From a virus: a DNA stretch of 44,531 nt. The DNA lies in IMG/VR virus record IMGVR_UViG_3300042520_003321, positions 1 to 44,531 of that record. The stretch is one strand, 5' to 3'. Both the position numbers and the translations under genes were made by a program. The notes under the pieces are model-generated. The model was not told the DNA's origin. It was given only the letters and a program-made list of their open reading frames with translations, and ran no database searches. Below, piece by piece: positions 1 to 44,531 of this stretch. Numbering within the stretch: the stretch's first letter is position 1; each line of letters begins with the position of its first letter.

Positions 1-322
1 CTTGACAAAGAATATAATAAACCAAGTATTTTTTCCCCTTTAAAAAGTTTTTCATATCATTCAAAGAATCATATTCCGTTAAAGAACAAGCCTCCACTTT
101 CCCGTTATAACTAAATACTGGGCCTAACCCAAATACTTCAGCGTTCTTGATGATTTCATAATCAAAAATATATTCCCCCACACGATCAACTTGGGGTTCT
201 TTTATAAAGTCTAACCATTCTTCTACATTTTTTGTATATCCTGCTTCTTCAATTTTTGTTTCTTCAAATTTAGGAAGACTTTGTTCTATTTCATTTGTTA
301 ATGTTTCTATTTCTGTATTCAT
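1..322 (-). CDS. Hypothetical protein, 3' end beyond the window
   Basis: An open frame begins with ATG at 322 on the minus strand and stays open for 107 codons to the window edge, so the C-terminus is missing. The visible N-terminus is acidic (MNTEIETLTNEIEQSLPKF), followed by a mixed charged/hydrophobic region with no motif I recognise. It follows the 327-662 gene with only a 4-nt gap, so it is probably the next cistron of the same minus-strand run. There is no SD sequence before the ATG. Function unknown. Confidence 0.7.
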   Translation of the reverse strand, partial: MNTEIETLTNEIEQSLPKFEETKIEEAGYTKNVEEWLDFIKEPQVDRVGEYIFDYEIIKNAEVFGLGPVFSYNGKVEACSLTEYDSLNDMKNFLKGKKYLVYYILCQ

Positions 323-326
323 AATT

Positions 327-662
327 TTAATCCCAAGTTCTCCATTTTATTAAACCTAAAAACCATTCTTTAAATTTAGTGAAAATGTTCTTGTTATACT
401 CTTTTCCTAAATCATAAGCAATAGCAACAGCCTTTGTATAGTATTGTCTACGAAAATTATCATCCCATCTTTGAATGACTTCGACTCTAGAAGATTGAAC
501 TAAATCATCAACCAAAGTTCTACAATCATAAGACAAATCACTATACCAAATGGTTTTCCAACGGTGTGGTTTTCTGGAACTTCCACTTATGTAAAATACC
601 ATGGGGTCGTTGTTTGGTTCTTTTGGATATTTTTCGTAGATGCCGGATAAATCAATGTTCAT
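327..662 (-). CDS. Hypothetical phage protein, 111 aa
   Basis: A 111-residue protein with many aromatic residues (Trp/Tyr/Phe) and a basic, Trp-rich C-terminal end (WFLGLIKWRTWD). I see no catalytic motif, signal peptide or convincing membrane segment. The ATG lies inside the 3' end of the upstream gene (11-nt overlap with 652-885), which suggests translational coupling in a polycistronic minus-strand message. No SD-like sequence stands out. Function not recognised. Confidence 0.75.
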   Translation of the reverse strand: MNIDLSGIYEKYPKEPNNDPMVFYISGSSRKPHRWKTIWYSDLSYDCRTLVDDLVQSSRVEVIQRWDDNFRRQYYTKAVAIAYDLGKEYNKNIFTKFKEWFLGLIKWRTWD

Positions 663-885
663 TTTCTTTTATATCAAACCAACCAAGTTCGTATACCAAC
701 TCTTCAGTTTCTTCTAGAGTAACACCAGTTGAAGAAGAAGCAACTGATATTTCTTTTACTGTATAAGTTTTACCTTCTTCTAGCTTCTTGGCGTTCTCTA
801 TTCTATCTCTAAAGTAATGCCATTCTCCAGCCTTCTTAAAGACAATTTTATCACCGTGTTTTGTATTTTTATAGTCCGCTCTCAT
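652..885 (-). CDS. Small conserved phage protein, likely beta-barrel
   Basis: A 77-residue protein whose pattern (GDKIVFKKAGEWHYF, then EEGKTYTVKEISVASSST, then an acidic tail) resembles a family of small phage proteins that look like SH3-type beta-barrels. The family assignment rests on remembered similarity, not on a search. It overlaps both neighbours by a few nucleotides (882-885 upstream, 652-662 downstream), as expected for a compact phage operon. Molecular role unknown. Confidence 0.75.
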   Translation of the reverse strand: MRADYKNTKHGDKIVFKKAGEWHYFRDRIENAKKLEEGKTYTVKEISVASSSTGVTLEETEELVYELGWFDIKENEH

Positions 886-1283
886 TTCACCAAATAGTCT
901 ATATACTTTTGCATGTTTGTCAAATCTTCTTCCAAAATTCCTTGAACAGACAAAACAGGAGTTGGTCCAAAAAGACCTTTTCTTTCATGTAGTTCGGTTT
1001 CTGGATAGTATTTCAAATCAATAACAAAATAACCTTCAAATACTGGCACAATTGCTTCTAGATGTAATCTTCGATTAGTTGACCACTTACTTCTAAAAGT
1101 AAACTGCCAATGACAATAAGCATCCTGCTCTGGTTCATCCATAGATACAGACAAATCCTTCCAGCATCCAGAATACCTTCCATCCGTATACCACATATAT
1201 TCAAAATGATGAAAGTTAAATTCTCGGAGTTGCTCTTGAATCTTTTCTGCTTTTTTGAAAAATCTTATTGTTTCAGCTTTCAT
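882..1283 (-). CDS. Hypothetical protein, 133 aa
   Basis: A 133-residue protein. It starts with a basic amphipathic helix-like stretch (MKAETIRFFKKAEKIQEQL), then alternating polar/aromatic strands (YMWYTDGRYSG, HWQFTFRSKWS), and ends in a probable helix (EEDLTNMQKYIDYLVK). This is consistent with a small alpha/beta fold, but no known motif is visible. The ATG shares its last position region with the stop of the upstream 1283-1489 gene, and the frame overlaps the next gene by 4 nt, so it sits tightly inside the operon. Function unknown. Confidence 0.75.
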   Translation of the reverse strand: MKAETIRFFKKAEKIQEQLREFNFHHFEYMWYTDGRYSGCWKDLSVSMDEPEQDAYCHWQFTFRSKWSTNRRLHLEAIVPVFEGYFVIDLKYYPETELHERKGLFGPTPVLSVQGILEEDLTNMQKYIDYLVK

Positions 1284-1489
1284 TAGGAAAAGTATAAGTC
1301 GTATTCGTAATTTCGTCCTTGGTCATCAACTAGAAACATCTTCCATGATAGAGGATCAGTATATTGTTTTTCAACGGAAACGTCAACAATATTAAATTTG
1401 GGTTGTTGTGGTTCTTCGGCCACATCATCAACAATTGCTGTTACAACGGGTTTTGCTGCTTTTACTTGAATAGGTAGTTTGCTATACAT
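1283..1489 (-). CDS. Hypothetical protein, 68 aa
   Basis: A 68-residue, acidic protein with a Val/Ala-rich N-terminal third and a C-terminal half of mixed charged and aromatic residues (DPLSWKMFLVDDQGRNYEYDLYF). No motif recognised. It lies 3 nt after the phosphatase-like gene and overlaps the next cistron by one base, so it is almost certainly co-transcribed with them. A plus-strand frame also covers this stretch but has no support as a gene. Confidence 0.65.
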   Translation of the reverse strand: MYSKLPIQVKAAKPVVTAIVDDVAEEPQQPKFNIVDVSVEKQYTDPLSWKMFLVDDQGRNYEYDLYFS

Positions 1490-1492
1490 AAA

Positions 1493-2053
1493 TTATTCTG
1501 TTGGTTGCATTCTGTCGGGCATCCATATGCCTTCCTCTAAAGAGGACTTTTTCCAGTTGGCTACATGGGTCTTAATGTCTTTTTCCAGAATTTCTGAAGC
1601 AAAGCCAAGAATACGAAGATTAGGCCAAGCTATGTTTCTGACTTTCAATATTTCTTTCAGTGCTTGTTCTATTGTTCTTCCTGACATCACTAAGGCTATA
1701 ATACCAACAGCAGTCGATCTAGAAATACCAGCATAACAGTTTACTCCAAGACTATGTGACTTGTCATCTTCTGTAAATGGTTTTAGAAACGTAATAATAT
1801 TTTGTGTGTGTCGCTTTTGTGGAGCTTCGTGTTCTAGGTGTTTCCATTCAATACCATCTTCATCCGACCAATCAGCAAAGAACTGATGAAAATGTTTTAC
1901 ATTCTTTTCTGCAAAGTTTTTACGCATCCTGTTAATTTGCTTTCTGTCTTCTTGGCCCACAACAGAAATCCAAACATCATAATCGTTATTGTTTGGATTG
2001 AAGCTATAACTTTCTGCTTCTGCAAGATTTGTTATTTTAATTTTATTAATCAT
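1493..2053 (-). CDS. Dual-specificity/tyrosine phosphatase-like protein
   Basis: A 186-residue protein carrying a cysteine-phosphatase signature, NCYAGISRS, that fits C-X5-R followed by Ser, the P-loop of tyrosine and dual-specificity phosphatases. The Cys would be the nucleophile and the Arg would bind phosphate. The usual His just before the Cys is Asn here. The WSDEDG segment upstream may supply the general-acid Asp. The overall length fits a minimal dual-specificity phosphatase domain. Such enzymes hydrolyse phospho-Tyr/Ser/Thr or phosphorylated nucleotides and RNA; the substrate is not deducible. It sits in a run of small accessory genes, 3 nt upstream of the next. Confidence 0.75.
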   Translation of the reverse strand: MINKIKITNLAEAESYSFNPNNNDYDVWISVVGQEDRKQINRMRKNFAEKNVKHFHQFFADWSDEDGIEWKHLEHEAPQKRHTQNIITFLKPFTEDDKSHSLGVNCYAGISRSTAVGIIALVMSGRTIEQALKEILKVRNIAWPNLRILGFASEILEKDIKTHVANWKKSSLEEGIWMPDRMQPTE

Positions 2054-2315
2054 TGTTTAGTTCTAAAAATATAGGGGTGTGAGGACCAACATATGAATTT
2101 GCTACATTGAACTCAAATGCTTCATGAGCTTGTTGTTCTGTTAAGCCATCTCTTTCAATCAAGATATTAATGCATTTCCTTTTGTTATATACAGCTAGTC
2201 TTGTATTAAATTGCATTCCAAATCCAAGAAACGCCTCTTCAAAGCCATCTGCAACCAAAACGTGTTGATCTTCAAAGGGATCTAACTCATCCATATCATT
2301 AATCATATAATCCAT
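2046..2315 (-). CDS. Conserved phage hypothetical protein, 89 aa
   Basis: An 89-residue acidic protein. The core (VADGFEEAFLGFG, LAVYNKRKCINILIERDG, FEFNVANSYVG) matches a small family widespread in phages and some bacteria, judged from memory of its conserved DGF..A..G and EFNV..aYVG patterns. No enzymatic motif is known for this family. Several Met codons near the start (M1, M4, M8) leave the exact N-terminus open. It overlaps the phosphatase-like gene by 8 nt and is probably translated from the same message. Confidence 0.8.
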   Translation of the reverse strand: MDYMINDMDELDPFEDQHVLVADGFEEAFLGFGMQFNTRLAVYNKRKCINILIERDGLTEQQAHEAFEFNVANSYVGPHTPIFLELNND

Positions 2316-2318
2316 AAA

Positions 2319-2579
2319 TTAGTTGTTTGAGATTTTCCAGCCCCATTTAAGATCAAACCACGCCCACTCTCGTTCTGACATGTTTTTATTAAACTTTAAG
2401 TCTTTCCTTGTTTCTGCGATAAACCATTTCTTAAAGTCGTTGGATTGTTCCTCCGTCCACGTTCTTTGTTGATACCAATCCTCGTGTTGAGTTACAAATT
2501 CTTCGTTGAATGATTCGAACCCCACTATTTGAAACATTTTATTAAAAGCCTTCTTAACAAATTTGTCGTATTTATTCAT
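2319..2579 (-). CDS. Conserved phage hypothetical protein, 86 aa
   Basis: An 86-residue Trp-rich protein. It ends in the pattern NMSEREWAWFDLKWGWK, which resembles the conserved tail (K.MxEKEMAWFDMNWGL) of a small protein family found in many large phages. The N-terminal half is a basic/acidic helical stretch. No function is established for the family. It is separated from the 2046-2315 gene by 3 nt, and an AT-rich 39-nt gap lies on its upstream side. Confidence 0.8.
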   Translation of the reverse strand: MNKYDKFVKKAFNKMFQIVGFESFNEEFVTQHEDWYQQRTWTEEQSNDFKKWFIAETRKDLKFNKNMSEREWAWFDLKWGWKISNN

Positions 2580-2618
2580 ATTGATATTCTACATTGCCTT
2601 TGCTTTTTGTCAACAAAC

Positions 2619-2888
2619 TTATATGTTCCAAGTTGTAGTTGATACAGTATCTCCACACTGTTCACATATATTTGGATCATATTCATAATCATCATATTGA
2701 AAAAGATGGACAACATTCTCTAAGAGAATTGTTTGTTCACTAAGACCTTCTTTAACTTTAACAAACAAATAATCTAGCATTTCATTATACTCTTCTTCGG
2801 ATAGTTCAGAGAATGATCTATTATTTACAGTAAAATCAAAAGCTGTACAGCCAGTCGTTTCTATAAATTTGTATTTAGTTTTTTCCAT
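2619..2888 (-). CDS. Small conserved phage protein with C-terminal CxxC
   Basis: An 89-residue acidic protein with a C-terminal CEQCGDTVSTTTW motif. That end is shared with small phage proteins of unknown function and could hold half of a metal site; only one CxxC pair is present, so a complete zinc finger is not supported. The N-terminal region contains a conserved-looking FTVNNRSFSELSEEEYNEML helix. It overlaps the upstream gene by 14 nt. Confidence 0.78.
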   Translation of the reverse strand: MEKTKYKFIETTGCTAFDFTVNNRSFSELSEEEYNEMLDYLFVKVKEGLSEQTILLENVVHLFQYDDYEYDPNICEQCGDTVSTTTWNI

Positions 2889-3207
2889 AGTTAAGTTCTT
2901 CTATTTTTTCGTAATCTTTTACACCAGTTGCTGCTTCTTTGTAAAGCTCTGGTCCAATAATAACTAGAGGATCTTCTTTAGCTAAAGCATGAACATGAAG
3001 AACCGTTCCGTATAGCCTTCTAGCTAATTTTTTAAGTTCTCTGTGATGTCCCTCCAAACATTCTGCTTGTTTTTGCAAAAGATGTTTTCCGTATTTTTTA
3101 ATAGCATTTCTAGAATAATCATCTAGTTTTTCCAAACAACCATCAGCAACAAGACCACTTTCATAAAAAGCAACATCTTCCCATAATTTTATCTGTTCTT
3201 CGTTCAT
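2875..3207 (-). CDS. Hypothetical helical protein, 110 aa
   Basis: A 110-residue, charged, predicted mostly helical protein (KYGKHLLQKQAECLEGHHRELKKLARRLYG). It is the first gene of the 1-3207 minus-strand run and is divergent from the plus-strand gene at 3262. The sequence before its ATG reads TAAATAAAATG: a TAAATA element only 2 nt from the start, closer than the 5-9 nt seen for late genes, so I do not count it as a late promoter. Function unknown. Confidence 0.75.
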   Translation of the reverse strand: MNEEQIKLWEDVAFYESGLVADGCLEKLDDYSRNAIKKYGKHLLQKQAECLEGHHRELKKLARRLYGTVLHVHALAKEDPLVIIGPELYKEAATGVKDYEKIEELNYGKN

Positions 3208-3248
3208 TTTATTTACATTAGAGCATTTATTAAGAAATCAACATTTTT

Positions 3249-3256
3249 ATTAAGTA
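3249..3256 (+). promoter_or_regulatory. Late-promoter-like ATTAAGTA
   Basis: TAAGTA lies exactly 5 nt before the ATG of the 3262 gene, matching the recurring TAARTA element of this phage. If it acts like a T4 late promoter (centred near -10), transcription would start at the ATG itself. Confidence 0.45.
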
Positions 3257-3261
3257 TTATT

Positions 3262-3483
3262 ATGTCATTTCTTGGGTCAAGATTAGATAAATTTAAAAAT
3301 TTTCCCGAACAATCAATTGCTGGCAAACCCGCCCGCAAATCATTGATCGGGCTTCCCACTCCAACACCGACTCCAACACCGACTCCAACTCCAACACCGA
3401 CTCCAACACCGACTCCTTTGTTTCCGACTTATTTTTGGGATGATCTTATAGTTTGGGACGATAATTTAATTTGGACTGAATAA
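3262..3483 (+). CDS. Small PT-repeat protein with Trp-rich tail
   Basis: A 73-residue protein in three parts: a basic N-terminal third (MSFLGSRLDKFKNF), a (Pro-Thr)n stalk encoded by 12-bp DNA repeats, and a C-terminal tail FPTYFWDDLIVWDDNLIW. The tail resembles the C-terminus of the fibre protein at 38710-40338 (FPGNVWNDAITWNDLLIF), pointing to a virion or fibre-associated part rather than an enzyme. PT-rich stretches usually make extended linkers. A TAAGTA element sits 5 nt upstream, and the stop abuts the promoter-like element of the next fibre gene. Function inferred only. Confidence 0.7.
   Translation: MSFLGSRLDKFKNFPEQSIAGKPARKSLIGLPTPTPTPTPTPTPTPTPTPTPLFPTYFWDDLIVWDDNLIWTE
3361..3416 (+). 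repeat. 12-bp PT-coding minisatellite
   Basis: The unit CCAACACCGACT occurs at 3361, 3373, 3391 and 3403, with a half unit CCAACT at 3385. Each unit codes Pro-Thr-Pro-Thr, so copy-number change would keep the frame and only alter stalk length. Confidence 0.9.
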
Positions 3484-3486
3484 ATA
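3479..3486 (+). promoter_or_regulatory. Late-promoter-like AATAAATA
   Basis: TAAATA ends 7 nt before the ATG at 3494. Its TAA is also the stop codon of the upstream gene, so part of the match may be incidental. Confidence 0.35.
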
Positions 3487-3493
3487 TAAATGT

Positions 3494-5194
3494 ATGAGCA
3501 AGCAAGTCTTACAAAATAACACATCAGCTGGCATAATAAGGTCTCAAATTAATGATAACTTTACGGAACTTTACACAAGCACGAACGGATTATCCAGTGA
3601 AGTAGACAAATTATTACCCAGCAGCACAATCGTTCAAGCTAGCTCAGCTAATTGGGATTCTGCTTATAGCATAGCTACAGCGTACGAATCTGTCTCCTCT
3701 ACGTTCTTGACATCAGATTCCGATGGTCAAACCCTGTCCTTTGATGAAGGAACAAAAGAGTTGACTATCTCTAGTGGTAATACCGTTTCTTTGAGTGCCT
3801 TAATTGATGGTACAGGAATTGATACAGAAGTAAGAGCGTTAACAGCTAATTGGGATTCTGCTTATAGCATAGCTACAGCGTACGAATCTGTCTCCTCTAC
3901 GTTCTTGACATCAGATTCCGATGGTCAAACCCTGTCCTTTGATGAAGGAACAAAAGAGTTGACTATCTCTAGTGGTAATACCGTTTCTTTGAGTGCCTTA
4001 ATTGATGGTAGCTCTATAGTTGGAGATTATCTTCCTTTATCTGGTGGTACAATGACTGGTCCAATTTCATTCGTGCATCCATATGGTTCAAGACTTGATC
4101 AAGGTATTTACGACTCTAGTCGTGGCGGGTTATCAGGAATTTCTCTAGTATGTTCAATTGATTACGATTTCAATTGGCAAGCTGGGTGGATTACAGCATT
4201 CCAACAGGATCGTTTAACCCCTATGCCACTATATATTGATAGCGGAGCGGGTACATCTTTAAGAGTTTGGAACGGAGCATATGTTGGAGATGGAACTGGT
4301 ACTGAAATTACTCATACTGGAATTACATTTGCTGATAGCACAACTCAAACGACCGCATTTACTGGAGGATTTTTACCACTAACGGGCGGAACAATAACTG
4401 GGGATTTGATTCTTTCTTCTCTAGAAGTTGGTTCCGGTGTTGGTACGGTGTTCTTTGTAGGAGACGGTAAAGTTGGCGTCAATACAGAAACTCCTAATGC
4501 CGAGTTAACAGTGAATGGTTCAATTAGTTCAAATAATACGATTTACGATTCTGTGGGTAGTTCTGCTGATTGGAATTCAGCTTATGAGGTTGCAACTGCT
4601 TATACTGCTGCTTCTTCTACTTTTCTTACCACAGAAACAGACTCTCAAACACTAGCCTTTAATGAGATAACCAAAGACATTTCTATTTCAAGTGGCAATG
4701 TGGTTTCTTTAAGTGCTCTTGCTGCAAATCCAGTTTACCAAGCCACATATTACAAGACTGCGCAACAAAATCTTATCAGCGGAAACACAGATATCACTTT
4801 CGATGGTGACGCATCATGGAATAATCATAATGGCTATATCACCCACGCTGCAAACTCCGCTGATTTTGTTGTAGTTCAATCGGGACTATATCAACTAGAG
4901 TTTAATGCAAGCGTAACAGCAAATGGTGCTTCATGGAATGCGAGTGCCAATAAAATTATTTCCATAGACATTACCCGTCCTCCGATTGCCGAACAAGCTG
5001 CTATCCAACAAACGGCTAATTGTGCAACAGGTCAATTTTACGCTCAAAATGTAAACTCTTCTTTTTATCTGCAAGCTGGCGATATTATAAATCTCAAAGT
5101 TTTTGGCCTTTTTTCCACCGCAACTCCTTTTGTTTCTCCTTTGACAAATACATTTGACTTAAATACTTGGTTTTCTTGGAGATTTATTGGTTAG
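3494..5194 (+). CDS. Putative tail-fibre protein with internal repeats
   Basis: A 566-residue protein with typical fibre modules. The N-terminus has an INDNFTELY peptide related to the INxNF docking motif of other fibres here. Two identical 56-residue repeats follow (DNA 3645-3812 and 3843-4010), with a third diverged copy near 4563-4730. The phage fibre signatures YLPLSGGTMTG and FLPLTGGTITG occur near residues 175 and 294. The C-terminal ~150 residues (ITFDGDASW, VVVQSGLYQLEF, LQAGDIINLKVFG) resemble a C1q/TNF-like jelly roll, a common trimeric receptor-binding tip. Its 3' end overlaps the convergent 5184-5666 gene by 11 nt. The receptor is unknown. Confidence 0.82.
   Translation: MSKQVLQNNTSAGIIRSQINDNFTELYTSTNGLSSEVDKLLPSSTIVQASSANWDSAYSIATAYESVSSTFLTSDSDGQTLSFDEGTKELTISSGNTVSLSALIDGTGIDTEVRALTANWDSAYSIATAYESVSSTFLTSDSDGQTLSFDEGTKELTISSGNTVSLSALIDGSSIVGDYLPLSGGTMTGPISFVHPYGSRLDQGIYDSSRGGLSGISLVCSIDYDFNWQAGWITAFQQDRLTPMPLYIDSGAGTSLRVWNGAYVGDGTGTEITHTGITFADSTTQTTAFTGGFLPLTGGTITGDLILSSLEVGSGVGTVFFVGDGKVGVNTETPNAELTVNGSISSNNTIYDSVGSSADWNSAYEVATAYTAASSTFLTTETDSQTLAFNEITKDISISSGNVVSLSALAANPVYQATYYKTAQQNLISGNTDITFDGDASWNNHNGYITHAANSADFVVVQSGLYQLEFNASVTANGASWNASANKIISIDITRPPIAEQAAIQQTANCATGQFYAQNVNSSFYLQAGDIINLKVFGLFSTATPFVSPLTNTFDLNTWFSWRFIG
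3645..3812 (+). repeat. 168-bp direct repeat, copy 1
   Basis: Base-for-base identical by eye to 3843-4010, 198 bp (66 codons) apart, both in frame within the fibre gene; 30 bp of unique sequence separates them. Identity at synonymous sites implies a recent duplication or ongoing gene conversion. Confidence 0.95.
3843..4010 (+). repeat. 168-bp direct repeat, copy 2
   Basis: Second perfect copy of 3645-3812. It begins with CAGCTAATTGGGATTC and ends with ATTGATGGTA. Confidence 0.95.
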
Positions 5195-5666
5195 ATTTGA
5201 TTGCGTCTTTTTCTTGCCAGTATTTTTCTGTCGAGTCATCACAAGCTTTATACCCATCTTGTCTTGCTTGTTTGTAAGAAAGAGTTCTGTACCAACCACC
5301 TTTTTGGCAAATGGTTCCTGAATCCCCAGTTACTTCGCATGTTCTTGCTGAAGCGGCTTCTGCTTCCGTAATAATATCATCAATAATGTCTCTCTCGATG
5401 TCGCTATCACTATAAACATTAGTATAGAAAGAAAGTGTTCCAAATTTTTCTTTAATTTGGCTTGCAACGACTTGCACCTCTCTACCATCCTTTGAGCATA
5501 TATCACAAAAGTACTGAAGCTTTTCCATACATTTATCAAGAAGCTTATACCAACCATCGCCGTGTTCCATTCCCCACGCCATACAAGTCTGCATCATATC
5601 TCCTTTATAGTCTCTAAGGATTTTAGGATATTTTTTGACGAGTTCGAGTTCAAGTTCTTCTTTCAT
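5184..5666 (-). CDS. Conserved phage hypothetical protein, Cys-rich
   Basis: A 160-residue protein with two Cys-containing regions: FCDICSKDG near residue 53, and ARTCEVTGDSGTICQKGGWYRTLS near residues 107-130. The second pattern (CexTG..G..C...GW..tl) is typical of a widespread phage family of unknown function and could bind metal with the CxxC upstream. A frame nested inside it on the same strand is a shadow. It is the last gene of the 5184-8755 minus-strand run and overlaps the fibre gene tail-to-tail. Confidence 0.82.
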   Translation of the reverse strand: MKEELELELVKKYPKILRDYKGDMMQTCMAWGMEHGDGWYKLLDKCMEKLQYFCDICSKDGREVQVVASQIKEKFGTLSFYTNVYSDSDIERDIIDDIITEAEAASARTCEVTGDSGTICQKGGWYRTLSYKQARQDGYKACDDSTEKYWQEKDAIKSNQ

Positions 5667-5702
5667 AAAGGGAAGTATAAAACCTTTAATTTATATGTCA
5701 AC

Positions 5703-6020
5703 TCAAAATCCATCAAAATTTTTGTTTAGCATTTCTTCTTCTGTTGGTTTTTCCCAGCACCAATTTTTATAATCCCAGTGCCGAGAGTCATAAATGCTAA
5801 CATCTAACTCCCAACCAAAAAGGTTAATATTAAACCTCAGTCCTGCATGATCTTCTCCATGGGAAGTAAATTTAAATTCAACCTGTAATAGATAACTGTT
5901 GCTGTAAAAGGTTTCAATTTCCAAATGTTTGTTTTTGGAAAGACGTCTATAAAACATTATATACTTTTCCCATTTATCTTTTTTAGTAAAAAAATTGATA
6001 ATAGAAAAATTAAAGTACAT
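5703..6020 (-). CDS. Conserved phage hypothetical protein, 105 aa
   Basis: A 105-residue protein. The C-terminal two thirds carry SHGEDHAGLRFNINLFGWEL and YDSRHWDYKNWCWE, patterns I associate with a conserved large-phage family (DHAG...LFG...DxRHWD). No function is known for it. The N-terminal ~20 residues are less typical; an internal Met near residue 22 could be the true start. It is separated from the next gene upstream by one base. Confidence 0.78.
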   Translation of the reverse strand: MYFNFSIINFFTKKDKWEKYIMFYRRLSKNKHLEIETFYSNSYLLQVEFKFTSHGEDHAGLRFNINLFGWELDVSIYDSRHWDYKNWCWEKPTEEEMLNKNFDGF

Positions 6021-6021
6021 A

Positions 6022-6234
6022 CTATTTTACAAAGTATACTGCAGGAGTTTTAAAAAGTTCATCTTCTGAAGAATCTTCATACTTTCCATAATACCATTCT
6101 CTTTGAAGAGGGCCAGTTACTTGAATTTGTTCAATGTTGCTCATTGTATCATAGCCACCTTCATAACCATCAAACACCACTAACGATTCTTGATCTACTT
6201 TTTGTAATATCTCTATCAGTTCTTTAACTTTCAT
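6022..6234 (-). CDS. Conserved small phage protein, 70 aa
   Basis: A 70-residue protein starting MKVKELIEILQKVDQESLVV and continuing with FDGYEGGYDTMSNI. This matches a very common small phage/bacterial family of unknown function (xxVxELIexLqkyDqdxxVvvdGYEGGyd). Its start overlaps the end of the RNA ligase gene by 11 nt, so translation is probably coupled to the ligase. Confidence 0.82.
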   Translation of the reverse strand: MKVKELIEILQKVDQESLVVFDGYEGGYDTMSNIEQIQVTGPLQREWYYGKYEDSSEDELFKTPAVYFVK

Positions 6235-7309
6235 ATTTTTGTTCTATTAATTTAAACCATTGTTGCTTAGTAATTTCTTTGTTATCCAGAACGGCAAAAG
6301 CATAACTAGAATTTTCATTATAGTTTCTTTTTATCATTACAGCTTGCTCTTTTCTGGTTTCAACTTTTCTTATATCATGCACCATTTCAAGGATGCTGTC
6401 AATATATCTTTTTGCTTTTTCTCCAGCTTTGCATATTTTCTCTATTTCATCTTTCAATTGAACAGCTATCTCATAATCAAATTCTGTTTCAATTTTTACA
6501 TAAAAGTCTTCTGCAGAGAGCATTCCTTGTTCGATATAAAATTCAATAAGATTGTTGGTTGAACTCAGCTGTGACTTGATCCGATGACAAAACACATACC
6601 AATCAGACTTTAATTTGATTCTATTTTGATTGTTGTTGTATGATACAACAATTCCTTCTTTGCCCTTCAAATTCTTAATGTGTTGTGCAATTTCAGAAAG
6701 TTTTGTTGTGCTGCTAAAAGTAAAAGTCTGAGGAGTTTGTATTGGTCCTATTTGTCTCCAAATATCAGTCATTTCCGAAGACGAAACAACGGTCATGTTA
6801 TTTTTGTTTATTCCTCCAAGCAAATAAAAATCTACTTCTTTTGGTCTTACGACGATTACATTGTTTGGAGTAACAAGTTCAAAAAGAAGTGTTATATGTG
6901 GGTTCTCTTTTAAGAACTCAACAACTTTTGGATGCTTTTGTGGAAGCAATTCAAAGTCCAAAGCGTTATTCTGGGTAGCATATGTAACCGTACCTCTCGT
7001 TCTCATAGAGAACTGATTATTGACATAATCACAAATTACAAGAGTACCATCTATCTTGTCAACAAAACGCCAATCATTGTGGCCATCCAAGTTTGGATAA
7101 CATTCTGGTTTTTCTCCAAAGTTAAAAAATTTTGGCCATCCTGAAGACAAAACATTTCCTTCCTTATCTACAACCAGAGAGCGAAAGAATAAGTTATTGT
7201 TATTCCACTTTGCGTCCATTTGCGGTGTTATTAAATAACACTCTAGTCCACAAAACGTATTTGGAACTATATTAAAATAACCTTCTTCTATTGGAAGATG
7301 AACTTTCAT
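6224..7309 (-). CDS. rnlA: RNA ligase, T4 Rnl1 type
   Basis: A 361-residue ATP-dependent RNA ligase. The nucleotidyltransferase motifs are in order: the Rnl1-typical KFFNFGE (about residues 60-66), motif I KIDGT with the AMP-accepting Lys at 85, motif III LLFELV (Glu144), motif IV KEGIVV (Glu218) and motif V RIKLKSDWY (Lys232/Lys234). T4 Rnl1 (374 aa) seals tRNA anticodon breaks made by host defence nucleases, together with Pnkp. No Pnkp is visible here, although a metallophosphoesterase lies about 0.3 kb upstream in the same run. The ligation function is secure by motif; the biological substrate is inferred. The start ATG has no SD. Confidence 0.92.
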   Translation of the reverse strand: MKVHLPIEEGYFNIVPNTFCGLECYLITPQMDAKWNNNNLFFRSLVVDKEGNVLSSGWPKFFNFGEKPECYPNLDGHNDWRFVDKIDGTLVICDYVNNQFSMRTRGTVTYATQNNALDFELLPQKHPKVVEFLKENPHITLLFELVTPNNVIVVRPKEVDFYLLGGINKNNMTVVSSSEMTDIWRQIGPIQTPQTFTFSSTTKLSEIAQHIKNLKGKEGIVVSYNNNQNRIKLKSDWYVFCHRIKSQLSSTNNLIEFYIEQGMLSAEDFYVKIETEFDYEIAVQLKDEIEKICKAGEKAKRYIDSILEMVHDIRKVETRKEQAVMIKRNYNENSSYAFAVLDNKEITKQQWFKLIEQKYES

Positions 7310-7323
7310 TTAAATAAATTACT

Positions 7324-7413
7324 CTATTTTATTAAAAACATCAACCAGAAATAAAAAACCGAACAAACAACAAAAGTTAAAATGGCTAAAATTTGCTTAG
7401 CTTTTGTGTTCAT
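7324..7413 (-). CDS. Tiny membrane protein, 29 aa
   Basis: A 30-codon frame starts with ATG at 7413-7411, overlapping the TGA of the upstream 7410-7613 gene (ATGA, translational coupling), and ends with TAG at 7326-7324. The product is a short basic N-terminus (MNTKAKQ) followed by one continuous hydrophobic helix with an aromatic end, a single membrane span with a terminal Lys. The coupling and clean TM composition argue that it is real. Role unknown; candidates include small envelope or superinfection-related proteins, but nothing in the sequence decides. Confidence 0.6.
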   Translation of the reverse strand: MNTKAKQILAILTFVVCSVFYFWLMFLIK

Positions 7414-7613
7414 AAGTTAAACATTCTGTGCCTTCTCCAACTTGTTCTATACTTTATAATCCAATCGAAAAGAGCTTTATCGAAGCCAATGTCATATCCT
7501 TTCTTCTCGCTTTCAATCCACTTGTGCTTTAAAATTTCTTGTCTTTCTTCAACAAATTCTCTATAAATTAAAGAATTAGCCAAAGAAATTTGGGTTCCTG
7601 TTAACGACATCAT
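7410..7613 (-). CDS. Small conserved hypothetical protein, 67 aa
   Basis: A 67-residue protein with the pattern HKWIESEKKGYDIGFDKALFDWI. This resembles a short conserved motif (HKW..SEkaGyDvGf..A..dWi) that I recall from small bacterial and phage proteins. It ends with a basic tail. Two consecutive ATG codons open the frame. The TGA stop overlaps the ATG of a 29-aa membrane ORF. Function unknown. Confidence 0.72.
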   Translation of the reverse strand: MMSLTGTQISLANSLIYREFVEERQEILKHKWIESEKKGYDIGFDKALFDWIIKYRTSWRRHRMFNL

Positions 7614-7630
7614 AGCAATACATACTTATT

Positions 7631-8350
7631 CTAAAGCCGAAATTCCCAAATTTCATTGATATTTAACAACCTGTGCGTACAGTTGTTTATGTTTTCAGTC
7701 CAAGAGGAATGAAAGTGTCCATACAAATGAAAAGTTGGGGCACAAAGTTCAAACATGCTATTCATCATTCCTCTTTCGTTTGTTAATTCTTCTAAGAGTT
7801 GTTTATCTTCTCTAGCCCACCCATAAACTAATTCATTAAACTGTTGAGGAAAACACCAGGAAGGTGCAGTGTGAGTTACTAAAATATCAACTTTTTCGCA
7901 TTTATCCTTGTTGAAATTTACATGCTCTCCACTCCAATAAGAAATTCCTTCTTTTCTTGCCAAGCGATCAATCGAAATGGCTCCACCAATAAATTGAATC
8001 TTCTTACCGCTATATTCCATAACAGTATAATCTTCAATTAACTCGAAATTATCGCAACAAATTCTATTTTTTCCTTTAAAAAAATACGGATTGTCGTGAT
8101 TACCTCTAATGCCGTAAAAGGTTATATTTCTTTCTTTAAAGTACTCGTCAAGTTTTTTTGCAAGATTATACTCATATTCTTTCTTATATTTAAATCCAAT
8201 ACCCAAATCCCCTACGGAAATTATGTGGCAGTTTTCTAGATTTTTGTTTTCAGCCAAAAAGAACAACTCACTCCAATTTCCATGGTGATCTCCCAAAAAC
8301 AAAAGCGGTTTGCCCTTGTCTAACGTTTTTATATCATTATTCGTCTTCAT
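7631..8350 (-). CDS. Calcineurin-like metallophosphoesterase
   Basis: A 239-residue phosphoesterase with the complete dinuclear-metal motif set: DHH (Asp21, His23), VGDLG (Asp48), GNHD (Asn84-His85-Asp86), THTAP (His159) and GHFH (His211, His213). These ligands bind two metals and activate water to cleave phosphomono- or diesters. The family includes protein phosphatases, 2',3'-cyclic phosphodiesterases, nucleases and Ap4A hydrolases; the substrate cannot be assigned. Its nearness to RNA ligase makes an RNA-end-processing role possible but unproven. It overlaps the upstream 95-aa gene by 14 nt. Confidence 0.9.
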   Translation of the reverse strand: MKTNNDIKTLDKGKPLLFLGDHHGNWSELFFLAENKNLENCHIISVGDLGIGFKYKKEYEYNLAKKLDEYFKERNITFYGIRGNHDNPYFFKGKNRICCDNFELIEDYTVMEYSGKKIQFIGGAISIDRLARKEGISYWSGEHVNFNKDKCEKVDILVTHTAPSWCFPQQFNELVYGWAREDKQLLEELTNERGMMNSMFELCAPTFHLYGHFHSSWTENINNCTHRLLNINEIWEFRL

Positions 8351-8624
8351 CTTTTCTTTCTTCTTGAATCTTCTTTTCTTCTTCTATTTTTTCAGTCAAC
8401 ACGTTTCTCAGAGTATTCAATGCTTCTTCATAAGAAGAACACTCTATTTCTTCAAAATCATGTAAAATATAACCATGATGTTGTACGGTGTAAACTGGAG
8501 AGTAACCATAACTCCATCTTGTTTCTATATACCAATGGCAGTCTCGGTCTTTATGGTGATCTTTTCCTATAAGGAAATACCACTCATCAGTTAATTTTGT
8601 AATTTCATTTATAATAGCGCTCAT
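8337..8624 (-). CDS. Hypothetical protein, 95 aa
   Basis: A 95-residue protein. The N-terminal part has conserved-looking aromatic strands (WYFLIGKDHHKDRDCHWYIETRWSYG), and the last ~30 residues form a highly charged Glu/Lys/Asp helix (EKIEEEKKIQEERKDEDE). An AGAGG sequence 9 nt before the ATG is one of the few SD-like sites in the window. It overlaps the phosphoesterase gene. Function unknown. Confidence 0.75.
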   Translation of the reverse strand: MSAIINEITKLTDEWYFLIGKDHHKDRDCHWYIETRWSYGYSPVYTVQHHGYILHDFEEIECSSYEEALNTLRNVLTEKIEEEKKIQEERKDEDE

Positions 8625-8659
8625 AACATTAACCTCTTAACGCTACTATAAACTTCATT

Positions 8660-8755
8660 CTATTCAACAAGAAGTTTAAAAATTTTAAACGTTTCGTATA
8701 ATGTCGTACCAACAGCAGCAATTAAAAATAAGATCCAAGCAATTTTATCAAACAT
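8660..8755 (-). CDS. Tiny membrane protein, 31 aa
   Basis: An ATG at 8755-8753 opens 31 codons ending in TAG at 8662-8660. The product is a hydrophobic helix (IAWILFLIAAVGTTLY) flanked by MFDK and a C-terminal amphipathic stretch with Lys residues, fitting a single-span small membrane protein. A TATAAT hexamer lies 4 nt upstream of the ATG. No other gene occupies this stretch, but with no homologue recognised the call depends on composition and position. Confidence 0.5.
   Translation of the reverse strand: MFDKIAWILFLIAAVGTTLYETFKIFKLLVE
8674..8690. repeat. Perfect AT palindrome GTTTAAAA-A-TTTTAAAC
   Basis: A 17-bp inverted repeat inside the 3' part of the 31-aa ORF. It could be a protein-binding site, or simply follow from the Lys/Phe codons there. 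Confidence 0.6.
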
Positions 8756-8777
8756 ACACATTATACTTTATAAATTG

Positions 8778-8799
8778 GTTTTGGTTATTCAACCAAAAC
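8778..8799. promoter_or_regulatory. 9-bp stem hairpin in divergent control region
   Basis: GTTTTGGTT and AACCAAAAC form a perfect 9-bp inverted repeat around the 4-nt loop ATTC, between the minus-strand run (ending upstream at 8755) and clpC (start 8853). No T-tract follows on either strand, so an operator or RNA structure is more likely than a terminator. Confidence 0.5.
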
Positions 8800-8838
8800 G
8801 AGCGCCAAAAAAAGTATGTTTTTAATTTTTATTTTTGG

Positions 8839-8846
8839 TGTAAGTA
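8839..8846 (+). promoter_or_regulatory. Late-promoter-like TGTAAGTA before clpC
   Basis: TAAGTA ends 6 nt before the ATG of clpC, in the same position as before the virion genes. This suggests late expression of the unfoldase. Confidence 0.4.
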
Positions 8847-8852
8847 AATTAA

Positions 8853-11330
8853 ATGAACTTTCCAAATAATTTGACGCCACGAGGCCAACAAGTCATTAAC
8901 AACGCTGTCAAGGAGGCCGTCAAATTAAAGCATAGCTATGTAGGAACAGAACATTTACTCTTAGGGCTTCTCAAGCTTAATCAGGGTTTAGCTATTATTG
9001 TGCTATCTAAATTGGGAGTTGATGCCCAAACTGTTTATGAAAAAATTGTAGATCGCGTTGGAGAGGGTTCCGGAAACGTTTCAAAGGAAATACCGTTTAC
9101 TCCAAAATTTCAAAGAACGATTGCTTCCGCCTCAAAGGAAGCTAAACACATGGGACACTCTTATGTCGGTACTGAACATATTTTATTAGGATTAATCAAA
9201 GAAAAAGAAGGAATTGTATCAAAAATATTTGAAGAATTGTCAGTAGATTTAGATGAAGCTAGAGAAGATATTTTAGCAGAGATTGATCCCAACTACGAAA
9301 AACAACTTGAGCCTGCTGGAGGACCTAAATCTTCAGATGATAATGAGAAAAAAATCAAAACTCCAGCTCTCAAAGCATATGGAAAAGATCTCACAGAACT
9401 ATGTAAAGAAGGCAAAATAGATCCGGTTATAGGCAGATCTGTAGAAATTGAACGAGCTATACAGATTCTTTGTCGCAGGTCCAAGAACAACCCAATACTA
9501 ATTGGAGAAGCGGGTGTTGGCAAAACAGCAATCGCTGAAGGGTTGGCTCAAGAGATTGTAAAAGGAAACGTACCGCTGCTACTACAAAACAAAAAGATAA
9601 TTTGCTTAGATATGGCTCTAATGGTTGCTGGTACAAAATATAGAGGCCAATTTGAAGAGAGATTGAAAAAAGTAATGGAAGAAATTAGAAGCGCTAAAAA
9701 TGTAATTTTGTTTATTGATGAAATTCATACCATTGTTGGAGCCGGTTCAGCAGAAGGAACAATGGATGCTTCAAATATGTTTAAACCCGCTTTGAGTAGA
9801 GGAGAACTCCAATGCATTGGGGCAACTACATTAAAAGAGTATAGAAAGTATATTGAGAAGGATGCTGCACTTGAAAGAAGGTTTCAACAAGTAATTGTAC
9901 TACCCCCTACAATCGAAGAGACTATAGAAATTTTAAAAGGTATTAAGTCAAAATACGAAGAACACCACCATGCTGTTTTTACTGAAGAAAGCTTAAATGC
10001 AGCAGTAAACCTTTCTGAAAGATATATTACAAATCGGTACCTTCCTGATAAGGCCATTGATTTAATGGACGAAGCTGGTTCACGAGCCAGGATCCAAGCA
10101 ATGATCAAAGTTCCTGACACAAAGCAACTCGAACAAGATATTGCAAATCTTGCTAATCAAAAAACAGAAGCCATAAAACAGCAACAATTTGAAGAAGCAG
10201 CTAAGCTGAGAGACAAAGAAAACAAGCAACTTGAGAATTTTAAAAACATTCTTGCAGAATGGCACTTGGCATCAAAAAACCAAAAAACTGTTATTGTTAA
10301 CGAACGTGAAATAGTCGAAGTTGTTTCTAAATGGACTGGTATCCCTTTACAAAAATTGGATTCAACTGAAACCAACCGTTTACTGACAATGGAGAATATT
10401 CTTTCAGAAAAGGTTATTGGACAATCAGAAGCAATCACTTCTGTAAGCAAAGCTCTGCGACGATCGAGAGCTGGTTTAAAGGACCCAAAGAGGCCCATCG
10501 GTTCATTCTTGTTTTTAGGTTCTACGGGAGTCGGTAAGACCCATCTCACTCAAACGTTGGCTGAGTTTATGTTTGGAACAAGAGACAATCTAATTCAATT
10601 CGATATGTCCGAGTATATGGAAAAGGCTTCGGTATCTCGTTTGATCGGAGCACCTCCTGGTTATATTGGTTACGAAGAAGGGGGGCAACTTTCAGAAGCA
10701 GTTATGCGTAAACCGTATTCTGTTATATTATTTGACGAAATCGAGAAAGCTCATCCTGACGTAATGCATTTGTTGTTACAAATTTTAGAGGAAGGAAAAC
10801 TTACAGACTCATTAGGCAGAAAAATTAATTTCAAAAACACTATCATAGTAATGACATCAAACGTTGGAGCCGAGGTTGCTAAAAAGCAAACAACAATGGG
10901 ATTTGGAGCTCCCTCTATAGAGGATAAAGCTATATCAAATGGAAAGATTATGGAAGAGGTCAAGCGAGTGTTTAAACCTGAATTTCTAAATAGAATAGAA
11001 AGTTGTATTGTTTTTCAATCGCTTAATAAAGAGGAACTTACTAAGATAGCTAATATTGAACTTGAAAAGGTAATATCAAGATTGAAGGACAAACAACTTG
11101 AGCTCATTATGAGCAAAGAGTCTATTGAACTATTAATTGAAAAGGGATACGAGCCTGCTTATGGGGCTCGTCCAATGAGACGGGCTGTAGAAAAGTATGT
11201 GGAAGATCCATTAGCAGAAGAACTGTTGAAAGAAACATTTCCTTCAGGAAGCAATATTCTAGCGAGCCGGGATGGAGATGTAATTGTTTTTTCTTTAAAG
11301 CCTAAAAGCAAAACAAGAAAAGCAAAGTAG
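8853..11330 (+). CDS. clpC: ClpC-type AAA+ protein unfoldase
   Basis: An 825-residue, full-length ClpC/ClpA-class unfoldase. It has two Clp N-domain repeats (about residues 6-70 and 82-145), AAA-1 with Walker A GEAGVGKT (~217-224) and Walker B FIDEIH (~287), a coiled middle domain with a UVR-like [10 protein letters not shown] (~446), AAA-2 with Walker A GSTGVGKT (~556) and LFDEIEKAH (~625), and an MGFG tripeptide loop (~681) where ClpP-binding ATPases carry their [LIV]-G-F/L loop. The UVR-like segment and two N repeats favour ClpC over ClpA or ClpB. ClpC feeds unfolded proteins to ClpP; no ClpP gene is visible here, so it may use host ClpP or act alone in virion assembly. Motifs are intact. 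Confidence 0.93.
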
Positions 11331-11331
11331 C

Positions 11332-12021
11332 TTACAAATTTCTATTGTAGTTTTCTTCTTTAAGAGAATGAATTAAACGTTGCTTCGTTATATTAAATTC
11401 CTCAGTAATTTTGTTAAAAACCTCTTCGTTGAAGTCGTTTGTTGTTTGCATCAAAGCTAAAGCTGTTCCTTTATCTACAAAGTTTTTGCATAACGCCTTT
11501 GTGAAAGAACTGCAATTCAATCCTTCTATCTTTCGAGCAAGGTCGTTGTATTGAACTATTACATCGTAGGCTCGTTCTTTTGTAATAACAGGAATTGTTC
11601 TTTGTTCTTGCTTTAGTGGCCACCTCTCTACTTTCGGGGTTGGCTTTGGTGTAGGAGTTGTAACAGTTTTTGAGGCAAACCTTACACCTTCTAGTGGAGT
11701 AGTAATACTTACGGATTGATGAGATTTCTTTGACTCGATAACCAGCGTTCCTGGCCTGTTTGTGGGAGCAGTAGCTGTCGCCACCTTCGGAGAGGGAGCA
11801 GGACGGGCTGGGTACGTTTTTGTTTTTGGCTTTGCAGACACAGGCCATTGATCTGGCTCTATTTTACTGTTCAGTAATTCAGTTCTTTTGAGCTCTCTGG
11901 CTATTTTAGCTTGGTTGGCTCTCCAAGAAGAAAACTGAATCACAGCAATACATCCTATTACGTGAAGAATTATTACTATAAAAAAAGCAGTTTTAAAACT
12001 AATTGCCTTTGATCTTTTCAT
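11332..12021 (-). CDS. Membrane-anchored Pro-rich protein
   Basis: A 229-residue protein with a short basic N-terminus (MKRSKAISFK), one strong transmembrane helix (about residues 11-31), a Lys/Arg-rich juxtamembrane helix, then a long Pro/Thr/Lys-rich segment (~55-145) and a C-terminal helical domain (~150-229) with two Cys residues. The layout (N-in anchor, extended periplasmic linker, small domain) recalls TonB- or LysM-anchored envelope proteins, but no LysM or TonB box is seen. It is convergent with clpC, only 1 nt between stops. Its function, perhaps envelope interaction or lysis, is unknown. Confidence 0.75.
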   Translation of the reverse strand: MKRSKAISFKTAFFIVIILHVIGCIAVIQFSSWRANQAKIARELKRTELLNSKIEPDQWPVSAKPKTKTYPARPAPSPKVATATAPTNRPGTLVIESKKSHQSVSITTPLEGVRFASKTVTTPTPKPTPKVERWPLKQEQRTIPVITKERAYDVIVQYNDLARKIEGLNCSSFTKALCKNFVDKGTALALMQTTNDFNEEVFNKITEEFNITKQRLIHSLKEENYNRNL

Positions 12022-12091
12022 TTTTTACTAGTTTAAATGATCAAGAAAGCAGAGTCAACGATAAATTTGTTTTGAAAATCTCAACTTTTCT

Positions 12092-12099
12092 TATAAATA
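12092..12099 (+). promoter_or_regulatory. T4-late-type promoter TATAAATA
   Basis: A perfect T4 late-promoter octamer, 5 nt before the ATG at 12105. A late start point ~6 nt after the octamer would fall on the A of the ATG. It heads the tail operon. Confidence 0.6.
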
Positions 12100-12104
12100 A
12101 CATT

Positions 12105-12650
12105 ATGAAACAATTTGATCAGGTGTTTGAAGAGGTTTTATTCACTTTAAAAGAACAAGAGCAAAGACCAACAGATGATTTAGAATTCAACATACGCACA
12201 ATGGTTTTGAAATTACAAGATCCCATTAACGGATATATCGGCAAAGATCGCTCTGCTAACGAAATTGTTCAAAGCATTTTGCTTAACAGAAACGTTCTTG
12301 ATATTGGGGCTGATAAATTAAATTATCTACCAAAGGTTCGTTTGCAATTTGGGCAATCAAGCAATGTTGACGACTTCAACGTCGAGGCAACGGTGTTAGC
12401 AAGCAGCAGCAACGCCATTTCCGAAAAATCTAAAAAATTTGTAGGTAATCAGTCTCCAGAATCAATTTGCGACGAAGTAGTTGCATATCTCGACAAAGTT
12501 AAAATGGAAGCCAGCACTGGGGATGCAGCAGTAAAGAGTGCTCCAGAAACTAATGCACCAGTTCAGCCAGGAGCAGAGAAGTCAGAATTACCTACAGGAG
12601 CCAATCCAGAATTAGCTAACGCTCCATCTCAAAAACCACCAGTTGCATAG
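12105..12650 (+). CDS. Hypothetical protein heading the tail operon
   Basis: A 181-residue protein if started at 12105. I chose this ATG because of the TATAAATA element 5 nt upstream; the longer frame back to 12003 would overlap the divergent gene's start region. The N-terminal ~120 residues look like a folded acidic domain, and the last ~50 form a Pro/Ala/Glu-rich tail (QPGAEKSELPTGANPELAN). It precedes the tail-tube-fold gene by 4 nt, so it is probably a virion or tail-assembly component such as a tail terminator or neck partner. No family recognised. Confidence 0.72.
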   Translation: MKQFDQVFEEVLFTLKEQEQRPTDDLEFNIRTMVLKLQDPINGYIGKDRSANEIVQSILLNRNVLDIGADKLNYLPKVRLQFGQSSNVDDFNVEATVLASSSNAISEKSKKFVGNQSPESICDEVVAYLDKVKMEASTGDAAVKSAPETNAPVQPGAEKSELPTGANPELANAPSQKPPVA

Positions 12651-12654
12651 TTGA

Positions 12655-13434
12655 ATGGATATTAAAAGCAACATAGAGTTTTTCTGGAAAAGCTTTCTTA
12701 GCAGGCCTGCAAGTTCAATACCAAAAGGAGCACAGTGGGCAATATCCTTTTTAGATCTGGAAGCAAAAATTCTTCCTTCAATCAATGAAGCATATAAATA
12801 CGAGCCAATTCCTTGGACGATTGATGAACTTTCCGTCAAGTCTGTAATAAACGAAGAACTACACGGAGCAAAAGGTTGTATGTTTGCTCAAGCTATTTCT
12901 CTTCCTGGAGAATCTCATCAAACCAATACTGCTGGAAATATACAATCAAATGCTCTCATACGAGCCCGTGTTGGTGGAGGACGTAATGAGTTTGGTCTTC
13001 TTAAAATTACTTTTTTAGAAACAAACGTATCATTTGTAGATTCGTTTTTAAGAGGATGGGCTTTAGCTACAGCAAATTTTGGAATGATTGCTAGAAAAGA
13101 TGGCGATCCTCTCAATTACCGTACATCGTTAATTTGTAATAAATTTGGAATAGGGGTTGATGGGCCGTTTATTACTCAACAAATTTTATTTGAAGGTGTT
13201 TGTTGCACTTCTGTATCTAACGAAGAGTACAATTATACTCCAATCGCTGGACAGCCAATTTTACGAGAAGCAGAATTCGTGTTTAATAGTTACTCTATTG
13301 ACACAACACAAATTCCTAGTACGGTTTCTTCAAATCCTTATCCTACTACTTCAAATCAAAATGCTACCAATAACAACCAAGCGTTTGTTGGAGGGGGAGG
13401 TTCAGTACAAGCTTCCATTCCAACGGCCCCATAA
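12655..13434 (+). CDS. Tail-tube-fold protein (gp19/gp54-like)
   Basis: A 259-residue protein with features of the myovirus tail-tube fold: GLLKITFLETNVSFVDSFLRGWALAT (central helix region) followed by QQILFEGVCCTSVSNEEYNY and a final strand EAEFVFNSYSID. This combination of W-containing helix, F.G..p..v..e.y.Y, and ..v.f.y..Y occurs in T4 gp19 tubes and the related tube initiators gp48 and gp54. Position before gp26-like genes, with a separate gp48-like gene downstream, makes a gp54-type initiator or the tube itself the best options. The C-terminal ~40 residues are a Gln/Asn/Gly-rich tail. Confidence 0.65.
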   Translation: MDIKSNIEFFWKSFLSRPASSIPKGAQWAISFLDLEAKILPSINEAYKYEPIPWTIDELSVKSVINEELHGAKGCMFAQAISLPGESHQTNTAGNIQSNALIRARVGGGRNEFGLLKITFLETNVSFVDSFLRGWALATANFGMIARKDGDPLNYRTSLICNKFGIGVDGPFITQQILFEGVCCTSVSNEEYNYTPIAGQPILREAEFVFNSYSIDTTQIPSTVSSNPYPTTSNQNATNNNQAFVGGGGSVQASIPTAP

Positions 13435-13447
13435 AGTTTTGGTATAA

Positions 13448-14323
13448 ATGAAATTTCAAACAAATTTAATTGAAGGACCAATTTCGTTTTCTGAACTTAC
13501 TGTACGAGATTATAAAGAACTGCTAAAGTGTATTTTAGGAGACGACCCCAATAAGCAAACTTTTGTAGAAACCGTTTCGGAAGTGTTTTCCAATCTTACC
13601 AAAAAATCAGAAGAAGGGTTTAAGAACTTAAACGCTTTGGATTTTTTAATTTTCTTAATAGATTTAAGAATATATACTGGAGGAAACATTTGTGGCGTAA
13701 CTGTAAAGAAAAACGAAAAGGAGGCCAAATTAAATCTTAATCTTGAAATGTTGAAAAGAGATTTGATTAAAACGTTTTCTCAGTTTTATCTTGTTATAAA
13801 ACACGAAGCACTAGAGATTAAATTTCAATGTCCTTCAATAAACAGGTTGTTAGAAAAATCAAAAAACGAAGAAGAATATTTATACTTTATTAAGAGCGTG
13901 ATGATATCTAGTGGTAAGCAAATGTTTATTAAAAACAACCAAGAAGCATCTGAATTGTTTGACAAGTTGATGCCTAAATTATCTTTGCAAATTATAGAAA
14001 AATATAATGAGTTTGCAAAAGCATGTTTAAATACAAATTTTTTATCTCGCTATAAAATAACAGAATCTTCTCTCATGTTCACTCCTACAGTAGAGAGCTT
14101 AATTTGGTTCTCCAAATTGCTTTTTAACGAACCTTTAGATGTATTTTACAACAATTTGTTTTATCTTTGTTATTATGGTCACATGAACCTGGCACACATA
14201 GAACAAGGAACGGTTGGAGAATACACATACTATGTTAACATGCTGAGATCTGTTCAAGAGTCTAAATCTGAACCCCCACCAAGTGAAAGTTTTTCAGTAG
14301 ACTCTGAAGAGCCTTCAAGTTAA
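13448..14323 (+). CDS. Baseplate hub assembly protein, gp26-like (copy 1)
   Basis: A 291-residue protein resembling the T4 gp26 baseplate family. It has an early ISFSELTVRDYKELLKCILGD helix, a LNALDFLIFLIDLRIYTGG segment, and a cysteine-containing strand (GNICGVTV), the pattern of the family's N-terminal domain (LtvkeYk.L......l...D..fl...lR). T4 gp26 is 208 aa, so this is longer, with a C-terminal extension ending in a Ser/Glu/Pro tail. gp26 acts in central hub assembly. The next gene has the same organisation. Family call by pattern, moderate certainty. Confidence 0.65.
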   Translation: MKFQTNLIEGPISFSELTVRDYKELLKCILGDDPNKQTFVETVSEVFSNLTKKSEEGFKNLNALDFLIFLIDLRIYTGGNICGVTVKKNEKEAKLNLNLEMLKRDLIKTFSQFYLVIKHEALEIKFQCPSINRLLEKSKNEEEYLYFIKSVMISSGKQMFIKNNQEASELFDKLMPKLSLQIIEKYNEFAKACLNTNFLSRYKITESSLMFTPTVESLIWFSKLLFNEPLDVFYNNLFYLCYYGHMNLAHIEQGTVGEYTYYVNMLRSVQESKSEPPPSESFSVDSEEPSS

Positions 14324-14326
14324 ATA
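14319..14326 (+). promoter_or_regulatory. Late-promoter-like GTTAAATA
   Basis: TAAATA ends 9 nt before the ATG at 14336; its TAA is also the stop codon of the preceding gene. Confidence 0.3.
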
Positions 14327-14335
14327 AAGCTAATT

Positions 14336-15109
14336 ATGAGTTCCGAAAACAAAGAATTTTATGACCTTCTTAATACAATTACTCAAGAACAGACGTTCTC
14401 TCTAGAGTTAATTAACGGAGAAGCAATTCAATGCAAAGAATTAACGACATCCCAATTAAAAGATTTAGTCAAAGCGGTTGTTGACTCTCCAGTAACCCAG
14501 GCTGTCTTTAACACAACTGCTTCTAGGGTGTTTGAGTCATCAATTGTCTCTTCTGCTCAATCTCCTCTGACAACACTTGACCGGACCTTGTTTATCTTAC
14601 AAACAAGAGTCAACTCATTATCCCCTACAATAACAATTACAAGTGGAGATAAACAAGTTACTGCCGATTTAACAAAAATTATTTCGGATGTCAAAAATAC
14701 AATAAAGGAAAATTCCTCTCTTTTTGAGACAAAAACAACAACGGTCGGAAAGCTTGCACTCACTTTTGGACCACCGCTATTAACTGCTGAACAGCAAATG
14801 AATGTTGACTACTACAAAGTTAATGAAGAAATTGACGTACAGAACGTAGAGGAGCTAAGAAAGCTTATTGGAGAGGCTTTTATAAACGAGATTGCCAAGA
14901 CACTAAGAACATTAACGATTGAAGAAAAAACACTCGATTTTAGTAGTGTTACATTTAAATCACGTATTAAAACAATCGAATCTCTTCCTGCAGCAGCAGT
15001 TCAAGAAGTAATCAAATACATCGAAACATACAAAAAATTAATAGATGAATGCTTCGTAGTAGATGGCGTTACTGTTCCAGTAGATGGGTCGCTGTTTTCG
15101 CTTCGTTAG
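14336..15109 (+). CDS. Baseplate hub assembly protein, gp26-like (copy 2)
   Basis: A 257-residue protein that appears paralogous to the preceding gene: IQCKELTTSQLKDLVKAVVDSP aligns with its SELTVRDYKELLKCILGDD, and TTLDRTLFILQTRVNSL with NALDFLIFLIDLRIYTG. The C-terminal half contains a repeated helix pattern (NEIAKTLRTLTI, QEVIKYIETYKKLIDECF). Tandem gp26-like proteins just before the tape measure fit a heteromeric baseplate hub assembly. Function inferred from family and position. Confidence 0.62.
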   Translation: MSSENKEFYDLLNTITQEQTFSLELINGEAIQCKELTTSQLKDLVKAVVDSPVTQAVFNTTASRVFESSIVSSAQSPLTTLDRTLFILQTRVNSLSPTITITSGDKQVTADLTKIISDVKNTIKENSSLFETKTTTVGKLALTFGPPLLTAEQQMNVDYYKVNEEIDVQNVEELRKLIGEAFINEIAKTLRTLTIEEKTLDFSSVTFKSRIKTIESLPAAAVQEVIKYIETYKKLIDECFVVDGVTVPVDGSLFSLR

Positions 15110-15117
15110 TATAAGTA
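15110..15117 (+). promoter_or_regulatory. Late-promoter-like TATAAGTA
   Basis: A TATAAATA variant ending 9 nt before the ATG of the tape measure gene. The intervening bases include GGCAGG, a weak SD-like site. Confidence 0.45.
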
Positions 15118-15126
15118 TTTGGCAGG

Positions 15127-18100
15127 ATGGCTGCCCAAATTACAGTTAAAGACGTTGCTTCAGCAGTTGCTTTGCAAATTACTGAACAATTAAAGCTGGA
15201 ACCTAGCGAATTTTTGACTAAGTTGATTGAACGCACATCGACTAAGGTCGTTAAACAACTATCAATAAAGCCCAAAGCAACTTCGTCTAAGGAAGCAGAA
15301 TTACCTAAATCTGAAGGAGATACAGGTAAAAACGACAAAAATTCTTTCAAAAAAGTTGAAGAGCACCTATCATTTATCCGTAAAACGCTAGACAAAGTAT
15401 TTGACTCTACAGGCAATCCTGACAAGCCAGATAAGTTACCAAATGTTTTTAAAACTCAAATTAGCAAGTTAAAAGAAGCCTTAACAAGCGATCCTTCGAA
15501 AGAGACAAATAAACCAGTAGCAGAACACGTAGAGAAGGCTTTACCTGCAATTGTTAAGCCCTCCGTTGAAGCAGCAGTTAAGGTTACAGAAGACAAAGCC
15601 AGTGAGGAATGGAGACCTGGTCAAGACAAGAAAGCACCAGCAACCCCTCCTCCTCTTCCTCCACCTCCTCCTGATAAGGAATCTTCTGCAAAACCAACCC
15701 CCGCAACACCACCTGAACGCAAGTCCTTAATAGCCAAAGATGAAGTGACGAACGTTAGAATTATGGGCTATTCGCCAGAGGGGTTAAAGTTCTTTACTGA
15801 TGTATTGCCAGTTGTGCTTGCTGATAAGTTTAAAAATTTGTTCAAACTCATGAAAGGAAAGGATGGAAAACAATCCGGACCTAGTGACACTTCGAGCATG
15901 TCATATGGATTTAAGCAGTTGGCTGGACTGGCTGGACTAGTTACCTTAATCTACGGCTTAGAAACAGAAGGGCCATTTAAAGGACTCGCAAAGCTAGCCA
16001 GCACAGGATTATTAAAAGTTTCTGGATTTACTAAATTAGTTCAAGGGTTTACTGACAACATTATAAATTATCTATTAAAATTACCAAGAACTCTTATACA
16101 TAGCTTTTCAAAATCTATAACTGGAATTTTCGGTAAGGAGGCTGGAAAAGCTGCTCTAAAAACAGGGCTTGGGGCACTAAAGGGATTCATACCAAAAATG
16201 CTATCAAAAGCGTTGGGGATATTTAAAAAAGTGCCTTTCGTGGGAAGTTTAATTAGCTTAGCGTTTGCAGTATCTAGATTTAGATCAGGAGATTATGTAG
16301 GAGGCGGAATAGAAATATTATCAGGTATAGCTGGCTTATTTCCAGGAATTGGCACAGCGGTTTCAGTTGGCTTAGACGCGTTAAATGCTGTTCTTGATAT
16401 CAAGGCTGGAGGAGCAACAGGAAAACAAACTGGAGCTAAATTAGACATTTTAAAAGATATGGGAAAATGGGTTATAGACAAACTCAAGATAGTCCCCTTC
16501 ATCGGTCCTCTCGTCAAAGCTATAGAGCATTTCAGTAAAAAAGAATGGTTAAAAGGGTTTAAACAAATAGCTTATATATCTCCTATTTTTGAATATATTG
16601 GAGGGTTGTTTGGAGATACAGAAGCAACTAGTATAGCGGGCTCTGGCGGACAAAAAGTAGGAGAATTTTTAAAAGATATTGGCAAAGCACTTAATGATGC
16701 CATGATTGGAATGCTAAAAGGTTGGTGGAAGTCAGCAAACTCCGGTATTAAATGGATAGCCGAAAAGATTCTTCCAGCTGATATCATTAAACAATTAAAT
16801 GAAGGCGACGCCCCGACTGACACCCAACAAATAGAAAAACAAGCCCAACCTCCCCAACAGTCTGCCTCACAACCAAAGACAGAACAACCTGTTACAGCAG
16901 CTCGAGAAGCAGGATCGTCTCTAGGTGCTGAAAAATCCAGACAAATTCAACAAAATAGAGAAAAATTAAATAACCCCCCGACTGGTGCATCACAACCAAA
17001 GACAGAACAATCTAATTCTCTTCCTGATCCTAAACAATTAAGTCAATACTCAGAAGAAGAATTAAACAAGTTTTCAAAAAATTTAGAAAAACGGTTTGAT
17101 CAAAATAATACCGACAAACAATTAGATTATTATTTAAATTTATATGATCTTGTAAACAAAGAACAAAACAATAGATTCAAACAAGAATCTGAAGAACTAA
17201 TTAAAAAAACAAAAGAATCTATACAGCCAGTACCTCCAACTCCTGCTACTCCAGTTTCTGCAACAGAGAAATTAAACCAAATGAAAGTAGCAGAAGCAAA
17301 GAAACGGCGAGATTTACTTTTAGCTGCAGCTAAAGAGCAAGGTCTTGATACGTCATCTGGAGAAGTTTCTGGCGTAGTTCGTGGAAAAGAAGTATTGTCC
17401 GTTGAAACAACTCCTAGCCAACCAGCTAAAGCTCCAACTCCTGCTACTCTACCAAAGACAGAACAGCCTGTTGCTTTCAACAACGATGAGTTTGAAAACA
17501 AAAGAAAAATGGTTGCTGCAGCTACAGAGGCTCTTAAGAGAGGAGATAGCGAAGAAGTTAGGAGAATAACTAAAGAATTCAAGGAAAAATATCCACAAGC
17601 TCCAACTCCTGCTACTCCAGCTAAAGAACCCAGTGATGCTTACACTAAATATATAGTAGCAGAAAATAAAAAGAGAGCAGAGCTATTAAAGCAAGCAGCT
17701 AAAGAGCAAGGTCTTGATACGTCACCTGGACAAGCTTCTGGTGTAGTTCGTGGAAATGAGGTCTTGTCTGTTGAAACAACTCCTAGTCAACCAACTAAAG
17801 CGCCGACTCCTGCTACTCCTAAGAGACCTGAACCAAACAAAGGTCCCGATATTGTTTCTTCAGCACTTAAAGAACACACAAAACAAGCTCAAACAACAAG
17901 CCGTCTTATAGATTACACTAAAGAAGTGGAAAAAGCACAGGAAGCGCAAGACTTTAATAAGCTTAGACAAATCAGAAAAGAAGTAAAAAAACTAAAACAA
18001 ATTAAAACGAACAAGGAATTAGATACGTTTATTGAAAACATAAGCAAGAACGACCCATTGTACGAAGAGCTAAATTTACTCAAAACCCGAACTTTAGGAG

Positions 18101-19044
18101 ATGATGATCCAGTATCAAAGCAACAAGGCGCTCCTCCACAACCAACAACAGCCAAACCAATTGAGCAGCCTTCTTCTAACGTTCCTTCGTTATCAAGTGA
18201 AGCTAACAAGAGTTTGCCTAAATGGACAAAGGATGCAGTAAACGAAACTCTTCCTAAAGAAGAGCCAACAACCTTTGACAAGGAAATCAAAAAGCAAGAG
18301 CAATTTTCTTCTACGGTAAAAAAGAAACAAGAAGAGATTGGAAAAGAAATTGCTAAATCCAAAGAAGTACTAAAAGGATATAAAGAAAAACAAAACAACA
18401 CAGAATACAATCCAAAACAGATAGAATATTGGACTAAAAAACGAGAACAAGAAGAAGCCAAAATAGAAGAGCTAGAAGAAAACAACCTGCAATTGATTAG
18501 AGAGCTAAATGCTTCAGAAAAAAAACTAAACGATGCAAAAGACTGGACACAAGTAAAAAAGGATATTCCAGACGACACCAGCGTTGATGAGGATATGAAT
18601 AAGTTTAGAGCGGACACGACCTCTAAGATTATTAATCCACCAAATCCAACGGAAAAGGTAAGCAAAGACATTACCACGTCTTCTGTAAACAAACCAGAAA
18701 ACAAAATATCTCCAGCTCCAGTTCCTTCTGCAGCTCCGCTAACAGTTAATAATCAAAATACTCTGAACTTGTCTCCAATAGTAGAAAAGCTTGCTGCTAA
18801 TTCAGATGCATCCGATAAAAACATGGCAAATCTAGCTAATGGGTTCAATAATATGGCTAAAGCATTAGAGAAGGTTGGCTCAGCCGTTGGAGAAAAAGTG
18901 AAAGTTCCTCCAGTTGTCGTGCAAAATGCTCCGAAACAACCTGAACAAAATACTGTAGGAACAACAGAAGTCGCTAAACAAGGTAATCCAGCAATAACAG
19001 ACTTTAGAGGAATGGTTGAAAATTATAGACCAATCCCAGCATAA
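15127..19044 (+). CDS. Tail tape measure / gp29-like protein
   Basis: A 1305-residue protein, the longest of the tail module, placed where T4-like phages carry the tape measure (between gp26-like and gp48-like genes). Order: charged helical N-terminus, a poly-Pro stretch near residues 175-190, hydrophobic Gly-rich segments (about 265-282, 371-385, 393-420) typical of tape measures, a Pro/Thr/Gln-rich low-complexity stretch (~560-915) with repeated QPKTEQ and PTPATP, then coiled coil (~920-1170) and a Gln/Asn/Pro-rich C-terminus. Two imperfect repeats share KEQGLDTS..., GVVRG.EVLSVETTPSQP. T4 gp29 is 590 aa, so the tail may be longer or the linker may not count toward length. Confidence 0.75.
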   Translation: MAAQITVKDVASAVALQITEQLKLEPSEFLTKLIERTSTKVVKQLSIKPKATSSKEAELPKSEGDTGKNDKNSFKKVEEHLSFIRKTLDKVFDSTGNPDKPDKLPNVFKTQISKLKEALTSDPSKETNKPVAEHVEKALPAIVKPSVEAAVKVTEDKASEEWRPGQDKKAPATPPPLPPPPPDKESSAKPTPATPPERKSLIAKDEVTNVRIMGYSPEGLKFFTDVLPVVLADKFKNLFKLMKGKDGKQSGPSDTSSMSYGFKQLAGLAGLVTLIYGLETEGPFKGLAKLASTGLLKVSGFTKLVQGFTDNIINYLLKLPRTLIHSFSKSITGIFGKEAGKAALKTGLGALKGFIPKMLSKALGIFKKVPFVGSLISLAFAVSRFRSGDYVGGGIEILSGIAGLFPGIGTAVSVGLDALNAVLDIKAGGATGKQTGAKLDILKDMGKWVIDKLKIVPFIGPLVKAIEHFSKKEWLKGFKQIAYISPIFEYIGGLFGDTEATSIAGSGGQKVGEFLKDIGKALNDAMIGMLKGWWKSANSGIKWIAEKILPADIIKQLNEGDAPTDTQQIEKQAQPPQQSASQPKTEQPVTAAREAGSSLGAEKSRQIQQNREKLNNPPTGASQPKTEQSNSLPDPKQLSQYSEEELNKFSKNLEKRFDQNNTDKQLDYYLNLYDLVNKEQNNRFKQESEELIKKTKESIQPVPPTPATPVSATEKLNQMKVAEAKKRRDLLLAAAKEQGLDTSSGEVSGVVRGKEVLSVETTPSQPAKAPTPATLPKTEQPVAFNNDEFENKRKMVAAATEALKRGDSEEVRRITKEFKEKYPQAPTPATPAKEPSDAYTKYIVAENKKRAELLKQAAKEQGLDTSPGQASGVVRGNEVLSVETTPSQPTKAPTPATPKRPEPNKGPDIVSSALKEHTKQAQTTSRLIDYTKEVEKAQEAQDFNKLRQIRKEVKKLKQIKTNKELDTFIENISKNDPLYEELNLLKTRTLGDDDPVSKQQGAPPQPTTAKPIEQPSSNVPSLSSEANKSLPKWTKDAVNETLPKEEPTTFDKEIKKQEQFSSTVKKKQEEIGKEIAKSKEVLKGYKEKQNNTEYNPKQIEYWTKKREQEEAKIEELEENNLQLIRELNASEKKLNDAKDWTQVKKDIPDDTSVDEDMNKFRADTTSKIINPPNPTEKVSKDITTSSVNKPENKISPAPVPSAAPLTVNNQNTLNLSPIVEKLAANSDASDKNMANLANGFNNMAKALEKVGSAVGEKVKVPPVVVQNAPKQPEQNTVGTTEVAKQGNPAITDFRGMVENYRPIPA
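17287..17450 (+). repeat. Imperfect ~165-bp repeat in tape measure, copy 1
   Basis: Codes VAEAKKRRDLL...KEQGLDTSSGEVSG...EVLSVETTPSQP; matches copy 2 about 369 bp downstream with scattered substitutions. Confidence 0.85.
17656..17820 (+). repeat. Imperfect ~165-bp repeat in tape measure, copy 2
   Basis: Codes VAENKKRAELL...KEQGLDTSPGQASG...EVLSVETTPSQP. Divergence from copy 1 shows an older duplication than the one at 3645/3843. Confidence 0.85.
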
Positions 19045-19049
19045 TTGAC

Positions 19050-19057
19050 AGTAAGTA
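19050..19057 (+). promoter_or_regulatory. Late-promoter-like AGTAAGTA
   Basis: TAAGTA ends 6 nt before the ATG of the gp48-like gene. Confidence 0.4.
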
Positions 19058-19063
19058 CTATTT

Positions 19064-20179
19064 ATGGAGAATAACAAATCTAGAGCAGGAGCAGCTGTTA
19101 CAGATAACTCTGCAGAAAGTGTAACAGCTGCAGCAACCACCGCAACCAAGACGTTGTTTGGTTCGGCCTTAGCTAGAGCATCAAAAGCTGACGTAGACAA
19201 TGCCGGAGCTGCATCCAATTTTGATGGAAATAATAAAACGTTTAATATATTAAAAGATTATGAATGGACTTTGTCTCAACACAAGACGAGAACCGATTTA
19301 CCTTTTATAAAATTGTCAGAACATAGACAAACAGAAGGGTCTATTATGACTATGCTTAATTTTTACGGAAAAGGTCTTGCTGGAAGCGTTCAAGATGTTG
19401 CAGGAGAAGTACCCAAGATTGGAAAATTTTTAGAGCCAGTTGCAGCGACGATAAACAAGTATGCAGGAGCTAACCGTGGGGGGTTGTTGACAGTGTATGA
19501 AGATATTTTTCCGGATCGACCAACTCAATTAAAGTATGTATTTCCTTATTTTGCAAAGCAATATATGGAACTCAACACTCCTAACTGGACACAAACAGAC
19601 GGTGCCGCAAGTGCTTTGGGCGATGCTGGCGGAGGAGCGTCTGATGCTGCTAGTAAATTTGACGGGTTAAAGGGATTTTCTAAGGCTTTAGACGTAGTTA
19701 GTGCTGCTACTGGTTTTGCGGGAGCAATTGGAGAATTGGCTTTAAAAAATGCTTATCCTAAAGTTGGTGTTCTTGATAGACCTAGAATATTTGCAAGTCA
19801 CTCTGAAAGAGGATTAAACATTGAATTTCCTTTATATAATACAAAGAACTCAGAAGATTGGATAAGAAACGTCAACTTCTTGAATGTCTTTATGACTCAA
19901 AATTTATTTAATAAAAGAGACTACATTACTGGATATAGTCCTTGTTATTATAGAGTATTAATTCCTGGACAATATTTTTGCTTTGCTAGTTGTGTCACTA
20001 ACATTGCTGTAGAAAATTTAGGCAACGTAAGAATGATGCCTTTCGAGAAAACAAAAGTGGCTGTACCTGATGCGTATCAGGTAAAAATACAAATGACGGA
20101 GATGGTAATGCCTAGCTTAAACCAATTTCAAGCAATTTTTGATGGTACAGCTGATTCAAAAGTACAAGTAGAAGAATAA
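19064..20179 (+). CDS. Baseplate tail-tube cap, gp48-like
   Basis: A 371-residue protein, close to T4 gp48 (364 aa). The C-terminal region has the tube-fold pattern of that family: RIFASHSERGLNIEFPLYN, then YRVLIPGQYFCFASC, VAVENLGNVRMM-like (IAVENLGNVRMM) and VPDAYQVKIQMTEMVMPSLN. The N-terminal half contains Gly/Ala/Asp-rich linkers. gp48 caps the baseplate and nucleates tube assembly with gp54. It is directly followed (3 nt) by the gp53-like gene, as expected for a baseplate cluster. Confidence 0.75.
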   Translation: MENNKSRAGAAVTDNSAESVTAAATTATKTLFGSALARASKADVDNAGAASNFDGNNKTFNILKDYEWTLSQHKTRTDLPFIKLSEHRQTEGSIMTMLNFYGKGLAGSVQDVAGEVPKIGKFLEPVAATINKYAGANRGGLLTVYEDIFPDRPTQLKYVFPYFAKQYMELNTPNWTQTDGAASALGDAGGGASDAASKFDGLKGFSKALDVVSAATGFAGAIGELALKNAYPKVGVLDRPRIFASHSERGLNIEFPLYNTKNSEDWIRNVNFLNVFMTQNLFNKRDYITGYSPCYYRVLIPGQYFCFASCVTNIAVENLGNVRMMPFEKTKVAVPDAYQVKIQMTEMVMPSLNQFQAIFDGTADSKVQVEE

Positions 20180-20182
20180 CAA

Positions 20183-20530
20183 ATGAAACAAAATTCAATA
20201 ACTAGTTTAAATAGATTGAAAACCGAAAACTACGAAAATATTTTTAATGTTTATCGAGAAGAAAACGGTTTGTATTATTACAATTTAATTCAGACCGTTG
20301 TGTTTCCTTCGAATTTACCAAAAGGGTTGTTTAGTGTATATGAAATTGGTCATGGAGATTCATGGCCTTACATTTCACATAAAGTATATGATAATCCAAA
20401 CTTATGGTGGGTCATTTTGTTAGCAAATCAAATCGACAACCCAACTAACAACCCAGTGCCCGGCTCTTTATTAAAGATTCCTAGAACAAATATTGTAAAA
20501 GAAATTTTAGCTCAAATCAAGAAAGGATAA
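20183..20530 (+). CDS. Baseplate wedge protein, gp53-like
   Basis: A 115-residue protein with the gp53 pattern: YYYNLIQTVVFPSNLP, then a LysM-like GDSWPYISHKVYDNPNLWW followed by ILLANQIDNP and a closing PGSLLKIP. In T4 gp53 joins wedge arms during baseplate assembly. It is shorter than T4 gp53 (196 aa) but matches the conserved core. It is flanked by gp48-like and gp27-like genes with 3-nt gaps, a clear baseplate operon. Confidence 0.85.
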   Translation: MKQNSITSLNRLKTENYENIFNVYREENGLYYYNLIQTVVFPSNLPKGLFSVYEIGHGDSWPYISHKVYDNPNLWWVILLANQIDNPTNNPVPGSLLKIPRTNIVKEILAQIKKG

Positions 20531-20533
20531 GAC

Positions 20534-22258
20534 ATGTCGTCTCCAAAGTATTCCACTACTAGCGTTAAAACTCAAAAATATAACGATTTAACTCATGAAA
20601 TGGAATTATTTCTTGACAACAGTGGTAACTTTGAAGGAATAGAAGGCTCTAAATATCATATTAATCCTGCTTCTGTTTTAAACTTAACTATTACAGACAC
20701 ATACAATACTTGGGTTGCAGAAGGAAGTTTGACCTTTTTGTATATGCCTGATGACGTTCCTGTAGATGTTGCTGGGCAGTCTTCTCCGACAGCAACAAAG
20801 GGAGCTTTGGATAATGGTTCTTTGCTAAAATCTTATCAAATACGCGGAGACGGTTTTGATCTTCTGCGTGTAAGAATCTCTCCAAAAATTGATCCAAAAG
20901 AAGCATCAAGCGGAAGTCCGTTGAACATTAACAATGAGGACCCAAAGTGGTGGCTCTCATATCTATTTTCCGTGTACGACATTGAAGATATCAGCGAAGT
21001 TCCACAGACTCTTGGTCCAGCCGCCTTTTATATGAAGTGTGTTAAAATGCACTTTAAAGACGTAAGACGACAAATACTTAAAACAACAAATTTGGAATAT
21101 TCTACTTCTTACAGTAGTCAATATGCTCCTAATTTTAATTCAGGATTAGCAACAGAGGGAGCTTTAAAAACAGGAGAAGCGATTTTAGATATTTTAAATA
21201 ACGTTATCGGTTCACCAGAAATGGGCGGTTCGGAAGAATTTCTTCAACCTAAAGAGGATCCAGTTAATTGGGATCCAGGAGCAAATTATCTCTTTTACAC
21301 ATCTCCTGCTAATTTTAGTGCACTTGATGACATAGATTATTTGTATTCCCATCACATTAGTAGCAAGCCTCTTAAGAATAGTAACGTGAGAGATCTGTCA
21401 ATCATGCATACTCGCAGAGCTGATGTTGCTGGTTACATAGAACCGTTAACAATTACTCCAGTTTCAGATCTTTTTGAAAAGTCTGGCAGTGAAAAAGATA
21501 AACCCGGAGAACTTCAATTAGAACATTTTTTTGTAACATCGGCTGCTCAAGAGAAAAGTCCCGAAAAAACAAAAGATCCAACCAAACTATTTAAAGCCCC
21601 AATTAGTGATAACAAAGATAGCGGAACAGACCTGAAGACGTCTAAGTACGGTCAAATTTTAACGTATAGCTTTGTTGATATGGCTCCTCAAATAAACAGC
21701 GAAATGTTCACCACACTACCTGTGTATTCTGTTGATATCGGCACAAGAAAGTTTCGGGTTGAATTTAAACAAAACACGGTCGCCAATGCCAAAAAGCTCT
21801 TAGCAGAAAATTACATAGAAAAATTATACAAAGGTTCTAGCAGCAAACTTGAAGATTTATTTTTGCCTTCAATTCACAAAACAAAAAAAGACAGAAATAT
21901 ATTTCCTTTATATACGTTAAATGGAGATAATGATCCAGAAGGAAACGGTGCTCTCACGAGACAAAAAAACGGGATTGACCAGCTTCTGTACACAGGATTG
22001 TTTCAAAACGCGTGTATTTGTTTTAAAACTCTAGGTCTTACTTTAAGACAATCAGGAACTTTTATAGGAATAGATAAAGTAGATGGTTGTCTTGATAGCG
22101 ATTATAACAATAAGTTATACGGTCAGTGGTTTGTTGTCAAAGTGGATCATGCTTTTGAGGCAGGAACTTATATAAATATTATATACGCAATTAAGATCCA
22201 TAGACACGATCCACGTGAACAACAATTTGATAACCTATTAGAAGACGAAATACAATGA
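20534..22258 (+). CDS. Baseplate hub protein, gp27-like
   Basis: A 574-residue protein. The C-terminal part (LYGQWFVVKVDHAFEAGTY then INIIYAIKIHRHD) is typical of contractile-tail hub proteins such as T4 gp27 and related gpD/VgrG-like beta-domains. The N-terminus (LTHEMELFLDN, PASVLNLTITDTYNTWVAEGSLTF) fits the first tube-like domain of that fold. T4 gp27 is 391 aa; the extra length lies in a charged middle insert. An AAGGAT sequence about 7 nt before the ATG is SD-like. It overlaps the next gene by 4 nt (ATGA). Confidence 0.72.
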   Translation: MSSPKYSTTSVKTQKYNDLTHEMELFLDNSGNFEGIEGSKYHINPASVLNLTITDTYNTWVAEGSLTFLYMPDDVPVDVAGQSSPTATKGALDNGSLLKSYQIRGDGFDLLRVRISPKIDPKEASSGSPLNINNEDPKWWLSYLFSVYDIEDISEVPQTLGPAAFYMKCVKMHFKDVRRQILKTTNLEYSTSYSSQYAPNFNSGLATEGALKTGEAILDILNNVIGSPEMGGSEEFLQPKEDPVNWDPGANYLFYTSPANFSALDDIDYLYSHHISSKPLKNSNVRDLSIMHTRRADVAGYIEPLTITPVSDLFEKSGSEKDKPGELQLEHFFVTSAAQEKSPEKTKDPTKLFKAPISDNKDSGTDLKTSKYGQILTYSFVDMAPQINSEMFTTLPVYSVDIGTRKFRVEFKQNTVANAKKLLAENYIEKLYKGSSSKLEDLFLPSIHKTKKDRNIFPLYTLNGDNDPEGNGALTRQKNGIDQLLYTGLFQNACICFKTLGLTLRQSGTFIGIDKVDGCLDSDYNNKLYGQWFVVKVDHAFEAGTYINIIYAIKIHRHDPREQQFDNLLEDEIQ

Positions 22259-22521
22259 CACATAAAATTAGAACATTAGCAGAAAATGGCAAATATATCG
22301 GTCAAGCATTAATTGACAATCAAGTTGTATATACAACACCACCACAAAATGACTTAAATGTAGCGTCTCGGTTGGTCACAGAATATATTCGAGGAGCTGA
22401 AGGTAATGAGCAACGAGTGTCATTTAAACCGACACCTGTTAGTCCAACATTTACTAATAACGTTCCAACACCAATTCCTACTTCTCAACCTGTTCCTAGG
22501 AAATGTTGTGGGAGAGGTTGA
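22255..22521 (+). CDS. Small protein at end of baseplate operon
   Basis: An 88-residue protein with an N-terminal folded part (KIRTLAENGKYIGQALIDNQ...YTTPPQNDLNVA) and a Pro/Thr-rich C-terminal tail ending RKCCGRG. The start overlaps the gp27-like stop (ATGA), so the two are translationally coupled and probably function together in the hub. The last 26 bp overlap the convergent clamp-loader gene. No family recognised. Confidence 0.7.
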   Translation: MTHKIRTLAENGKYIGQALIDNQVVYTTPPQNDLNVASRLVTEYIRGAEGNEQRVSFKPTPVSPTFTNNVPTPIPTSQPVPRKCCGRG

Positions 22522-23428
22522 TTAAGGCTGTAAAGCAATTGATTTCTTTATCAACTACGAACGCGTCTAATTCCATTCCTTTGGAAACGATTAGTAGAAG
22601 GCTAGTCTTTTTTTCGTAATCTAAATCTGAACTAAAGATAACCTCAAATAATTGCTTTAAGAAATTTCTATAATCATTCGAAAAGCTTTTTTCGTTCTCA
22701 ATAATTTCTTTGCGTAACTTGGTGAGATCATACTTGTTAAGAATTTTCTGAAAAACCTCTTTAACAAAGCTAGTAGAAGCATCGTTTTTTATTTGCAAAG
22801 AACCATTAATAGAGAACTTCTGAACGTCATTGATAATCCTGCGTACATCAGGAAGATTTTTGCGAATGTGTTCTAGCAGTAAAGGTTTCTGTTCAGGACT
22901 AATTGATATATTTTCTTTCTGTAGAATCTCTTTAACTCTTTGAACAATTCCTTCAATAGGAGGAATCAAATTAAATATTTGTGTACGGCTTTGTAAGGCT
23001 GGAATAATTTTGAAAAGATAATTGCAAGTAATAATAAATCTCGTATTAGAAGCAAACTCTTCAATAATATTGCGCAAAGCTTTTTGGGCATCAAGTGAGA
23101 TTTGATCCCCCTCATCAAGCAACACTACCTTCAACTTGCCGTCAAGTGATTTGGTTTTAGCAAATCCAGAAATCTTGCCGCGAATAGTATCAATACCGTT
23201 TTCGTCTGAAGCATTAATATATAGGTACTGACAGTCAAGAATATCATTAACAATAATTTTAGCTAAACTTGTTTTTCCGCTTCCCTGTACACCAGCAAAA
23301 AGAAGATGAGGAATCTCTTGCTTTTTTGAGAGAGACTCAAAAAACTCTCTATCGTCTTTCGATAAAACTATATCCTTGAGACTAGTGGGCCTATATTTTT
23401 CAACTAGTAGGTTGCTAAAATCATTCAT
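22496..23428 (-). CDS. Sliding-clamp loader subunit, gp44/RFC-small-like
   Basis: A 310-residue AAA+ protein starting at the ATG at 23428 (a TTG just upstream is not needed). It has VEKYRP near the N-terminus, Walker A GVQGSGKT (~46-53), Walker B LLDEGD (~104-108), sensor-1 IITCN and an arginine-finger segment QSRTQ, where T4 gp44/RFC usually read SRC. This is the ATPase that loads the gp45-type clamp for replication and, in T4, late transcription. The ATG shares one base with the stop of the dUTPase-like gene (TGATG). It is encoded against the surrounding tail genes. Confidence 0.9.
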   Translation of the reverse strand: MNDFSNLLVEKYRPTSLKDIVLSKDDREFFESLSKKQEIPHLLFAGVQGSGKTSLAKIIVNDILDCQYLYINASDENGIDTIRGKISGFAKTKSLDGKLKVVLLDEGDQISLDAQKALRNIIEEFASNTRFIITCNYLFKIIPALQSRTQIFNLIPPIEGIVQRVKEILQKENISISPEQKPLLLEHIRKNLPDVRRIINDVQKFSINGSLQIKNDASTSFVKEVFQKILNKYDLTKLRKEIIENEKSFSNDYRNFLKQLFEVIFSSDLDYEKKTSLLLIVSKGMELDAFVVDKEINCFTALINLSHNIS

Positions 23429-23919
23429 CAATTATATTTTTTATCGTGTTCTGACTTTGATCCATATGAGCCATTATATTGATTAAGCATCTCAGCATCA
23501 AAGCTCAAATATTGACCAATTCGAGTTCCTTTTCTAATTTTAGCTGGACCAATAGTTACGTGAAGTACTCCCGCCATTACTCCAGAATAACCGCTGTCAT
23601 ATAAACCACTTGTAAGAAACAAACCATTTCTGTTAAGGCTGCTTCTAGTAATTACCCATCCAGCTTCTCTGACTCCTACTGTAATTTTATTCTCCATGAT
23701 TACTTCATAGTGTCCAGGCTCAAGATAAAAAACTCCCTTGGAGTCTGGCATAATTTCATAAGAACCCCTATGACGTTTATACTCATTCTCGATTTCAAAT
23801 ACTTCAGGAAGGATCTTAAAAACTTTACCGAGACGAAGATCTACAGCGTTTGGTTGAATATCTTCTGGTTCAACTCCAGTTAGATCACTTTTTGTATTAA
23901 GCCCACAAACATGCTTCAT
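23428..23919 (-). CDS. dUTPase/dCTP deaminase superfamily protein
   Basis: A 163-residue trimeric-dUTPase-fold protein. Motifs: QPNAVDLRLG (motif 1), TRSSLNRNGL (motif 2), SGLYDSGYSG (motif 3, Asp/Tyr of the uracil pocket), RIGQY (motif 4), and a Gly/Ser C-terminal tail NGSYGSKS. QPNAVDLRLG looks deaminase-like, but the catalytic Glu expected a few residues after the motif-3 GxxG in dCTP deaminases is not evident (VMAGVLHV instead), so diphosphatase activity on dUTP is at least as likely. It supplies dUMP or limits dUTP for phage DNA synthesis, complementing the RNR genes. Confidence 0.8.
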   Translation of the reverse strand: MKHVCGLNTKSDLTGVEPEDIQPNAVDLRLGKVFKILPEVFEIENEYKRHRGSYEIMPDSKGVFYLEPGHYEVIMENKITVGVREAGWVITRSSLNRNGLFLTSGLYDSGYSGVMAGVLHVTIGPAKIRKGTRIGQYLSFDAEMLNQYNGSYGSKSEHDKKYN

Positions 23920-23920
23920 A

Positions 23921-24103
23921 TTAAAGTCCTTGTTCGTTAATCAGTTGACGTCCTGTATAAGTTTGTCCTCCTTGAGTTACTTCTTCTCGGACTTGTTGTT
24001 GACCTGCTTTAATTGCGTTGTTTTTAAGCCAGTAAACGAGCTCTGCTTGCTTGTCTGTTGGTACGATGAATGTTCCTTCGATTGTGTGAATTACGATTTG
24101 CAT
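23921..24103 (-). CDS. Small hypothetical protein, 60 aa
   Basis: A 60-residue protein starting at ATG 24103; a longer version would need a TTG start at 24139. Sequence pattern: a beta-rich start (MQIVIHTIEGTFIVP), a helix (DKQAELVYWLKNNAIKAG) and a polar tail (QTYTGRQLINEQGL). It is the first gene of the three-gene minus-strand island and ends one base before the dUTPase-like gene. The upstream 55 bp are shared with the divergent gene at 24159. Function unknown. Confidence 0.7.
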   Translation of the reverse strand: MQIVIHTIEGTFIVPTDKQAELVYWLKNNAIKAGQQQVREEVTQGGQTYTGRQLINEQGL

Positions 24104-24143
24104 ACTTGATGAATATACAAGCGTTTTAAAAACTGTCAACTAG

Positions 24144-24151
24144 GTTAAATA
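24144..24151 (+). promoter_or_regulatory. Late-promoter-like GTTAAATA
   Basis: TAAATA followed by ACATTTA and GTG; nearly the same string (TAAATAACATT) precedes the ATG at 12105, supporting both elements and the GTG start. Confidence 0.5.
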
Positions 24152-24158
24152 ACATTTA

Positions 24159-24635
24159 GTGAATAGCGACGAAGATGATATAAATTTATTGATAAGTGAG
24201 CTTTCAAGTTTTGAAGTACCAACAAAAACTCGAGAAGTTGTACAACAGACTACTTCTTTAGAAGAGAAAGATTTGCAACAATATTTTTTAGATAAAACAA
24301 AGGCTTTAATTGATACAGGTTTGGCTACTGTTCAGGATTTAGCTCCTGCTGTAACAAGTTCTGGAGATGCAAAGGAAATGGATGCTTTGTCAAAGCTAAT
24401 GGCGAGCACAGCTCAAGCGTTAGACACCTTACAAAAAACTGCTTTGATCGATAAAAAAGCAAATAGAGACGAACAATTAGAACACATTAAAATCAAAGCA
24501 AAAAAAGAAATAGCTCAACTAACAAAAGGACCTCACCAAATCACAAATAACAATATCTTGGTTGCATCTCGTGAAGAAATTATGAAAAAGCTTTTCTCTG
24601 ATCAACCAGAAGTTTTAAAAATTGATAATAAATAA
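24159..24635 (+). CDS. Terminase small subunit-like protein (gp16-like)
   Basis: A 158-residue protein with a GTG start, supported by the TAAATAACATT element just upstream. It is largely helical: an acidic N-terminus, DKTKALIDTGLATVQDLAPA, DALSKLMASTAQALDTLQK and a coiled stretch, then NNNILVASREEIMKKLF. These helical hairpin features and the C-terminal NNNI...SREE resemble the small terminase subunits (gp16) of T4-like marine phages, which recognise DNA for packaging. No gp17 large subunit is in the window, so context does not confirm it; a scaffold-like virion protein is the alternative. Confidence 0.55.
   Translation: MNSDEDDINLLISELSSFEVPTKTREVVQQTTSLEEKDLQQYFLDKTKALIDTGLATVQDLAPAVTSSGDAKEMDALSKLMASTAQALDTLQKTALIDKKANRDEQLEHIKIKAKKEIAQLTKGPHQITNNNILVASREEIMKKLFSDQPEVLKIDNK
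24627..24634 (+). promoter_or_regulatory. Late-promoter-like AATAAATA
   Basis: TAAATA ends 9 nt before the ATG of the collar-fibre gene. Confidence 0.4.
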
Positions 24636-24643
24636 CTAATACT

Positions 24644-25612
24644 ATGCCAGGAGTCAAAATATCATCTTTACCATCTGCTACACTAGGAGCATCAGACATT
24701 ATTCCTGCTGCAAGAGGAGGAACAACTGTGGGAGTTAATGCTTCTCAAATACTAAATCGCTTTACAAAAATAGAAACTGATGTAATTGCAATCTCGGGTC
24801 GCACTATTCATCCAAGAAATTCAAGTACAATCAATATGTCGTTCAATACGACGACTAGAGAAATTTCTTCTGACTTAGGGCCTTACTTAGATCTAAGCGG
24901 ACGCACGGTTGTTTTGCCGCCAGTAATAGCTATTCCTCCTGGAGCTGTTATGCCTTTTGTTGGACAAAATGCTCCAGTTGGTTGGTTAGTATGTGATGGT
25001 TCGTTGGTTCCTAATGGTAACGGAACAGTTCAAGGCAAATCTTATAACTTTGGGCCATTACATACAGCTCTTGGTACTACATATGGACCTGAAGTAGGTG
25101 GCCAACGCAAACTTCCGGATTTAAGAGGTTACTTTGTTAGAGGTTTTGGTTCAAATGAAGATGCAACAAGCAGCGGAGTGTTTGGTCAAAAACAAGCTGA
25201 TGCTTTTCAGGGTCACAAACACGGTTTACATGATCCTCAACACGGTCATACCGCCTCAACAAATTTAACAGGAGCTCATGATCATAAGACGTTTGGCAGC
25301 GGAACTTTACCAACCTACCTCGAAGATGGCGGATCAGAAAATCCTTGGGGATCAGGTAACTCTGCAAGTTTTGAGCAAACATATAACGTTAACGATTCAG
25401 CAATTAATACTTGTAAAACCTCTTCAGACGGCAATCACTCTCATACCGTTTCAATTGTCGCAAATTCAACTAACGTAAAAGTTTTAAGTCCGACAGGAGA
25501 TCAAGCAACTGCAGGAGCAGAAGACTCAAACGGACCCGGAGGAGCTACTCCGAGAACATCTCACGAAACAAGACCAGCAAACATTGCAATGTTGTATTGC
25601 GTGAAATATTAA
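24644..25612 (+). CDS. Short tail fibre with tail-collar domain, gp12-like
   Basis: A 322-residue protein. After an N-terminal adaptor (ISSLPSATLGASDIIPAARGG) it has a phage tail-collar domain at about residues 98-170: IPPGAVMPFVGQNAPVGWLVCDGS and LPDLRGYFVRGFG. The C-terminal part carries clustered HxH motifs (GHKHG, GHGHT-type HGHT, AHDHK, NHSH) like those that bind metal ions in the T4 gp12 receptor-binding tip. It is expected to form trimers that bind a surface glycan or LPS at irreversible adsorption. It opens the adhesin array and lies directly upstream of the lectin-like gene (1-nt gap). Confidence 0.88.
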   Translation: MPGVKISSLPSATLGASDIIPAARGGTTVGVNASQILNRFTKIETDVIAISGRTIHPRNSSTINMSFNTTTREISSDLGPYLDLSGRTVVLPPVIAIPPGAVMPFVGQNAPVGWLVCDGSLVPNGNGTVQGKSYNFGPLHTALGTTYGPEVGGQRKLPDLRGYFVRGFGSNEDATSSGVFGQKQADAFQGHKHGLHDPQHGHTASTNLTGAHDHKTFGSGTLPTYLEDGGSENPWGSGNSASFEQTYNVNDSAINTCKTSSDGNHSHTVSIVANSTNVKVLSPTGDQATAGAEDSNGPGGATPRTSHETRPANIAMLYCVKY

Positions 25613-25613
25613 A

Positions 25614-26459
25614 ATGTCAAATTCAATTAATTTATTAAATGATTACGAATGCTTAAAGGATTCTCTTCAAAAAATTAATAATAATTTTGAATTTTTAACT
25701 TCTGCTGTTCGTAGTTTCAAATCATGTTGTGATTACAAACCTTGCTGTGAACATCTCTTGATTAATCCTGTCGCTGGACGAAATGCTACATATGTTGGCT
25801 TTGGAGGATCATCAGGAGAAACACTTTATGAGCAGCACTGGATTCACAACTTTACGTGGTCTAGTAAATTCATTAATTTAAAAAAAGAAGACTTGTTAGA
25901 AAATTCAACGTATTCTGAAAATGCGGTTCGTGTTAACAACAGCATACGTTTGAGTAATGGTTTTTTTACAAAAGGCAATGTTTTTCATGATATTCCGGTT
26001 CATTATAAAGATGAAGAAAATGCTATTATTGATTGGAATGCTTATTATGAGTTTTCAATTGGAGGCAGTCAAGCAGGAGGTAGTGCCTTTAGAGATGGGC
26101 TAACCTTTATATTACAAAGCAATTCTCCCACTGCTGTTGGTGGAGGTAGCGAACAATTAGGATTTGGTGGAATTCCTTTTAGCATAGGAATTAGTTATGA
26201 TACATATCAAAACACCACAAATGATACTAATGCAAACACAATAGAAATAAATGTCAATGGAAGTCTTGCTTCAATCAGAGAGGTTGTGTGTCCTTTTTCG
26301 TTGAGAGGTACTCTTGGAACAACTAAAACAATTTACAATTGGGTTGAATATCACAATGGGATATTAAACGTTTACATATCAGAGACCAGTACTAAACCTT
26401 CTTCTTCTATCATAAGTGAACCTATAAATGTTAATAGCTACTTAACAAGGTTCGCATAA
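25614..26459 (+). CDS. Adhesin with L-type lectin-like domain
   Basis: A 281-residue protein. Residues ~10-30 hold the shared module ECLKDSLQKINNNFEFL. A Cys-rich segment follows (CCDYKPCCEHL). From ~55 to the end it resembles bacterial/legume L-type lectins: FRDGLTFILQ, GGGSEQLGFGGIPFSIGISYDTYQN (the G-rich loop and Asp/Tyr of the Ca/sugar site), TIEINVNG and a closing WVEYHNGILNVYIS. This fold binds sugars, so a receptor-binding role is likely. It lies between the collar fibre and the 1343-aa adhesin. The fold call is by motif; the ligand is unknown. Confidence 0.75.
   Translation: MSNSINLLNDYECLKDSLQKINNNFEFLTSAVRSFKSCCDYKPCCEHLLINPVAGRNATYVGFGGSSGETLYEQHWIHNFTWSSKFINLKKEDLLENSTYSENAVRVNNSIRLSNGFFTKGNVFHDIPVHYKDEENAIIDWNAYYEFSIGGSQAGGSAFRDGLTFILQSNSPTAVGGGSEQLGFGGIPFSIGISYDTYQNTTNDTNANTIEINVNGSLASIREVVCPFSLRGTLGTTKTIYNWVEYHNGILNVYISETSTKPSSSIISEPINVNSYLTRFA
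25641..25697 (+). other. Shared adhesin module, copy in lectin-like protein
   Basis: Codes YECLKDSLQKINNNFEFL; related copies lie at 27161-27217, 30577-30633, 32629-32690 and 37058-37117, and similarity is also visible at the DNA level (AAAAAATTAATAATAATTTT in two of them). Confidence 0.8.
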
Positions 26460-26462
26460 GTA
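26455..26462 (+). promoter_or_regulatory. Late-promoter-like CATAAGTA
   Basis: TAAGTA ends 9 nt before the ATG of the large adhesin gene. Confidence 0.4.
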
Positions 26463-26471
26463 AAGTTACAC

Positions 26472-29400
26472 ATGCCTTGGTATACTACATCACTTGAAAT
26501 ATATGCTATCACCACAGCAGCAAGTACTGGCATATTTGATGACATACCTTTGCCTCCTCCCTGTGATGCAAGTCACGGCTGTAGTAAAGCTCAATTTAAT
26601 CTCTTCGGAGTTCCGGAAACAGGTGCAGATATACTCTTAGGTACGATAAATTTAAATAATGCAGGAAATAAATCAGCTACAGGAGCAATAGATACTGGAG
26701 TACCCGTAGGATATGAATATTTAGGAGATCCTACATTTCGCTTTTCAAAGATTACCGTAGGATCAGCTGATATAAATCAACTCGTCCGTAGTGATGATAC
26801 CTTACATTTAAGGCAGGTGTGTTCTCTTATAAGTTGCCATAGTGAAGTTGGGTGGTGGGTTGTAAAAGATACTACAACTGGAAATATACTTTTTAATGGA
26901 TGTCCTGAAGGAGATGCTGCTTCTATTGTATTGCAGCTTACTCCTCCTGTAACACCGACACCGACACCGACTCCCACTCCGGAACCAACTCCTACTCCGA
27001 CTGCTCCTCCTCCCCCTCCACCTGCTACACTAGCTCCTTGTCAACCATCTTTACATCCAAAGTACATAAAACCGACTGCTTTGGAAGAAGAATACGCTAA
27101 ATGCATGGAAGAAACAAAAAAAGATATTCCTTCTTTAACTGGCATTCAAATAATTGATGGAGAAGAATGTATTGGAGATTCATTACAAAAAATTAATAAT
27201 AATTTTGCAATTTTAACAAAAGAGTACGAGGGACTTTTAATCGACAACTGTGCTCAAAATTATAGTTGTATGTTTTGTTATACTAGTTCTGGAACAACAG
27301 CAAGATCTAGTAATCCTTATTATCCTTATGGATGCGAAACTGGACACGAAGCAGAAAAACCATTAATACGTGGTGGACTGTGGGGGCAATTTTATGGCAC
27401 AACTAGTGTATATTATGAAATGACGGCTGGAAATTTCTTGCCTCTTCCCTTGACATCTCCTGTTCAGTATACTGTTTTAGACATTCAAACCAATATACCT
27501 AAAAGTGGTTTGATAGCAATCGGTTATTTTTCTCCTCCTTCTACTGGCACGTATACTTTTTATACTGAATCTAAGGACGGCTCTGGTGTCTGGCTTGGAG
27601 ATAAAGCTCTAGGGTGGTCTGGCCGCACGGGTAGTAACGCTTTAGTAAATAATGGTTTAGGAACAGCTCATGCTGTGGCAACGGTAAGTGGAACAATCGC
27701 GTTAACAGCTGGAATATATTATCCAATAAGAATAGTATATGAAAATAAAAACGGAGCGGGCACATTTGAATTTTCTTGGAGTGGACCAGGAATAACTCGA
27801 ACTACTGATTTGGGTTCAAGTTTTTGGTATAGAGGAGATGATACTTGGACGACAGAAACACCAGTCGGTGGCAGCGACTTTAGAGGTAATCTAGGTTATC
27901 CTACTACAGACTCTACAAGCAAATATTATAAGCTATGGGATTATCAAAGAAGTGCAGCAACGATTCCTTGGCAAAGTCCTGAACAATTGCTTGGTATAGA
28001 TTTTTATCTCAAACGAGATTCTCAGGTAATTGACTCAGCTCCTCATTTACGAGTAAATGTATATCAAGAGCCTACAACCACTCCTTACTATCCATTGCAT
28101 TACGGTAAAACTTCTTCTGTGTTGTTAACTTCTGTTTATTACGACTTAACTAATGTTACAGAATGGACCAATCACAATATCGCTCCACCTAAAACAGCTG
28201 AAATTAATAAACCGCTGTGGGTTGAGTTTACACGTTTGCCTGAGCTAACGTACAATCCTCTTGCACCAAAAACTATAAATTCTCAGTACATATTCAGTAA
28301 TTGGTATAGATTTTCTCATTGCGCCGCTACAGGCAGTACTACCCCATGTTATCCTAATCATGTCGATCCTTCAACTGGATATTGGGCGTTTGATTTAGCT
28401 ACCAATAGTATTAACTATACACAAAACCACACAGACGCAACAGGTATAGTATCAAATACGTTATATGAGGATTATGAGTTAGAGGCAACTCTCACTTCTA
28501 GTGCAACGGACAATGATAACGTGGGAATTGTTTTGGGGTTTAAAACAATTGACAATGTAGAGCAAACACTAATTGCTTGGAGAAACGGAGGAGGAGGATT
28601 TGGGGGAAATCAACAGTGGAGCGTACGGTTAAATAGTTTTCGGGATCCAGCTATAGCTCCCACAAACACATGGACTCCGCTAAACACTTTGTCTAATCCA
28701 AGAAATTGGGAAGGAGCCGAAACAACTATAAAGGTAGTAAAGAAAAACGGAATAATAACAATTAACTCCACTGACTTCAATAGCACAACTTATTCTTCTG
28801 ATAGCGAAATTACAATCGATTTAAATGCTGTGCCGTCATTGATTCCGTTTAAGAAATCAGCAATTGGATTTGTGGTTAACGAACAATTAAACAGCACGTG
28901 GAAAAACATAAAATTTAATCCTCCTGCTCAACCAACACCAGAAGGAATAATAGGAGTTGGTAACGTAACCTATGTTACTCTGCCTTCAGCAACAAAGAAC
29001 CTCTTAGAAACAACCCAAATAGAATCTTCGGCTTGTATTGCCACAGCAATAACCAATTTAAATTTTAATTTCAATTCATTGTCAGCAATCGTTGCTTCGT
29101 TAAATAATTGTTGTAAATCTAATGGTGGCTATGGAGTTGGCAATCCTATTGACAAAAACAAAAATCTTACTCCTCCGACTCCTAATGAGCCTGATCTACT
29201 CGATGAACCGTGTGTAATCGAAAGAGAAAGCGTATTAGATAGATTTACATTACAAGGAGAAGGCGGTTATCAATGGAATACTTTCAATTTTGTTGACAAA
29301 GATAAAGTATTTACATTCCAAAGTTACGCCAATACATACTTTCCTGGCATAATTGGAGGTAGTCCAAATAATCCTACTACGGAATCCTATAATACATACA

Positions 29401-30503
29401 AATACACACAGACCATTGCAGGTAATACGTATTACGGCCTACAAAATTGTTTAAGAATTTGTGCTGGTAATGATAATATATCTGGAATTTTTAGAGATGG
29501 TGTTGTTTTTACTGCTGGTACACGTCGTTATCATAAATGGATAAAAGACAATTTATTAGACTTTAAAGATCTCTTTATGCCTTCTTCGTATGCAACTAAA
29601 TATATCCAAGCCCTTTTAACTAATGACGGAAAGCTATATAATTTAGACTTAACTGATGCTCCTGCAGTTCCGGTTGGAGATCCTCTGCCAACCACTACTA
29701 TAGTACCTCAAGTAATGGAAGGAACAAGGGTTAATGGAACAACAAAAACGCTAGATGACGTTACTCGCTTTGTAGCAATAAATCAAGCTCATAATTCGGA
29801 TATGATTGTGGCTTGTGCTGATAATACAGTCTGGCACGTTGTCGTTGGGTCTTCCCTTACTCCTGGAGACTATCAAGCTCGTCAGATAGATAATATGCTG
29901 GCTTCTGATATTTTATTTGCTCAAATAGGAGACCCAGGAGATTCGTGTTTTGTTGTCTTAAAAAATGACCCGACTAAACTTTATCGGTTTGTTACGTCTG
30001 CTGGCAATATAGTTTCAAGAGATCTGTCAAATTCTGGATGGCTTGAAAAGAGAAGCCCAACCCCTGTAGATTTAAGTCCTTTTGTTTATTATGGATCAAA
30101 CAGTACGACATTATTGGAACCGGGGGAATTTTTCATGCATGGAGCTAGTAATGAATTTCATTACACCTTTATGACGAACAAATATATTCATACGTTTAAA
30201 GCTGCGTATAACGGCACATACAATGGTTCATCTCCTTTATACAAAAAATACTCTTATCCGGCAGGAGTAAATCCAATACGTATGTCTACAAGTACTTCGT
30301 ATGCGATGGTAGCTGAATTGTCTGATGGATTTTATCTGTTGAGTAGCAATGGAATTGCCTCATTGAATACAAATGCGGGCAGTGGAGGAGAATATTATAC
30401 AGCATATCAAAATATGGACAAGATTCAGTCTTGGACAGATTTAGCTTTGTTCTTGGCGCCATCTCGTCCAGATGTACCCATTTTTAGCAATCCGTGCTCT
30501 TAA
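26472..30503 (+). CDS. Large multidomain adhesin (PA14, lectin-like, propeller-like)
   Basis: A 1343-residue fibre/adhesin. Order: an N-terminal domain (1-158), a PT/PP stalk (~159-190), the ECIGDSLQKINNNF module (~230), a PA14/GLEYA-like domain (~300-456; LWGQFYGTT, GYFSPPSTGTYTFYTESKDGSGVWLGD, AGIYYPIRIVYENKNG), a laminin-G/concanavalin-like domain (~633-818; NVGIVLGFK, WRNGGGGFGGNQQWSV), a degenerate second module (ACIATAITNLNFNFNSL, ~854), and a C-terminal part (~910-1343) with repeated LLTNDGKLYNL/ACADNTVWHV-type strands suggesting a beta-propeller. PA14 and LamG-like folds commonly bind glycans. No enzyme motif seen. Virion location is inferred. Confidence 0.78.
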   Translation: MPWYTTSLEIYAITTAASTGIFDDIPLPPPCDASHGCSKAQFNLFGVPETGADILLGTINLNNAGNKSATGAIDTGVPVGYEYLGDPTFRFSKITVGSADINQLVRSDDTLHLRQVCSLISCHSEVGWWVVKDTTTGNILFNGCPEGDAASIVLQLTPPVTPTPTPTPTPEPTPTPTAPPPPPPATLAPCQPSLHPKYIKPTALEEEYAKCMEETKKDIPSLTGIQIIDGEECIGDSLQKINNNFAILTKEYEGLLIDNCAQNYSCMFCYTSSGTTARSSNPYYPYGCETGHEAEKPLIRGGLWGQFYGTTSVYYEMTAGNFLPLPLTSPVQYTVLDIQTNIPKSGLIAIGYFSPPSTGTYTFYTESKDGSGVWLGDKALGWSGRTGSNALVNNGLGTAHAVATVSGTIALTAGIYYPIRIVYENKNGAGTFEFSWSGPGITRTTDLGSSFWYRGDDTWTTETPVGGSDFRGNLGYPTTDSTSKYYKLWDYQRSAATIPWQSPEQLLGIDFYLKRDSQVIDSAPHLRVNVYQEPTTTPYYPLHYGKTSSVLLTSVYYDLTNVTEWTNHNIAPPKTAEINKPLWVEFTRLPELTYNPLAPKTINSQYIFSNWYRFSHCAATGSTTPCYPNHVDPSTGYWAFDLATNSINYTQNHTDATGIVSNTLYEDYELEATLTSSATDNDNVGIVLGFKTIDNVEQTLIAWRNGGGGFGGNQQWSVRLNSFRDPAIAPTNTWTPLNTLSNPRNWEGAETTIKVVKKNGIITINSTDFNSTTYSSDSEITIDLNAVPSLIPFKKSAIGFVVNEQLNSTWKNIKFNPPAQPTPEGIIGVGNVTYVTLPSATKNLLETTQIESSACIATAITNLNFNFNSLSAIVASLNNCCKSNGGYGVGNPIDKNKNLTPPTPNEPDLLDEPCVIERESVLDRFTLQGEGGYQWNTFNFVDKDKVFTFQSYANTYFPGIIGGSPNNPTTESYNTYKYTQTIAGNTYYGLQNCLRICAGNDNISGIFRDGVVFTAGTRRYHKWIKDNLLDFKDLFMPSSYATKYIQALLTNDGKLYNLDLTDAPAVPVGDPLPTTTIVPQVMEGTRVNGTTKTLDDVTRFVAINQAHNSDMIVACADNTVWHVVVGSSLTPGDYQARQIDNMLASDILFAQIGDPGDSCFVVLKNDPTKLYRFVTSAGNIVSRDLSNSGWLEKRSPTPVDLSPFVYYGSNSTTLLEPGEFFMHGASNEFHYTFMTNKYIHTFKAAYNGTYNGSSPLYKKYSYPAGVNPIRMSTSTSYAMVAELSDGFYLLSSNGIASLNTNAGSGGEYYTAYQNMDKIQSWTDLALFLAPSRPDVPIFSNPCS
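26949..27024 (+). repeat. PT/PP-coding low-complexity stalk
   Basis: ACACCGACACCGACACCGAC and related triplet repeats encode Pro-Thr and Pro-Pro runs; the ACCGACTCC units resemble those of the minisatellite at 3361. Confidence 0.85.
27161..27217 (+). other. Shared adhesin module, copy in PA14 adhesin
   Basis: Codes EECIGDSLQKINNNFAIL, nearly identical to the module in the lectin-like protein, but internal (residue ~230) rather than N-terminal. Confidence 0.8.
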
Positions 30504-30527
30504 AGAAGTAACTTTTTTATTTGCTTG

Positions 30528-30535
30528 AATAAATA
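30528..30535 (+). promoter_or_regulatory. Late-promoter-like AATAAATA
   Basis: TAAATA is exactly 5 nt before the ATG at 30541, after a 37-nt intergenic gap. Confidence 0.5.
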
Positions 30536-30540
30536 GATTT

Positions 30541-32556
30541 ATGGCATCTTGCAATTTAACAGAATATATACATGATCACGAATGCATTGGGGATTCATTA
30601 AAAAAGATAAATCAAAATTTTATAAATGTAGAATCTAAAGTGTGCGAGGGCCTCAAACCCGTAGCCGGACCTGGTATATCTGTTGACAAACAAATTACGG
30701 AACAAAAAGATCATCAATTTGTTATATCTACTACAAACTCTTTTGATTATAGAACAACTTTTGATTCTTACAATAATTTTGCATCTCAAATAGCCTTGCC
30801 TTTGTTGGATCAAACAACGCTTAATGTTACAAAATTTCCTTATAATGGTACAGAGGCGGATGTCAAACCAACAACCACCTTTACTACTGTTTCCCGTCAA
30901 TCTGATAGTATTCCTAAGGTAACTCTTTATTGGACTGCTGGAACAACAGCGGATAATATAACAGTTTATCCTTTAAATAGCGCAGCTGATGAAATGAATA
31001 GAGGATCCATTTGGTTTAATGAAACTGTTACGTGTTTGTTGAGCTCAAGTGAAAAAATGTATGTAGGTGGAGCATTTACTGAAATTGGCGGAATTTTTGC
31101 TCAAAAGTTAGCCACTATAAACAATACAAATGGCACAGGAACGTTTATTACTGAGCCAATTCCAAATTTAGGATCCTTAGGAGAAGTTAGAACCATAAAA
31201 GAAGAAACTATAACAGTTTCCGGAACGTCTCACAAACTCTTAATTGTTGGAGGTTCGTTTGAAAGTATTGGCGTAAGAGGTAGAGGTCTTGTTATATTGG
31301 ACCAGCAAACAGGACTATACTATCCTTGGTATGTTAACGGCGAAGTAAACTCCGTTCGTGTGTATGGAAATCTATTATATGTAGGCGGTGTTTTTGATTA
31401 CGTAAACTATGGAGCTTCTAGCGCAACATCATATTCCGGTCAAAGATTGCAAACAAACGGCTTTTTTGTTATTAATTTGCCAAGCATGATTAGCGGACTA
31501 GCTATTAGTTCGGCATCTAATTATTCTTCTCCTTTTGCTGAAAGAGCTGTTATCAATTCATTTACTGTATACGACAAAATTCTGTATATTGGAGGAGATT
31601 TTAAAATTAAACAAAACGACAAGATAGTAAATCAAAATTTATATTCTATTGATCTCTCTCCAACCATATCTACTACTGGGCCTTCTACAGGTTTTTTAAA
31701 TCTTTGGGAACCTATGCCCGCTTTTCAGGTTATACTAAACGGACCTGTTAAAGGTTTGCATATAGATAATTCTATTGCAGCTGGCGGATCTGCTTATCTC
31801 TATGTTGGTGGAGAATTCTCTAAAGTTTATACAAGTTCGGAATTTTATAACGAGCCTCGAGTCAAGTTACAAAAAACAAACGCTTCAAACGCTATTTGTT
31901 TCCAATTGACGGATTCTAGTACTATTAAGACAACTCCTTTGTTGACAACATGGAAACCAAATTTTAGAGGAGCAGTTACTTCGTTTGTTTCTCATGACAA
32001 TGCTGTTGATAGCTTAGTGTATTGTTATGGGCTATTCAATTCGGTTAATGATATATCAGTTAGTTATTTGACCGCGATTAAGAAAGCTTCTTCTTTAACT
32101 TCAGGACAAGTATTTCCAAATTGGTTTCCTGGAATACAAAATGGTCCCGCTAAATTAAACAACTCAATTATCAAAGATGGAAACACTTTAATAATTGGAG
32201 GTAACTTTTCAGAAATATCTGGCATTTATAGATACAATTTAGCAAAAATTTCTTGTCCAATTTCCGCTACGTTCCCGGTTATTGTTTGGGATTGTGGAGC
32301 AGAAGTTATTTCACCAGGAAGCAAACTCACAATGGATTTCTACTCTTCGAATACAATGAGAGTTTCAAGTGCTGTTTTTGATACAGAACGAGTTCATGCT
32401 ACAGTCTTTCCAATAATGCCAGAAACATTTGCTGGGCTTACTCCTGGCCAGCCAATCAGATTTTTTGTCAGAAGACCTGGTAAATCGTGCTACACGGATG
32501 ATACATTTACTAGCAATGCTTATGTAATAGGTTGGAAAGTCGATTTTAATCAATAA
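30541..32556 (+). CDS. Fibre protein with delta-60-type beta-propeller
   Basis: A 671-residue protein. The N-terminus has the HECIGDSLKKINQNF module. From ~170 to ~570 there are repeated strands of the delta-60 type: MYVGGAFTEIGG, LIVGGSFESIGVRGRGL, LYVGGVFDYVNY, LYIGGDFKIKQND, LYVGGEFSKVY, LIIGGNFSEISGIYRYNLAKI. Six or seven such repeats would close a beta-propeller, a fold often used for ligand binding. The C-terminal ~100 residues form a separate domain (VIVWDCGAEVISPG). It is the third of the consecutive adhesins sharing the module. Ligand unknown. Confidence 0.8.
   Translation: MASCNLTEYIHDHECIGDSLKKINQNFINVESKVCEGLKPVAGPGISVDKQITEQKDHQFVISTTNSFDYRTTFDSYNNFASQIALPLLDQTTLNVTKFPYNGTEADVKPTTTFTTVSRQSDSIPKVTLYWTAGTTADNITVYPLNSAADEMNRGSIWFNETVTCLLSSSEKMYVGGAFTEIGGIFAQKLATINNTNGTGTFITEPIPNLGSLGEVRTIKEETITVSGTSHKLLIVGGSFESIGVRGRGLVILDQQTGLYYPWYVNGEVNSVRVYGNLLYVGGVFDYVNYGASSATSYSGQRLQTNGFFVINLPSMISGLAISSASNYSSPFAERAVINSFTVYDKILYIGGDFKIKQNDKIVNQNLYSIDLSPTISTTGPSTGFLNLWEPMPAFQVILNGPVKGLHIDNSIAAGGSAYLYVGGEFSKVYTSSEFYNEPRVKLQKTNASNAICFQLTDSSTIKTTPLLTTWKPNFRGAVTSFVSHDNAVDSLVYCYGLFNSVNDISVSYLTAIKKASSLTSGQVFPNWFPGIQNGPAKLNNSIIKDGNTLIIGGNFSEISGIYRYNLAKISCPISATFPVIVWDCGAEVISPGSKLTMDFYSSNTMRVSSAVFDTERVHATVFPIMPETFAGLTPGQPIRFFVRRPGKSCYTDDTFTSNAYVIGWKVDFNQ
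30577..30633 (+). other. Shared adhesin module, copy in propeller protein
   Basis: Codes HECIGDSLKKINQNFINV, about 12 residues from the N-terminus. Confidence 0.8.
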
Positions 32557-32564
32557 TTAACATC

Positions 32565-33134
32565 ATGGCTACATCTTCCCCAACAACTATTCCTGAAGCT
32601 CCTTACACTGACGCTCCTTATCGTTTGAGTGATTCATGGTGCATAGGAGACTCAATCGACGTAATAAACGCTAACACTGAGTATTTTGAAAACAACAAAG
32701 TTTCAAAAACGGGTGATACGATGACAGGGGCATTAACTGTAAAAAGCGACATAAACATTGAAGGAGGAAAGCTAGACCTCAATTGTGGAGCTCTCTCAAA
32801 TTTTATCGTGGATGTAAAAAACGTACAAATCTCTACTTTGACTCCTGGTCAAAAATATACTATCGAACACGGAGATTGTGGTAAAATAATTGTAGTTGAA
32901 TCCCAAGGTGGAGTTAATTGCAATATAACAGTTCCGGATGATCTTCCAGTTGGTTTCAATGTCATGTTAGTCAAAAGAGGTCAAAGCAATTACAGAATTT
33001 TAGCTGATGATCCAACAAGCGGTATGTTTATTAGAAACGTTAATAATTACATTAGTATTTCTAAATTATGGGGTATCTGTAATCTTGTTATAATCGCTTC
33101 TAAAACAGCTCTTATTTCTGGAGATTTAAATTAA
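32565..33134 (+). CDS. Fibre protein with shared module and TMTG motif
   Basis: A 189-residue protein. A short N-terminus leads to SWCIGDSIDVINANTEYF, a diverged copy of the shared module, then KTGDTMTGALTV, a classic phage fibre motif. The rest is beta-rich (YTIEHGDCGKIIVVESQGG, CNITVPDDLPVGFNVMLVKRG), resembling small phage fibre tips. A weaker TAATTA, 5 nt upstream of the ATG, replaces the TAARTA element. The stop overlaps the ATG of the RCC1-like gene (TAATG), so expression is coupled. Confidence 0.75.
   Translation: MATSSPTTIPEAPYTDAPYRLSDSWCIGDSIDVINANTEYFENNKVSKTGDTMTGALTVKSDINIEGGKLDLNCGALSNFIVDVKNVQISTLTPGQKYTIEHGDCGKIIVVESQGGVNCNITVPDDLPVGFNVMLVKRGQSNYRILADDPTSGMFIRNVNNYISISKLWGICNLVIIASKTALISGDLN
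32629..32690 (+). other. Shared adhesin module, diverged copy
   Basis: Codes SWCIGDSIDVINANTEYF: CIGDS and IN.N are kept, while the final Phe pattern has changed. Confidence 0.65.
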
Positions 33135-34966
33135 TGTTTGGCTTGCCTACTCACAGAACCCGTACGCCAATTAGAGCTGATGGTCCACAATGTCCGGACG
33201 ATGGAACCGTTCCGAGTATTGCATATGGATGTTGCCCTACTTGCCCCCCCGTAATCAAATCAGCTCTGACTCTGGCTGAAATGAAGTGGAATCATTATTC
33301 TTTGTTAATTTCTCAAGATTGGCAAAACGTAAGATCTTGGGGTTCGAGAACTACATATGGAAATACAGGACCAGGGGCAGATTCTAACGATCCGCTAACA
33401 ATACCAATTAATTGGGTTGGCGCCGTTAAAGAAGATATTGTGTATATGCGTTCTGTTGGATATGATATGTATTCTTTGTTTAGAACTAAACAAGACAGCG
33501 TTTATGCAACTGGTTCTACGACTTCGATTTTTAATGGAGTCACGCCCGGAAATAATTGGGAACGAATTTTAACCGATGTAATACATATATCTATAGGAGG
33601 AGGAAGCAGCACCGCTTCTTCCATATACGTAAAAAGAAATGGCAAAGTTTATGGGCTCGGGGCTGCTAGAACTTCAGGGTTTGGGAATATTACAACTGCT
33701 TTAACACAAGAAGGTTTAACTGAACTTAACTATCTAGGCATTGATAATGCCTCTAAAGCTTGGTTGTTGTATTTTGGAGACAACGTCAATACTACAAAAT
33801 CTTTCGTTTTAAAAACCGACGGAACTCTTTGGGCTTGTGGCTATAATGCGGACGGAGGTTTGGGAGTAAATTCATCAAACACGCATGTTATGGCTTGGTC
33901 ACAGGTAGTTGATTCGACAGGCACTCCTCTTCAAAACGTCAAAGATGTTATAACAACGACTGGGGCCCCAGTAGCAGTAGGAGCTCCTACTCCAGGAAAT
34001 GCTTCTTGTTTTTTGACTACAGACGGATTTGTATATACTTGTGGGTCAAATACATATGGAGAACTTGGGTTAGGTTTATCATCTGGAACTACAAGATTAT
34101 ACGCTGAAAAAGTTACAAGTATTTCTGGAGCTGATTTATTTTGTCCTTCTCGGCACGGTCATAGTATATTAGTTGCAACCACAAACAACGAAGTGTATAC
34201 TTGGGGAATAAACTCTCACCGAGAATGCGGAACTAATGCTGCTGGAGCTGTCTATACTGCAACAAAGGTGGCGTTTCCGAGTGATAAAAGAGCTATAGAC
34301 GTTCACGGAGGAGGTAATTACGGAGAAACAGAAGGAGCGTTTACTGTTGTTAGAGAAGACGGTACCGTTTTTGTTTGTGGTTGTAATAACACATTCGCTT
34401 TAGGAGTTCCCGACTTTGACGGACAAAACATCCCTGTGTTTACTAGAAATGATTACTTTGGTTTCGATTCTCCTAAATTAATTGAGCCTTGGAGATTTCC
34501 TTTAACTATTGTCAACGGAGGAAGTTATGTAGCCGGAAGCACTGTTATCGAAAACGCTACACTATACCTGGACAAATCTGTTACTCCTCCTGGCATAGCT
34601 GCAAGAACAGAACGAGTTTACGTGAATCCGGGATATTATGTAACCGGTCCTGGCATTCCTTACGGAACGTTTGTAACATACGTTACGGGAGTTAGTGGAA
34701 ACATGATAGGATTAAGCGAGCGAACTCTTATTGCACAAGCAAGCGCTACTCTTACGTATATTAACTATCCAAAGGCCGCTCGAGCAGATATATGTGGATA
34801 TCCTGGAGAAATGGCTATGAAAGTTGTTAGTGAAGATTCTACGCTTTATCAATGTGGTTGGAATCAGCAAGTTCCATTGGGGGACCCCAATGCATTTTGG
34901 AATTTTAATCCACGAATCGGAACGCAAACAGTCAACGTACCTACTGCATTTGAAGCTGATTTCTAA
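33134..34966 (+). CDS. RCC1-like beta-propeller protein
   Basis: A 610-residue protein. Several RCC1/ATS1-type repeats are visible: VRSWGSRTTYG (~66), VYGLGAARTSGFG (~172), WACGYNADGGLG (~232), VYTCGSNTYGELGLG (~299), VYTWGINSHRECG (~354), VFVCGCNNTFALG (~413) and, after an insert of ~110 residues, LYQCGWNQQVPLG (~570). About seven blades would close a propeller. RCC1 domains are best known in eukaryotic nucleotide exchange, but RCC1-like repeats also occur in secreted bacterial and phage proteins. An N-terminal Cys-rich part (CPDDG..CCPTCPP) precedes it. A host-binding role is inferred from the neighbours. Confidence 0.8.
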   Translation: MFGLPTHRTRTPIRADGPQCPDDGTVPSIAYGCCPTCPPVIKSALTLAEMKWNHYSLLISQDWQNVRSWGSRTTYGNTGPGADSNDPLTIPINWVGAVKEDIVYMRSVGYDMYSLFRTKQDSVYATGSTTSIFNGVTPGNNWERILTDVIHISIGGGSSTASSIYVKRNGKVYGLGAARTSGFGNITTALTQEGLTELNYLGIDNASKAWLLYFGDNVNTTKSFVLKTDGTLWACGYNADGGLGVNSSNTHVMAWSQVVDSTGTPLQNVKDVITTTGAPVAVGAPTPGNASCFLTTDGFVYTCGSNTYGELGLGLSSGTTRLYAEKVTSISGADLFCPSRHGHSILVATTNNEVYTWGINSHRECGTNAAGAVYTATKVAFPSDKRAIDVHGGGNYGETEGAFTVVREDGTVFVCGCNNTFALGVPDFDGQNIPVFTRNDYFGFDSPKLIEPWRFPLTIVNGGSYVAGSTVIENATLYLDKSVTPPGIAARTERVYVNPGYYVTGPGIPYGTFVTYVTGVSGNMIGLSERTLIAQASATLTYINYPKAARADICGYPGEMAMKVVSEDSTLYQCGWNQQVPLGDPNAFWNFNPRIGTQTVNVPTAFEADF

Positions 34967-34974
34967 GATAAGTA
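34967..34974 (+). promoter_or_regulatory. Late-promoter-like GATAAGTA
   Basis: TAAGTA exactly 5 nt before the GTG start at 34980; supports that GTG over a longer upstream frame that would overlap the RCC1-like gene. Confidence 0.5.
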
Positions 34975-34979
34975 TCACC

Positions 34980-37007
34980 GTGCCAACTCTTTCGCCAATT
35001 CTTACAACCACTCCCAACACCCCTTCAAATTATAATGTTGGTATGGCGGAGACACTTTCTTGGATTCCTATTGAAGGAGCTGGAAGACCACTATATGCTC
35101 AAGCAACTTATACCATAAATCCAGCAAATCTTACGCTGAGCCCTGGTAGTATCACTATAGGAGCAATTGAAATTAAAGATGGAAATTCTTCGATTGTAGC
35201 TGATGTCGAAACCGTAGGAGGAGGAAACGCTCTGAGGGTTCTTACTCAAGAGTTGGATCCAATTTCAGATACAATTTCGATAGGAGATAAAAACGGAAAC
35301 AACGTAACCGTAAATTCTACTACTTCTTCATTAAATGTACATTTAACTAACACAGTTAATGTAAGTGGATCTGTTTCCTTGACAAATCAATTAACGGGCA
35401 TCACTGTTTTAAATCCTGTTACATCCGTTTCAGTAATGAATCAATTAACTAGCATGACAGTATCGAATCCTGTTACATCTGTTAGTGTATCAAATTTATT
35501 GTCTTCATTCACCGTACTAAACCCAATTAGTTCAATTTTTATAACGAACCAATTAACTGGTATTGCTGTTACAAATGATGTTCAAGTACATGCTTCATCC
35601 ACATTTCCTATATCCGGTTCCGTTACAGTTTTAAATCCTATAACATCCATTAGTATTACTAATCAATTAACAGGAATAACTGTTTTAAATCCGGTTACTT
35701 CAATCAGTGTTTCGAATTTTCCAACACAATTAAGTTCTGTTAGTATTACTAATCAATTAACAGGAATAACTGTTTTAAATCCGATTACTCAAGTTACTAC
35801 ATTACCACAACCAACTCAGCTGGATGCATTTGGTAGATTAAGAGTGTCTTCCCCTATGACTTTGTTTGATTCTTCACATCGTTATAAGGATAACAATTTA
35901 TGGTCTACCCTATCTGCAAATGGAGGTTCGGTTTCATTCAATGCATCACAGGGATTGATGGAATTAAATGTTACTAATACGGCAGGAGCAAGTGCAATAA
36001 GAGAAACAACAAAAGTCTTTAGTTACCAACCCGGAAAGTCCTTGCTTGTCATGAATACATTTGTCATGGCTTCTTCTGCTACCAATTTAAGACAGAGGGT
36101 AGGATATTTTGGAGAGCAGAACGGAATATACTTTCAGTTAGATGATGGCAATATTAGTATAGTTAAAAGATCGCTTGTCACAGGTTCCATTGCAGAGAGT
36201 GTAGTTTCTCAATCTAATTGGAATGGCGATAAGCTAGATGGAACTGGTTCTTCTGGTATAGTTTTAGATATAACCAAAGCTCAAATTCTTTGGACGGATA
36301 TTGAATGGCTAGGAGTTGGAACCGTTCGTGTCGGATTCGTTATCAATGGCCAGTTCATTGTTTGTCACTCATTCCATCATGCTAATATTATAGATTCAAC
36401 TTATACTACTACAGCTTCTTTGCCTTTAAGATATGAGATTATTAACAAAGGAGCAACAGATGGATCTCGCACAATGAAGCAAATTTGCTCTACAGTAATT
36501 TCTGAAGGTGGTTATGAATTAAGAGGCTTACAGCAAGCAGTTTCTATTCCAATAACTGCACCAAGAACATTTGCGGTAGCTGGTACGTTTTATCCAATTA
36601 TTTCAATTCGCTTAAAAAATTCTCCAGATAGGTTGGATGCAATTGCTATTTTAACTGCTCTATCAATACTTGGACAAGGAAATGGTATAAACTATAACTG
36701 GCAGGTTAAAGCAAGTGGTGTCACAACAGGAGGAAGTTGGGTTGACGCCGGAGTTGATAGTGCCGTTCAATACAACATTACAGGAACAAGCTATGCAGGA
36801 GGAAGAATTTTAGCAAGTGGCTTCTTAAATTCTTCTAATCAAGGTTCTCCGAATTTGGATATTCTTAAAGAAGCTTTGTTTAAGTTTCAATTAGAACGAA
36901 ACGATTTAACAAAAACTCCTTTTGAATTAACTTTGATTGCTGCAACAGATACTTCGAATAATTCTGGTATGTTTGCTTCTATGGATTGGGAAGAAATAAG
37001 TAGATAA
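34980..37007 (+). CDS. Fibre with beta-repeat stalk and conserved phage C-domain
   Basis: A 675-residue protein with a GTG start at 34980. Its N-terminus (LSWIPIEGAGRPLYAQATYTIN) is homologous to the 119-aa protein at 40723 (FSWIPVQGAGRQLYAKATYCIN). Residues ~115-270 are tandem repeats alternating NPVTSVSV and NQLTGITVL, likely a beta-solenoid or extended stalk. The C-terminal ~400 residues carry LDAFGRLRVSSPMTLFDSSH, YQPGKSLLVMNTF and RQRVGYFGEQNGIY, a module I recall from virion proteins of marine T4-like phages. It is a virion fibre by composition; the receptor is not known. Confidence 0.82.
   Translation: MPTLSPILTTTPNTPSNYNVGMAETLSWIPIEGAGRPLYAQATYTINPANLTLSPGSITIGAIEIKDGNSSIVADVETVGGGNALRVLTQELDPISDTISIGDKNGNNVTVNSTTSSLNVHLTNTVNVSGSVSLTNQLTGITVLNPVTSVSVMNQLTSMTVSNPVTSVSVSNLLSSFTVLNPISSIFITNQLTGIAVTNDVQVHASSTFPISGSVTVLNPITSISITNQLTGITVLNPVTSISVSNFPTQLSSVSITNQLTGITVLNPITQVTTLPQPTQLDAFGRLRVSSPMTLFDSSHRYKDNNLWSTLSANGGSVSFNASQGLMELNVTNTAGASAIRETTKVFSYQPGKSLLVMNTFVMASSATNLRQRVGYFGEQNGIYFQLDDGNISIVKRSLVTGSIAESVVSQSNWNGDKLDGTGSSGIVLDITKAQILWTDIEWLGVGTVRVGFVINGQFIVCHSFHHANIIDSTYTTTASLPLRYEIINKGATDGSRTMKQICSTVISEGGYELRGLQQAVSIPITAPRTFAVAGTFYPIISIRLKNSPDRLDAIAILTALSILGQGNGINYNWQVKASGVTTGGSWVDAGVDSAVQYNITGTSYAGGRILASGFLNSSNQGSPNLDILKEALFKFQLERNDLTKTPFELTLIAATDTSNNSGMFASMDWEEISR
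35340..35800 (+). repeat. Stalk-coding repeats, includes perfect 43-bp repeat
   Basis: Imperfect repeats of NPVTSVSV/NQLTGITV codons. The stretch at 35651-35693 is repeated exactly at 35741-35783 (90 bp apart), indicating recent conversion or duplication. Confidence 0.85.
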
Positions 37008-37010
37008 ATA
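37003..37010 (+). promoter_or_regulatory. Late-promoter-like GATAAATA
   Basis: TAAATA 5 nt before the ATG at 37016; its TAA is also the stop of the previous gene. Confidence 0.4.
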
Positions 37011-37015
37011 ATAAT

Positions 37016-38095
37016 ATGGCTTGTACAGGAGATTTAAACGTTGCAAAAATTAGTCGTACGGAGTGTATAGGAAACTCTTTAGTTACGATTAATAGAAATT
37101 TCTCTAATTTGGATATTGCTATCTGTAACGCGTCAAATCTTGCAGATGAAAGATACAATCTAATAGAAAGCGCCGTTTTCTCTCAAGTAATGAATGTAAG
37201 GTTGTCATTAAGCCCAACCAACCCAGTTACAACCACTGATACTACATCTAACACAATATATCTCCATCCTTACAAAGGAACAACCGTATCTCTATGGAAT
37301 GTTGTTTCAAGTAAGTGGGAAACCAAAACTTTTAATAGCACAATTTCTGAACAACTTACAGGTTGTGCTGCAAACGCAAACTATGATGTGTATTTGTATC
37401 ACGATGGAACAAAATTTGGTTTAGAGATGGTTGCTTGGACGAGTGATGTCGTTGGGACATTACCGCCATTAACTGATATTAAAAACGGAGTGCCAGTCAA
37501 AGTCGCTCAACCAAACAAACGTCTTATTGGGTGCCTAAGAACTACTGATGCCTGCATGACTGAACTTAGTTTTGGTAAAACGCCTGTCTCTGGTGGTAGT
37601 CATCCAAAATTATTCTTATGGAATTTATATAATCGGGTTCCTGTCTCATTTTCAATCTTAGACTCTGGTGGGGGAGCTGGGGTGTTAGGAGAGTGGGCTA
37701 CAACAGTAAACGGAGATACAGCAGGAAGCAACGGACCTTTTGAAAGATTCGGATCAAGCTCAAATAACAAAATCTCTTTTATTAGTAGGGATGACCTAAC
37801 ATTAAACCTAAACACGTCTCATTATGTTGACAGTGCTCGTTATTTTTATTTTATTCATTCGTTGGATTTAGAAACTCCTACTGTTGCTCAATATCTAACA
37901 AAAACACCAGGAGTGCCAATATTTCAGACATTTGGTAACCAAACGATGTCGCACTCTTATCACACTGTAGTTCCTAGTGGCTACCATTTTGTTCAATTAG
38001 CCACTATGACTAATGAAAATCAGCCAGTGAAATTTTCTGTATGGACGAACGACAAACGTTCTGGTGGCACAGCGGGATATATTGCTGAGTTCTAA
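37016..38095 (+). CDS. Fibre protein with shared module and jelly-roll-like end
   Basis: A 359-residue protein. Residues ~15-35 contain TECIGNSLVTINRNFSNLD, the shared module. A middle region (IYLHPYKGTTVSLWNVVSSK, ANYDVYLYHDGTKFGLEMVAW, RLIGCLRT) matches a domain common in phage and prophage fibres. The C-terminal part (KLFLWNLYNRVPVSF, IHSLDLETPTVAQYL) is beta-rich and resembles virion proteins of large marine phages. It is the last plus-strand gene of the adhesin array and converges on the hsp20 gene across 31 bp. Confidence 0.8.
   Translation: MACTGDLNVAKISRTECIGNSLVTINRNFSNLDIAICNASNLADERYNLIESAVFSQVMNVRLSLSPTNPVTTTDTTSNTIYLHPYKGTTVSLWNVVSSKWETKTFNSTISEQLTGCAANANYDVYLYHDGTKFGLEMVAWTSDVVGTLPPLTDIKNGVPVKVAQPNKRLIGCLRTTDACMTELSFGKTPVSGGSHPKLFLWNLYNRVPVSFSILDSGGGAGVLGEWATTVNGDTAGSNGPFERFGSSSNNKISFISRDDLTLNLNTSHYVDSARYFYFIHSLDLETPTVAQYLTKTPGVPIFQTFGNQTMSHSYHTVVPSGYHFVQLATMTNENQPVKFSVWTNDKRSGGTAGYIAEF
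37058..37117 (+). other. Shared adhesin module, copy in last array gene
   Basis: Codes TECIGNSLVTINRNFSNLD, close to the N-terminus as in the lectin-like and propeller proteins. Confidence 0.8.
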
Positions 38096-38105
38096 AAAGC
38101 TCCGA

Positions 38106-38120
38106 TGCTCCAAAAGGGCC
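38106..38120. repeat. Inverted repeat flanking hsp20, left arm
   Basis: TGCTCCAAAAGGGCC; its reverse complement (one G fewer) is at 38659-38672, on the other side of hsp20. This arm also contains AAAAGG-G-CCTTTT and lies between convergent genes, so it may double as a terminator. Confidence 0.6.
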
Positions 38121-38126
38121 TTTTAG

Positions 38127-38621
38127 TTAGTCGATATTAACCTTAATATCGATTTTGTGGGTTTCTTTCTTCTTGACAGGTAAAGTTACCATCAGAAGAC
38201 CGTCGATGTATGTTGATTGAATGTTCTTAACATTCACTTGGTTTGTATCAAGTTTATACGAAAAAGTTGACTTACGTCGACTAATTCCGCGTTTAAGATA
38301 ATAAAGACCCTCTTCTGCTTCTTTATCTTCTTTTAGAACTTGAACCGTCAAAATATCATCCTTGACGTCAATGTCGATGTTGTTTTTGCCAACACCAGCA
38401 AGAGCAACTTCAAGAATATATTTTGTAATTTCTTCTCCATCTTTTACAACAGAAATATTGTAAGGATAGAATGTACTTTGATCTTCAACGAATTTTTCTG
38501 GAAGAACATCGTCGAAGATAGAGTTGAACCAGCGGGATGAAAACAGAGCGGGCAGCTGGCTTAAGTGACGCTCTGTGGACGAGTAATGTCCGGGTACGTA
38601 TTGTGTTATGTTTTTTGTCAT
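38127..38621 (-). CDS. hsp20: Small heat-shock protein, Hsp20 family
   Basis: A 164-residue protein with an alpha-crystallin domain (~50-150): YNISVVKDGEEITKYILEVALAGV, DIDVKDDILTVQV, KRGISRRKSTFSYKL and the conserved IDGLLMVTLP (G-x-L motif), and a C-terminal IDIKV resembling the IxI/V tail that docks oligomers. Hsp20 proteins are common in T4-like marine phages and are thought to aid virion protein folding. An AAGGAG sequence 9 nt before the ATG is one of only two strong SDs in the window, suggesting high or host-like translation. Flanked by a 14-bp inverted repeat. Confidence 0.93.
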   Translation of the reverse strand: MTKNITQYVPGHYSSTERHLSQLPALFSSRWFNSIFDDVLPEKFVEDQSTFYPYNISVVKDGEEITKYILEVALAGVGKNNIDIDVKDDILTVQVLKEDKEAEEGLYYLKRGISRRKSTFSYKLDTNQVNVKNIQSTYIDGLLMVTLPVKKKETHKIDIKVNID

Positions 38622-38628
38622 ATTTATA

Positions 38629-38637
38629 TCTCCTTTA
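38629..38637 (-). promoter_or_regulatory. Strong Shine-Dalgarno of hsp20
   Basis: AAAGGAGATATAAAT precedes the ATG at 38621; the AAGGAG core is exceptional here, as most genes lack any SD. Confidence 0.7.
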
Positions 38638-38651
38638 ATAAGCGAGTTATG

Positions 38652-38681
38652 TTTGCTTGGCCTTTTGGAGCACCGAGCAAA
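38652..38681. other. Stem-loop in hsp20 upstream region
   Basis: TTTGCTTGG pairs with CCGAGCAAA (one G-T pair) around a 12-nt loop, between the stop of the 38710 gene and hsp20. It contains the right arm of the inverted repeat (38659-38672). No T-tract follows on the minus strand, so termination is uncertain. Confidence 0.5.
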
Positions 38682-38709
38682 TATATTTATCTTTTAGTCG
38701 ACAAAAAAA

Positions 38710-40338
38710 TCAACTGTTATCAAATATTAATAAATCATTCCATGTAATGGCATCATTCCAAACATTTCCTGGAAAGAGGGTGGGGGACGGAGTACCAAAA
38801 GTATTAATTTGTCCGTATACAATGTATGTTCCGTTATTATTTAAAATTTTAAATTGTATGAAATCCGTTTTTGAAGGATTTCCTGACGGAGAAGTAGCGT
38901 TTGCCCATTGTATTGTCTGGTTGACGTTGTTGATTTGAAGAGATGTTGGAACATATGACTCAGCTCCTTGCTCAATTATAATCGTTACTTTTGTTGCGTG
39001 ACCTGAAAGTACAGGTAAATTCACCAAGTTTGCTGTCCAATTTTGATTAGCAGAAGATGTTACATAAAATGTTTGATTGGTGCTGCAGTCTAAGCTTATT
39101 GGAGTTGGTTGATCGATATCACTTGTATATAACGTATACTCTTCATCTGTATTGAATTGATGGTCTTTAGATGCAAAAATTTCCGTTAAATCTTTACCGC
39201 CTGATAATATTTTTCCTGTAGTGCTGAGCTCTGTAACGGTTAGAATATTATTAGGACCAATTAAAATACCCTCGCTACTAAACTTCCACTCGTATGTGTC
39301 TAAAGTGGTTAAAATTATATCATTATCAACAGAATCAAGCGTGATGGAATTCGACTTTCCATCATATGCAAAAAATCCATAAGGACTTAAAGCAATTCTT
39401 GTAAAGTCTCCTGTTTCTGTATGTCCAGACTCAATATTTAAAATTTGGTCATCGTCTGGAGCAATAGTATTATTTGGAAAGGTTACAGATCCATCCGAAT
39501 TCAATGTTAATGTATATTCTCCTGAACTCAATTGATTCGTAATGTTAGTGGTAACTCCTCCTCCACCGTTGCTTACAGTAGCGGTATTAGCGAAAAACAG
39601 AGTCGCTAGATCTATCCCTCCAGACAGAAACCTACCCATGACATTTAAGTCCCCGTGCATTGTTCCACCTTCAACATATTGGACAGCGTTCGTGCCACCA
39701 CCACCTCCAGTAAACCCGTAGTTAGGAAATTGTTGTTGCTGTTTATATTTGTCTAAAGAGACTACTAGCTGAGAGTCAATTAAGCTTTTAAGCTTTGCGT
39801 CTTCGTCACTTATTTGTACGGTATTTTTATCTTGAAGTTGCTGGACATATACGTCTGTGGTATCTTCTGCTTGTTGTTCAGATGAAACTTCCTGTTCGTT
39901 TGGAATGTTTTCTTGAGAGACGTTGTTTTGCTCTTCTTTTTCTTCCTCTTCTTTTTCGGGCTTTTCGTTTTGCTCTTTTTGTTGTTTTAAAGTTAGTGCT
40001 AAATTTTCAACAAATGCCTTTAACGGATCTTCTTTTTGTATTTTAGCTGACTGATCAATAACAGAAGCTATTGGTTTTTTAAAAATTATTGGTTCAACGG
40101 AAGGTAGTTTTGCAGCTGTTTTTTCGTATAAGCTTTCTAGCTCTTCTGTAGGTTCGCTTTTCGGCTGCTTTGTTGGCTTCGTGACTTTTACTGTTGATAA
40201 CTTTTCTAAAAACTTTTCAAACGGGTCTTGTTTGTTTTTTTTGTTGACACGATCGTATGGGGTTTCTTCTTGTAGCACTTTTCTGTTTTTAGAATTTGCT
40301 AATACCTTTTTATACGATTCTATGATTTCGTTTGACAC
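38710..40338 (-). CDS. Virion fibre protein with charged N-terminus
   Basis: A 542-residue protein with a GTG start at 40338, preceded by a perfect TATAAATA. Residues 1-190 are Lys/Glu/Gln-rich and probably coiled or disordered (EEEEKEEQNN). Then GGGGGTNAVQYVEGGTMHGDLNVMGRFLSGG, a phage fibre module, and a beta-rich region with GILIGPNN and LSTTGKILSGGKDL repeats. The C-terminal tail FPGNVWNDAITWNDLLIF resembles the tail of the 73-aa PT protein at 3262. It is a structural protein on the minus strand yet carries the late-type promoter, unlike its minus-strand neighbours. Confidence 0.8.
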   Translation of the reverse strand: MSNEIIESYKKVLANSKNRKVLQEETPYDRVNKKNKQDPFEKFLEKLSTVKVTKPTKQPKSEPTEELESLYEKTAAKLPSVEPIIFKKPIASVIDQSAKIQKEDPLKAFVENLALTLKQQKEQNEKPEKEEEEKEEQNNVSQENIPNEQEVSSEQQAEDTTDVYVQQLQDKNTVQISDEDAKLKSLIDSQLVVSLDKYKQQQQFPNYGFTGGGGGTNAVQYVEGGTMHGDLNVMGRFLSGGIDLATLFFANTATVSNGGGGVTTNITNQLSSGEYTLTLNSDGSVTFPNNTIAPDDDQILNIESGHTETGDFTRIALSPYGFFAYDGKSNSITLDSVDNDIILTTLDTYEWKFSSEGILIGPNNILTVTELSTTGKILSGGKDLTEIFASKDHQFNTDEEYTLYTSDIDQPTPISLDCSTNQTFYVTSSANQNWTANLVNLPVLSGHATKVTIIIEQGAESYVPTSLQINNVNQTIQWANATSPSGNPSKTDFIQFKILNNNGTYIVYGQINTFGTPSPTLFPGNVWNDAITWNDLLIFDNS

Positions 40339-40346
40339 AGTTTAAT

Positions 40347-40354
40347 TATTTATA
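40347..40354 (-). promoter_or_regulatory. T4-late-type promoter TATAAATA (minus)
   Basis: A perfect octamer 8 nt before the GTG of the 38710-40338 gene, immediately after the terminator of the preceding gene. It separates late control of this virion gene from the upstream gene. Confidence 0.6.
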
Positions 40355-40356
40355 GT

Positions 40357-40393
40357 AAAAATCCTCTCAGGTTGGTGGCCTAAGAGGATTTTT
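40357..40393 (-). terminator. Rho-independent terminator of the 40410 gene
   Basis: AAAAATCCTCT and AGAGGATTTTT form an 11-bp stem that continues past one mismatch with AGG/CCT; T5 follows on the minus strand (and on the plus strand by symmetry). It ends the 40410-40622 transcript. Confidence 0.85.
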
Positions 40394-40409
40394 GGGTTCG
40401 ACTCCATTA

Positions 40410-40622
40410 TTAAAGACCGTTGTCTTCAACAAATTTATAAAGTTCGGTTGCTCGCTTAATGATTTCTTCTGGTTTGGGGTAAAGATCTTCGATGATGCGA
40501 ACATCTGTTACTCTGCCATTTTGATCTCTGTGAGAATTTAATTTCTCAAGATATCTCATATTAGCGTCAGCGTGAACCATAGACAAAATATCTAAGCGAA
40601 TTTCGTATGCATTTTTAGCCAT
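40410..40622 (-). CDS. Small conserved phage protein, 70 aa
   Basis: A 70-residue protein starting at ATG 40622, chosen because AAAGGAGA lies 9 nt upstream (a strong SD); a longer frame to 40769 would overlap the divergent gene. Sequence MAKNAYEIRLDILSMVHAD, then IIEDLYPKPEEIIKRATELYKFVEDNG, resembles a small T4-like cyanophage/large-phage family (aYEiRLdvL.mA...A..LY.FV). Function unknown. It has its own strong terminator, so it appears to be a separate, probably well-expressed monocistronic unit. Confidence 0.8.
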   Translation of the reverse strand: MAKNAYEIRLDILSMVHADANMRYLEKLNSHRDQNGRVTDVRIIEDLYPKPEEIIKRATELYKFVEDNGL

Positions 40623-40628
40623 GTGTGT

Positions 40629-40639
40629 GTATCTCCTTT
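40629..40639 (-). promoter_or_regulatory. Strong Shine-Dalgarno of the 40410 gene
   Basis: AGAAAGGAGATACACACAC precedes the ATG at 40622; same AAGGAGATA core as in front of hsp20. Confidence 0.7.
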
Positions 40640-40709
40640 CTAATTTCTGTAAAAGAAAGCGTGTATGAATATAATTACTCTCCTGTTTATAAAAAGCAAG
40701 AGTATCTTT

Positions 40710-40717
40710 GATAAATA
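40710..40717 (+). promoter_or_regulatory. Late-promoter-like GATAAATA
   Basis: TAAATA 5 nt before the ATG at 40723, in a ~100-bp divergent region. A TATCTTTG just upstream (40703-40710) resembles the Bacteroidota -7 element, but no clear partner element was found. Confidence 0.5.
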
Positions 40718-40722
40718 ATTTT

Positions 40723-41082
40723 ATGTCTTTAATTCCTACTCTTGTGGCGACTCCTACCGACCCTGTCACTTATAATCCAAATATAGCTGAATCGTTTTCG
40801 TGGATTCCCGTTCAAGGAGCAGGCCGTCAATTGTATGCTAAGGCTACATACTGCATTAATAATCCAAATCAAAGCGGATTTGTAATTACAACAAATACAG
40901 CCACAATAACAGGTGACTTTTGTGCCATCAAAATGATATCAAATACAACGTTTGCTGGTCTTACAGCAGACAACTCATCTATACCTACGTTAGCTGTTAC
41001 GTTCCCTGCTAATTTTGTTTTAGAAGGTCCGATTAAAGCATATCAATTAGCAAGTGGATCTGTAGTGGCATTAAAAGTTTAA
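40723..41082 (+). CDS. Small virion-like protein related to fibre N-terminus
   Basis: A 119-residue protein starting at 40723, chosen by the TAAATA element 5 nt before it and by alignment with the N-terminus of the 34980 fibre (IPTL/ILTTTP.., SWIPVQGAGRQLYAKATYCIN). The rest is a Thr/Asn/Ala-rich beta-type sequence. It may be a stand-alone copy of the fibre's attachment domain, for example an adaptor or decoration protein. The final 4 nt overlap the convergent nrdA gene. Confidence 0.75.
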   Translation: MSLIPTLVATPTDPVTYNPNIAESFSWIPVQGAGRQLYAKATYCINNPNQSGFVITTNTATITGDFCAIKMISNTTFAGLTADNSSIPTLAVTFPANFVLEGPIKAYQLASGSVVALKV

Positions 41083-42734
41083 GCCTCGCAAGTAGAGCAA
41101 CTCAATATTGAGCGAGCAAGCTCTTGTGCTGGATTAGCTGAGCGTTGATAATAAAGACTCTTAATTCCTTGTTCCCAAGCAAAGATCATAAGCTCATTGA
41201 CATCCTTTGGTTTCGTATTTGGAGGAATCATAATGTTTAAGCTTTGTCCTTGATCAATGTATTTCTGTCGTTGTGCTGCCTGAATGATAATTTCCTTTTG
41301 TGAAATTTCTCCAAATGTTTTAAATACATCCTTTTCTTGTTGTGTCAGAAAATCAAGATGCTGTACACTACCTCCTTTTACTAGAACCGACTTCCAAATT
41401 TCGTCATCATCCTTGCCTTTTTCTTTAAGAAGTTTTTTTAGATAAGGGTTTTTATATGTAAATTTGCCTTTAGCTAGATCCTTGACGAAGTAGTTGGAAT
41501 TTAACGGCTCTATGCTTGGAGACACTTGACCAAGAATAAAACTAGAGGATGTCGTTGGTGCTACAGCAAGAGTTGTAGTGTTTCTTCTTATGTATTCGGT
41601 TCCTTCGTAAATCGGAGCTTTTCCAAAAAGATCTGCTAGATTTTTTGTTGCTACATCACAACGCTGTCTGACGGCCTTCCAAATTTGATTGTTTAGCATT
41701 TTTGCTTCCATAGACTCAAATGCTATCATTTTGGATTGCAACAAGGAATGCCATCCAAGAACCCCTACTCCCAGAGCTCTTTGATTAATTGCAAACTTTC
41801 TAGGAGCTTCCATAAATGTCATAGTAGCTGTTTTGTCAATAAATTCGGACATAACGGCATCTAGAAAATATACCAGCGTCTCTGCTGCATCTGTGTCTTT
41901 CCACTCTTCCCATGTTTCTAAGTTTAATGATGACAAATCACAAACAAATGATTCATCATCTGTATTTGAAAGCATAATTTCGCTGCACAAATTCGAATTA
42001 TTGATTTTTAAATTTTTGTCTTTGTAAATTTGTGGAGCTTGATTATTAGCGTTGTCACTAAAGAAAATATAGGGATAGCCAGATTCAAAACGCTTTTTAA
42101 TAATCTCCCCCCATACTTTGCGTTTACTCTTATCTCCTTCAATCATTGACCTCATCCACTCATCTGATACACAAACTCCAATTGACATATCTTGAATTTC
42201 ATGGCCTTCAGAGCGAATTTTCAAAAACTCTTCGATATCCGGATGATCAATAGGAAGATATGCAGCAAACGACCCCCGACGCACATTCCCTTGAGAAATA
42301 ACATTCATGAGCTTATCAAATAACTCCATAAAATGAACGGAACCAGTCGATTCTCCTCCAGATGAAATTTTAGTTCCTCTGCCTCTAACGGCTCCAAAGT
42401 AAGCAGAAGTTCCTCCACCGCATTTGGTCATAATTCCGACCTCTGCTACCTTTCTCATGATGGCTTCCATGTGATCATCTACATACGAACCAAAACAAGA
42501 AATAGGAAGTCCTCTTTCTCTTCCAAAATTGCTCCAAATAGGTGAACTTAAGCTATAAAATCCTCTAGCCATGTAGTCTTCAAATTTGTCAGCAAACCCC
42601 TCAATCTTAAGATACCTTTCAGCTGCCTCTGCAATATCTCTAATTCTCTGTTCGGCTGTTTCTGTCTCTAATAGATACCCACGTTCTAGAAATTTTCGAG
42701 AGTCTTTATTAAGCCAATAGATGTCTTTTTTCAT
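41079..42734 (-). CDS. nrdA: Class I ribonucleotide reductase, large subunit
   Basis: A 551-residue NrdA starting at ATG 42734 (a TTG two codons upstream is less likely). Key residues: GLPISCFG (redox Cys ~80), NLCSE with the thiyl-radical Cys ~250 and Glu ~252, SFVCDLSS (second redox Cys ~265), SLYYQRS (Tyr pair ~528-529 of the radical path) and a C-terminal CSTCEA that shuttles electrons. It reduces NDPs to dNDPs with the NrdB next door. It is much shorter than E. coli NrdA (761 aa) because the N-terminal ATP-cone is absent, so dATP overall inhibition should be lost. It is separated from nrdB by 45 bp. Confidence 0.95.
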   Translation of the reverse strand: MKKDIYWLNKDSRKFLERGYLLETETAEQRIRDIAEAAERYLKIEGFADKFEDYMARGFYSLSSPIWSNFGRERGLPISCFGSYVDDHMEAIMRKVAEVGIMTKCGGGTSAYFGAVRGRGTKISSGGESTGSVHFMELFDKLMNVISQGNVRRGSFAAYLPIDHPDIEEFLKIRSEGHEIQDMSIGVCVSDEWMRSMIEGDKSKRKVWGEIIKKRFESGYPYIFFSDNANNQAPQIYKDKNLKINNSNLCSEIMLSNTDDESFVCDLSSLNLETWEEWKDTDAAETLVYFLDAVMSEFIDKTATMTFMEAPRKFAINQRALGVGVLGWHSLLQSKMIAFESMEAKMLNNQIWKAVRQRCDVATKNLADLFGKAPIYEGTEYIRRNTTTLAVAPTTSSSFILGQVSPSIEPLNSNYFVKDLAKGKFTYKNPYLKKLLKEKGKDDDEIWKSVLVKGGSVQHLDFLTQQEKDVFKTFGEISQKEIIIQAAQRQKYIDQGQSLNIMIPPNTKPKDVNELMIFAWEQGIKSLYYQRSANPAQELARSILSCSTCEA

Positions 42735-42779
42735 GTGCAATATACTTTAACTTAAAAATATTGTTTTACAAGAGTGAGT

Positions 42780-43766
42780 TTAAAACAAATCATCTTCTGA
42801 AAAAGATTGATTCTTTTTGGAGTATTCCGTGGGCCTGGAATGAAAAAAATCGACCATGTTGTTTCCTAATAACTCTTCTTCAAACCAAGTTGTTGTTGCA
42901 ATAAGTTCTTTGTCTATCTCGAATGCCTTTGGAAAGCCAATCATTTCGAGAGATTGGTTGATTCTATTTTTGACAAATTCTTTAAGGATGGCTGCACTAA
43001 GTCCTTCTTCTTTAATTCCGTTAACCATCCAATCGATAATTTTTGATTCAGACTTAAATGCTTCATGTGCTTCACTAATAATTTTATCTTGCAGGTCTTG
43101 ATCAAATAATTCCGGATACTCTTCTCTAATTGTGTTAATAATTTTAGCTCCAACTAAAGCGTGAATGTTTTCCTCATTACGAGTGTATTTTACTTGTTGA
43201 TCGGTGTCTTTAAGAACGTTCTTAAAGCGAGCAAACCAATTGATTACATAAAACTGTGAAAATAGTGAGACGTTTTCTACAAACAAAGTGAATAAGATCA
43301 TTGCATAAAGATACTGTTTCTTGGAATCCTTGTAATATTTGTGTGTGTACTTCTTGAGATATTTTACTCTACCTTCAATCCAGTCAAGTTTTAGGTTTTC
43401 TTCAAATACTTGTTCCAATCCCAGCACTGATATAAGACGTTCGTATGCATTATTATGAATGACTTCTACATTAGCCATTACATAACCAAGATCTGATAAT
43501 GAGGGATGAGGAAGGTTTTCTCCAAGCTTAGCCCAAAATGTCTTGACAGCAATTTCGATTTGTCCAATAGCTGAAAGAGTTCTAATAACAATCTCTCGTT
43601 CTTGCTCAGTTAAATTTACTTTAAATTGTTGCGTGTCTGCTTTAAAATTGAATTCTTTATCTGTCCAAAAGCCATTGTGCATGGCTTCAATGAAAGTCTC
43701 TACCCAGGGGTATCTGTTTGGTTTTCTTGAAATTTGTTCGTCAAATATTTTAAGTGTAGTATTCAT
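42780..43766 (-). CDS. nrdB: Class I ribonucleotide reductase, small subunit
   Basis: A 328-residue NrdB with the ferritin-like metal site: VEVIHNNAY gives Glu101, His104 and a Tyr at 108 in the position of the E. coli Tyr122 radical; FVENVS gives Glu164; EENIHA gives Glu199 and His202. The first ligand, Asp84 in E. coli, appears to be Glu71 here (GQIEIAV), a substitution known in some subclasses. The C-terminal acidic tail (SFSEDDLF) would dock on NrdA. Its start overlaps the preceding small gene by 4 nt. The metal type is not deducible. Confidence 0.94.
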   Translation of the reverse strand: MNTTLKIFDEQISRKPNRYPWVETFIEAMHNGFWTDKEFNFKADTQQFKVNLTEQEREIVIRTLSAIGQIEIAVKTFWAKLGENLPHPSLSDLGYVMANVEVIHNNAYERLISVLGLEQVFEENLKLDWIEGRVKYLKKYTHKYYKDSKKQYLYAMILFTLFVENVSLFSQFYVINWFARFKNVLKDTDQQVKYTRNEENIHALVGAKIINTIREEYPELFDQDLQDKIISEAHEAFKSESKIIDWMVNGIKEEGLSAAILKEFVKNRINQSLEMIGFPKAFEIDKELIATTTWFEEELLGNNMVDFFHSRPTEYSKKNQSFSEDDLF

Positions 43767-43945
43767 AAATTTGTATCATTAACAGGTTTCTTCCATAGCC
43801 AGAATCCGAGCTTTTCATCAAAGTGGATTGAAAGGTTCATAGATTTTTGGTAAATTTCAAATGCAATTTCAAAAGAAAACTTGCAAGCAACGTCTCCAAT
43901 ATAATAAAAAAGTAAAGTTAAAAATTTATAATATAACGTTTTCAT
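43763..43945 (-). CDS. Small conserved phage protein upstream of nrdB
   Basis: A 60-residue protein. A hydrophobic N-terminal helix (FLTLLFYYIGDVACKF) is followed by EIYQKSMNLSIHFDEKLGFWLW and a basic end. Similar small proteins (..YqkcMnlSv.yDe..gfW.W) occur in several large phages, from memory. It overlaps the start of nrdB by 4 nt, suggesting coupled translation. The amphipathic N-terminus may associate with membrane, but this is uncertain. Function unknown. Confidence 0.72.
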   Translation of the reverse strand: MKTLYYKFLTLLFYYIGDVACKFSFEIAFEIYQKSMNLSIHFDEKLGFWLWKKPVNDTNL

Positions 43946-43991
43946 TATTTTTAGACGTAGTGCGTGCGTGGTATCTGTCGTGTAATTTTAG

Positions 43992-44531
43992 TTAGCGTTT
44001 TGGATTGAAGTTTCCGCCGCCAGGTTTCGTGTCATCCCACTTATTGGCTCCAGGAAGTTGAACGTTCTGTTTTGTTAGGTTGACGTCCGCATTAATGTCC
44101 GAATCTGCCTTTACTTCTTCTGGTCCGTGAACTGTGTTTTTTCGTCTGTGACTATCTGGTATTGGTCCTCTTTCAAGGCCATCATCCATTAATTCAATAG
44201 CTTCAATGGGCACGGTCATTGGATTTCTGTAAAGACCGGGTGCATATTCAATATAGATATCTACAAATGTTCCATCTGGAGACTCTGTGCCACTTCCGCC
44301 ATAATTTTGAGTAGTTGTGGGATAGACTGATTTAATGGCTCCGATTCGAAGATTTAAATCAAAAGAAGGCTCCATACAAGCCTTAACTATTTCTTGAAAA
44401 GAGTTGGCTCTTTTGGCAATATAATCAAGGTTTAGGGCGTTTTTTCTGAAGCGAATGCGATCTCCAACCAAGTAGCCCCCAGATTGGTAGCGCTCAAGTT
44501 CTTTTTCTAAAAGAATATCAAATTGACTCAT
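43992..44531 (-). CDS. Conserved phage hypothetical protein, 179 aa
   Basis: A 179-residue protein whose ATG falls exactly on the window's last three bases, so an upstream start cannot be excluded. Its N-terminal half (LVGDRIRFRKNALNLDYI, ACMEPSFDLNLRIGAIKS) and the TVPIEAIELMDDGLERGPIPDSHRRK segment match the pattern of a protein common in T4-like marine phages (GD.v.f..n...., V.pe.ve..d.g..lppIPds). The C-terminal ~45 residues are a polar, disordered tail. Function not established. Confidence 0.8.
   Translation of the reverse strand: MSQFDILLEKELERYQSGGYLVGDRIRFRKNALNLDYIAKRANSFQEIVKACMEPSFDLNLRIGAIKSVYPTTTQNYGGSGTESPDGTFVDIYIEYAPGLYRNPMTVPIEAIELMDDGLERGPIPDSHRRKNTVHGPEEVKADSDINADVNLTKQNVQLPGANKWDDTKPGGGNFNPKR

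Follow-up and report, generated by a model that had tools for sequence, protein, structure and literature searches.

Do neighbouring fibre-like genes of one virus carry different receptor-binding domains on a single common mount? The question is raised by the virus record IMGVR_UViG_3300042520_003321, analysed here over its complete positions 1 to 44,531 (44,531 nt; hereafter the window), in which an array of rightward fibre-like genes occupies 24.6–38.1 kb. An earlier note on this DNA had claimed that at least five of these genes share a short motif, and the motif was found in the five it named (25614, 26472, 30541, 32565 and 37016; Table 1). A profile built from 180 modules from outside the window, with no window sequence in it, recovered every copy with scores of 24–47 bits (E 1.3e-6 to 8.9e-14), while none of 20 shuffles of the window proteins exceeded 10 bits. 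Two other genes of the array, 24644 and 33134, have no module. Two of the copies are irregular and were counted against the main reading presented below: copy 2 is internal, being preceded by an N-terminal extension of ~220 aa with a Pro-rich linker, and the copy in the adaptor 32565 has lost the final Phe. A second copy in 26472 was not significant with the non-window profile. The protein beginning at 3494, whose INDNF had been taken for a related sequence, was rejected as a sixth member with the same profile (E 0.24). Its N-terminal part resembles gp9 (gp9 of cyanophage Syn33, blastp E 4e-7), and comparison of this part with the PDB yielded designed repeat proteins as chance matches and nothing else; the 3494–5194 protein may be the long-tail-fibre connector of the window phage.

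Table 1. Coordinates in the window of the module copies, of the genes that carry them and of neighbouring features. E values of module copies were obtained with the non-window profile.
Position	Strand	Feature	Evidence
3494..3595	+	N-terminus of the 3494 protein with INDNF; gp9-like, not a module copy	profile, blastp
24159..24635	+	small conserved protein, left border of the array	weak phrog_445 (terminase small subunit) match
24644..25612	+	Collar (PF07484) tail fibre protein without module	Pfam
25614..26459	+	module and legume-type (L-type) lectin head, 281 aa	Lectin_legB E 6.5e-17
25614..25715 (aa 1-34)	+	module copy 1, 25614 protein, ECLKDSLQKINNNF	E 1.6e-8
26472..30503	+	26472 protein, 1343 aa: extension, Pro-rich linker, internal module, PA14/GLEYA, C-terminal head	
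27129..27233 (aa ~220-254)	+	module copy 2, 26472 protein, ECIGDSLQKINNNF	E 1.5e-12
28995..29099 (near aa 850)	+	possible degenerate extra copy, 26472 protein, ACIATAITNLNFNF	E 7.7
30541..32556	+	module and beta-propeller (delta-60-like) head, 671 aa	predicted model, Foldseek
30541..30645 (aa 1-35)	+	module copy 3, 30541 protein, ECIGDSLKKINQNF	E 5.2e-12
32565..33134	+	module adaptor, 189 aa, ends ALISGDLN	sequence comparison
32598..32702	+	module copy 4, 32565 protein, divergent, WCIGDSIDVINANT	E 1.3e-6
33134..34966	+	RCC1 propeller without module, N-terminus MFGLPTHRTR	Pfam
34944..37007	+	phrog_1645 virion structural protein family, array flank	PHROGs; homologues in cyanophages
37016..38095	+	module and beta-sandwich head, 359 aa	AF2 model, Foldseek
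37025..37129 (aa 4-38)	+	module copy 5, 37016 protein, ECIGNSLVTINRNF	E 8.9e-14

The module comprises ~35 residues, lies nearly always at the extreme N-terminus and follows the consensus M..C..T..I..xECIGDSLxxINxNFxxLDxxVC. In the majority of 149 ORFs a conserved Cys stands at residue 12–17, and the extended stretch upstream of the signature holds a conserved Ile. A degenerate DNA pattern retrieved 71 stretches in viral contigs, all of which encode the same N-terminal module, and a profile-guided search added to this set, giving a combined total of 232 distinct modules in 81 viral contigs. Several genes of receptor-binding type in one phage carry this same short sequence at their N-terminus, with a maximum of nine copies in one record of 217 kb. 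The module is covered by no Pfam or PHROGs family among the proteins whose matches were located, and a profile search of the PDB with it gave chance matches only. When the consensus, and likewise seven diverse modules joined together, were compared by tblastn to 50,697 phage records, a set that may leave out very near records, no match was obtained. This absence is meaningful at the sensitivity used, since the same consensus recovers 69 viral loci from a database of equal size; a linker ubiquitous among phages is not what these searches describe. In ~85,000 bacterial and archaeal species, each represented by one genome, the pattern had three hits, none of them with the module profile, and no mention of the motif was found in a literature search of open-licence papers.

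Behind this constant N-terminus, the proteins diverge as had been claimed: the heads form 30–34 unrelated blastp clusters. Many of their C-terminal domains are of tail-fibre or glycan-binding type, with RCC1 (8), Collar (7), gp53-like C-terminal (5) and Peptidase_S74 (2) domains counted by Pfam, further DUF5122, lectin, PA14/GLEYA and pectate-lyase-like domains, and many tail-fibre families among the PHROGs matches. In the window, the L-type lectin proposed for 25614 was recognised by Pfam. For 26472, the proposed PA14 domain was recovered as PA14/GLEYA (Pfam 2.3e-14 and 7e-18), whereas its proposed LamG domain found no Pfam support; residues 569–816 have a PHROG virion-structural match only, and the C-terminal head (residues ~915–1335) is common to L051 and L023/L054. 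The model of 30541 is a beta-propeller, as proposed, with eight-bladed and WD40 propellers as best Foldseek matches, and the module lies in the same ORF in 17 of its 22 homologues. The 32565 head is a small fibre-tip-like domain. For 37016, described before as jelly-roll-like, the modelled beta-sandwich does resemble jelly-roll and phage tail proteins: Foldseek matched it at low TM to the receptor-binding protein of lactococcal phage 1358, to C1q/TNF-like domains and to fibre domains of cyanophage A-1(L), and at TM 0.6–0.7 to proteins of uncultured phages. Collar heads, module-free in 24644, are joined to the module in other phages.

Tandem arrangements were noticed in other contigs. At 6918–10412, L083 (G023) carries three module genes in a row, all with heads of the 37016 type, the last two being similar to 37016 over the N-terminal ~240–270 residues only; as far as sequence tells, this trio is a tandem duplication with diverging heads. 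In L067/L080 (G003), three tandem paralogues of ~460 aa with the module variant GIPISExxCIxDSL follow the propeller gene.

Exchange of heads in place was scanned for by comparing module genes of different contigs together with 1.5 kb of DNA on either side. In 30 pairs, distributed over seven slots, both flanks were homologous and blastp at E 0.05 found no match between the heads; because the pairs are not independent, it is better to count slots. In these pairs the homology enters the module and mostly ends within ~10 residues of the module end, and the genes belong to different head clusters in six of the seven slots. Most clear-cut is a further pair, L061/L158 versus L153: the sequences are 83% identical along 4.9 kb that reach to residue 36, the heads (171 and ~320 residues) are unrelated, and homology resumes a few bases past the stop codons. 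The window itself takes part: 37016 and its counterpart in G003 (L080:3353-4255) are 73% identical along 1,329 bp that extend into the module, have unrelated heads and are 82% identical downstream. These swaps at the module end, in seven slots and one further pair, indicate that divergent heads are exchanged horizontally behind the peptide, in line with the claim that they are interchangeable. Homology that stops near the module boundary would also be seen if the module were kept mainly as a DNA recombination joint for head cassettes, with little function as a protein. We regard this as highly improbable, as it is the protein sequence that is conserved, the signature persisting while the remaining module positions are ~19% identical between different-head pairs, and as a pair of cysteines in the module covaries.

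We think it likely that the module is a virion-attachment and oligomerisation peptide for exchangeable tail-fibre heads in a group of uncultivated T4-like phages. The stretch ECIGDSL...INxNFxxL would start a helix that opens a trimeric coiled coil; the module would then seat the protein on a common tail site, most likely the baseplate wedge, and all sequence past the module would serve as an exchangeable head for receptor binding. Swaps would occur by recombination between the module end and the stop codon and, because recombination falls there, heads could be changed or added while the mount stays untouched. In some slots the mount would be a separate small adaptor (32565) followed by a module-free head gene (33134). 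For the module proteins we infer trimerisation, a docking partner, presence in the virion and a role in host range.

The helix is seen in structure predictions. In the AF2 monomer model of 37016 (69 alignment rows; mean pLDDT 83, ~90 over residues 11–40) a helix spans residues 18–57, beginning at the module IGNSL, and in the monomer model of 30541 a helix spans residues 16–34; the first ~15 module residues are extended in the prediction and the helix follows, so that it begins at the module in both models. A module that is a trimerisation nucleus only, that is the start of a coiled coil, with docking located elsewhere in the protein or mediated by others, would account for these helices, of which the one in 37016 reaches residue 57, and would agree with the lack of genome-specific co-variation among modules. 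A generic coiled-coil start, however, would need neither a near-invariant GDSL..INxNF nor an upstream extended stretch with a conserved Ile, and would not be confined to one phage group, which makes this explanation unlikely in our eyes. The co-variation result itself was counted against the attachment-peptide reading. At positions outside the signature, similarity between modules is not significantly higher within a genome than between genomes (difference 0.01, p = 0.095); hence a signal of co-evolution with a genome-specific partner is absent. If the module does bind a partner, the site it uses is thus probably one that the whole group has conserved.

Two cysteines of the module covary, ~11 residues before and 20 after the central Cys (62/6/8/44, p 5e-18), and continue to do so after reduction of the set to 55% identity (p 2e-5), while the central Cys is independent of them. 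Both are present in copy 3 (residues 4 and 35) and in copy 5 (residues 3 and 37); copy 1 lacks the pair. The simplest reading is an optional disulphide that would link the N-terminal tail to the helix.

The preference for the baseplate wedge comes from the resemblance of INxNFxxL to an N-terminal motif of T4 gp9 and gp10, gp9 being a protein whose N-terminal domain binds gp7 in T4 (PMC3004832). INxNFxxL aligns with KINxNFxELY, which is N-terminal in T4 gp9/gp10 and in cyanophage gp9. Like the module, these proteins of T4-like phages have a GDxL stretch before the motif, but IN follows GDxL after ~6 residues there and after 2 in the module, and the Cys signature is missing from gp9/gp10. By hhalign, the two match with a probability of 77% and E 2.1e-5 over 14 columns only, a shortness that was also counted against the attachment-peptide reading; scores of the module profile with single gp9/gp10 proteins were mostly weak. 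The loose pattern GDx[LI]-x(2-9)-[IVL][NR]x[ND][FS]xx[LIF], written after both groups had been viewed, matches 120 module ORFs, six of 11 gp9/gp10 proteins and none of the non-module ORFs of the loci. None of the 106 module proteins scanned has a Pfam match to gp9/gp10, and N-terminal homology over ~200 residues was not found. A Pfam search for the gp10 domain in ten window proteins and these 106 gave none at the thresholds used; one weak Gp10_C match (E 0.016) was seen in L085. Seating of the fibre proteins on the wedge by the module is proposed tentatively, as a somewhat less than even prospect.

The surroundings of the array bear on where docking may take place. The window also encodes baseplate-type genes (a gp25-like wedge protein and a hub), which adjoin the fibre array, as well as a gp44-type clamp loader, ≤38% identical to those of annotated phages, and a ribonucleotide reductase pair. 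At the left border, 12 of 13 contigs have a homologue of 24159 immediately upstream of a module gene; the window differs in that the Collar gene 24644 sits between 24159 and the first module gene. The 24159 protein was dropped as the leading idea for a docking partner because it resembles a small terminase. The other border consists of the phrog_1645 gene, an sHSP-like gene and ribonucleotide reductase. This terminase-like gene, together with the 'head and packaging' category given to phrog_1645 in PHROGs, would suit a module that docks to the head or neck, on capsid or whisker fibres, and not to the tail. Such a location is set against by the tail collar, gp53-like and S74 domains of the heads, by the baseplate genes next to the array and by the likeness of the motif to the baseplate proteins gp9/gp10, and we find it distinctly improbable.

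If the module does mount fibres on the tail, the module proteins of one phage might compete for equivalent baseplate sites, so that single virions would carry mixed heads, drawn at random or weighted by expression, and a clonal burst would vary in host range; the module would then descend, in minimal form, from the gp9/gp10 N-terminus and have an optional disulphide lock. This extension is speculative and we give it little credence.

Heads are not always fused to the module. The stop codon of the adaptor 32565 overlaps the start codon of 33134 (TAATG), and in the window, as in its closest relatives, the RCC1 propeller is a separate gene immediately after a 32565-type module protein; in 10 other cases it shares an ORF with the module. 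Likewise, the C-terminal head of 26472 is joined to the module in two instances and split off after an adaptor in two. Unrelated split heads start with MFGLPTHR (33134) or MFGVYTLR (L023:2828 onward), and the adaptors preceding them end with ALISGDLN or AWISGDIV. The MFG starts and ISGD ends suggest a second docking step, a lead that comes from three sequences. More adaptor homologues were sought with 32565 and none was confirmed. In the gp37/gp38 arrangement of T4-like phages a distal adhesin sits on the fibre tip, and an adaptor followed by a separate head protein is comparable in arrangement; the heads behind 32565-type adaptors differ in being RCC1 propellers or 26472C-type domains.

The suggestion that such a combinatorial system had not been described as such does not stand, the concept being known from Klebsiella phages, RaK2 and Ackermannviridae/CBA120. 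In the KP32, KP34, Menlow and PhiK64-1 groups of Klebsiella phages, multiple receptor-binding proteins have N-terminal 'conserved peptides' (PMC6872550). As here, a short N-terminal peptide precedes divergent heads, and heads are exchanged horizontally with broken synteny. Each of those groups has its own peptide, down to 7 residues, thought to sit on the T4gp10-like domain of an anchor protein (PMC6872550), a domain that our scans did not find here; in contrast, the module is one peptide family with up to nine genes per genome, and its heads are mostly not recognised as depolymerases. In RaK2 (PMC10253068) and in Ackermannviridae/CBA120 (PMC11414711), N-terminal conserved docking parts are common to multiple receptor-binding proteins, several of which are assembled through them, and whole genes can be obtained from relatives, as in the module family. 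These systems build an ordered network of unlike parts from folded XD (gp10-like) and head domains, whereas the module family has the same small peptide on every member. The shuffling of protein fragments in general has been linked to host interaction (PMC10684548).

Within the collections searched, the module family, its copy number per genome, the range of its heads, the gp9/gp10-like motif and the Cys pair appear to be new. As read from its genes, the system adds a new and clear case to a kind of modular host-range system that is already known. It offers natural and precise in-place exchange of heads at one defined junction, its 35-position profile can serve as a marker for likely receptor-binding genes in uncultivated T4-like phages whatever the head, and it suggests a link of the mount to the N-terminal motif of the T4 baseplate.

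Further features were noticed in passing. A Shine-Dalgarno-like stretch precedes only 5 of the 28 window genes examined, and A/T-rich sequence, often with TAAATA, lies upstream of the window fibre genes; these sparse Shine-Dalgarno stretches and A/T-rich leaders may bear on the identity of the host. Outside the array, at 12142–15134 of L089 (G007), a 292-aa ORF splits the large ribonucleotide reductase gene and is possibly an intron- or intein-like insertion.
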